DNA from: Ricordea florida | Lineage: Eukaryota; Cnidaria; Anthozoa; Corallimorpharia; Ricordeidae | Direction: 5' to 3' | DNA length: 64,000 nucleotides | Assembly (NCBI GenBank): GCA_949710005.1 | Contig: OX453282.1 | Span: 13,392,236-13,456,235 of the forward strand | Shown: positions 1-64,000 of the stretch, piece after piece | Layout: each line of letters starts with the position of its first letter | Position numbering within the stretch: position 1 is the first letter of the stretch | The notes under the pieces: generated by a model | What the model saw: only the letters and a program-made list of their open reading frames with translations | Database searches by the model: none | What the model was told of the DNA's origin: nothing | Made by a program: the position numbers and the translations under genes

Positions 1-21
1 TTCTATCATATCTCGGCTTGC

Positions 22-38
22 AGAATCTTTGCAATTCT
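22..38. repeat. Short hairpin and TTGCA repeats (representative monomer)
   Basis: AGAAT (22-26) and ATTCT (34-38) are complementary around a 7-nt loop. The loop base differs between A (CTTTGCA) and B (CTTTTCA) types while the stem is kept. TTGCA occurs three times nearby (18-22, 29-33, 45-49) in type A. Confidence 0.35.
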
Positions 39-69
39 GAAACTTTGCAGACTTGTAGTATAACGAAAG

Positions 70-127
70 GCTAACATCTACGTAAAAAGTAAAATTGATT
101 GTAATTCGCAATCCTATTGTATTTCAG
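70..127 (+). promoter_or_regulatory. Splice-acceptor-like tract (representative monomer)
   Basis: CTAAC at 70-74 fits the branch-point consensus, and CCTATTGTATTTCAG at 113-127 fits a 3' splice site. The spacing of about 52 nt is plausible. The tract recurs in nearly every monomer. Branch-point variants exist (GGTAAC, AATAAC, CTAAG at 2467 and 4864). The AG is lost in at least four monomers that read TTTCCGCTG (near 30073, 50457, 55249 and 58841). Function is unproven. Confidence 0.3.
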
Positions 128-166
128 CTGTCAACATATTAGCTTAAGGCAGCTGATTGTAAAGCA

Positions 167-182
167 TACTGCTCAGACAGTA
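167..182. repeat. TACTG/CAGTA hairpin (representative monomer)
   Basis: A perfect 5-bp stem with loop CTCAGA, kept in nearly all copies. Some right-array monomers change the left arm or loop edge (ACTTCTCAG near 49305, 51101, 55891, 57690 and 59484; CAGAAAGTA near 48712 and 57097; CAGCAC near 44506 and 54706). No known RNA family fits. Confidence 0.3.
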
Positions 183-373
183 CTAAAGTTCATCAAATCA
201 GTCCTCATTACACAGATTAGTGACAAACATGCAATTTTCACAACCTTGTAGCATTTAAAATGTAATTTAAAATCAATTTTATCTCGTGATTGTAGTCATT
301 CTTAAGAACAAGATAAAATACAAAGAGATGGTTGCAAGGAAACTCAGCCTTACAGATTTTTGTCAAAACACCA

Positions 374-408
374 TATAAGAGATTGTATGGGCAGGAGGAC
401 CGTCATCT
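374..408 (+). promoter_or_regulatory. TATA-like box with initiator-like motif (representative monomer)
   Basis: TATAAG at 374-379 lies 31 nt upstream of the A of TCATCT (403-408), the spacing expected of a TATA/initiator pair in an RNA polymerase II core promoter. Both motifs recur in almost all monomers. In AT-rich DNA a TATA-like word is expected by chance, so this is weak on its own. Confidence 0.2.
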
Positions 409-410
409 AG

Positions 411-424
411 CGTGGTAAGTTATC
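411..424 (+). promoter_or_regulatory. Splice-donor-like site (representative monomer)
   Basis: CGTG|GTAAGTTATC, with the intron side starting at 415, is a near-optimal match to the U1 snRNA-complementary donor. It is kept in essentially every monomer read. The clear exception is the last one (63927), where GTGGTAAG becomes GTGCTAAG. From the acceptor at 127 to this donor gives a 287-nt potential exon, and from here to the next acceptor at 726 a 312-nt potential intron; together they make the 599-bp period. Confidence 0.35.
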
Positions 425-485
425 GAATCATTTTGAATGTTTTATCTATCTGTCATAGTAGGATATAGACGAAGGTTTAGATAAC
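419..485 (+). other. Potential RNA hairpin with Sm-like site after the donor
   Basis: CATTTTGA (429-436) is one base off the Sm-protein consensus RAUUUUGR. TTATCTA (442-448) is the exact complement of TAGATAA (478-484), giving a 7-bp stem with a 29-nt loop. GTTATC (419-424), next to the donor, can also pair with GATAAC (480-485), so the two pairings exclude each other. Monomers with GAAGGGTTAG, GAAGGCTTAG or TTATATAACG weaken or alter the arm only slightly. It could be chance in AT-rich sequence. Confidence 0.25.
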
Positions 486-549
486 GAATTAAATTTTAAT
501 TGAAACGATTATATTTCCATGTGATTTAAGGAAAGAACTCTTTGTTACT

Positions 550-561
550 ACGCATGCGCAC
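550..561. promoter_or_regulatory. NRF1-like palindromic site (representative monomer)
   Basis: ACGCATGCGCAC. On the minus strand it reads GTGCGCATGCGT and matches the NRF1 consensus YGCGCAYGCGCR at all but one base. The core CGCATGCGCA appears unchanged in every monomer I read, although it holds several CpGs in a satellite that is otherwise poor in them. Its flank varies (TTACTACGC or TTCCTACGC). Confidence 0.4.
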
Positions 562-589
562 TTCATACAATTGCCTTTAAACCCTTAAA

Positions 590-673
590 ATGAAGGATAT
601 TCTATCATATCTCGGCTTGCAGAATCTTTTCAATTCTGAAACTTTGCATACTTGTAGTATAAAGAAAGAATAA
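590..673 (+). other. Recurrent 27-codon ATG reading frame across the monomer junction
   Basis: An ATG at the end of each monomer opens a frame of 27 codons that ends at the TAA in GAATAAC, GGCTAAC or GGGTAAC of the next. The peptide begins MKDILSYLGLQ. All main variants (F/C at residue 14, H/Q at 20, K/T at 25, E/G at 27) keep it open and the stop in place. The lack of indels alone would also keep it open. The start is lost near 24550 (ATTAAAG) and 61706 (AAAGAAAG). I regard it as probably not a gene, given its size, but list it because it is the only ATG frame shared by nearly all copies. Confidence 0.2.
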
Positions 674-1198
674 CATCTACGTAAAAAGTAAAATTGATTG
701 TAATTCGCAATCCTATTGTATTTCAGCTGTCAACATATTAGCTTAAGGCAGCTGATTGTAAAGCATACTGCTCAGACAGTACTAAAGTTCATCAAATCAG
801 TCCTCATTACACAGATTAGTGACAAACATGCAATTTTCACCACCTTGTGGCATTTAAAATGTAATTTAAAATCCATTTTATCTCGTGATTGTAGTCATTC
901 TTAAGAACAAGATAAAATACAAAGAGATGGTTGCAAGGAAACTCAGCCTTACAGATTTTTGTCAAAACACCATATAAGAGATTTTATGGGCAGGAGGACC
1001 GTCATCTAGCGTGGTAAGTTATCGAATCATTTTGAATGTTTTATCTATCTGTCATAGTAGGATATAGACGAAGGTTTAGATAACGAATGAAATTTTAATT
1101 GAAACGATTATATTTCCATGTGATTTAAGGAAAGAACTCTTTGTTACTACGCATGCGCACTTCATACAATTGCCTTTAAACCCTTAAAATGAAAGATA
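600..1198 (+). repeat. Reference satellite monomer, type B
   Basis: The second main subtype. Relative to type A it has CTTTTCAATTC, GCATACTTG, AAAGAAAGAA and TGGCATT in place of TAGCATT. The last change turns an in-frame TAG into TGG and so opens a 62-codon frame. The linked markers travel together in most B copies (1798, 2996, 5392 and others), which shows that A and B are real sublineages, not scattered errors. Some copies mix A and B markers, as expected from exchange within monomers. Confidence 0.9.
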
Positions 1199-4193
1199 TT
1201 CTATCATATCTCGGCTTGCAGAATCTTTGCAATTCTGAAACTTTGCAGACTTGTAGTATAACGAAAGGCTAACATCTACGTAAAAAGTAAAATTGATTGT
1301 AATTCGCAATCCTATTGTATTTCAGCTGTCAACATATTAGCTTGAGGCAGCTGATTGTAAAGCATACTGCTCAGACAGTACTAAAGTTCATCAAATCAGT
1401 CCTCATTACACAGATTAGTGACAAACATGCAATTTTCACCACCTTGTAGCATTTAAAATGTAATTTAAAATCAATTTTATCTCGTGATTGTAGTCATTCT
1501 TGAGAACAAGATAAAATACAAAGAGATGGTTGCAAGGAAACTCAGCCTTACAGATTTTTGTCAAAACACCATATAAGAGATTGTATGGGCAGGAGGACCG
1601 TCATCTAGCGTGGTAAGTTATCGAATCATTTTGAATGTTTTATCTATCTGTCATAGTAGGATATAGACGAAGGTTTAGATAACGAATGAAATTTTAATTG
1701 AAACGATTATATTTCCATGTGATTTAAGGAAAGAACTCTTTGTTACTACGCATGCGCACTTCATACAATTGCCTTTAAACCCTTAAAATGAAAGATATTC
1801 TATCATATCTCGGCTTGCAGAATCTTTTCAATTCTGAAACTTTGCATACTTGTAGTATAAAGAAAGAATAACATCTACGTAAAAAGTAAAATTGATTGTA
1901 ATTCGCAATCCTATTGTATTTCAGCTGTCAACATATTAGCTTAAGGCAGCTGATTGTAAAGCATACTGCTCAGACAGTACTAAAGTTCATCAAATCAGTC
2001 CTCATTACACAGATTAGTGACAAACATGCAATTTTCACCACCTTGTGGCATTTAAAATGTAATTTAAAATCCATTTTATCTCGTGATTGTAGTCATTCTT
2101 AAGAAAAAGATAAAATACAAAGAGATTAGTGCAAGGAAACTCAGCCTTACAGAATTTTGTCAAAACACCATATAAGAGATTGTATGGGCAGGAGGACCGT
2201 CATCTAGCGTGGTAAGTTATCGAATCATTTTGAATGTTTTATCTATCTGTCATAGTAGGATATAGACGAAGGTTTAGATAACGAATGAAATTTTAATTGA
2301 AACGATTATATTTCCATGTGATTTAAGGAAAGAACTCTTTGTTACTACGCATGCGCACTTCATACAATTGCCTTTAAACCCTTAAAATGAAAGATATTCT
2401 ATCATATCTCGGCTTGCAGAATCTTTGCAATTCTGAAACTTTGCAGACTTGTAGTATAACGAAAGGCTAAGATCTACGTAAAAAGTAAAATTGATTGTAA
2501 TTCGCAATCCTATTGTATTTCAGCTGTCAACATATTAGCTTAAGGCAGCTGATTGTAAAGCATACTGCTCAGACAGTACTAAAGTTCATCAAATCAGTCC
2601 TCATTACACAGATTAGTGACAAACATGCAATTTTCACCACCTTGTAGCATTTAAAATGTAATTTAAAATCAATTTTATCTCGTGATTGTAGTCATTCTTA
2701 AGAACAAGATAAAATACAAAGAGATGGTTGCAAGGAAACTCAGCCTTACAGATTTTTGTCAAAACACCATATAAGAGATTGTATGGGCAGGAGGACCGTC
2801 ATCTAGCGTGGTAAGTTATCGAATCATTTTGAATGTTTTATCTATCTGTCATAGTAGGATATAGACGAAGGTTTAGATAACGAATGAAATTTTAATTGAA
2901 ACGATTATATTTCCATGTGATTTAAGGAAAGAACTCTTTGTTACTACGCATGCGCACTTCATACAATTGCCTTTAAACCCTTAAAATGAAAGATATTCTA
3001 TCATATCTCGGCTTGCAGAATCTTTTCAATTCTGAAACTTTGCATACTTGTAGTATAAAGAAAGAATAACATCTACGTAAAAAGTAAAATTGATTGTAGT
3101 TCGCAATCCTATTGTATTTCAGCTGTCAACATATTAGCTTAAGGCAGCTGATTGTAAAGCATACTGCTCAGACAGTACTAAAGTTCATCAAATCAGTCCT
3201 CATTACACAGATTAGTGACAAACATGCAATTTTCACCACCTTGTGGCATTTAAAATGTAATTTAAAATCCATTTTATCTCGTGATTGTAGTCATTCTTAA
3301 GAAAAGGATAAAATACAAAGAGATGGTTGCAAGGAAACTCAGCCTTACAGATTTTTGTCAAAACACCATATAAGAGATTGTATGGGCAGGAGGACCGTCA
3401 TCTAGCGTGGTAAGTTATCGAATCATTTTGAATGTTTTATCTATCTGTCATAGTAGGATATAGACGAAGGTTTAGATAACGAATGAAATTTTAATTGAAA
3501 CGATTATATTTCCATGTGATTTAAGGAAAGAACTCTTTGTTACTACGCATGCGCACTTCATACAATTGCCTTTAAACCCTTAAAATGAAAGATATTCTAT
3601 CATATCTCGGCTTGCAGAATCTTTGCAATTCTGAAACTTTGCAGACTTGTAGTATAACGAAAGGCTAACATCTACGTAAAAAGTAAAATTGATTGTAATT
3701 CGCAATCCTATTGTATTTCAGCTGTCAACATATTAGCTTAAGGCAGCTGATTGTAAAGCATACTGCTCAGACAGTACTAAAGTTCATCAAATCAGTCCTC
3801 ATTACACAGATTAGTGACAAACATGCAATTTTCACAACCTTGTAGCATTTAAAATGTAATTTAAAATCAATTTTATCTCGTGATTGTAGTCATTCTTAAG
3901 AACAAGATAAAATACAAAGAGATGGTTGCAAGGAAACTCAGCCTTACAGATTTTTGTCAAAACACCATATAAGAGATTGTATGGGCAGGAGGACCGTCAT
4001 CTAGCGTGGTAAGTTATCGAATCATTTTGAATGTTTTATCTATCTGTCATAGTAGGATATAGACGAAGGTTTAGATAACGAATGAAATTTTAATTGAAAC
4101 GATTATATTTCCATGTGATTTAAGGAAAGAACTCTTTGTTACTACGCATGCGCACTTCATACAATTGCCTTTAAACCCTTAAAATGAAAGATA

Positions 4194-4792
4194 TTCTATC
4201 ATATCTCGGCTTGCAGAATCTTTGCAATTCTGAAACTTTGCAGACTTGTAGTATAACGAAAGGCTAACATCTACGTAAAAAGTAAAATTGATTGTAATTC
4301 GCAATCCTATTGTATTTCAGCTGTCAACATATTAGCTTAAGGCAGCTGATTGTAAAGCATACTGCTCAGACAGTACTAAAGTTCATCAAATCAGTCCTCA
4401 TTACACAGATTAGTGACAAACATGCAATTTTCACCACCTTGTGGCATTTAAAATGTAATTTAAAATCCATTTTATCTCGTGATTGTAGTCATTCTTAAGA
4501 AAAAGATAAAATACAAAGAGATTAGTGCAAGGAAACTCAGCCTTACAGAATTTTGTCAAAACACCATATAAGAGATTGTATGGGCAGGAGGACCGTCATC
4601 TAGCGTGGTAAGTTATCGAATCATTTTGAATGTTTTATCTATCTGTCATAGTAGGATATAGACGAAGGTTTAGATAACGAATGAAATTTTAATTGAAACG
4701 ATTATATTTCCATGTGATTTAAGGAAAGAACTCTTTGTTACTACGCATGCGCACTTCATACAATTGCCTTTAAACCCTTAAAATGAAAGATA
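4194..4792 (+). repeat. Chimeric A/B monomer at a recombination junction
   Basis: The 5' part carries type A markers (CTTTGCAATTC, GCAGACTTG, ACGAAAGGC up to about 4263). The 3' part carries type B markers (TCACCACC, TGGCATT from about 4431, then AAGAAAAAG and GATTAGTGC). It stands where strict alternation would put an A-to-B step. The switch lies in the identical stretch between about 4267 and 4430. This is the expected product of an out-of-register exchange that created the 2,396-bp repeat. Confidence 0.75.
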
Positions 4793-6589
4793 TTCTATCA
4801 TATCTCGGCTTGCAGAATCTTTGCAATTCTGAAACTTTGCAGACTTGTAGTATAACGAAAGGCTAAGATCTACGTAAAAAGTAAAATTGATTGTAATTCG
4901 CAATCCTATTGTATTTCAGCTGTCAACATATTAGCTTAAGGCAGCTGATTGTAAAGCATACTGCTCAGACAGTACTAAAGTTCATCAAATCAGTCCTCAT
5001 TACACAGATTAGTGACAAACATGCAATTTTCACCACCTTGTAGCATTTAAAATGTAATTTAAAATCAATTTTATCTCGTGATTGTAGTCATTCTTAAGAA
5101 CAAGATAAAATACAAAGAGATGGTTGCAAGGAAACTCAGCCTTACAGATTTTTGTCAAAACACCATATAAGAGATTGTATGGGCAGGAGGACCGTCATCT
5201 AGCGTGGTAAGTTATCGAATCATTTTGAATGTTTTATCTATCTGTCATAGTAGGATATAGACGAAGGTTTAGATAACGAATGAAATTTTAATTGAAACGA
5301 TTATATTTCCATGTGATTTAAGGAAAGAACTCTTTGTTACTACGCATGCGCACTTCATACAATTGCCTTTAAACCCTTAAAATGAAAGATATTCTATCAT
5401 ATCTCGGCTTGCAGAATCTTTTCAATTCTGAAACTTTGCATACTTGTAGTATAAAGAAAGAATAACATCTACGTAAAAAGTAAAATTGATTGTAGTTCGC
5501 AATCCTATTGTATTTCAGCTGTCAACATATTAGCTTAAGGCAGCTGATTGTAAAGCATACTGCTCAGACAGTACTAAAGTTCATCAAATCAGTCCTCATT
5601 ACACAGATTAGTGACAAACATGCAATTTTCACCACCTTGTGGCATTTAAAATGTAATTTAAAATCCATTTTATGTCGTGATTGTAGTCATTCTTAAGAAA
5701 AGGATAAAATACAAAGAGATGGTTGCAAGGAAACTCAGCCTTACAGATTTTTGTCAAAACACCATATAAGAGATTGTATGGGCAGGAGGACCGTCATCTA
5801 GCGTGGTAAGTTATCGAATCATTTTGAATGTTTTATCTATCTGTCATAGTAGGATATAGACGAAGGTTTAGATAACGAATGAAATTTTAATTGAAACGAT
5901 TATATTTCCATGTGATTTAAGGAAAGAACTCTTTGTTACTACGCATGCGCACTTCATACAATTGCCTTTAAACCCTTAAAATGAAAGATATTCTATCATA
6001 TCTCGGCTTGCAGAATCTTTTCAATTCTGAAACTTTGCATACTTGTAGTATAAAGAAAGAATAACATCTACGTAAAAAGTAAAATTGATTGTAATTCGCA
6101 ATCCTATTGTATTTCAGCTGTCAACATATTAGCTTAAGGCAGCTGATTGTAAAGCATACTGCTCAGACAGTACTAAAGTTCATCAAATCAGTCCTCATTA
6201 CACAGATTAGTGACAAACATGCAATTTTCACAACCTTGTAGCATTTAAAATGTAATTTAAAATCAATTTTATCTCGTGATTGTAGTCATTCTTAAGAAAA
6301 AGATAAAATACAAAGAGATTAGTGCAAGGAAACTCAGCCTTACAGATTTTTGTCAAAACACCATATAAGAGATTGTAAGGGCAGGAGGACCGTCATCTAG
6401 CGTGGTAAGTTATCGAATCATTTTGAATGTTTTATCTATCTGTCATAGTAGGATATAGACGAAGGTTTAGATAACGAATGAAATTTTAATTGAAACGATT
6501 ATATTTCCATGTGATTTAAGGAAAGAACTCTTTGTTACTACGCATGCGCACTTCATACAATTGCCTTTAAACCCTTAAAATGAAAGATA

Positions 6590-8386
6590 TTCTATCATAT
6601 CTCGGCTTGCAGAATCTTTGCAATTCTGAAACTTTGCAGACTTGTAGTATAACGAAAGGCTAACATCTACGTAAAAAGTAAAATTGATTGTAATTCGCAA
6701 TCCTATTGTATTTCAGCTGTCAACATATTAGCTTAAGGCAGCTGATTGTAAAGCATACTGCTCAGACAGTACTAAAGTTCATCAAATCAGTCCTCATTAC
6801 ACAGATTAGTGACAAACATTCAATTTTCACCACCTTGTAGCATTTAAAATGTAATTTAAAATCAATTTTATCTCGTGATTGTAGTCATTCTTAAGAACAA
6901 GATAAAATACAAAGAGATGGTTGCAAGGAAACTCAGCCTTACAGATTTTTGTCAAAACACCATATGAGAGATTGTATGGGCAGGAGGACCGTCATCTAGC
7001 GTGGTAAGTTATCGAATAATTTTGAATGTCTTATCTATCTGTCATAGTAGGATATAAACGAAGGTTTAGATAACGAATGAAATTTTAATTGAAACGATTA
7101 TATTTCCATGTGATTTAAGGAAAGAACTCTTTGTTACTACGCATGCGCACTTCATACAATTGCCTTTAAACTCTTAAAATGAAAGATATTCTATCATATC
7201 TCGGCTTGCAGAATCTTTTCAATTTTGAAACTTTGCATACTTGTAGTAGAAAAAAAGAATAACATCTACGTAAAAAGTAAAATTGATTGTAATTCGCAAT
7301 CCTATTGTATTTCAGCTGTCAACATATTAGCTTAAGGCAGCTGATTGTAAAGCATACTGCTCAGACAGTACTAAAGTTCATCAAATCAGTCCTCATTACA
7401 CAGATTAGTGACAAACATGCAATTTTCACCACCTTGTGGCATTTAAAATGTAATTTAAAATCCATTTTATCTCGTGATTGTAGTCATTCTTAAAAAAAGG
7501 ATAAAATACAAAGAGATGGTTGCAAGGAAACTCAGCCTTACAGGTTTTTGTCAAAACACCATATAAGAGATTGTATGGGCAGGAGGACCGTCATCTAGCG
7601 TGGTAAGTTATCGAATTATTTTGAATGTTTTATCTATCTGTCATAGTAGGATATAGACGAAGGTTTAGATAACGAATGAAATTTTAGTTGAAACGATTAT
7701 ATTTCCATGTGATTTAAGGAAAGAACTCTTTGTTACTACGCATGCGCACTTCATACAATTGCCTTTAAACCCTTAAAATGAAAGATATTCTATCATATCT
7801 CGGCTTGCAGAATCTTTGCAATTCTGAAACTTTGCAGACTTGTAGTATAACGAAAGGCTAACATCTACGTAAAAAGTAAAATTAATTGTAATTCGCAATC
7901 CTATTTTATTTCAGCTGTCAACATATTAGCTTAAGGCAGCTGATTGTAAAGCATACTGCTCAGACAGTACTAAAGTTCATCAAATCAGTCCTCATTACAA
8001 AGATTAGTGACAAACATGCAATTTTAACAACCTTGTAGCATTTAAAATGTAATTTAAAATCCATTTTATCTCGGGATTGTAGTCATTCTTAAAAACAAGA
8101 TACAATACAAAGAGATGGTTGCAAGGAAACTCAGCCTTACAGATTTTTGTCAAAACACCATATAAGAGATTGTATGGGCAGGAGGACCGTCATCTAGCGT
8201 GGTAAGTTATCGAATCATTTTGAATGTTTTATCTATCTGTCATAGTAGGATATAGACGAAGGTTTAGATAACGAATGAAATTTTAATTGAAACGATTATA
8301 TTTCCATGTGATTTAAGGAAAGAACTCTTTGTTACTACGCATGCGCACTTCATACAATTGCCTTTAAATCCTTAAAATGAAAGATA
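6590..8386 (+). repeat. Three-monomer higher-order unit x-y-z, copy 1 (1,797 bp)
   Basis: Three distinguishable monomers in a row. x (6590) has ACATTCAATTTTC, GAATGTCTTATC, GGATATAAACG and AAACTCTTAAAAT. y (7189) is B-like with TGGCATT, CTTAAAAAAAGG and CAGGTTTTTG. z (7788) has AAATTAATTG, CCTATTTTATTTC, TTTTAACAACC, TCTCGGGATTG and GATACAATAC. The y-z pair recurs at 12580-13777, and the full triple at 16773-18569 and 18570-20366. The lag between z copies is an exact multiple of 599 (9 monomers, then 8). Confidence 0.8.
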
Positions 8387-11300
8387 TTCTATCATATCTC
8401 GGCTTGCAGAATCTTTTCAATTCTGAAACTTTGCAGACTTGTAGTATAACGAAAGGCTAACATCTACGTAAAAAGTAAAATTGATTGTAATTCGCAATCC
8501 TATTGTATTTCAGCTGTCAACATATTAGCTTAAGGCAGCTGATTGTAAAGCATACTGCTCAGACAGTACTAAAGTTCATCAAATCAGTCCTCATTACACA
8601 GATTAGTGACAAACATGCAATTTTCACCACCTTGTAGCATTTAAAATGTAATTTAAAATCAATTTTATCTCGTGATTGTAGTCATTCCTAAGAACAAGAT
8701 AAAATACAAAGAGATGGTTGCAAGGAAACTCAGCCTTACAGATTTTTGTCAAAACACCATATAAGAGATTGTATGGGCAGGAGGACCGTCATCTAGCGTG
8801 GTAAGTTATCGAATCATTTTGAATGTTTTATCTATCTGTCATAGTAGGATATAGACGAAGGTTTAGATAACGAATGAAATTTTAATTGAAACGATTATAT
8901 TTCCATGTGATTTAAGGAAAGAACCCTTTGTTCCTACGCATGCGCACTTCATACAATTGCCTATAAACCCTTAAAATGAAAGATATTCTATCATATCTCG
9001 GCTTGCAGAATCTTTTCAATTCTGAAACTTTGCATACTTGTAGTATAAAGAAAGAATAACATCTACGTAAAAAGTAAAATTGATTGTAATTCGCAATCCT
9101 ATTGTATTTCAGCTGTCAACATATTAGCTTAAGGCAGCTGATTGTAAAGCATACTGCTCAGACAGTACTAAAGTTCATCAAATCAGTCCTCATTACACAG
9201 ATTAGTGACAAACATGCAATTTTCACCACCTTGTGGCATTTAAAATGTAATTTAAAATCCATTTTATCTCGTGATTGTAGTCATTCTTAAGAAAAGGATA
9301 AAATACAAGGAGATGGTTGCAAGGAAACTCAGCCTTACAGATTTTTGTCAAAACACCATATAAGAGATTGTATGGGCAGGAGGACCGTCATCTAGCGTGG
9401 TAAGTTATCGAATCATTTTGAATGTTTTATCTATCTGTCATAGTAGGATATAGACGAAGGTTTAGATAACGAATGAAATTTTAATTGAAACGATTATATT
9501 TCCATGTGATTTAAGGAAAGAACTCTTTGTTACTACGCATGCGCACTTCATACAATTGCCTTTAAACCCTTAAAATGAAAGATATTCTATCATATCTCGG
9601 CTTGCAGAATCTTTGCAATTCTGAAACTTTGCAGACTTGTAGTATAACGAAAGGCTAACATCTACGTAAAAAGTAAAATTGATTGTAATTCGCAATCCTA
9701 TTGTATTTCAGCTGTCAACATATTAGCTTAAGGCAGCTGATTGTAAAGCATACTGCTCAGACAGTACTAAAGTTCATCAAATCAGTCCTCATTACACAGA
9801 TTAGTGACAAACATGCAATTTTCACCACCTTGTAGCATTTAAAATGTAATTTAAAATCAATTTTATCTCGTGATTGTAGTCATTCTTGAGAACAAGATAA
9901 AATACAAAGAGATGGTTGCAAGGAAACTCAGCCTTACAGATTTTTGTCAAAACACCATATAAGAGATTGTATGGGCAGGAGGACCGTCATCTAGCGTGGT
10001 AAGTTATCGAATCATTTTGAATGTTTTATCTATCTGTCATAGTAGGATATAGACGAAGGTTTAGATAACGAATGAAATTTTAATTGAAACGATTATATTT
10101 CCATGTGATTTAAGGAAAGAACTCTTTGTTACTACGCATGCGCACTTCATACAATTGCCTTTAAACCCTTAAAATGAAAGATATTCTATCATATCTCGGC
10201 TTGCAGAATCTTTTCAATTCTGAAACTTTGCATACTTGTAGTATAAAGAAAGAATAACATCTACGTAAAAAGTAAAATTGATTGTAATTCGCAATCCTAT
10301 TGTATTTCAGCTGTCAACATATTAGCTTAAGGCAGCTGATTGTAAAGCATACTGCTCAGACAGTACTAAAGTTCATCAAATCAGTCCTCATTACACAGAT
10401 TAGTGACAAACATGCAATTTTCACAACCTTGTAGCATTTAAAATGTAATTTAAAATCAATTTTATCTCGTGATTGTAGTCATTCTTAAGAAAAAGATAAA
10501 ATACAAAGAGATTAGTGCAAGGAAACTCAGCCTTACAGATTTTTGTCAAAACACCATATAAGAGATTGTAAGGGCAGGAGGACCGTCATCTAGCGTGGTA
10601 AGTTATCGAATCATTTTGAATGTTTTATCTATCTGTCATAGTAGGATATAGACGAAGGTTTAGATAACGAATGAAATTTTAATTGAAACGATTATATTTC
10701 CATGTGATTTAAGGAAAGAACTCTTTGTTACTACGCATGCGCACTTCATACAATTGCCTTTAAACCCTTAAAATGAAAGATATTCTATCATATCTCGGCT
10801 TGCAGAATCTTTGCAATTCTGAAACTTTGCAGACTTGTAGTATAACGAAAGGCTAACATCTACGTAAAAAGTAAAATTGATTGTAATTCGCAATCCTATT
10901 GTATTTCAGCTGTCAACATATTAGCTTAAGGCAGCTGATTGTAAAGCATACTGCTCAGACAGTACTAAAGTTCATCAAATCAGTCCTCATTACACAGATT
11001 AGTGACAAACATTCAATTTTCACCACCTTGTAGCATTTAAAATGTAATTTAAAATCAATTTTATCTCGTGATTGTAGTCATTCTTAAGAACAAGATAAAA
11101 TACAAAGAGATGGTTGCAAGGAAACTCAGCCTTACAGATTTTTGTCAAAACACCATATAAGAGATTGTATGGGCAGGAGGACCGTCATCTAGCGTGGTAA
11201 GTTATCGAATCATTTTGAATGTTTTATCTATCTGTCATAGTAGGATATAGACGAAGGTTTAGATAACGAATGAAATTTTAATTGAAACGATTATATTTCC

Positions 11301-14300
11301 ATGTGATTTAAGGAAAGAACTCTTTGTTCCTACGCATGCGCACTTCATACAATTGCCTATAAACCCTTAAAATGAAAGATATTCTATCATATCTCGGCTT
11401 GCAGAATCTTTTCAATTCTGAAACTTTGCATACTTGTAGTATAAAGAAAGAATAACATCTACGTAAAAAGTAAAATTGATTGTAATTCGCAATCCTATTG
11501 TATTTCAGCTGTCAACATATTAGCTTAAGGCAGCTGATTGTAAAGCATACTGCTCAGACAGTACTAAAGTTCATCAAATCAGTCCTCATTACACAGATTA
11601 GTGACAAACATGCAATTTTCACCACCTTGTGGCATTTAAAATGTAATTTAAAATCCATTTTATCTCGTGATTGTAGTCATTCTTAAGAAAAGGATAAAAT
11701 ACAAGGAGATGGTTGCAAGGAAACTCAGCCTTACAGATTTTTGTCAAAACACCATATAAGAGATTGTATGGGCAGGAGGACCGTCATCTAGCGTGGTAAG
11801 TTATCGAATCATTTTGAATGTTTTATCTATCTGTCATAGTAGGATATAGACGAAGGTTTAGATAACGAATGAAATTTTAATTGAAACGATTATATTTCCA
11901 TGTGATTTAAGGAAAGAACTCTTTGTTACTACGCATGCGCACTTCATACAATTGCCTTTAAACCCTTAAAATGAAAGATATTCTATCATATCTCGGCTTG
12001 CAGAATCTTTGCAATTCTGAAACTTTGCAGACTTGTAGTATAAAGAAAGAATAACATCTACGTAAAAAGTAAAATTGATTGTAATTCGCAATCCTATTGT
12101 ATTTCAGCTGTCAACATATTAGCTTAAGGCAGCTGATTGTAAAGCATACTGCTCAGACAGTACTAAAGTTCATCAAATCAGTCCTTATTACACAGATTAG
12201 TGACAAACATGCAATTTTCACAACCTTGTAGCATTTAAAATGTAATTTAAAATCAATTTTATCTCGTGATTGTAGTCATTCTTAAGAAAAAGATAAAATA
12301 CAAAGAGATTAGTGCAAGGAAACTCAGCCTTACAGATTTTTGTCAAAACACCATATAAGAGATTGTATGGGCAGGAGGACCGTCATCTAGCGTGGTAAGT
12401 TATCGAATTATTTTGAATGTTTTATCTATCTGTCATAGTAGGATATAGACGAAGGTTTAGATAACGAATGAAATTTTAATTGAAACGATTATATTTCCAT
12501 GTGATTTAAGGAAAGAACTCTTTGTTACTACGCATGCGCACTTCATACAATTGCCTTTAAACCCTTAAAATGAAAGATATTCTATCATATCTCGGCTTGC
12601 AGAATCTTTGCAATTCTGAAACTTTGCATACTTGTAGTATAAAAAAAGAATAACATCTACGTAAAAAGTAAAATTGATTGTAATTCGCAATCCTATTGTA
12701 TTTCAGCTGTCAACATATTAGCTTAAGGCAGCTGATTGTAAAGCATACTGCTCAGACAGTACTAAAGTTCATCAAATCAGTCCTCATTACACAGATTAGT
12801 GACAAACATGCAATTTTCACCACCTTGTGGCATTTAAAATGTAATTTAAAATCCATTTTATCTCGTGATTGTAGTCATTCTTAAAAAAAGGATAAAATAC
12901 AAAGAGATGGTTGCAAGGAAACTCAGCCTTACAGGTTTTTGTCAAAACACCATATAAGAGATTGTATGGGCAGGAGGACCGTCATCTAGCGTGGTAAGTT
13001 ATCGAATTATTTTGAATGTTTTATCTATCTGTCATAGTAGGATATAGACGAAGGTTTAGATAACGAATGAAATTTTAATTGAAACGATTATATTTCCATG
13101 TGATTTAAGGAAAGAACTCTTTGTTACTACGCATGCGCACTTCATACAATTGCCTTTAAACCCTTAAAATGAAAGATATTCTATCATATCTCGGCTTGCA
13201 GAATCTTTGCAATTCTGAAACTTTGCAGACTTGTAGTATAACGAAAGGCTAACATCTACGTAAAAAGTAAAATTAATTGTAATTCGCAATCCTATTTTAT
13301 TTCAGCTGTCAACATATTAGCTTAAGGCAGCTGATTGTAAAGCATACTGCTCAGACAGTACTAAAGTTCATCAAATCAGTCCTCATTACAAAGATTAGTG
13401 ACAAACATGCAATTTTAACAACCTTGTAGCATTTAAAATGTAATTTAAAATCCATTTTATCTCGGGATTGTAGTCATTCTTAAAAACAAGATACAATACA
13501 AAGAGATGGTTGCAAGGAAACTCAGCCTTACAGATTTTTGTCAAAACACCATATAAGAGATTGTATGGGCAGGAGGACCGTCATCTAGCGTGGTAAGTTA
13601 TCGAATCATTTTGAATGTTTTATCTATCTGTCATAGTAGGATATAGACGAAGGTTTAGATAACGAATGAAATTTTAATTGAAACGATTATATTTCCATGT
13701 GATTTAAGGAAAGAACTCTTTGTTACTACGCATGCGCACTTCATACAATTGCCTTTAAATCCTTAAAATGAAAGATATTCTATCATATCTCGGCTTGCAG
13801 AATCTTTGCAATTCTGAAACTTTGCAGACTTGTAGTATAACGAAAGGCTAACATCTACGTAAAAAGTAAAATTGATTGTAATTCGCAATCCTATTGTATT
13901 TCAGCTGTCAACATATTAGCTTAAGGCAGCTGATTGTAAAGCATACTGCTCAGACAGTACTAAAGTTCATCAAATCAGTCCTCATTACACAGATTAGTGA
14001 CAAACATGCAATTTTCACCACCTTGTAGCATTTAAAATGTAATTTAAAATCAATTTTATCTCGTGATTGTAGTCATTCTTAAGAACAAGATAAAATACAA
14101 AGAGATGGTTGCAAGGAAACTCAGCCTTACAGATTTTTGTCAAAACACCATATAAGAGATTGTATGGGCAGGAGGACCGTCATCTAGCGTGGTAAGTTAT
14201 CGAATCATTTTGAATGTTTTATCTATCTGTCATAGTAGGATATAGACGAAGGTTTAGATAACGAATGAAATTTTAATTGAAACGATTATATTTCCATGTG

Positions 14301-16772
14301 ATTTAAGGAAAGAACTCTTTGTTACTACGCATGCGCACTTCATACAATTGCCTTTAAATCCTTAAAATGAAAGATATTCTATCATATCTCGGCTTGCAGA
14401 ATCTTTGCAATTCTGAAACTTTGCAGACTTGTAGTATAACGAAAGGCTAACATCTACGTAAAAAGTAAAATTGATTGTAATTCGCAATCCTATTGTATTT
14501 CAGCTGTCAACATATTAGCTTAAGGCAGCTGATTGTAAAGCATACTGCTCAGACAGTACTAAAGTTCATCAAATCAGTCCTCATTACACAGATTAGTGAC
14601 AAACATGCAATTTTCACCACCTTGTAGCATTTAAAATGTAATTTAAAATCAATTTTATCTCGTGATTGTAGTCATTCTTAAGAACAAGATAAAATACAAA
14701 GAGATGGTTGCAAGGAAACTCAGCCTTACAGATTTTTGTCAAAACACCATATAAGAGATTGTATGGGCAGGAGGACCGTCATCTAGCGTGGTAAGTTATC
14801 GAATCATTTTGAATGTTTTATCTATCTGTCATAGTAGGATATAGACGAAGGTTTAGATAACGAATGAAATTTTAATTGAAACGATTATATTTCCATGTGA
14901 TTTAAGGAAAGAACTCTTTGTTCCTACGCATGCGCACTTCATACAATTGCCTATAAACCCTTAAAATGAAAGATATTCTATCATATCTCGGCTTGCAGAA
15001 TCTTTTCAATTCTGAAACTTTGCATACTTGTAGTATAAAGAAAGAATAACATCTACGTAAAAAGTAAAATTGATTGTAATTCGCAATCCTATTGTATTTC
15101 AGCTGTCAACATATTAGCTTAAGGCAGCTGATTGTAAAGCATACTGCTCAGACAGTACTAAAGTTCATCAAATCAGTCCTCATTACACAGATTAGTGACA
15201 AACATGCAATTTTCACCACCTTGTGGCATTTAAAATGTAATTTAAAATCCATTTTATCTCGTGATTGTAGTCATTCTTAAGAAAAGGATAAAATACAAAG
15301 AGATGGTTGCAAGGAAACTCAGCCTTACAGATTTTTGTCAAAACACCATATAAGAGATTGTATGGGCAGGAGGACCGTCATCTAGCGTGGTAAGTTATCG
15401 AATCATTTTGAATGTTTTATCTATCTGTCATAGTAGGATATAGACGAAGGTTTAGATAACGAATGAAATTTTAATTGAAACGATTATATTTCCATGTGAT
15501 TTAAGGAAAGAACTCTTTGTTACTACGCATGCGCACTTCATACAATTGCCTTTAAACCCTTAAAATGAAAGATATTCTATCATATCTCGGCTTGCAGAAT
15601 CTTTTCAATTCTGAAACTTTGCATACTTGTAGTATAAAGAAAGAATAACATCTACGTAAAAAGTAAAATTGATTGTAATTCGCAATCCTATTGTATTTCA
15701 GCTGTCAACATATTAGCTTAAGGCAGCTGATTGTAAAGCATACTGCTCAGACAGTACTAAAGTTCATCAAATCAGTCCTCATTACACAGATTAGTGACAA
15801 ACATGCAATTTTCACCACCTTGTGGCATTTAAAATGTAATTTAAAATCCATTTTATCTCGTGATTGTAGTCATTCTTAAGAAAAGGATAAAATACAAAGA
15901 GATGGTTGCAAGGAAACTCAGCCTTACAGATTTTTGTCAAAACACAATATAAGAGATTGTATGGGCAGGAGGACCGTCATCTAGCGTGGTAAGTTATCGA
16001 ATCATTTTGAATGTTTTATCTATCTGTCATAGTAGGATATAGATGAAGGTTTAGATAACGAATGAAATTTTAATTGAAACGATTATATTTCCATGTGATT
16101 TAAGGAAAGAACTCTTTGTTACTACGCATGCGCACTTCATACAATTGCCTTTAAACCCTTAAAATGAAAGATATTCTATCATATCTCGGCTTGCAGAATC
16201 TTTGCAATTCTGAAACTTTGCAGACTTGTAGTATAACGAAAGGCTAACATCTACGTAAAAAGTAAAATTGATTGTAATTCGCAATCCTATTGTATTTCAG
16301 CTGTCAACATATTAGCTTAAGGCAGCTGATTGTAAAGCATACTGCTCAGACAGTACTAAAGTTCATCAAATCAGTCCTTATTACACAGATTAGTGACAAA
16401 CATGCAATTTTCACAACCTTGTAGCATTTAAAATGTAATTTAAAATCAATTTTATCTCGTGATTGTAGTCATTCTTAAGAAAAAGATAAAATACAAAGAG
16501 ATTAGTGCAAGGAAACTCAGCCTTACAGATTTTTGTCAAAACACCATATAAGAGATTGTAAGGGCAGGAGGACCGTCATCTAGCGTGGTAAGTTATCGAA
16601 TCATTTTGAATGTTTTATCTATCTGTCATAGTAGGATATAGACGAAGGTTTAGATAACGAATGAAATTTTAATTGAAACGATTATATTTCCATGTGATTT
16701 AAGGAAAGAACTCTTTGTTACTACGCATGCGCACTTCATACAATTGCCTTTAAACCCTTAAAATGAAAGATA

Positions 16773-19700
16773 TTCTATCATATCTCGGCTTGCAGAATCT
16801 TTGCAATTCTGAAACTTTGCAGACTTGTAGTATAACGAAAGGCTAACATCTACGTAAAAAGTAAAATTGATTGTAATTCGCAATCCTATTGTATTTCAGC
16901 TGTCAACATATTAGCTTAAGGCAGCTGATTGTAAAGCATACTGCTCAGACAGTACTAAAGTTCATCAAATCAGTCCTCATTACACAGATTAGTGACAAAC
17001 ATTCAATTTTCACCACCTTGTAGCATTTAAAATGTAATTTAAAATCAATTTTATCTCGTGATTGTAGTCATTCTTAAGAACAAGATAAAATACAAAGAGA
17101 TGGTTGCAAGGAAACTCAGCCTTACAGATTTTTGTCAAAACACCATATAAGAGATTGTATGGGCAGGAGGACCGTCATCTAGCGTGGTAAGTTATCGAAT
17201 CATTTTGAATGTCTTATCTATCTGTCATAGTAGGATATAAACGAAGGTTTAGATAACGAATGAAATTTTAATTGAAACGATTATATTTCCATGTGATTTA
17301 AGGAAAGAACTCTTTGTTACTACGCATGCGCACTTCATACAATTGCCTTTAAACTCTTAAAATGAAAGATATTCTATCATATCTCGGCTTGCAGAATCTT
17401 TTCAATTCTGAAACTTTGCATACTTGTAGTATAAAAAAAGAATAACATCTACGTAAAAAGTAAAATTGATTGTAATTCGCAATCCTATTGTATTTCAGCT
17501 GTCAACATATTAGCTTAAGGCAGCTGATTGTAAAGCATACTGCTCAGACAGTACTAAAGTTCATCAAATCAGTCCTCATTACACAGATTAGTGACAAACA
17601 TGCAATTTTCACCACCTTGTGGCATTTAAAATGTAATTTAAAATCCATTTTATCTCGTGATTGTAGTCATTCTTAAAAAAAGGATAAAATACAAAGAGAT
17701 GGTTGCAAGGAAACTCAGCCTTACAGGTTTTTGTCAAAACACCATATAAGAGATTGTATGGGCAGGAGGACCGTCATCTAGCGTGGTAAGTTATCGAATT
17801 ATTTTGAATGTTTTATCTATCTGTCATAGTAGGATATAGACGAAGGTTTAGATAACGAATGAAATTTTAATTGAAACGATTATATTTCCATGTGATTTAA
17901 GGAAAGAACTCTTTGTTACTACGCATGCGCACTTCATACAATTGCCTTTAAACCCTTAAAATGAAAGATATTCTATCATATCTCGGCTTGCAGAATCTTT
18001 GCAATTCTGAAACTTTGCAGACTTGTAGTATAACGAAAGGCTAACATCTACGTAAAAAGTAAAATTAATTGTAATTCGCAATCCTATTTTATTTCAGCTG
18101 TCAACATATTAGCTTAAGGCAGCTGATTGTAAAGCATACTGCTCAGACAGTACTAAAGTTCATCAAATCAGTCCTCATTACAAAGATTAGTGACAAACAT
18201 GCAATTTTAACAACCTTGTAGCATTTAAAATGTAATTTAAAATCCATTTTATCTCGGGATTGTAGTCATTCTTAAAAACAAGATACAATACAAAGAGATG
18301 GTTGCAAGGAAACTCAGCCTTACAGATTTTTGTCAAAACACCATATAAGAGATTGTATGGGCAGGAGGACCGTCATCTAGCGTGGTAAGTTATCGAATCA
18401 TTTTGAATGTTTTATCTATCTGTCATAGTAGGATATAGACGAAGGTTTAGATAACGAATGAAATTTTAATTGAAACGATTATATTTCCATGTGATTTAAG
18501 GAAAGAACTCTTTGTTACTACGCATGCGCACTTCATACAATTGCCTTTAAACCCTTAAAATGAAAGATATTCTATCATATCTCGGCTTGCAGAATCTTTG
18601 CAATTCTGAAACTTTGCAGACTTGTAGTATAACGAAAGGCTAACATCTACGTAAAAAGTAAAATTGATTGTAATTCGCAATCCTATTGTATTTCAGCTGT
18701 CAACATATTAGCTTAAGGCAGCTGATTGTAAAGCATACTGCTCAGACAGTACTAAAGTTCATCAAATCAGTCCTCATTACACAGATTAGTGACAAACATT
18801 CAATTTTCACCACCTTGTAGCATTTAAAATGTAATTTAAAATCAATTTTATCTCGTGATTGTAGTCATTCTTAAGAACAAGATAAAATACAAAGAGATGG
18901 TTGCAAGGAAACTCAGCCTTACAGATTTTTGTCAAAACACCATATAAGAGATTGTATGGGCAGGAGGACCGTCATCTAGCGTGGTAAGTTATCGAATCAT
19001 TTTGAATGTCTTATCTATCTGTCATAGTAGGATATAAACGAAGGTTTAGATAACGAATGAAATTTTAATTGAAACGATTATATTTCCATGTGATTTAAGG
19101 AAAGAACTCTTTGTTACTACGCATGCGCACTTCATACAATTGCCTTTAAACTCTTAAAATGAAAGATATTCTATCATATCTCGGCTTGCAGAATCTTTTC
19201 AATTCTGAAACTTTGCATACTTGTAGTATAAAAAAAGAATAACATCTACGTAAAAAGTAAAATTGATTGTAATTCGCAATCCTATTGTATTTCAGCTGTC
19301 AACATATTAGCTTAAGGCAGCTGATTGTAAAGCATACTGCTCAGACAGTACTAAAGTTCATCAAATCAGTCCTCATTACACAGATTAGTGACAAACATGC
19401 AATTTTCACCACCTTGTGGCATTTAAAATGTAATTTAAAATCCATTTTATCTCGTGATTGTAGTCATTCTTAAAAAAAGGATAAAATACAAAGAGATGGT
19501 TGCAAGGAAACTCAGCCTTACAGGTTTTTGTCAAAACACCATATAAGAGATTGTATGGGCAGGAGGACCGTCATCTAGCGTGGTAAGTTATCGAATTATT
19601 TTGAATGTTTTATCTATCTGTCATAGTAGGATATAGACGAAGGTTTAGATAACGAATGAAATTTTAATTGAAACGATTATATTTCCATGTGATTTAAGGA

Positions 19701-20366
19701 AAGAACTCTTTGTTACTACGCATGCGCACTTCATACAATTGCCTTTAAACCCTTAAAATGAAAGATATTCTATCATATCTCGGCTTGCAGAATCTTTGCA
19801 ATTGTGAAACTTTGCAGACTTGTAGTATAACGAAAGGCTAACATCTACGTAAAAAGTAAAATTAATTGTAATTCGCAATCCTATTTTATTTCAGCTGTCA
19901 ACATATTAGCTTAAGGCAGCTGATTGTAAAGCATACTGCTCAGACAGTACTAAAGTTCATCAAATCAGTCCTCATTACACAGATTAGTGACAAACGTGCA
20001 ATTTTCACCACCTTGTAGCATTTAAAATGTAATTTAAAATCAATTTTATCTCGTGATTGTAGTCATTCTTAAGAACAAGATAAAATACAAAGAGATGGTT
20101 GCAAGGAAACTCAGCCTTACAGATTTTTGTCAAAACACCATATAAGAGATTGTATGGGCAGGAGGACCGTCATCTAGCGTGGTAAGTTATCGAATCATTT
20201 TGAATGTTTTATCTATCTGTCATAGTAGGATATAGACGAAGGTTTAGATAACGAATGAAATTTTAATTGAAACGATTATATTTCCATGTGATTTAAGGAA
20301 AGAACTCTTTGTTCCTACGCATGCGCACTTCATACAATTGCCTATAAACCCTTAAAATGAAAGATA
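16773..20366 (+). repeat. Tandem pair of the x-y-z trimer (1,797 bp each)
   Basis: Two consecutive copies of the three-monomer unit, 16773-18569 and 18570-20366, share all x and y markers. The second z monomer (from 19768) keeps the 5' z markers (AAATTAATTG, CCTATTTTATTTC). It then switches to ordinary sequence (CACAGATTAG, TCACCACC, TCTCGTGATTG) and ends with TTCCTACGC and CCTATAAACC. The exchange junction of this duplication therefore lies inside it, between about 19900 and 19980. Confidence 0.8.
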
Positions 20367-23361
20367 TTCTATCATATCTCGGCTTGCAGAATCTTTTCAA
20401 TTCTGAAACTTTGCATACTTGTGGTATAAAGAAAGAATAACATCCACGTAAGAAGTAAAATTGATTTTAATTCGCAATCCTATTGTATTTCAGCTGTCAA
20501 CATCTTAGCTTAAGGCAGCTGATTGTAAAGCATACTGCTCAGACAGTACTAAAGTTCATCAAATCAGTCCTCATTACACAGATTAGTGACAAACATGCAA
20601 TTTTCACCACCTTGTAGCATTTAAAATGTAATTTAAAATCAATTTTATCTCGTGATTGTAGTCATTCTTAAGAACAAGATAAAATACAAAGAGATGGTTG
20701 CAAGGAAACTCAGCCTTACAGATTTTTGTCAAAACACCATATAAGAGATTGTATGGGCAGGAGGACCGTCATCTAGCGTGGTAAGTTATCGAATCATTTT
20801 GAATGTTTTATCTATCTGTCATAGTAGGATATAGACGAAGGTTTAGATAACGAATGAAATTTTAATTGAAACGATTATATTTCCATGTGATTTAAGGAAA
20901 GAACTCTTTGTTCCTACGCATGCGCACTTCATACAATTGCCTATAAACCCTTAAAATGAAAGATATTCTATCATATCTCGGCTTGCAGAATCTTTTCAAT
21001 TCTGAAACTTTGCATACTTGTGGTATAAAGAAAGAATAACATCCACGTAAGAAGTAAAATTGATTTTAATTCGCAATCCTATTGTATTTCAGCTGTCAAC
21101 ATCTTAGCTTAAGGCAGCTGATTGTAAAGCATACTGCTCAGACAGTACTAAAGTTCATCAAATCAGTCCTCATTACACAGATTAGTGACAAACATGCAAT
21201 TTTCACCACCTTGTAGCATTTAAAATGTAATTTAAAATCCATTTTATCTCGTGATTGTAGTCATTCTTAAGAACAAGATAAAATACAAAGAGATGGTTGC
21301 AAGGAAACTCAGCCTTACAGATTTTTGTCAAAACACCATATAAGAGATTGTATGGGCAGGAGGACCGTCATCTAGCGTGGTAAGTTATCGAATCATTTTG
21401 AATGTTTTATCTATCTGTCATAGTAGGATATAGACGAAGGTTTAGATAACGAATGAAATTTTAATTGAAACGATTATATTTCCATGTGATTTAAGGAAAG
21501 AACTCTTTGTTACTACGCATGCGCACTTCATACAATTGCCTTTAAACCCTTAAAATGAAAGATATTCTATCATATCTCGGCTTGCAGAATCTTTGCAATT
21601 CTGAAACTTTGCAGACTTGTAGTATAACGAAAGGCTAACATCTACGTAAAAAGTAAAATTGATTGTAATTCGCAATCCTATTGTATTTCAGCTGTCAACA
21701 TATTAGCTTAAGGCAGCTGATTGTAAAGCATACTGCTCAGACAGTACTAAAGTTCATCAAATCAGTCCTCATTACACAGATTAGTGACAAACATTCAATT
21801 TTCACCACCTTGTAGCATTTAAAATGTAATTTAAAATCCATTTTATCTCGTGATTGTAGTCATTCTTAAGAAAAAGATAAAATACAAAGAGATTATTGCA
21901 AGGAAACTCAGCCTTACAGATTTTTGTCAAAACACCATATAAGAGATTGTATGGGCAGGAGGACCGTCATCTAGCGTGGTAAGTTATCGAATCATTTTGA
22001 ATGTTTTATCTATCTGTCATAGTAGGATATAGACGAAGGTTTAGATAACGAATGAAATTTTAATTGAAACGATTATATTTCCATGTGATTTAAGGAAAGA
22101 ACTCTTTGTTCCTACGCATGCGCACTTCATACAATTGCCTATAAACCCTTAAAATGAAAGATATTCTATCATATCTCGGCTTGCAGAATCTTTTCAATTC
22201 TGAAACTTTGCATACTTGTGGTATAAAGAAAGAATAACATCCACGTAAGAAGTAAAATTGATTTTAATTCGCAATCCTATTGTATTTCAGCTGTCAACAT
22301 CTTAGCTTAAGGCAGCTGATTGTAAAGCATACTGCTCAGACAGTACTAAAGTTCATCAAATCAGTCCTCATTACACAGATTAGTGACAAACATGCAATTT
22401 TCACCACCTTGTAGCATTTAAAATGTAATTTAAAATCCATTTTATCTCGTGATTGTAGTCATTCTTAAGAACAAGATAAAATACAAAGAGATGGTTGCAA
22501 GGAAACTCAGCCTTACAGATTTTTGTCAAAACACCATATAAGAGATTGTATGGGCAGGAGGACCGTCATCTAGCGTGGTAAGTTATCGAATCATTTTGAA
22601 TGTTTTATCTATCTGTCATAGTAGGATATAGACGAAGGTTTAGATAACGAATGAAATTTTAATTGAAACGATTATATTTCCATGTGATTTAAGGAAAGAA
22701 CTCTTTGTTACTACGCATGCGCACTTCATACAATTGCCTTTAAACCCTTAAAATGAAAGATATTCTATCATATCTCGGCTTGCAGAATCTTTGCAATTCT
22801 GAAACTTTGCAGACTTGTAGTATAACGAAAGGCTAACATCTACGTAAAAAGTAAAATTGATTGTAATTCGCAATCCTATTGTATTTCAGCTGTCAACATA
22901 TTAGCTTAAGGCAGCTGATTGTAAAGCATACTGCTCAGACAGTACTAAAGTTCATCAAATCAGTCCTCATTACACAGATTAGTGACAAACATTCAATTTT
23001 CACCACCTTGTAGCATTTAAAATGTAATTTAAAATCCATTTTATCTCGTGATTGTAGTCATTCTTAAGAAAAAGATAAAATACAAAGAGATTGTTGCAAG
23101 GAAACTCAGCCTTACAGATTTTTGTCAAAACACCATATAAGAGATTGTATGGGCAGGAGGACCGTCATCTAGCGTGGTAAGTTATCGAATCATTTTGAAT
23201 GTTTTATCTATCTGTCATAGTAGGATATAGACGAAGGTTTAGATAACGAATGAAATTTTAATTGAAACGATTATATTTCCATGTGATTTAAGGAAAGAAC
23301 TCTTTGTTACTACGCATGCGCACTTCATACAATTGCCTTTAAACCCTTAAAATGAAAGATA
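20367..23361 (+). repeat. Recently amplified variant monomer and dimer
   Basis: A distinctive monomer with CTTGTGGTATAAAG, CATCCACGTAAG, TTGATTTTAATTC and CATCTTAGC occurs at 20367, 20966 and 22164 and, as far as I can see, nowhere else in the window. The dimer 20966-22163 is repeated as 22164-23361, each ending in a monomer with ACATTCAATTTTC and AAGAAAAAGAT. The tight clustering of a private variant set shows local, recent spreading. Confidence 0.75.
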
Positions 23362-26300
23362 TTCTATCATATCTCGGCTTGCAGAATCTTTGCAATTCTG
23401 AAACTTTGCAGACTTGTAGTATAAAGAAAGGGTAACATCTACGTAAAAAGTAAAATTGATTGTAATTCGAAATCCTATTGTATTTCAGCTGTCAACATAT
23501 TAGCTTAAGGCAGCTGATTGTAAAGCATACTGCTCAGACAGTACTAAAGTTCATCAAATCAGTCCTCATTACACAGATTAGTGACAAACATGCTATTTTC
23601 ACCACCTTGTGGCATTTAAAATGTAATTTAAAATCCATTTTATCTCGTGATTGTATTCATTCTTAAGAACAACATAAAATACAAAGAGATGGTTGCAAGG
23701 AAACTCAGCCTTACAGATTTTTGTCAAAACACCATATAAGAGATTGTATGGGCAGGAGGACCGTCATCTAGCGTGGTAAGTTATCGAATCATTTTGAATG
23801 TTTTATCTATCTGTCATAGTAGGATATAGACGAAGGTTTAGATAACGAATGAAATTTTAATTGAAACGATTATATTTCCATGTGATTTAAGGAAAGAACT
23901 CTTTGTTACTACGCATGCGCACTTCATACAATTGCCTTTAAACCCTTAAAATGAAAGATATTCTATCATATCTCGGCTTGCAGAATCTTTTCAATTCTGA
24001 AACTTTGCATACTTGTAGTATAAAGAAAGAATAACATCTACGTAAAAAGTAAAATTGATTGTAATTCGCAATCCTATTGTATTTCAGCTGTCAACATATT
24101 AGCTTAACGCAGCTGATTGTAAAGCATACTGCTCAGACAGTACTAAAGTTCATCAAATCAGTCCTCATTACACAGATTAGTGACAAACATGCTATTTTCA
24201 CCACCTTGTGGCATTTAAAATGTAATTTAAAATCCATTTTATCTCGTGATTGTATTCATTCTTAAGAACAACATAAAATACAAAGAGATGGTTGCAAGGA
24301 AACTCAGCCTTACAGATTTTTGTCAAAACACCATATAAGAGATTGTATGGGCAGGAGGACCGTCATCTAGCGTGGTAAGTTATCGAATCATTTTGAATGT
24401 TTTATCTATCTGTCATAGTAGGATATAGACGAAGGTTTAGATAACGAATGAAATTTTAATTGAAACGATTATATTTCCATGTGATTTAAGGAAAGAACTC
24501 TTTGTTACTACGCATGCGCACTTCATACAATTGCCTTTAAACCCTTAAAATTAAAGATATTCTATCATATCTCGGCTTGCAGAATCTTTTCAATTCTGAA
24601 ACTTTGCATACTTGTAGTATAAAGAAAGAATAACATCTACGTAAAAAGTAAAATTGATTGTAATTCGCAATCCTATTGTATTTCAGCTGTCAACATATTA
24701 GCTTAAGGCAGCTGATTGTAAAGCATACTGCTCAGACAGTACTAAAGTTCATCAAATCAGTCCTCATTACACAGATTAGTGACAAACATGCAATTTTCAC
24801 CACCTTGTGGCATTTAAAATGTAATTTAAAATCCATTTTATCTCGTGATTGTAGTCATTCTTAAGAAAAGGATAAAATACAAAGAGATGGTTGCAAGGAA
24901 ACTCAGCCTTACAGGTTTTTGTCAAAACACCATATAAGAGATTGTATGGGCAGGAGGACCGTCATCTAGCGTGGTAAGTTATCGAATTATTTTGAATGTT
25001 TTATCTATCTGTCATAGTAGGATATAGACGAAGGTTTAGATAACGAATGAAATTTTAATTGAAACGATTATATTTCCATGTGATTTAAGGAAAGAACTCT
25101 TTGTTACTACGCATGCGCACTTCATACAATTGCCTTTAAACCCTTAAAATGAAAGATATTCTATCATATCTCGGCTTGCAGAATCTTTTCAATTCTGAAA
25201 CTTTGCATAGTTGTAGTATAAAGAAAGAATAACATCTACGTAAAAAGTAAAATTGATTGTAATTCGCAATCCTATTGTATTTCAGCTGTCAACATATTAG
25301 CTTAAGGCAGCTGATTGTAAAGCATACTGCTCAGACAGTACTAAAGTTCATCAAATCAGTCCTCATTACACAGATTAGTGACAAACATGCAATTTTCACC
25401 ACCTTGTGGCATTTAAAATGTAATTTAAAATCCATTTTATCTCGTGATTGTAGTCATTCTTAAGAAAAGGATAAAATACAAAGAGATGGTTGCAAGGAAA
25501 CTCAGCCTTACAGGTTTTTGTCAAAACACCATATAAGAGATTGTATGGGCAGGAGGACCGTCATCTAGCGTGGTAAGTTATCGAATCATTTTGAATGTTT
25601 TATATATCTGTCATAGTAGGATATAGACGAAGGTTTATATAACGAATGAAATTTTAATTGAAACGATTATATTTCCATGTGATTTAAGGAAAGAACTCTT
25701 TGTTACTACGCATGCGCACTTCATACAATTGCCTTTAAACCCTTAAAATGAAAGATATTCTATCATATCTCGGCTTGCAGAATCTTTGCAATTCTGAAAC
25801 TTTGCAGACTTGTAGTATAACGAAAGGCTAACATCTACGTAAAAAGTAAAATTGATTGTACTTCGCAATCCTATTGTATTTCAGCTGTCAACATATTAGC
25901 TTAAGGCAGCTGATTGTAAAGCATACTGCTCAGACAGTACTAAAGTTCATCAAATCAGTCCTCATTACAAAGATTAGTGACAAACATGCAATTTTCACCA
26001 CCTTGTAGCATTTTAAATGTAATTTAAAATCCATTTTATCTCGGGATTGTAGTCATTCTTAAAAACAAGATACAATACAAAGAGATGGTTGCAAGGAAAC
26101 TCAGCCTTACAGATTTTTGTCAAAACACCATATAAGAGATTGTATGGGCAGGAGGACCGTCATCTAGCGTGGTAAGTTATGGAATCATTTTGAATGTTTT
26201 ATCTATCTGTCATAGTAGGATATAGACGAAGGTTTAGATAACGAATGAAATTTTAATTGAAACGATTATATTTCCATGTGATTTAAGGAAAGAACTCTTT

Positions 26301-29300
26301 GTTACTACGCATGCGCACTTCATACAATTGCCTTTAAACCCTTAAAATGAAAGATATTCTATCATATCTCGGCTTGCAGAATCTTTGCAATTCTGAAACT
26401 TTGCAGACTTGTAGTATAACGAAAGGCTAACATCTACGTAAAAAGTAAAATTGATTGTAATTCGCAATCCTATTGTATTTCAGCTGTCAACATATTAGCT
26501 TAAGGCAGCTGATTGTAAAGCATACTGCTCAGACAGTACTAAAGTTCATCAAATCAGTCCTCATTACACAGATTAGTGACAAACATGCAATTTTCACCAC
26601 CTTGTAGCATTTAAAATGTAATTTAAAATCAATTTTATTTTGTGATTGTAGTCATTCTTAAGAACAAGATAAAATACAAAGAGATGGTTGCAAGGAAACT
26701 CAGCCTTACAGATTTTTGTCAAAACACCATATAAGAGATTGTATGGGCAGGAGGACCGTCATCTAGCGTGGTAAGTTATCGAATCATTTTGAATGTTTTA
26801 TCTATCTGTCATAGTAGGATATAGACGAAGGTTTAGATAACGAATGGAATTTTAATTGAAACGATTATATTTCCATGTGATTTAAGGAAAGAACTCTTTG
26901 TTACTACGCATGCGCACTTCATACAATTGCCTTTAAATTCTTAAAATGAAAGATATTCTATCATATCTCGGCTTGCATAATCTTTGAATTTCTGAAACTT
27001 TGCAGACTTGTAGTATAAAGAAAGGGTAACATCTACGTAAAAAGTAAAATTGATTGTAATTCGCAATCCTATTGTATTTCAGCTGTCAACATATTAGCTT
27101 AAGGCAGCTGATTGTAAAGCATACTGCTCAGACAGTACTAAAGTTCATCAAATCAGTCCTCATTACACAGATTAGTGACAAACATGCAATTTTCACCACC
27201 TTGTGGCATTTAAAATGTAATTTAAAATCCATTTTATCTCGTGATTGTATTCATTCTTAAGAACAACATAAAATACAAAGAGATGGTTGCAAGGAAACTC
27301 AGCCTTACAGATTTTTGCCAAAACATCATATAAGAGATTGTATGGGCAGGAGGACCGTCATCTAGCGTGGTAAGTTATCGAATCATTTTGAATGTTTTAT
27401 CTATCTGTCATAGTAGGATATAGACGAAGGTTTAGATAACGAATGAAATTTTAATTGAAACGATTATATTTCCATGTGATTTAAGGAAAGAACTCTTTGT
27501 TACTACGCATGCGCACTTCATACAATTGCCTTTAAACCCTTAAAATGAAAGATATTCTATCATATCTCCGCTTGCAGAATCCTTGCAATTCTGAAACTTT
27601 GCAGACTTGTAGTATAAAGAAAGGGTAACATCTACGTAAAAAGTAACATTGATTGTAATTCGCAATCCTATTGTATTTCAGCTGTCAACATATTAGCTTA
27701 AGGCAGCTGATTGTAAAGCATACTGCTCAGACAGTACTAAAGTTCATCAAATCAGTCCTCATTACACAGATTAGTGACAAACATGCAATTTTCACCACCT
27801 TGTGGCATTTAAAATGTAATTTAAAATCCATTTTATCTCGGGATTGTAGTCATTCTTAAAAACAAGATACAATACAAAGAGATGGTTGCAAGGAAACTCA
27901 GCCTTACAGATTTTTGTCAAAACACCATATAAGAGATTGTATGGGCAGGAGGACCGTCATCTAGCGTGGTAAGTTATCGAATCATTTTGAATGTTTTATC
28001 TATCTGTCATAGTAGGATATAGACGAAGGTTTAGATAACGAATGAAATTTTAATTGAAACGATTATATTTCCATGTGATTTAAGGAAAGAACTCTTTGTT
28101 ACTACGCATGCGCACTTCATACAATTGCCTTTAAACCCTTAAAATGAAAGATATTCTATCATATCTCGGCTTGCAGAATCTTTTCAATTCTGAAACTTTG
28201 CATAGTTGTAGTATAAAGAAAGAATAACATCTACGTAAAAAGTAAAATTGATTGTAATTCGCAATCCTATTGTATTTCAGCTGTCAACATATTAGCTTAA
28301 GGCAGCTGATTGTAAAGCATACTGCTCAGACAGTACTAAAGTTCATCAAATCAGTCCTCATTACACAGATTAGTGACAAACATGCAATTTTCACCACCTT
28401 GTGGCATTTAAAATGTAATTTAAAATCCATTTTATCTCGTGATTGTAGTCATTCTTAAGAAAAGGATAAAATACAAAGAGATGGTTGCAAGGAAACTCAG
28501 CCTTACAGGTTTTTGTCAAAACACCATATAAGAGATTGTATGGGCAGGAGGACCGTCATCTAGCGTGGTAAGTTATCGAATCATTTTGAATGTTTTATCT
28601 ATCTGTCATAGTAGGATATAGACGAAGGTTTATATAACGAATGAAATTTTAATTGAAACGATTATATTTCCATGTGATTTTAGGAAAGAACTCTTTGTTA
28701 CTACGCATGCGCACTTCATACAATTGCCTTTAAACCCTTAAAATGAAAGATATTCTATCATATCTCGGCTTGCAGAATCTTTGCAATTCTGAAACTTTGC
28801 AGACTTGTAGTATAACGAAAGGCTAACATCTACGTAAAAAGTAAAATTGATTGTACTTCGCAATCCTATTGTATTTCAGCTGTCAACATATTAGCTTAAG
28901 GCAGCTGATTGTAAAGCATACTGCTCAGACAGTACTAAAGTTCATCAAATCAGTCCTCATTACAAAGATTAGTGACAAACATGCAATTTTCACCACCTTG
29001 TAGCATTTTAAATGTAATTTAAAATCCATTTTATCTCGGGATTGTAGGCATTCTTAAAAACAAGATACAATACAAAGAGATGGTTGCAAGGAAACTCAGC
29101 CTTACAGATTTTTGTCAAAACACCATAGAAGAGATTGTATGGGCAGGAGGACCGTCATCTAGCGTGGTAAGTTATCGAATCATTTTGAATGTTTTATCTA
29201 TCTGTCATAGTAGGATATAGACGAAGGTTTAGATAACGAATGAAATTTTAATTGAAACGATTATATTTCCATGTGATTTAAGGAAAGAACTCTTTGTTAC

Positions 29301-32300
29301 TACGCATGCGCACTTCATACAATTGCCTTTAAACCCTTAAAATGAAAGATATTCTATCATATCTCGGCTTGCAGAATCTTTGCAATTCTGAAACTTTGCA
29401 GACTTGTAGTATAACGAAAGGCTAACATCTACGTAAAAAGTAAAATTGATTGTAATTCGCAATCCTATTGTATTTCAGCTGTCAACATATTAGCTTGAGG
29501 CAGCTGATTGTAAAGCATACTGCTCAGACAGTACTAAAGTTCATCAAATCAGTCCTCATTACACAGATTAGTGAGAAACATGCAATTTTCACCACCTTGT
29601 GGCATTTAAAATGTAATTTAAACTCCATTTTATCTCGTGATTGTATTCATTCTTAAGAACAACATAAAATACAAAGAGATGGTTGCAAGGAAACTCAGCC
29701 TTACAGATTTTTGTCAAAACACCATATAAGAGATTGTATGGGCAGGAGGACCGTCATCTAGCGTGGTAAGTTATCGAATCATTTTGAATGTTTTATCTAT
29801 CTGTCATAGTAGGATATAGACGAAGGTTTAGATAACGAATGAAATTTTAATTGAAACGATTATATTTCCATGTGATTTAAGGAAAGAACTCTTTGTTACT
29901 ACGCATGCGCACTTCATACAATTGCCTTTAAACCCTTAAAATGAAAGATATTCTATCATATCTCGGCTTGCAGAATCTTTGCAATTCTGAAACTTTGCAG
30001 ACTTGTAGTATAACGAAAGGCTAACATCTACGTAAAAAGTAAAATTGATTGTAATTCGCAATCCTATTGTATTTCCGCTGTCAACATATTAGCTTAAGGC
30101 AGCTGATTGTAAAGCATACTGCTCAGACAGTACTAAATTTCATCAAATCACTCCTCATTACACAGATTAGTGACAAACATGCAATTTTCACCATCTTGTA
30201 GCATTTAAAATGTAATTTAAAATCCATTTTATCTCGTGATTGTAGTCATTCTTAAGAACAAGATAAAATACAAAGAGATGGTTGCAAGGAAACTCAGCCT
30301 TACAGATTTTTGTCAAAACACCATATAAGAGATTGTATGGGCAGGAGGACCGTCATCTAGCGTGGTAAGTTATCGAATCATTTTGAATGTTTTATCTATC
30401 TGTCATAGTAAGATATAGACGAAGGTTTAGATAACGAATGAAATTTTAATTGAAACGATTATATTTCCATGTGATTTAAGGAAAGAACTCTTTGTTACTA
30501 CGCATGCGCACTTCATACAATTGCCTTTAAACCCTTAAAATGAAAGATATTCTATCATATCTCGGCTTGCAGAATCTTTGCAATTCTGAAACTTTGCAGA
30601 CTTGTAGTATAACGAAAGGCTAACATCTACGTAAAAAGTAAAATTGATTGTAATTCGCAATCCTATTGTATTTCAGCTGTCAACATATTAGCTTAAGGCA
30701 GCTGATTGTAAAGCATACTGCTCAGACAGTACTAAAGTTCATCAAATCAGTCCTCATTACACAGATTAGTGACAAACATGCAATTTTCACCACCTTGTGG
30801 CATTTAAAATGTAATTTAAAATCCATTTCATCTCGTGATTGTATTCATTCTTAAGAACAACATAAAATACAAAGAGATGGTTGCAAGGAAACTCAGCCTT
30901 ACAGATTTTTGTCAAAACACCATATAAGAGGTTGTATGGGCAGGAGTACCGTCATCTAGCGTGGTAAGTTATCGAATCATTTTGAATGTTTTATCTATCT
31001 GTCATAGTAGGATATAGACGAAGGTTTAGATAACGAATGAAATTTTAATTGAAACGATTATATTTCCATGTGATTTAAGGAAAGAACTCTTTGTTACTAC
31101 GCATGCGCACTTCATACAATTGCCTTTAAACCCTTAAAATGAAAGATATTCTATCATATCTCGGCTTGCAGAATCTTTGCAATTCTGAAACTTTGCAGAC
31201 TTGTAGTATAAAGAAAGGGTAACATCTACGTAAAAAGTAAAATTGATTGTAATTCGCAATCCTATTGTATTTCAGCTGTCAACATATTAGCTTAAGGCAG
31301 CTGATTGTAAAGCATACTGCTCAGACAGTACTAAAGTTCATCAAATCAATCCTCATTACACAGATTAGTGACAAACATGCAATTTTCACCACCTTGTAGC
31401 ATTTAAAATGTAATTTAAAATCAATTTTATTTTGTGATTGTAGTCATTCTTAAGAACAAGATAAAATACAAAGAGATGGTTGCAAGGAAACTCAGCCCTA
31501 CAGATTTTTGTCAAAACACCATATAAGAGATTGTATGGGCGGGAGGACCGTCATCTAGCGTGGTAAGTTATCGAATCATTTTGAATGTTTTATCTATCTG
31601 TCATAGTAGGATATAGACGAAGGTTTAGATAACGAATGAAATTTTAATTGAAACGATTATATTTCCATGTGATTTAAGGAAAGAACTCTTTGTTACTACG
31701 CATGCGCACTTCATACAATTGCCTTTAAATCCTTAAAATGAAAGATATTCTACCATATCTCGGCTTGCAGAATCTTTGCAATTCTAAAACTTTTCAGACT
31801 TGTAGTATAACGAAAGGCTAACATCTACGTAAAAAGTAAAATTGATTGTAATTCGCAATCCTATTGTATTTCAGCTGTCAACATATTAGCTTAAGGCAGC
31901 TGATTGTAAAGCATACTGCTCAGACAGTACTAAAGTTCATAAAATCAGTCCTCATTACACAGATTAGTGACAAACATGCAATTTTCACCACCTTGTAGCA
32001 TTTAAAATGTAATTTAAAATCAATTTTATCTCGTGATTGTAGTCATTCTTAAGAACAAGATAAAATACAAAGAGATGGTTGCAAGGAAACTCAGCCTTAC
32101 AGATTTTTGTCAAAACACCATATAAGAGATTGTATGGGCAGGAGGACCGTCATCTAGCGTGGTAAGTTATCGAATCATTTTGAATGTTTTATCTATCTGT
32201 CATAGTAGGATATAGACGAAGGCTTAGATAACGAATGAAATTTTAATTGAAACGATTATATTTCCATGTGATTTAAGGAAAGAACTCTTTGTTACTACGC

Positions 32301-35300
32301 ATGCGCACTTCATTCAATTGCCTTTAAACCCTTAAAATGAAAGATATTCTATCATATCTCGGCTTGCAGAATCTTTGCAATTCTGAAACTTTGCAGACTT
32401 GTAGTATAACGAAAGGCTAACATCTACGTAAAAAGTAACATTGATTGTAATTCGCAATCCTATTGTATTTCAGCTGTCAACATATTAGCTTAAGGCAGCT
32501 GATTGTAAAGCATACTGCTCAGACAGTACTAAAGTTCATCAAATCACTCCTCATTACAAAGATTAGTGACAAACATGCAATTTTCACCATCTTGTAGCAT
32601 TTAAAATGTAATTTAAAATCCATTTTATCTCGTGATTGTAGTCATTCTTAAGAACAAGATAAAATACAAAGAGATGGTTGCAAGGAAACTCAGCCTTACA
32701 GATTTTTGTCAAAACACCATATAAGAGATTGTATGGGCAGGAGGACCGTCATCTAGCGTGGTAAGTTATCGAATCATTTTGAATGTTTTATCTATCTGTC
32801 ATAGTAGGATATAGACGAAGGTTTAGATAACGAATGAAATTTTAATTGAAACGATTATATTTCCATGTGATTTAAGGAAAGAACTCTTTGTTACTACGCA
32901 TGCGCACTTCATACAATTGCCTTTAAACCCTTAAAATGAAAGATATTCTATCATATCTCGGCTTGCAGAATCTTTGCAATTCTGAAACTTTGCAGACTTG
33001 TAGTATAACGAAAGGCTAACATCTACGTAAAAAGTAAAATTGATTGTAATTCGCAATCCTATTGTATTTCAGCTGTCAACATATTAGCTTAAGGCAGCTG
33101 ATTGTAAAGCATACTGCTCAGACAGTACTAAAGTTCATCAAATCAGTCCTCATTACACAGATTAGTGACAAACATGCAATTTTCACCACCTTGTGGCATT
33201 TAAAATGTAATTTAAAATCCATTTCATCTCGTGATTGTATTCATTCTTAAGAACAACATAAAATACAAAGAGATGGTTGCAAGGAAACTCAGCCTTACAG
33301 ATTTTTGTCAAAACACCATATAAGAGATTGTATGGGCAGGAGGACCGTCATCTAGCGTGGTAAGTTATCGAATCATTTTGAATGTTTTATCTATCTGTCA
33401 TAGTAGGATATAGACGAAGGTTTAGATAACGAATGAAATTTTAATTGAAACGATTATATTTCCATGTGATTTAAGGAAAGAACTCTTTGTTACTACGCAT
33501 GCGCACTTCATACAATTGCCTTTAAACCCTTAAAATGAAAGATATTCTATCATATCTCGGCTTGCAGAATCTTTGCAATTCTGAAACTTTGCAGACTTGT
33601 AGTATAAAGAAAGGGTAACATCTACGTAAAAAGTAAAATTGATTGTAATTCGCAATCCTATTGTATTTCAGCTGTCAACATATTAGCTTAAGGCAGCTGA
33701 TTGTAAAGCATACTGCTCAGACAGTACTAAAGTTCATCAAATCAGTCCTCATTACACAGATTAGTGACAAACATGCAATTTTCACCACCTTGTGGCATTT
33801 AAAGTGTAATTTAAAATCCATTTTATCTCGGGATTGTAGTCATTCTTAAAAACAAGATACAATACAAAGAGATGGTTGCAAGGAAACTCAGCCTTACAGA
33901 TTTTTGTCAAAACACCATATAAGAGATTGTATGGGCAGGAGGACCGTCATCTAGCGTGGTAAGTTATAGAATCATTTTGAATGTTTTATCTATCTGTCAT
34001 AGTAGGATATAGACGAAGGTTTAGATAACGAATGAAATTTTAATTGAAACGATTATATTTCCATGTGATTTAAGGAAAGAACTCTTTGTTACTACGCATG
34101 CGCACTTCATACAATTGCCTTTAAATCCTTAAAATGAAAGATATTCTATCATATCTCGGCTTGCAGAATCTTTGCAATTCTGAAACTTTGCAGACTTGTA
34201 GTATAAAGAAAGGGTAACATCTACGTAAAAAGTAAAATTGATTGTAATTCGCAATCCTATTGTATTTCAGCTGTCAACATATTAGCTTAAGGCAGCTGAT
34301 TGTAAAGCATACTGCTCAGACAGTACTAAAGTTCATCAAATCAGTCCTCATTACACAGATTAGTGACAAACATGCAATTTTATCCACCTTGTAGCATTTA
34401 AAATGTAATTTAAAATCCATTTTATCTCGTGATTGTAGTCATTCTTAAGAACAAGGTATTAATACAAAGAGATGGTTGCAAGGAAACTCAGCCTTACAGA
34501 TTTTTGTCAAAACACCATATAAGAGATTGTATGGGCAGGAGGACCGTCATCTAGCGTGGTAAGTTATCGAATCATTTTGAATGTTTTATCTATCTGTCAT
34601 AGTAGGATATAGACGAAGGTTTAGATAACGAATGAAATTTTAATTGAAACGATTATATTTCCATGTGATTTAAGGAAAGAACTCTTTGTTACTACGCATG
34701 CGCACTTCATACAATTGCCTTTAAACCCTTAAAATGAAAGATATTCTATCATATCTCGGCTTGCAGAATCTTTGCAATTCTGAAACTTTGCAGACTTGTA
34801 GTATAACGAAAGGCTAACATCTACGTAAAAAGTAAAATTGATTGTAATTCGCAATCCTATTGTATTTCAGCTGTCAACATATTAGCTTAAGGCAGCTGAT
34901 TGTAAAGCATACTGCTCAGACAGTACTAAAGTTCATCAAATCAGTCCTTATTACACAGATTAGTGACAAACATGCAATTTTCACCACCTTGTGGCATTTA
35001 AAATTTAATTTAAAATCCATTTTATCTCGTGATTGTAGTCATTCTTAAGAAAAGGATAAAATACAAAGAGATGGTTGCAAGGAAACTCAGCCTTACAGGT
35101 TTTTGTCAAAACACCATATAAGAGATTGTATGGACAGGAGGACCGTCATCTAGCGTGGTAAGTTATCGAATCATTTTGAATGTTTTATCTATCTGTCATA
35201 GTAGGATATAGACGAAGGTTTAGATAACGAATGAAATTTTAATTGAAACGATTATATTTCCATGTGATTTAAGGAAAGAACTCTTTGTTACTACGCATGC

Positions 35301-36540
35301 GCACTTCATACAATAGCCTTTAAACCCTTAAAATGAAAGATATTCTATCATATCTCGGCTTGCAGAATCTTTGCAATTCTGAAACTTTGCAGACTTGTAG
35401 TATAACGAAAGGCTAACATCTACGTAAAAAGTAAAATTGATTGTAATTCGCAATCCTATTGTATTTCAGCTGTCAACATATTAGCTTAAGGCAGCTGATT
35501 GTAAAGCATACTGCTCAGACAGTACTAAAGTTCATCAAATCAGTCCTCATTACACAGATTAGTGACAAACATGCAATTTTATCCACCTTGTAGCATTTAA
35601 AATGTAATTTAAAATCCATTTTATCTCGTGATTTTAGTCATTCTTAAGAACAAGGTATTAATACAAAGAGATGGTTGCAAGGAAACTCAGCCTTACAGAT
35701 TTTTGTCAAAACACCATATAAGAGATTGTATGGGCAGGAGGACCGTCATCTAGCGTGGTAAGTTATCGAATCATTTTGAATGTTTTATCTATCTGTCATA
35801 GTAGGATATAGACGAAGGTTTAGATAACGAATGAAATTTTAATTGAAACGATTATATTTCCATGTGATTTAAGGAAAGAACTCTTTGTTACTACGCATGC
35901 GCACTTCATACAATTGCCTTTAAACCCTTAAAATGAAAGATATTCTATCATATCTCGGCTTGCAGAATCTTTGCAATTCTGAAACTTTGCAGACTTGTAG
36001 TATAACGAAAGGCTAACATCTACGTAAAAAGTAAAATTGATTGTAATTCGCAATCCTATTGTATTTCAGCTGTCAACATATTAGCTTAAGGCAGCTGATT
36101 GTAAAGCATACTGCTCAGACAGTACTAAAGTTCATCAAATTGTCCTCATTACACAGATTAGTGACAAACATGCAATTTTCACCACCTTGTAGCATTTAAA
36201 ATGTAATTTAAAATCAATTTTATCTCGTGATTGTAGTCATTCTTAAGAACAAGATAAAATACAAAGAGATGGTTGCAAGGAAACTCAGCCTTACAGATTT
36301 TTGTCAAAACACCATATAAGAGATTGTATGGGCAGGAGGACCGTCATCTAGCGTGGTAAGTTATCGAATCATTTTGAATGTTTTATCTATCTGTCATAGT
36401 AGGATATAGACGAAGGGTTAGATAACGAATGAAATTTTAATTGAAACGATTATATTTCCATGTGATTTAAGGAAAGAACTCTTTGTTACTACGCATGCGC
36501 ACTTCATACAATTGCCTTTAAACCCTTAAAATGAAAGATA

Positions 36541-39500
36541 TTCTATCATATCTCGGCTTGCAGAATCTTTGCAATTCTGAAACTTTGCAGACTTGTAGTA
36601 TAAGGAAAGGGTAACATCTACGTAAAAAGTAAAATTGATTCTAATTCGCAATCCTATTGTATTTCAGCTGTCAACATATTCGCTTAAGGCAGCTGATTGT
36701 AAAGCATACTGCTCAGACAGTACTAAAGTTCATCAAATCACTCCTCATTACACAGATTAGTGACAAACATGCAATTTTCACCACCTTGTGGCATTTAAAA
36801 TGTAATTTAAAATCCATTTTATCTCGGGATTGTAGTCATTCTTAAAAACAAGATACAATACAAAGAGATGGTTGCAAGGAAACTCAGCCTTACAGATTTT
36901 TGTCAAAACACCATATAAGAGATTGTATGGGCAGGAGGACCGTCATCTAGCGTGGTAAGTTATCGAATCATTTTGAATGTTTTATCTATCTGTCATAGTA
37001 GGATATAGACGAAGGTTTAGATAACGAATGAAATTTTAATTGAAACGATTATATTTCCATGTGATTTAAGGAAAGAACTCTTTGTTACTACGCATGCGCA
37101 CTTCATACAATTGCCTTTAAACCCTTAAAATGAAAGATATTCTATCATATCTCGGCTTGCAGAATCTTTGCAATTCTGAAACTTTGCAGACTTGTAGTAT
37201 AACGAAAGGCTAACATCTACGTAAAAAGTAAAATTGATTGTAATTCGCAATCCTATTGTATTTCAGCTGTCAACATATTAGCTTAAGGCAGCTGATTGTA
37301 AAGCATACTGCTCAGACAGTACTAAAGTTCATCAAATCAGTCCTCATTACACAGATTAGTGACAAACATGCAATTTTCACCACCTTGTAGCATTTAAAAT
37401 GTAATTTAAAATCAATTTTATTTTGTGATTGTAGTCATTCTTAAGAACAAGATAAAATACAAAGAGATGGTTGCAAGGAAACTCAGCCCTACAGATTTTT
37501 GTCAAAACACCATATAAGAGATTGTATGGGCAGGAGGACCGTCATCTAGCGTGGTAAGTTATCGAATCATTTTGAATGTTTTATCTATCTGTCATAGTAG
37601 GATATAGACGAAGGTTTAGATAACGAATGAAATTTTAATTGAAACGATTATATTTCCATGTGATTTAAGGAAAGAACTCTTTGTTACTACGCATGCGCAC
37701 TTCATACAATTGCCTTTAAATCCTTAAAATGAAAGATATTCTATCATATCTCGGCTTGCAGAATCTTTGCAATTCTGAAACTTTGCAGACTTGTAGTATA
37801 ACGAAAGGCTAACATCTACGTAAAAAGCAAAATTGATTGTAATTCGAAATCCTATTGTATTTCAGCTGTCAACATATTAGCTTAAGGCAGCTGATTGTAA
37901 AGCATACTGCTCAGACAGTACTAAAGTTCATCAAATCAGTCCTCATTACACAGATTAGTGACAAACATGCAATTTTCACCACCTTGTAGCATTTAAAATG
38001 TAATTTAAAATCAATTTTATCTCGTGATTGTAGTCATTCTTAAGAACAAGATAAAATACAAAGAGATGGTTGCAAGGAAACTCAGCCTTACAGATTTTTG
38101 TCAAAACACCATATAAGAGATTGTATGGGCAGGAGGACCGTCATCTAGCGTGGTAAGTTATCAAATCATTTTGAATGTTTTATCTATCTGTCATAGTAGG
38201 ATATAGACGAAGGGTTAGATAACGAATGAAATTTTAATTGAAACGATTATATTTCCATGTGATTTAAGGAAAGAACTCTTTGTTACTACGCATGCGCACT
38301 TCATACAATTGCCTTTAAACCCTTAAAATGAAAGATATTCTATCATATCTCGGCTTGCAGAATCTTTGCAATTCTGAAACTTTGCAGAATTGTAGTATAA
38401 AGAAAGGGTAACATCTACGTAAAAAGTAAAATTGATTGTAATTCGCAATCCTATTGTATTTCAGCTGTCAACATATTAGCTTAAGGCAGCTGATTGTAAA
38501 GCATACTGCTCAGACAGTACTAAAGTTCATCAAATCAGTCCCCATTACACAGATTAGTGACAAACATGCAATTTTCACCACCTTGTGGCATTTAAAATGT
38601 AATTTAAAATCCATTTTATCTCGGGATTGTAGTCATTCTTAAAAACAAGATGCAATACAAAGAGATGGTTGCAAGGAAACTCAGCCTTACAGATTTTTGT
38701 CAAAACACCATATAAGAGATTGTATGGGCAGGAGGACCGTCATCTAGCGTGGTAAGTTATCGAATCATTTTGAATGTTTTATCTATCTGTCATAGTAGGA
38801 TATAGACGAAGGTTTAGATAATGAATGAAATTTTAATTGAAACGATTATATTTCCATGTGATTTAACAAAAGAACTTTTTGTTACTACGCATGCGCACTT
38901 CATACAATTGCCTTTAAACCCTTAAAATGAAAGATATTCTATCATATCTCGGCTTGCAGAATCTTTGCAATTCTGAAACTTTGCAGACTTGTAGTATAAC
39001 GAAAGGCTAACATCTTACTAAAAAGTAAAATTGATTGTAATTCGCAATCCTATTGTATTTCAGCTGTCAACATATTAGCTTAAGGCAGCTGATTGTAAAG
39101 CATACTGCTCAGACAGTACTAAAGTTCATCAAATCAGTCCTCATTACACAGATTAGTGACAAACATGCAATTTTCACCACCTTGTAGCATTTAAAATGTA
39201 ATTTAAAATCAATTTTATTTTGTGATTGTAGTCATTCTTAAGAACAAGATAAAATACAAAGAGATGGTTGCAAGGAAACTCACCCCTACAGATTTTTGTC
39301 AAAACACCATATAAGAGATTGTATGGGCAGGAGGACCGTCATCTAGCGTGGTAAGTTATCGAATCATTTTGAATGTTTTATCTATCTGTCATAGTAGGAT
39401 ATAGACGAAGGTTTAGATAACGAATCAAATTTTAATTGAAACGATTATATTTCCATGTGATTTAAGGAAAGAACTCTTTGTTACTACGCATGCGCACTTC

Positions 39501-42500
39501 ATACAATTGCCTTTAAACCCTTAAAATGAAAGATGTTCTATCATATCTCGGCTTGCAGAATCTTTGCAATTCTGAAACTTTGCAGACTTGTAGTATAAAG
39601 AAAGGGTAACATCTACGTAAAAAGTAAAATTGATTGTAATTCGCAATCCTATTGTATTTCAGCTGTCAACATATTAGCTTAAGGCAGCTGATTGTAAAGC
39701 ATACTGCTCAGACAGTACTAAAGTTCATCAAATCAGTCCTCATTACACAGATTAGTGACAAACATGCAATTTTCACCACCTTGTGGCATTTAAAATGTAA
39801 TTTAAAATCCATTTTATCTCGTGATTGTATTCATTCTTAAGAACAACATAAAATACAAAGAGATGGTTGCAAGGAAACTCAGCCTTACAGATTTTTGTCA
39901 AAACACCATATAAGAGATTGTATGGGCAGGAGGACCGTCATCTAGCGTGGTAAGTTATCGAATCATTTTGAATGTTTTATCTATATGTCATAGTAGGATA
40001 TAGACGAAGGTTTAGATAACGAATTAAATTTTAATTGAAACGATTATATTTCCATGTGATTTAAGGAAACAACTCTTTGTTACTACGCATGCGCACTTCA
40101 TACAATTGCCTTTAAACCCTTAAAATGAAAGATATTCTATCATATCTCGGCTTGCAGAATCTTTGCAATTCTGAAACTTTGCATACTTGTAGTATAAAGA
40201 AAGAATAACATCTACGTAAAAAGTAAAATTGATTGTAATTCGCAATCCTATTGTATTTCAGCTGTCAACATATTAGCTTAAGGCAGCTGATTGTAAAGCA
40301 TACTGCTCAGACAGTACTAAAGTTCATCAAATCAGTCCTCATTACACAGATTAGTGACAAACATGCAATTTTCACCACCTTGTGGCATTTAAAATGTAAT
40401 TTAAAATCCATTTTATCTCGTGATTGTAGTCATTCTTAAGAAAAGGATAAAATACAAAGAGATGGTTGCAAGGAAACTCAGCCTTAAGGGTTTTTGTCAA
40501 AACACCATATAAGAGATTGTATGGACAGGAGGACCGTCATCTAGCGTGGTAAGTTATCGAATCATTTTGAATGTTTTATCTATCTGTCATAGTAGGGTAT
40601 AGACGAAGGTTTAGATAACGAATGAAATTTTAATTGAAACGATTATATTTCCATGTGATTTAAGGAAAGAACTCTTTGTTACTACGCATGCGCACTTCAT
40701 ACAATTGCCTTTAAACCCTTAAAATGAAAGATATTCTATCATATCTCGGCTTGCAGAATCTTTGCAATTCTGAAACTTTGCAGACTTGTAGTATAACGAA
40801 AGGCTAACATCTACGTAAAAAGTAAAATTGATTGTAATTCGCAATCCTATTGTATTTCAGCTGTCAACATATTAGCTTAAGGCAGCTGATTGTAAAGCAT
40901 ACTGCTCAGACAGTACTAAAGTTCATCAAATCAGTCCTCATTACACAGATTAGTGACAAACATGCAATTTTCACCACCTTGTGGCATTTAAAATGTAATT
41001 TAAAATCCATTTTATCTCGGGATTATAGTCATTCTTAAAAACAAGATACAATACAAAGAGATGGTTGCAAGGAAACTCAGCCTTACAGATTTTTGTCAAA
41101 ACACCATATAAGAGATTGTATGGGCAGGAGGACCGTCATCTAGCGTGGTAAGTTATCGAATCATTTTGAATGTTTTATCTATCTGTCATAGTAGGATATA
41201 GACGAAGGTTTAGATAACGAATGAAATTTTAATTGAAACGATTATATTTCCATGTGATTTAAGGAAAGAACCCTTTGTTACTACGCATGCGCACTTCATA
41301 CAATTGCCTTTAAACCCTTAAGATGAAAGATATTCTATCATATCTCGGCTTGCAGAATCTTTGCAATTCTGAAACTTTGCAGACTTGTAGTATAACGAAA
41401 GGCTAATATCTACGTAAAAAGTAAAATTGATTGTAATTCGCAATCCTATTGTATTTCAGCTGTCAACATATTAGCTTAAGGCAGCTGATTGTAAAGCATA
41501 CTGCTCAGACAGTACTAAAGTTCATCAAATTGTCCTCATTACACAGATTAGTGACAAACATGCAATTTTCACCACCTTGTAGCATTTAAAATGTAATTTA
41601 AAATCAATTTTATTTTGTGATTGTAGTCATTCTTAAGAACAAGATAAAATACAAAGAGATGGTTGCAAGAAAACTCAGCCCTACAGATTTTTGTCAAAAC
41701 ACCATATAAGAGATTGTATGGGCAGGAGGACCGTCATCTAGCGTGGTAAGTTATCGAATCATTTTGAATGTTTTATCTATCTGTCATAGTAGGATATAGA
41801 CGAAGGTTTAGATAACGAATGAAATTTTAATTGAAACGATTATATTTCCATGTGATTTAAGGAAAGAACTCTTTGTTACTACGCATGCGCACTTCATACA
41901 ATTGCCTTTAAATCCTTAAAATGAAAGATATTCTATCATATCTCGGCTTGCAGAATCTTTGCAATTCTGAAACTTTGCAGACTTGTAGTATAACTAAAGG
42001 CTAACATCTACGTAAAAAGTAAAATTGATTGTAATTCGAAATCCTATTGTATTTCAGCTGTCAACATATTAGCTTAAGGCAGCTGATTGTAAAGCATACT
42101 GCTCAGACAGTACTAAAGTTCATCAAATCAGTCCTCATTACACAGATTAGTGACAAACATGCAATTTTAACCTTATTGTAGCATTTAAAATGTAATTTAA
42201 AATCAATTTTATCTCGTGATTGTAGTCATTCTTAAGAACAAGATAAAATACAAAGAGATGGTTGCAAAGAAACTCAGCCTTACAGATTTTTGTCAAAACA
42301 CCATATAAGAGATTGTATGGGCAGGAGGACCGTCATCTAGCGTGGTAAGTTATCGAATCATTTTGAATGTTTTATCTATCTGTCATAGTAGGATATAGAC
42401 GAAGGGTTAGATAACGAATGAAATTTTAATTGAAACGATTATATTTCCATGTGATTTAAGGAAAGAACTCTTTGTTACTACGCATGCGCACTTCATACAA

Positions 42501-43727
42501 TTGCCTTTAAACCCTTAAAATGAAAGATATTCTATCATATCTCGGCTTGCAGAATCTTTGCAATTCTGAAACTTTGCAGTCTTGTAGTATAAAGAAAGGG
42601 TAACATCTACGTAAAAAGTAAAATTGATTGTAATTCGCAATCCTATTGTATTTCAGCTGTCAACATATTAGCTTAAGGCAGCTGATTGTAAAGCATACTG
42701 CTCAGACAGTACTAAAGTTCATCAAATCAGTCCTCATTACACAGATTAGTGACAAACATGCAATTTTCACCACCTTGTGGCATTTAAAATGTAATTTAAA
42801 ATCCATTTTATCTCGGGATTGTAGTCATTCTTAAAAACAAGATACAATACAAAGAGATGGTTGCAAGGAAACTCAGCCTTACAGATTTTTGTCAAAACAC
42901 CATATAAGAGATTGTATGGGCAGGAGGACCGTCATCTAGCGTGGTAAGTTATCGAATCATTTTGAATGTTTTATCTATCTGTCATAGTAGGATATAGACG
43001 AAGGTTTAGATAACGAATGAAATTTTAATTGAAACGATTATATTTCCATGTGATTTAAGGAAAGAACTCTTTGTTACTACGCATGCGCACTTCATACAAT
43101 TGCCTTTAAACCCTTAAAATGAAAGATATTCTATCATATCTCGGCTTGCAGAATCTTTGCAATTCTGAAACTTTGCAGACTTGTAGTATAACGAAAGGCT
43201 AACATCTACGTAAAAAGTAAAATTGATTGTAATTCGCAATCCTATTGTATTTCAGCTGTCAACATATTAGCTTAAGGCAGCTGATTGTAAAGCATACTGC
43301 TCAGACAGTACTAAAGTTCATCAAATCAGTCCTCATTACACAGATTAGTGACAAACATGCAATTTTCACCACCTTGTAGCATTTAAAATGTAATTTAAAA
43401 TCAATTTTATTTTGTGATTGTAGTCATTCTTAAGAACAAGATAAAATACAAAGAGATGGTTGCAAGGAAACTCACCCCTACAGATTTTTGTCAAAACACC
43501 ATATAAGAGATTGTATGGGCAGGAGGACCGTCATCTAGCGTGGTAAGTTATCGAATCATTTTGAATGTTTTATCTATCTGTCATAGTAGGATATAGACGA
43601 AGGTTTAGATAACGAATGAAATTTTAATTGAAACGATTATATTTCCATGTGATTTAAGGAAAGAACTCTTTGTTACTACGCATGCGCACTTCATACAATT
43701 GCCTTTAAATCCTTAAAATGAAAGATA
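36541..43727 (+). repeat. Second three-monomer higher-order family p-q-r (1,797 bp) with an interruption
   Basis: Monomer p carries TCTCGGGATTG (or GGGATTATAG) with GATACAATAC, q carries TTTTATTTTGTGATTG, and r carries GAAGGGTTAG. They occur as p-q-r at 36541-38337, p-q at 38338-39535, p-q-r at 40734-42529 and p-q at 42530-43727. Two foreign monomers (39536-40733; one with TTGTATTCATTC and AACAACATAAA, one B-like) interrupt the series. The register changes by -1 bp near 41531. Confidence 0.7.
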
Positions 43728-45737
43728 TTCTATCATATCTCGGCTTGCAGAATCTTTGCAATTCTGAAACTTTGCAGACTTGTAGTATAAAGAAAGGGTA
43801 ACATCTACGTAAAAAGTAAAATTGATTGTAATTCGCAATCCTATTGTATTTCAGCTGTCAACATATTAGCTTAAGGCAGCTGATTGTAAGGCATACTGCT
43901 CAGACAGTACTAAAGTTCATCAAATCAGTCCTCATTACAAAGATTAGTGACAAACATGCAATTTTCCCAACCTTGTAACATTTAAAATGGAATTTAAAAT
44001 CCATTTTATCTCGGGATTGTAGTCATTCTTAAAAACAAGATAAAATACAAAGAGATGGTTGCAAGGAAACTCAGCCGTACAGATTTTTGTCAAAACACCA
44101 TATAAGAGATTGTATGGGCAGGAGGACCGTCATCTAGCGTGGTAAGTTATCAAATTATTTTGAATGTTTTATCTATCTGTCATAGTAGGATATAGACGAA
44201 GGTTTAGATAACGAATGAAATTTTAATTGAAACGATTATATTTCCATGTGATTTAAGGAAAGAACTCTTTGTTACTACGCATGCGCACTTCATACAATTG
44301 CCTTTAAACCCTTAAAATGAAAGATATTCTATCATATCTCGGCTTGCAGAATCTTTTCAATTCTGAAACTTTGCAGACTTGTAGTATAACGAAAGGGTAA
44401 CATCTACGTAAAAAGTAAAATTGATTGTAATTCGCAATCCTATTGTATTTCAGCTGTCAACATATTAGCTTAAGGCAGCTGATTGTAAAGCATACTGCTC
44501 AGACAGCACTAAAGTTCATCAAATCAGTCCTCATTACACAGATTAGTGACAAACATGCAATTTTCACCACCTTGTAGCATTTAAAATGTAATTTAAAATC
44601 AATTTTATCTCGTGATTGTAGTCATTCTTAAGAAAAAGATAAAATACAAAGAGATGGTTGCAAGGAAACTCAGCCTTACAGATTTTTGTCAAAACACCAT
44701 ATAAGAGATTGTATGGGCAGGAGGACCGTCATCTAGCGTGGTAAGTTATCGAATCATTTTGAATGTTTTATCTATCTGTCATAGTAGGATATAGACGAAG
44801 GCTTAGATAACGAATGAAATTTTAATTGAAACGATTATATTTCCATGTGATTTAAGGAAAGAACTCTTTGTTACTACGCATGCGCACTTCATACAATTGC
44901 CTTTAAACCCTTAAAATGAAAGATATTCTATCATATCTCGGCTTGCAGAATCTTTGCATTTCTGAAACTTTGCAGACTTGTAGTATAACGAAAGGCTAAC
45001 ATCTACGTAAAAAGTAAAATTGATTGTAATTCGCAATCCTATTGTATTTCAGCTGTCAACATATTAGCTTAAGGCAGCTGATTGTAAAGCATACTGCTCA
45101 GACAGTACTAAAGTTCATCAAATCAGTCCTCATTACACAGATTAGTGACAAACATGCAATTTTCACCATCTTGTAGCATTTAAAATGTAATTTAAAATCC
45201 ATTTTATCTCCTTATTGTAGTCATTCTTAAGAACAAGATAAAATAAAAAGAGATGGTTGCAAGGAAACTCAGCCTTACAGATTCTTGTCAAAACACCATA
45301 TAAGAGATTGTATGGGCAGGAGGGCCGTCATCTAGCGTGGTAAGTTATCGAATCATTTTGAATGTTTTATCTATCTCTCATAATAAGATATAGACGAAGG
45401 TTTAGATAACGAATGAAATTTTAATTGAGACGATTATATTTCCATGTGATTTAAGGAAAGAACTCTTTGTTACTACGCATGCGCACTTCATACAATTGCC
45501 TTTAAACCCTTAAAATGAAAGATATTCTATCATATCTGGGCTTGCAGAATCTTTGCAATTCTGAAACTTTGCAGACTTGTAGTATAACGAAAGGCTAACA
45601 TCTACGTAAAAAGTAAAATTGATTGTAATTCGCAATCCTATTGTATTTCAGCTGTCAACATATTAGCTTAAGGCAGCTGATTGTAAAGCATACTGCTCAG
45701 ACAGTACTAAAGTTCATCAAATCAGTCCTCATTACAC

Positions 45738-45740
45738 AGA
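45738..45740. repeat. Target site duplication, left copy (AGA)
   Basis: AGA at monomer positions 214-216 immediately before the element. It is repeated immediately after it, and the uninterrupted monomers contain it once. Confidence 0.8.
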
Positions 45741-46330
45741 CACTAGACCAAAAGCCACATTTTAATCACATTTAAGTTGCATTAAACAACCCTAGAACTT
45801 GGGTCCACATTTAAGTCTAGTTTAATTGTTTAAAACATCACTTAAATCAATGCTATTGTCATAGTGGGGTCTAAGTGCCCCTGAAACATACATTATACAC
45901 CTGAAGCCATTTAAGTTCCTGAAATGGAGATTAAACATTCTCTAAATTAATGGTTGTGTTTTGGTTCCCATAAATGACTATTTATTGATGTATAACAGGA
46001 ATAGTAAGAATTAAAATTGTCCAGTGTGTAACATCACTATGCACTTCATTGCTTAAGTATTTTCAAATTGTCTCTTCTCCATAACAGAATCATAACACCA
46101 AAACATGAAAGAAATATAAAGGTGTCTTGACATTTTGAACTCAGTTCAATAAAAAGGAATATAATCAGTTAAGAAAAAATATCATCTGCAACCTACAGGG
46201 CAAGCAAAATGACCATATTTCACTAATCACACTAAGACAAGTGAATAAAGAAACTTTAATTCTATCCGTATATGTAGTCTTCATGTCCATACAATCTAAT
46301 ATAGTCATGTACCTTTATTAGCTTATGCAT
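45741..46330. repeat. Left subterminal region of the transposon with CATTTAAG repeats
   Basis: AT-rich, with no open frame of interest. CATTTAAGTY occurs three times (45769-45778, 45808-45817, 45908-45917) and ATTAAACAT once (45930-45938), with several looser TTTAA/TTAAA words. CACTA transposases are known to bind multiple short subterminal motifs, and this would be the left binding region. The remainder (about 45960-46330) is plain AT-rich sequence with two AATAAA words (46148 and 46244) of unknown meaning. Confidence 0.6.
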
Positions 46331-46677
46331 CAAAATTTTGATACTGGTGCTACTCAAAATATATCTTGTTCATCACATTCATCGGAAATCCACAATCGCC
46401 GACGGCGACGCCTTAGCGATTGAAAAGAACATTTCGTTTTTGTGTGACGACGATACGAAGATGAATGTGCAAAGGACTTTCCGCAAGTTTCCACTTATCA
46501 CAGAAGAAAGGGCTTGGAGTGTTTGCGACGAAACTTGTTTCAGGATAATCTTCGGCCTTTTTGTTGATTATCAAAGACAAAAACCGCAATCGGTAATGGC
46601 TAATTTGCGGCAAGAGCAATGAATGGCCCTATTGTTATCTCAAGTGCAATTTGCATTTGGTTTTTCTGCTTCATTGC
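46331..46677. other. Transposon core, left part: mixed-composition unique sequence, no recognised gene
   Basis: Open frames on both strands overlap here (46338-46622 plus, 46413-46619 minus), but both open with TTG, not ATG, and neither matches a family I know. The minus strand has an arginine-coding run (CGTCGCCGTCGGCG at about 46398-46411), followed by a stop within about 15 codons. The base composition differs from both the AT-rich element ends and the satellite, which supports a separate origin for the core, such as capture of genomic sequence. Confidence 0.4.
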
Positions 46678-46712
46678 AATTGGTTGGTTTTCGATAGTAA
46701 GCCAATCAGAAG
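46678..46712. promoter_or_regulatory. Facing CCAAT boxes, possible bidirectional promoter within the transposon
   Basis: ATTGG words (the inverted CCAAT box) lie at about 46678-46685, and a direct GCCAATCAGA at 46701-46710. CCAAT(C/G) boxes bind NF-Y in eukaryotes and pairs of this kind are common in divergent promoters. The surrounding stretch, about 46390-47060, is richer in G, C and CpG (for example GACGGCGACGCC at 46401) than the rest of the window. No TATA box is evident. The role is inferred from motifs only. Confidence 0.3.
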
Positions 46713-46841
46713 GCGAGAGTGTCGATCGCGGGATGTATGTTTCATGTAGTTAGTGTCATTTGGAAGTTCGCATTCTAGCTTCGTTTCTTGCCGTGTGATC
46801 GATCGTTTTTTACATTTGGTTACAGTTCACTGTTTTCGGTA

Positions 46842-47162
46842 ATGATGACTTTACTAGGTGCTCAACAGGAACGACAGCTTCTTATTATTGAAAGGATGAG
46901 CGGAAGAATGGATACGATTTGTGACAGTCAAAAGAGACTCGAGGATGCCAATGCAAGCCTGCGACAGGGGAATGAAAGATTAAGAAACGAATTGCAAAAG
47001 AAGGAGAAGCAGGGCAACCTACGTGGTTTGAGAAATTCATGGCGGAGTTCTACTATTGAAATAATCAAACAAGTTTACTGCAAGCCTGGGTGGGTTTGCT
47101 ACAAAGCAACAAACAATACAACAACAAATCAAATATACACTGTACATGTAATGACCAAGTAA
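46842..47162 (+). CDS. Hypothetical 106-residue reading frame inside the transposon
   Basis: An open frame starting at a double ATG (46842 and 46845) and ending at TAA. I do not recognise it. Residues about 15-55 are rich in Glu, Arg, Lys, Gln and Leu (for example KRLEDANASL and NERLRNELQKK), which suits a coiled coil. The C-terminal third is Asn/Thr-rich and shows no family signature. It lies in the least AT-rich part of the element, downstream of CCAAT boxes, so it could be the first exon of a captured host gene or the remains of an element gene. No signal peptide, membrane segment or transposase motif (DDE/D) is seen. The open frame extends further upstream without another ATG. It may also be non-coding. 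Confidence 0.25.
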   Translation: MMTLLGAQQERQLLIIERMSGRMDTICDSQKRLEDANASLRQGNERLRNELQKKEKQGNLRGLRNSWRSSTIEIIKQVYCKPGWVCYKATNNTTTNQIYTVHVMTK

Positions 47163-47553
47163 AAAACACCAGTGTCTATGAAGGAATAAATTTGGTGGGT
47201 GAATTAAAAGATGCTTATGAAATGAATATGGCCGAAAGAATAAAGGTGAAGATTTTAAAATTACAATATAATTATGATCATTTAATTACCCTTAAACATG
47301 ACTTTTACACACCTTTAGAATGTGTTTAAGGTTCTAATTAAACATAATGTAAAAGTCAGAAGATATTTTGGTTGTATTTAATGGTCACTTAAACATGCAT
47401 TAAGCTTTAGCCTTAAGGGTGTTTAAGGCGGGTTTAAGTTGAAATTAAACATATTTTTAAGTTCTTAAACCTGTAATTAAATGTAGTAAACATAACTTTA
47501 AGCCAAAATTAATTTCTGTTTAAGACTGCTTAAATGTTCTTTTTCTCCTTGTG
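47163..47553. repeat. Right subterminal region of the transposon with CTTAAA repeats
   Basis: Mirrors the left side. CTTAAATG at 47529-47536 is the exact reverse complement of the left CATTTAAG and lies at a similar distance from the end. CTTAAACATG occurs twice (47291-47300, 47388-47397), ATTAAACAT twice (47337-47345, 47444-47452), and GTTTAAG-type words are frequent from 47320 to 47530. No convincing gene: the frame at 47090-47329 overlaps this repeat zone and looks accidental. Confidence 0.6.
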
Positions 47554-47556
47554 AGA
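47554..47556. repeat. Target site duplication, right copy (AGA)
   Basis: AGA directly after the terminal GTG, followed by TTAGTGACAAAC, the normal continuation of the monomer. A 3-bp duplication is the length typical of CACTA-type transposition. Confidence 0.8.
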
Positions 47557-50500
47557 TTAGTGACAAACATGCAATTTTCACCACCTTGTAGCATTTTAAA
47601 TGTAATTTAAAATCCATTTTATCTCGTGATTGTAGTCATTCTTAAGAACAAGATAAAGTACAAAGAGATGGTTGCAAGGAAACTCAGCCTTACAGATTTT
47701 TGTCAAAACACCATATAAGAGATTGTATGGGCAGGAGGACCGTCATCTAGCGTGGTAAGTTATCGAATCATTTTGAATGTTTTATCTATCTGTCATAGTA
47801 AGATATAGACGAAGGTTTAGATAACGAATGAAATTTTAATTGAGACGATTATATTTCCATGTGATTTAAGGAAAGAACTCTTTGTTACTACGCATGCGCA
47901 CTTCATACAATTGCCTTTAAACCCTTAAAATGAAAGATATTCTATCATATCTCGGCTTGCAGAATCTTTGCAATTCTGAAACTTTGCAGACTTGTAGTAT
48001 AACGAAAGGCTAACATCTACGTAAAAAGTAAAATTGATTGTAATTCGCAATCCTATTGTATTTCAGCTGTCAACATATTAGCTTAAGGCAGCTGATTGTA
48101 AAGCATACTGCTCAGACAGTACTAAAGTTCATCAAATCAGACCTCAATACACAGATTAGTGACAAACATGCAATTTTCACCACCTTGTAGCATTTAAAAT
48201 GTAATTTAAAATCCTTATTATCTCGTGATTGTAGTCATTCTTAAGAACAAGATAAAATACACAGAGATGGTTGCAAGGAAACTCAGCCTTACAGATTTTT
48301 GTCAAAACACCATATAAGAGATTGTATGGGCAGGAGGACCGTCATCTAGCGTGGTAAGTTATCGAATCATTTTGAATGTTTTATCTATCTGTCATAGTAG
48401 GATATAGACGAAGGTTTAGATAACGAAAGAAATTTTAATTGAAACGATTATATTTCCATGTGATTTAAGGAAAGAACTCTTTGTTACTACGCATGCGCAC
48501 TTCATACAATTGCCTTTAAACCCTTAAAATGAAAGATATTCTATCATATCTCGGCTTGCAGAATCTTTGCAATTCTGAAACTTTGCAGACTTGTAGTATA
48601 ACGAAAGGCTAACATCTACGTAAAAAGTAAAATTGATTGTAATTCGCAATCCTATTGTATTTCAGCTGTCAACATATTAGCTTAAGGCAGCTGATTGTAA
48701 AGCATACTGCTCAGAAAGTACTAAAGTTCATCAAATCAGTCCTCATTACACAGATTAGTGACAAACATGCAATTTTCACCACCTTGTAGCATTTTAAATG
48801 TAATTTAAATTCCATTTTATCTCGTGATTGTAGTCATTCTTAAGAACAAGATAAAGTACAAAGAGATGGTTGCAAGGAAACTCAGCCTTACAGATTTTTG
48901 TCAAAACACCATATAAGAGATTGTATGGGCAGGAGGACCGTCATCTAGCGTGGTAAGTTATAGAATCATTTTGAATGTTTTATCTATCTGTCATAGTAGG
49001 ATATAGACCAAGGTTTAGATAACGAATGAAATTTTAATTGAAACGATTATATTTCCATGTGATTTAAGGAAAGAACTCTTTGTTACTACGCATGCGCACT
49101 ACATACAATTGCCTTTAAACCCTTAAAATGAAAGATAATCTATCATATCTCGGCTTGCAGAATCTTTTCAACTCTGTAACTTTGCATACTTGTAGTATAA
49201 CGAAAGGCTAACATCTACGTAAAAAGTAAAATTGATTGTAGTTCGCAATCCTATTGTATTTCAGCTGTCAACATATTAGCTTAAGGCAGCTGATTGTAAA
49301 GCATACTTCTCAGACAGTACTAAAGTTCATCAAATCAGTCCTCATTACACAGATTAGTGACAAACATGCAATTTTCACCATCTTGTAGCATTTAAAATGT
49401 AATTTAAAATCCATTTATCTCCTTATTGTAGTCATTCTTAAGAACAAGATAAAATACAAAGAGATGGTTGCAAGGAAACTCAGCCTTACAGATTTTTGTC
49501 AAAACACCATATAAGAGATTGTATGGGCAGGAGGACCGTCATCTAGCGTGGTAAGTTATCGAATCATTTTGAATGTTTTATCTATCTGTCATAGTAAGAT
49601 ATAGACGAAGGTTTAGATAACGAATGAAATTTTAATTGAGACGATTATATTTCCATGTGATTTAAGGAAAGAACTCTTTGTTACTACGCATGCGCACTTC
49701 ATACAATTGCCTTTAAACCCTTAAAATGAAAGATATTCTATCATATCTCGGCTTGCAGAATCTTTGCAATTCTGAAACTTTGCAGACTTGTAGTATAACG
49801 AAAGGGTAACATCTACGTAAAAAGTAAAATTGATTGTAATTCGCAATCCTATTGTATTTCAGCTGTCAACATATTAGCTTAAGGCAGCTGATTGTAAAGC
49901 ATACTGCTCAGACAGTACTAAAGTTCATCAAATCAGACCTCGATACACAGATTAGTGACAAACATGCAATTTTCACCACCTTGTAGCATTTAAAATGTAA
50001 TTTAAAATCCTTATTATCTCGTGATTGTAGTCATTCTTAAGAACAAGATAAAATACACAGAGATGGTTGCAAGGAAACTCAGCCTTACAGATTTTTGTCA
50101 AAACAACATATAAGAGATTGTATGGGCAGGAGGACCGTCATCTAGAGTGGTAAGTTATCGAATCATTTTGAATGTTTTATCTATCTGTCATAGTAGGATA
50201 TAGACGAAGGTTTAGATAACGAAAGAAATTTTAATTGAAACGATTATATTTCCATGTGATTTAAGGAAAGAACTCTTTGTTACTACGCATGCGCACTTCA
50301 TACAATTGCCTTTAAACCCTTAAAATGAAAGATATTCTATCATATCTCGGCTTGCAGAATCTTTGCAATTCTGAAACTTTGCAGACTTGTAGTATAACGA
50401 AAGGCTAACATCTACGTAAAAAGTAAAATTGATTGTAATTCGCAATCCTATTGTATTTCCGCTGTCAACATATTAGCTTAAGGCAGCTGATTGTAAAGCA

Positions 50501-52231
50501 TACTGCTCAGACAGTACTAAAGTTCATCAAATCAGTCCTCATTACACAGATTAGTGACAAACATGCAATTTTCACCACCTTGTAGCATTTAAAATGTAAT
50601 TTAAAATCCATTTTATCTCGTGATTGTAGTCATTCTTAAGAAAAAGATAAAATACAAAGAGATGGTTGCAAGGAAACTCAGCCTTACAGATTTTTGTCAA
50701 AACACCATATAAGAGATTGTATGGGCAGGAGGACCGTCATCTAGCGTGGTAAGTTATCGAATCATTTTGAATGTTTTATCTATCTGTCATAGTAAGATAT
50801 AGACGAAGGTTTAGATAACGAATGAAATTTTAATTGAGACGATTATATTTCCATGTGATTTAAGGAAAGAACTCTTTGTTACTACGCATGCGCACTTCAT
50901 ACAATTGCCTTTAAACCCTTAAAATGAAAGATATTCTATCATATCTCGGCTTGCAGAATCTTTGCAATTCTGAAACTTTGCAGACTTGTAGTATAACGAA
51001 AGGCTAACATCTACGTAAAAAGTAAAATTGATTGTAGTTCGCAATCCTATTGTATTTCAGCTGTCAACATATTAGCTTAAGGCAGCTGATTGTAAAGCAT
51101 ACTTCTCAGACAGTACTAAAGTTCATCAAATCAGTCCTCATTACACAGATTAGTGACAAACATGCAATTTTATCCACCTTGTAGCATTTAAAATGTAATT
51201 TAAAATCCATTTTATCTCGTGATTGTAGTCATTCTTAAGAACAAGATATAATACAAAGAGATGGTTGCAAGGAAACTCAGCCTTACAGATTTTTGTCAAA
51301 ACACCATATAAGAGATTGTTTGGGCAGGAGGACCGTCATCTAGCGTGGTAAGTTATCGAATCATTTTGAATGTTTTATCTATCTGTCATAGTAGGATAAA
51401 GACGAAGGTTTAGATAACGAATGAAATTTTAATTGAGACGATTATATTTCCATGTGATTTAAGGAAAGAACTCTTTGTTACTACGCATGCGCACTTCATA
51501 CAATTGCCTTTAAACCTTTAAAATGAAAGATATTCTATCATATCTCGGCTTGCAGAATCCTTGCAATTCTAAAACTTTGCAGACTTGTAGTATAACGAAA
51601 GGCTAACATCTACGTAAAAAGTAAAATTGATTGTAATTCGCAATCCTATTGTATTTCAGCTGTCAACATATTAGCTTAAGGCAGCTGATTGTAAAGCATA
51701 CTGCTCAGACAGTACTAAAGTTCATCAAATCAGTCCTCATTACACAGATTAGTGACAAACATGCAATTTTCACCATCTTGTAGCATTTAAAATGTAATTT
51801 AAAATCCATTTTATCTCGTGATTGTAGTCATTCTTAAGAACAAGATAAAATACAAAAAGATGGTTGCAAGGAAACTCAGCCTTACAGATTTTTGTCAAAA
51901 CACCATATAAGAGATTGTATGGGCAGGAGGATTGTCATCTAGCGTGGTAAGTTATTGAATCATTTTGAATGTTTTATCTATCTGTCATAGTAAGATATAG
52001 ACGAAGGTTTAGATAACGAATGAAATTTTAATTGAGACGATTATATTTCCATGTGATTTAAGGAAAGAACTCTTTGTTACTACGCATGCGCACTTCATAC
52101 AATTGCCTTTAAACCCTTAAAATGAAAGATATTCTATCATATCGCGGCTTGCAGAATCTTTGCAATTCTGAAACTTTGCAGACTTGTAGTATAACGAAAG
52201 GCTAACATCTACGTAAAAAGTAAAATTGATT

Positions 52232-55200
52232 GTAATTCGAAATCCTATTGTATTTCAGCTGTCAACATATTAGCTTAAGGCAGCTGATTGTAAAGCATAC
52301 TGCTCAGACAGTACTAAAGTTCATCAAATCAGTCCTCATTACACAGATTAGTGACAAACATGCAATTTTCACCTTATTGTAGCATTTAAAATGTAATTTA
52401 AAATCAATTTTATCTCGTGATTGTAGTCATTCTTAAGAACAAGATAAAATACAAAGAGATGGTTGCAAGGAAACTCAGCCTTACAGATTTTTGTCAAAAC
52501 ACCATATAAGAGATTGTATGGGCAGGAGGACCGTCATCTAGCGTGGTAAGTTATCGAATCATTTTGAATGTTTTATCTATCTGTCATAGTAGGATATAGA
52601 CGAAGGGTTAGATAACGAATGAAATTTTAATTGAAACGATTATATTTCCATGTGATTTAAGGAAAGAACTCTTTGTTACTACGCATGCGCACTTCATACA
52701 ATTGCCTTTAAACCCTTAAAATGAAAGATATTCTATCATATCTCGGCTTGCAGAATCTTTGCAATTCTGAAACTTTGCAGTCTTGTAGTATAAAGAAAGG
52801 GTAACATCTACGTAAAAAGTAAAATTGATTGTAATTCGCAATCCTATTGTATTTCAGCTGTCAACATATTAGCTTAAGGCAGCTGATTGTAAAGCATACT
52901 GCTCAGACAGTACTAAAGTTCATCAAATCAGTCCTCATTACACAGATTAGTGACAAACATGCAATTTTCACCACCTTGTGGCATTTAAAATGTAATTTAA
53001 AATCCATTTTATCTCGGGATTGTAGTCATTCTTAAAAACAAGATACAATACAAAGAGATGGTTGCAAGGAAACTCAGCCTTACAGATTTTTGTCAAAACA
53101 CCATATAAGAGATTGTATGGGCAGGAGGACCGTCATCTAGCGTGGTAAGTTATCGAATCATTTTGAATGTTTTATCTATCTGTCATAGTAGGATATAGAC
53201 GAAGGTTTAGATAACGAATGAAATTTTAATTGAAACGATTATATTTCCATGTGATTTAAGGAAAGAACTCTTTGTTACTACGCATGCGCACTTCATACAA
53301 TTGCCTTTAAACCCTTAAAATGAAAGATATTCTATCATATCTCGGCTTGCAGAATCTTTGCAATTCTGAAACTTTGCAGACTTGTAGTATAACGAAAGGC
53401 TAACATCTACGTAAAAAGTAAAATTGATTGTAATTCGCAATCCTATTGTATTTCAGCTGTCAACATATTAGCTTAAGGCAGCTGATTGTAAAGCATACTG
53501 CTCAGACAGTACTAAAGTTCATCAAATCAGTCCTCATTACACAGATTAGTGACAAACATGCAATTTTCACCACCTTGTAGCATTTAAAATGTAATTTAAA
53601 ATCAATTTTATTTTGTGATTGTAGTCATTCTTAAGAACAAGATAAAGTACAAAGAGATGGTTGCAAGGAAACTCACCCCTACAGATTTTTGTCAAAACAC
53701 CATATAAGAGATTGTATGGGCAGGAGGACCGTCATCTAGCGTGGTAAGTTATCGAATCATTTTGAATGTTTTATCTATCTGTCATAGTAGGATATAGACG
53801 AAGGTTTAGATAACGAATGAAATTTTAATTGAAACGATTATATTTCCATGTGATTTAAGGAAAGAACTCTTTGTTACTACGCATGCGCACTTCATACAAT
53901 TGCCTTTAAATCCTTAAAATGAAAGATATTCTATCATATCTCGGCTTGCAGAATCTTTGCAATTCTGAAACTTTGCAGACTTGTAGTATAAAGAAAGGGT
54001 AACATCTACGTAAAAAGTAAAATTGATTGTAATTCGCAATCCTATTGTATTTCAGCTGTCAACATATTAGCTTAAGGCAGCTGATTGTAAGGCATACTGC
54101 TCAGACAGTACTAAAGTTCATCAAATCAGTCCTCATTACAAAGATTAGTGACAAACATGCAATTTTCCCAACCTTGTAACATTTAAAATGGAATTTAAAA
54201 TCCATTTTATCTCGGGATTGTAGTCATTCTTAAAAACAAGATAAAATACAAAGAGATGGTTGCAAGGAAACTCAGCCGTACAGATTTTTGTCAAAACACC
54301 ATATAAGAGATTGTATGGGCAGGAGGACCGTCATCTAGCGTGGTAAGTTATCGAATTATTTTGAATGTTTTATCTATCTGTCATAGTAGGATATAGACGA
54401 AGGTTTAGATAACGAATGAAATTTTAATTGAAACGATTATATTTCCATGTGATTTAAGGAAAGAACTCTTTGTTACTACGCATGCGCACTTCATACAATT
54501 GCCCTTAAACCCTTAAAATGAAAGATATTCTATCATATCTCGGCTTGCAGAATCTTTTCAATTCTGAAACTTTGCAGACTTGTAGTATAACGAAAGGGTA
54601 ACATCTACGTAAAAAGTAAAATTGATTGTAATTCGCAATCCTATTGTATTTCAGCTGTCAACATATTAGCTTAAGGCAGCTGATTGTAAAGCATACTGCT
54701 CAGACAGCACTAAAGTTCATCAAATCAGTCCTCATTACACAGATTAGTGACAAACATGCAATTTTCACCACCTTGTAGCATTTAAAATGTAATTTAAAAT
54801 CAATTTTATCTCGTGATTGTAGTCATTCTTAAGAAAAAGATAAAATACAAAGAGATGGTTGCAAGGAAACTCAGCCTTACAGATTTTTGTCAAAACACCA
54901 TATAAGAGATTGTATGGGCAGGAGGACCGTCATCTAGCGTGGTAAGTTATCGAATCATTTTGAATGTTTTATCTATCTGTCATAGTAGGATATAGACGAA
55001 GGCTTAGATAACGAATGAAATTTTAATTGAAACGATTATATTTCCATGTGATTTAAGGAAAGAACTCTTTGTTACTACGCATGCGCACTTCATACAATTG
55101 CCTTTAAACCCTTAAAATGAAAGATATTCTATCATATCTCGGCTTGCAGAATCTTTGCATTTCTGAAACTTTGCAGACTTGTAGTATAACGAAAGGCTAA

Positions 55201-58200
55201 CATCTACGTAAAAAGTAAAATTGATTGTAATTCGCAATCCTATTGTATTTCCGCTGTCAACATATTAGCTTAAGGCAGCTGATTGTAAAGCATACTGCTC
55301 AGACAGTACTAAAGTTCATCAAATCAGTCCTCATTACACAGATTAGTGACAAACATGCAATTTTCACCAACTTGTAACATTTTAAATGTAATTTAAAATC
55401 CATTTTATCTCGTGATTGTAGTCATTCTTAAGAACAAGATAAAGTACAAAGAGATGGTTGCAAGAAAACTCAGCCTTACAGATTTTAGTCAAAACACCAT
55501 ATAAGAGATTGTATGGGCTGGAGGACCGTCATCTAGCGTGGTAAGTTATAGAATCATTTTGAATGTTTTATCTATCTGTCATAGTAGGATATAGACGAAG
55601 GTTTAGATAACGAATGAAATTTTAATTGAAACGATTATATTTCCATGTGATTTAAGGAAAGAACTCTTTGTTACTACGCATGCGCACTACATACAATTGC
55701 CTTTAAACCCTTAAAATGAAAGATAATCTATCATATCTCGGCTTGCAGAATCTTTTCAACTCTGTAACTTTGCATACTTGTAGTATAACGAAAGGCTAAC
55801 ATCTACGTAAAAAGTAAAATTGATTGTAGTTCGCAATCCTATTGTATTTCAGCTGTCAACATATTAGCTTAAGGCAGCTGATTGTAAAGCATACTTCTCA
55901 GACAGTACTAAAGTTCATCAAATCAGTCCTCATTACACAGATTAGTGACAAACATGCAATTTTCACCATCTTGTAGCATTTAAAATGTAATTTAAAATCC
56001 ATTTATCTCCTTATTGTAGTCATTCTTAAGAACAAGATAAAATACAAAGAGATGGTTGCAAGGAAACTCAGCCTTACAGATTTTTGTCAAAACACCATAT
56101 AAGAGATTGTATGGTCAGGAGGACCGTCATCTAGCGTGGTAAGTTATCGAATCATTTTGAATGTTTTATCTATCTGTCATAGTAAGATATAGACGAAGGT
56201 TTAGATAACGAATGAAATTTTAATTGAGACGATTATATTTCCATGTGATTTAAGGAAAGAACTCTTTGTTACTACGCATGCGCACTTCATACAATTGCCT
56301 TTAAACCCTTAAAATGAAAGATATTCTATCATATCTCGGCTTGCAGAATCTTTGCAATTCTGAAACTTTGCAGACTTGTAGTATAACGAAAGGCTAACAT
56401 CTACGTAAAAAGTAAAATTGATTGTAATTCGCAATCCTATTGTATTTCAGCTGTCAACATATTAGCTTAAGGCAGCTGATTGTAAAGCATACTGCTCAGA
56501 CAGTACTAAAGTTCATCAAATCAGACCTCAATACACAGATTAGTGACAAACATGCAATTTTCACCACCTTGTAGCATTTAAAATGTAATTTAAAATCCTT
56601 ATTATCTCGTGATTGTAGTCATTCTTAAGAACAAGATAAAATACACAGAGATGGTTGCAAGGAAACTCAGCCTTACAGATTTTTGTCAAAACACCATATA
56701 AGAGATTGTATGGGCAGGAGGACCGTCATCTAGCGTGGTAAGTTATCGAATCATTTTGAATGTTTTATCTATCTGTCATAGTAGGATATAGACGAAGGTT
56801 TAGATAACGAAAGAAATTTTAATTGAAACGATTATATTTCCATGTGATTTAAGGAAAGAACTCTTTGTTACTACGCATGCGCACTTCATACAATTGCCTT
56901 TAAACCCTTAAAATGAAAGATATTCTATCATATCTCGGCTTGCAGAATCTTTGCAATTCTGAAACTTTGCAGACTTGTAGTATAACAAAAGGCTAACATC
57001 TACGTAAAAAGTAAAATTGATTGTAATTCGCAATCCTATTGTATTTCAGCTGTCAACATATTAGCTTAAGGCAGCTGATTGTAAAGCATACTGCTCAGAA
57101 AGTACTAAAGTTCATCAAATCAGCCCTTATTACACAGATTAGTGACAAACATGCAATTTTCACCACCTTGTAGCATTTTAAATGTAATTTAAATTCCATT
57201 TTATCTCGTGATTGTAGTCATTCTTAAGAACAAGATAAAGTGCAAAGAGATGGTTGCAAGGAAACTCAGCCTTACAGATTTTTGTCAAAACACCATATAA
57301 GAGATTGTATGGGCAGGAGGACCGTCATCTAGCGTGGTAAGTTATAGAATCATTTTGAATGTTTTATCTATCTGTCATAGTAGGATATAGACCAAGGTTT
57401 AGATAACGAATGAAATTTTAATTGAAACGATTATATTTCCATGTGATTTAAGGAAAGAACTCTTTGTTACTACGCATGCGCACTACATACAATTGCCTTT
57501 AAACCCTTAAAATGAAAGATAATCTATCATATCTCGGCTTGCAGAATCTTTTCAACTCTGTAACTTTGCATACTTGTAGTATAACGAAAGGCTAACATCT
57601 ACGTAAAAAGTAAAATTGATTGTAGTTCGCAATCCTATTGTATTTCAGCTGTCAACATATTAGCTTAAGGCAGCTGATTGTAAAGCATACTTCTCAGACA
57701 GTACTAAAGTTCATCAAATCAGTCCTCATTACACAGATTAGTGACAAACATGCAATTTTCACCATCTTGTAGCATTTAAAATGTAATTTAAAATCCATTT
57801 ATCTCCTTATTGTAGTCATTCTTAAGAACAAGATAAAATACAAAGAGATGGTTGCAAGGAAACTCAGCCTTACAGATTTTTGTCAAAACACCATATAAGA
57901 GATTGTATGGGCAGGAGGACCGTCATCTAGCGTGGTAAGTTATCGAATCATTTTGAATGTTTTATCTATCTGTCATAGTAAGATATAGACGAAGGCTTAG
58001 ATAACGAATGAAATTTTAATTGAGACGATTATATTTCCATGTGATTTAAGGAAAGAACTCTTTGTTACTACGCATGCGCACTTCATACAATTGCCTTTAA
58101 ACCCTTAAAATGAAAGATATTCTATCATATCTCGGCTTGCAGAATCTTTGCAATTCTGAAACTTTGCAGACTTGTAGTATAACGAAAGGCTAACATCTAC

Positions 58201-60615
58201 GTAAAAAGTAAAATTGATTATAATTCGCAATCCTATTGTATTTCAGCTGTCAACATATTAGCTTAAGGCAGCTGATTGTAAAGCATACTGCTCAGACAGT
58301 ACTAAAGTTCATCAAATCAGACCTCGATACACAGATTAGTGACAAACATGCAATTTTCACCACCTTGTAGCATTTAAAATGTAATTTAAAATCCTTATTA
58401 TCTCGTGATTGTAGTCATTCTTAAGAACAAGATAAAATACACAGAGATGGTTGCAAGGAAACTCAGCCTTACAGATTTTTGTTAAAACAACATATAAGAG
58501 ATTGTATGGGCAGGAGGACCGTCATCTAGAGTGGTAAGTTATCGAATCATTTTGAATGTTTTATCTATCTGTCATAGTAGGATATAGACGAAGGTTTAGA
58601 TAACGAAAGAAATTTTAATTGAAACGATTATATTTCCATGTGATTTAAGGAAAGAACTCTTTGTTACTACGCATGCGCACTTCATACAATTGCCTTTAAA
58701 CCCTTAAAATGAAAGATATTCTATCATATCTCGGCTTGCAGAATCTTTGCAATTCTGAAACTTTGCAGACTTGTAGTATAACGAAAGGCTAACATCTACG
58801 TAAAAAGTAAAATTGATTGTAATTCGCAATCCTATTGTATTTCCGCTGTCAACATATTAGCTTAAGGCAGCTGATTGTAAAGCATACTGCTCAGACAGTA
58901 CTAAAGTTCATCAAATCAGTCCTCATTACACAGATTAGTGACAAACATGCAATTTTCACCACCTTGTAGCATTTAAAATGTAATTTAAAATCCATTTTAT
59001 CTCGTGATTGTAGTCATTCTTAAGAACAAGATAAAATACAAAGAGATGGTTGCAAGGAAACTCAGCCTTACAGATTTTTGTCAAAACACCATATAAGAGA
59101 TTGTATGGGCAGGAGGACCGTCATCTAGCGTGGTAAGTTATCGAATCATTTTGAATGTTTTATCTATCTGTCATAGTAAGATATAGACGAAGGTTTAGAT
59201 AACGAATGAAATTTTAATTGAGACGATTATATTTCCATGTGATTTAAGGAAAGAACTCTTTGTTACTACGCATGCGCACTTCATACAATTGCCTTTAAAC
59301 CCTTAAAATGAAAGATATTCTATCATATCTCGGCTTGCAGAATCTTTGCAATTCTGAAACTTTGCAGACTTGTAGTATAACGAAAGGCTAACATCTACGT
59401 AAAAAGTAAAATTGATTGTAGTTCGCAATCCTATTGTATTTCAGCTGTCAACATATTAGCTTAAGGCAGCTGATTGTAAAGCATACTTCTCAGACAGTAC
59501 TAAAGTTCATCAAATCAGTCCTCATTACACAGATTAGTGACAAACATGCAATTTTATCCACCTTGTAGCATTTAAAATGTAATTTAAAATCCATTTTATC
59601 TCGTGATTGTAGTCATTCTTAAGAACAAGATATAATACAAAGAGATGGTTGCAAGGAAACTCAGCCTTACAGATTTTTGTCAAAACACCATATAAGAGAT
59701 TGTTTGGGCAGGAGGACCGTCATCTAGCGTGGTAAGTTATCGAATCATTTTGAATGTTTTATCTATCTGTCATAGTAGGATAAAGACGAAGGTTTAGATA
59801 ACGAATGAAATTTTAATTGAGACGATTATATTTCCATGTGATTTAAGGAAAGAACTCTTTGTTACTACGCATGCGCACTTCATACAATTGCCTTTAAACC
59901 CTTAAAATGAAAGATATTCTATCATATCTCGGCTTGCAGAATCCTTGCAATTCTAAAACTTTGCAGACTTGTAGTATAACGAAAGGCTAACATCTACGTA
60001 AAAAGTAAAATTCATTGTAATTCGCAATCCTATTGTATTTCAGCTGTCAACATATTAGCTTAAGGCAGCTGATTGTAAAGCATACTGCTCAGACAGTACT
60101 AAAGTTCATCAAATCAGTCCTCATTACACAGATTAGTGACAAACATGCAATTTTCACCATCTTGTAGCATTTAAAATGTAATTTAAAATCCATTTTATCT
60201 CGTGATTGTAGTCATTCTTAAGAACAAGATAAAATACAAAAGGATGGTTGCAAGGAAACTCAGCCTTACAGATTTTTGTCAAAACACCATATAAGAGATT
60301 GTATGGGCAGGAGGATTGTCATCTAGCGTGGTAAGTTATTGAATCATTTTGAATGTTTTATCTATCTGTCATAGTAAGATATAGACGAAGGTTTAGATAA
60401 CGAATGAAATTTTAATTGAGACGATTATATTTCCATGTGATTTAAGGAAAGAACTCTTTGTTACTACGCATGCGCACTTCATACAATTGCCTTTAAACCC
60501 TTAAAATGAAAGATATTCTATCATATCGCGGCTTGCAGAATCTTTGCAATTCTGAAACTTTGCAGACTTGTAGTATAACGAAAGGCTAACATCTACGTAA
60601 AAAGTAAAATTGATT
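52232..60615 (+). repeat. 14-monomer segmental tandem duplication, copy 2 (no insertion)
   Basis: The second copy of the 8.4-kb block, starting where copy 1 ends. Upstream of 42031 and downstream of about 60615 the correspondence breaks down (for example, 60620 has the common TTCGCAATCC where 52236 has TTCGAAATCC). This fits a clean two-copy tandem duplication by unequal exchange. The position matching the transposon site (55939-55941) is intact. Its two monomers at about 55240-56140 (TAACATTTTAAATG with AAAGTAC, then CCATTTATCTCC) resemble 48700-49700 more than copy 1, so a local exchange happened after the duplication. Confidence 0.85.
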
Positions 60616-63600
60616 GTAATTCGCAATCCTATTGTATTTCAGCTGTCAACATATTAGCTTAAGGCAGCTGATTGTAAAGCATACTGCTCAGACAGTACTA
60701 AAGTTCATCAAATCAGTCCTCATTACACAGATTAGTGACAAACATGCAATTTTATCCACCTTGTAGCATTTAAAATGTAATTTAAAATCCATTTTATCTC
60801 GTGATTGTAGTCATTCTTAAGAAAAAGGTATTAATACAAAGAGATGGTTGCAAGGAAACTCAGCCTTACAGATTTTTGTCAAAACACCATATAAGAGATT
60901 GTTTGGGCAGGAGGACCGTCATCTAGCGTGGTAAGTTATCGAATCATTTTGAATGTTTTATCTATCTGTCATAGTAGGATAAAGACGAAGGTTTAGATAA
61001 CGAATGAAATTTTAATTGAAACGATTATATTTCCATGTGATTTAAGGAAAGAACTCTTTGTTACTACGCATGCGCACTTCATACAATTGCCTTTAAACCC
61101 TTAAAATGAAAGATATTCTATCATATCTCGGCTTGCAGAATCTTTGCAATTCTGAAACTTTGCAGACTTGTAGTATAACGAAAGGCTAACATCTACGTAA
61201 AAAGTAAAATTGATTGTAATTCGCAATCCTATTGTATTTCAGCTGTCAACATATTAGCTTAAGACAGCTGATTGTAAAGCATACTGCTCAGATAGTACTA
61301 AAGTTCATCAAATCAGTCCTCATTACACAGATTAGTGACAAACATGCAATTTTATCCACCTTGTAGCATTTAAAATGTAATTTAAAATCCATTTTATCTC
61401 GTGATTGTAGTCATTCTTAAGAACAAGGTATTAATACAAAGAGATGGTTGCAAGAAAACTCAGCCTTACAGATTTTTGTCAAAACACCATATAAGATATT
61501 GTATGGGCAGGAGGACCGTCATCTAGCGTGGTAAGTTATCGAATCATTTTGAATGTTTTATCTATCTGTCATAGTAGGATATAGACGAAGGTTTAGATAA
61601 CGAATGAAATTTTAATTGAAACGATTATATTTCCATGTGATTTAAGGAAAGAACTCTTTGTTACTACGCATGCGCACTACATACAATTGCCTTTAAACCC
61701 TTAAAAAGAAAGATAATCTATCATATCTCGGCTTGCAGAATCTTTTCAATTCTGTAACTTTGCATACTTGTAGTATAACGAAAGGCTAACATCTACGTAA
61801 AAAGTAAAATTGATTGTAATTCGCAATCCTATTGTATTTCAGCTGTCAACATATTAGCTTAAGGCAGCTGATTGTAAAGCATACTGCTCAGACAGTACTA
61901 AAGTTCATCAAATCAGTCCTCATTACACAGATTAGTGACAAACATGCAATTTTATCCACCTTGTAGCATTTAAAATGTAATTTAAAATCCATTTTATCTC
62001 CTGATTGTAGTCATTCTTAAGAACAAGGTATTAATACAAAGAGATGGTTGCAAGAAAACTCAGCCTTACAGATTTTTGTCAAAACACCATATAAGAGATT
62101 GTTTGGGCAGGAGGACCGTCATCTAGCGTGGTAAGTTATCGAATCATTTTGAATGTTTTATCTATCTGTCATAGTAGGATATAGACGAAGGTTTAGATAA
62201 CGAATGAAATTTTAATTGAAACGATTATATTTCCATGTAATTTAAGAAAAGAACTCTTTGTTACCACGCATGCGCACTACATACAATTGCCTTTAAACCC
62301 TTAAAATGAAAGATAATCTATCATATCTCGGCTTGCAGAATCTTTTCAATTCTGTAACTTTGCAGACTTGTAGTATAACGAAAGGCTAACATCTACGTAA
62401 AAAGTAAAATTGATTGTAATTCGCAATCCTATTGTATTTCAGCTGTCAACATATTAGCTTAAGGCAGCTGATTGTAAAGCATACTGCTCAGACAGTACTA
62501 AAGTTCATCAAATCAGTCTTCATTACACAGATTATTGACAAACATGCAATTTTCACCACCTTGTAGCATTTAAAATGTAATTTAAAATCCATTTTATCTC
62601 GTGATTGTAGTCATTCTTAAGAACAAGATAAAATACAAAGAGATGGTTGCAAGGAAACTCAGCCTTACAGATTTTTGTCAAAACACCATATAAGAGATTG
62701 TTTGGGCAGGAGGACCGTCATCTAGCGTGGTAAGTTATCGAATCATTTTGAATGTTTTATCTATCTGTCATAGTAGGATAAAGAGGAAGGTTTAGATAAC
62801 GAATGAAATTTTAATTGAAACGATTATATTTCCATGTGATTTAAGGAAAGAACTCTTTGTTACTACGCATGCGCACTACATACAATTGCCTTTAAACCCT
62901 TAAAATGAAAGATATTCTATCATATCTTGGCTTAAAGAATCTTTGCAATTCTGAAACTTTGCATACTTGTAGTATAACGAAAGGGTAACATCTACGTAAA
63001 AAGTAAAATTGATTGTAATTCGCAATCCTATTGTATTTCAGCTGTCAACATATTAGCTTAAGGCAGCTGATTGTAAAGCATACTGCTCAGACAGTACTAA
63101 AGTTCATCAAATCAGTCCTCATTACACAGATTAGTGACAAACATGCAATTTTCACCATCTTGTAGCATTTAAAATGTAATTTAAAATCCATTTTATCTCG
63201 TGATTGTAGTCATTCTTAAGAACAAGATAAAATACAAAGAGATGGTTGCAAGGAAACTCAGCCTTACAGATTTTTGTCAAAACACCATATAAGAGATTGT
63301 ATGGGCAGGAGGACCGTCATCTAGCGTGGTAAGTTATCGAATCATTTTGAATGTTTTATCTATCTGTCATAGTAAGATATAGACGAAGGTTTAGATAACG
63401 AATGAAATTTTAATTGAGACGATTATATTTCCATGTGATTTAATGAAAGAACTCTTTGTTACTACGCATGCGCACTTCATACAATTGCCTTTAAACCCTT
63501 AAAATGAAAGATATTCTATCATATCTCGGCCTGCAGAATCTTTGCAATTCTGAAACTTTGCATACTTGTAGTATAACGAAAGGCTAACATCTACGTAAAA

Positions 63601-64000
63601 AGTAAAATTGATTGTAATTCGCAATCCTATTGTATTTCAGCTGTCAACATATTAGCTTAAGGCAGCTGATTGTAAAGCATACTGCTCAGACAGTACTAAA
63701 GTTCATCAAATCAGTCCTCATTACACAGATTAGTGACAAACATGCAATTTTCACCACCTTGTAGCATTTAAAATGTAATTTAAAATCCATTTTATCTCGT
63801 GATTGTAGTCATTCTTAAGAACAAGATAAAATACAAAGAGATGGTTGCAAGGAAACTCAGCCTTACAGATTTTTGTCAAAACACCATATAAGAGATTGTA
63901 TGGGCAGAAGGACCGTCATCTAGCGTGCTAAGTTATCCAATCATTTTGAATGTCTTATCTATCTGCCATAGTAGGATATAGACGAAGGTTTAGATAACGA

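Follow-up and report, generated by a model that had tools for sequence, protein, structure and literature searches.

The 1813-bp insert at positions 45741..47553 (plus strand) of the window, i.e., the whole stretch of 64,000 bp that was analyzed, is read here as a CACTA/EnSpm transposon inserted into a satellite monomer, representing a double internal-deletion form of a two-gene element of ~10 kb and moved in trans, with a probability of roughly 96%. Its classification as a non-autonomous member of the CACTA/EnSpm superfamily is well supported, and full-length sister copies with 3-bp duplications delimit it as one element. The superfamily call had been made in a preliminary description from the letters of the window alone, and is upheld by the ends, by the 3-bp duplications and by a TNP2 transposase in a long relative. 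What began as a guess is thereby settled in favor of a CACTA element, of which the same genome holds sister copies along with a transposase frame that is uninterrupted.

The window (positions 1..64000, plus strand) is a satellite array of 599-bp monomers, defined by monomer anchors and a consensus, which is broken once, by the element. The spacings between the 104 monomer anchors are 599 bp in 92 instances, 600 bp in five, 598 bp in five and 2415 bp in one. An empty site was recovered with at most three edits at 102 of the 104 anchors (69 exact, 24 with one edit, seven with two and two with three) and was not found within that limit at the other two, so that the monomers, about 104 of which had been put forward as an empty-site reference, do serve as one. 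The left flank ATTACACAGA is followed by CACTAG...CTTGTG and then by the right flank AGATTAGTGA, and the empty site CACAGATTAG holds a single AGA, identifying the AGA at 45738..45740 as the left copy of the target site duplication; comparison with the other monomers places the right copy at 47554..47556 (neither copy has a strand). The duplication cannot exceed 3 bp, since a C precedes AGA whereas the last base of the element is G. Removal of the element and one AGA leaves a host monomer of 599 bp with 98.7% identity to the satellite consensus. The ends CACTAG and CTTGTG and the AGA duplication, as originally called, are thus exact to the base by virtue of the empty-site monomers.

The two termini form an imperfect terminal inverted repeat (left, 45741..45762, plus strand; right, 47532..47553, minus strand), in which 15 of 22 bases match; over end positions 7-25 there are 11 matches in 19, against a mean of 5.5 for random subterminal pairs (P 0.013). 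Further inward are three copies of CATTTAAG (element positions 29, 68 and 168), with CTTAAATG at position 1789. The reciprocal subterminal repeats that had been noted are indeed denser than chance at both ends: relative to 500 shuffles, the hexamers TTTAAG, CTTAAA, TTAAAC and GTTTAA are found eight times in the first 240 bp (the 5' cluster, 45741..45980; shuffle mean 0.92, maximum 5), 19 times in the last 280 bp (the 3' cluster, 47274..47553; mean 1.90, maximum 9) and not once in the middle 1293 bp (mean 2.92, maximum 10), both clusters being without strand. To our knowledge, short or imperfect terminal repeats are not diagnostic of a new CACTA subfamily. The earlier suggestion of terminal repeats of only ~6 bp that might mark an undescribed subfamily has to be abandoned, because the imperfect repeat spans about 22 bp and dense subterminal repeats are usual in CACTA elements; in the available part of PMC8978399 they belong to the usual description of these elements and extend, in plants, across several hundred bp. 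A search of the literature, as distinct from Repbase and Dfam, met no description of this CACTA family.

A longer relative with the same termini and a CACTA-type transposase, as had been envisaged for this element, exists in the same genome as a 9975-bp end pair (C7:17709904-17719878) with identical ends and an ATC duplication. It carries an uninterrupted minus-strand frame of 899 codons that matches Transposase_21/TNP2 with 57.1 bits (E 1.9e-15, cut-off 28.6). The residues D, D and E together with C(2)C and H(3)H are present in 16 of 16 aligned frames, i.e., the 899-codon frame and 15 others of more than 700 codons (loci L041-L070). A DDE triad with C(2)C and H(3-4)H between the second D and the E is given as the pattern of the CMC group in the available part of PMC12730594. 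When the 898-residue query was compared with the genome (51 of 285 candidates scored), at least six places were found to be 100% identical and stop-free over the full query, a seventh being 99% identical with two stops and an eighth 100% identical over residues 362-898 only. A single tandem duplication on C9 accounts for three of the six identical places, and a fourth is ~66 kb away on the same contig; the identity may therefore partly reflect duplication, not transposition.

The C9 duplication, from about position 8638582, contains three identical transposase frames with a period of 9978 bp. Both of its tandem junctions read ATAATGAAGTAG before CACTAGACCA, from which it follows that the duplicated unit starts at the left end of the element but that its other boundary is not the right end. 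An arrangement of perfect head-to-tail elements with a 3-bp spacer was considered for these copies and rejected by both junction reads. A genome search for Transposase_21 (PF02992) returned at least 61 matches from 73 candidates, with many other TNP2-type frames; it did not list the 9975-bp copy, which was found via its ends. The best long TNP2-type frames outside this CACTA family are 39-47% identical to the 899-codon transposase (51 of 285 candidates scored). Transposase loci L049-L051, which had been picked for their motif clusters, were dropped, the clusters being different sequence without these ends.

A second relative, the 6262-bp copy L075 (one copy of this length was read), has a CAC duplication and aligns with positions 1-604, 673-1322 and 1321-1813 of the window element at 90-92%, an identity too low for L075 to be the direct parent of the 1.8-kb form. 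It is without ~3.9 kb that include the transposase frame, and the preceding 566 bp are identical to the 9975-bp copy. On its minus strand is a fuller zinc-finger frame (22.2 bits, still under the cut-off), and on its plus strand a first frame like that of the window element is followed by putative later exons, the last open stretch having 122 codons (5224-5589). These later exons were assembled by eye on the basis of splice-like borders, giving a predicted second protein of 295 residues in which no Pfam family exceeds its cut-off. Since the 9975-bp copy was read at its ends and over 4501 bp of interior, up to C7:17714950, the second gene is known from the 6262-bp copy only.

Between the subterminal clusters, the window element contains a CpG-rich core (46371..46990, no strand) with 35 CpG dinucleotides and an observed/expected ratio of 1.30, which is a candidate divergent promoter. 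Outside the core, the 5' 630 bp have a single CpG (ratio 0.07) and the 3' 563 bp have four (0.31); the ratio of the satellite is 0.76. At 46354..46494 on the minus strand lies a broken remnant with a partial C2H2 zinc finger, presumably derived from the first exon of the transposase gene: it scores 20.7 bits for zf-C2H2, under the Pfam cut-off of 25.2, and among solved structures it matches the consensus zinc finger 1mey (E 2e-5) as well as, more weakly, other zinc fingers. At 46779..47162 on the plus strand, the frame list and the relatives point to an open frame of 127 codons, coiled-coil-like, as the probable first exon of the second gene, the later exons being absent; its single match among solved structures has an E of 0.89. 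The element has no stop-to-stop frame longer than 127 codons, Pfam and Rfam returned nothing above curated cut-offs for the frames of the window (for Pfam, 13 of the 20 listed), and no transposase family was detected in those 13. The window copy thus does not carry a transposase of its own, the mark of an autonomous element.

Alignment to the two relatives places two deletion junctions. At junction 1, element position 604/605 (46344..46345, no strand), the 9975-bp relative is ~4.39 kb longer and includes the transposase frame, and at junction 2, element position 1321/1322 (47061..47062, no strand), the 6262-bp relative is ~4.0 kb longer and includes the putative later exons of the second gene. 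Loss of gene bodies with retention of the ends is expected of internal deletions in cut-and-paste elements, and we infer that internal deletion was the route to the short form.

A different origin might be envisaged for the interior, in which the CpG-rich core and its two coding pieces are captured host gene DNA, as in a Pack-CACTA element, and not the promoter and first exons of the element itself. The sharp step in CpG content within the element would suit such a capture, and plant transposons, including CACTA elements, are known to capture genes according to the portion of the literature available to us. However, the 6262-bp relative holds most of the core in identical order, the minus-strand side of the core continues beside the transposase frame in the 9975-bp relative, and the 127-codon plus-strand frame is conserved in 33 of 35 aligned copies (the remaining two having a shifted frame of 92 codons), all of which make capture improbable.

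The double internal-deletion reading can be laid out as follows. The parent-type element of ~10 kb would carry a TNP2-type DDE transposase on its minus strand, probably with a zinc-finger first exon, and on its plus strand, divergent from the transposase gene, a coiled-coil protein encoded by several exons; for both genes, the arrangement of exons is deduced from the frames and their borders. Two internal deletions would have removed the bodies of both divergent genes, leaving a 1.8-kb form that retains the termini, the subterminal clusters, the CpG-rich stretch and parts of both first exons. The CpG-rich core would act as a divergent promoter and the subterminal repeats would bind proteins of the element, both roles being predicted from base composition and arrangement. 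Mobilization of the short form in trans, by the transposase of the long copies acting through common ends, is strongly implied, because the ends and duplications are common to short and long copies. Cut-and-paste transposition into the satellite monomer, with a staggered cut of 3 bp, would then have duplicated AGA.

A search of the same assembly, which comprises 48 contigs and 538 Mb, yielded 49 stretches from the 40 candidates that were scored out of 315, and the copies with the same ends and 3-bp duplications that the preliminary description led one to expect proved numerous. At least 26 full-length copies with 96-100% identity were found, the window copy included; all 26 have CAC...GTG ends and 24 of them, again counting the window copy, are flanked by an exact 3-bp duplication whose sequence differs between copies, the two without matching 3-bp flanks being L014 and L020. 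Of the remaining stretches, four begin to match only at position 107-422 (one of these, L030, forms the right portion of an end pair spanning 4843 bp), ten match from position 419 or 430 on, and nine match over positions 1-429. The latter nine join nine of the ten to form complete elements of 2414-2446 bp, all nine with an exact 3-bp duplication; for the tenth, L040, no left end was present within the stretch read. This 2.4-kb class (L031-L039) has ~600 bp extra at about element position 429, with inverted ends and short internal repeats, adjoining an 11-bp imperfect direct repeat. The extra stretch is absent from L075, for which reason a nested insertion is the simplest reading, i.e., it is probably another small transposon within the CACTA element.

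Nineteen of the 26 copies (L003-L021) have a mean identity of 99.56%, with three identical pairs, which marks a recent burst. A left-end 14-mer occurs 185 times in the genome, against five for a reversed-pattern control, and a right-end 15-mer 201 times, against one for its control. For 91 of the first 100 left ends listed, those up to C7:20.83 Mb, which is as far as the first 100 right ends extend, the nearest right end within 15 kb was sought (the nine beyond that point were set aside): 84 pair with a correctly oriented right end at 1.76 to 10 kb, and seven have no partner within that distance. The 84 paired lengths comprise 41 at 1.76-1.84 kb, two at ~2.0 kb, seven at 2.4 kb and 34 at 3.6-10 kb, with recurring lengths of 6262 (five), 6073 (five), 5639 (three) and 4677 bp (three). 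One of the 34 long pairs, C2:95524, is probably not a single element, given that its right end is common to a 1.8-kb copy.

Taken as a set of characters, the family has CAC...GTG ends, a 3-bp duplication without fixed sequence and both direct and inverted subterminal repeats and, in the full-length relative, a TNP2-type transposase with DDE, C(2)C and H(3)H, all of which are features by which CACTA/EnSpm elements are recognized. Chapaev and Chapaev3 elements, another CMC lineage, come close to this set: Chapaev also has CAC...GTG ends and duplications of 3 to 4 bp, and Chapaev3 shares with the present family the CAC...GTG ends, the 3-bp duplication and a CMC-type DDE transposase. However, the Chapaev3 elements examined in the available part of PMC4079192 all duplicate TWA between A and T, whereas TWA fits only two of the 24 duplications of 1.8-kb copies (TTA and TAA), and the transposase of the relative belongs to a different family, Transposase_21/TNP2, with a score above the cut-off, so that a Chapaev identity is very improbable. 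The notion of a stretch of unique DNA brought in by a rearrangement, or of a fault in the assembly, for which the presence of only one insert among the 104 monomers of the 64-kb window might speak, is refuted by the 25 further full-length copies elsewhere in the same genome, 23 of them with exact 3-bp duplications, and has next to no probability.

The flanks of the copies were compared with the satellite at 1500 bp per side for 30 loci, at 100 bp for ten, at 40 bp for L075 and at 20 and 26 bp for the 9975-bp copy, and the left-end stretches L072-L074 were compared whole. Satellite flanks are present in four of the 26 full-length copies, namely L001 (the window copy, ~99%), L017 (86-87%), L021 (84-85%) and L007 (~72%), which lie near monomer positions 433, 599, 499 and 399, respectively, each with empty sites in neighboring monomers. 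The right flank of the 9975-bp copy matches the satellite at 96% over 26 bp and its 20-bp left flank has no match; the short flanks of the other 2.4-kb, 6262-bp and L072-L074 stretches gave no satellite match, and a single weak match at L029 (36 bp, E 0.002) was not counted. As the window copy was met through lying in the satellite, the fair count is three of 25. A satellite 24-mer detects 7624 monomers (control, one), corresponding to at least 0.85% of the genome, which is a lower bound because the satellite versions that surround L017 and L007 escape the 24-mer (none of about five monomers detected in each case). The odds of three in 25 depend on the share of satellite assumed, with P 0.001 at 0.85%, 0.013 at 2%, 0.038 at 3%, 0.13 at 5% and 0.46 at 10%. 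Only L021, among the three other satellite copies, lies in the version counted by the 24-mer, and one of 25 at 0.85% gives P 0.19. A preference of the family for the satellite is therefore a lead, and the copies may equally well have survived better in arrays.

Within the array, positions 42313-51914 and 52514-60298 represent a recent duplication of 13 monomers at a lag of 14 (monomers 70-82 versus 84-96). Eleven of the 13 pairs differ at 0-4 sites and larger divergence is confined to the pairs at the element, 74/88 (11 sites) and 75/89 (22 sites); the empty monomer 89 is near-identical to monomers 78 and 92. In view of this divergence and likeness, conversion may have replaced the empty counterpart of the insertion site, perhaps following loss of the element, with a chance overlap that we estimate at roughly 1 in 10. 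The four private variants of the host monomer all lie to the left of the element (45308-45740); the mean per monomer is 0.95, and four or more are seen in seven of 103 monomers. The satellite monomers also contain, at ACGCATGCGCAC, a palindromic ACGCATGCGCA-like site, which we take to resemble an NRF1 site, and the stretches around it are among those that agree within three mismatches across all four satellite versions. Viral contigs, a set from which records of the same genome were possibly omitted, yielded no match to the satellite and no relative of the plus-strand frame.

The broader proposal, that one satellite family is where this CACTA family preferentially inserts or best persists and that the short form acts as a mobile promoter, divergent and of the CpG-island type, is doubtful as a combination; if true, the element would repeatedly seed promoters and breakpoints into satellite arrays. 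The exact empty sites of the satellite provide a clean case for studying target choice, deletion formation and loss of CACTA elements in satellite DNA, and the partly kept head-to-head layout offers a test of non-autonomous CACTA copies as mobile promoters. Two aspects may interest specialists, namely the divergent arrangement of the genes and a possible association with the satellite.

The family resembles plant CACTA/En-Spm elements in its CAC...GTG ends, 3-bp duplication, subterminal repeats and, in long members, a TNP2-type transposase. Plant En-Spm has defective, dSpm-type derivatives with internal deletions, to which the short form is likewise comparable as an internal-deletion form. In En/Spm, one transcript yields both proteins, whereas in the present family the CpG-rich core separates the transposase frame from the second gene, the two being arranged head to head. 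Among animals, the available part of PMC4298943 describes Spongebob (EnSpm-4N1_HM) of Hydra and insects as a non-autonomous CACTA/EnSpm element, and the window family is like it in superfamily and in having non-autonomous copies in an animal; Hydra Spongebob has CCC ends and 2-bp duplications (the TRC group), whereas the window family has CAC ends and 3-bp duplications.
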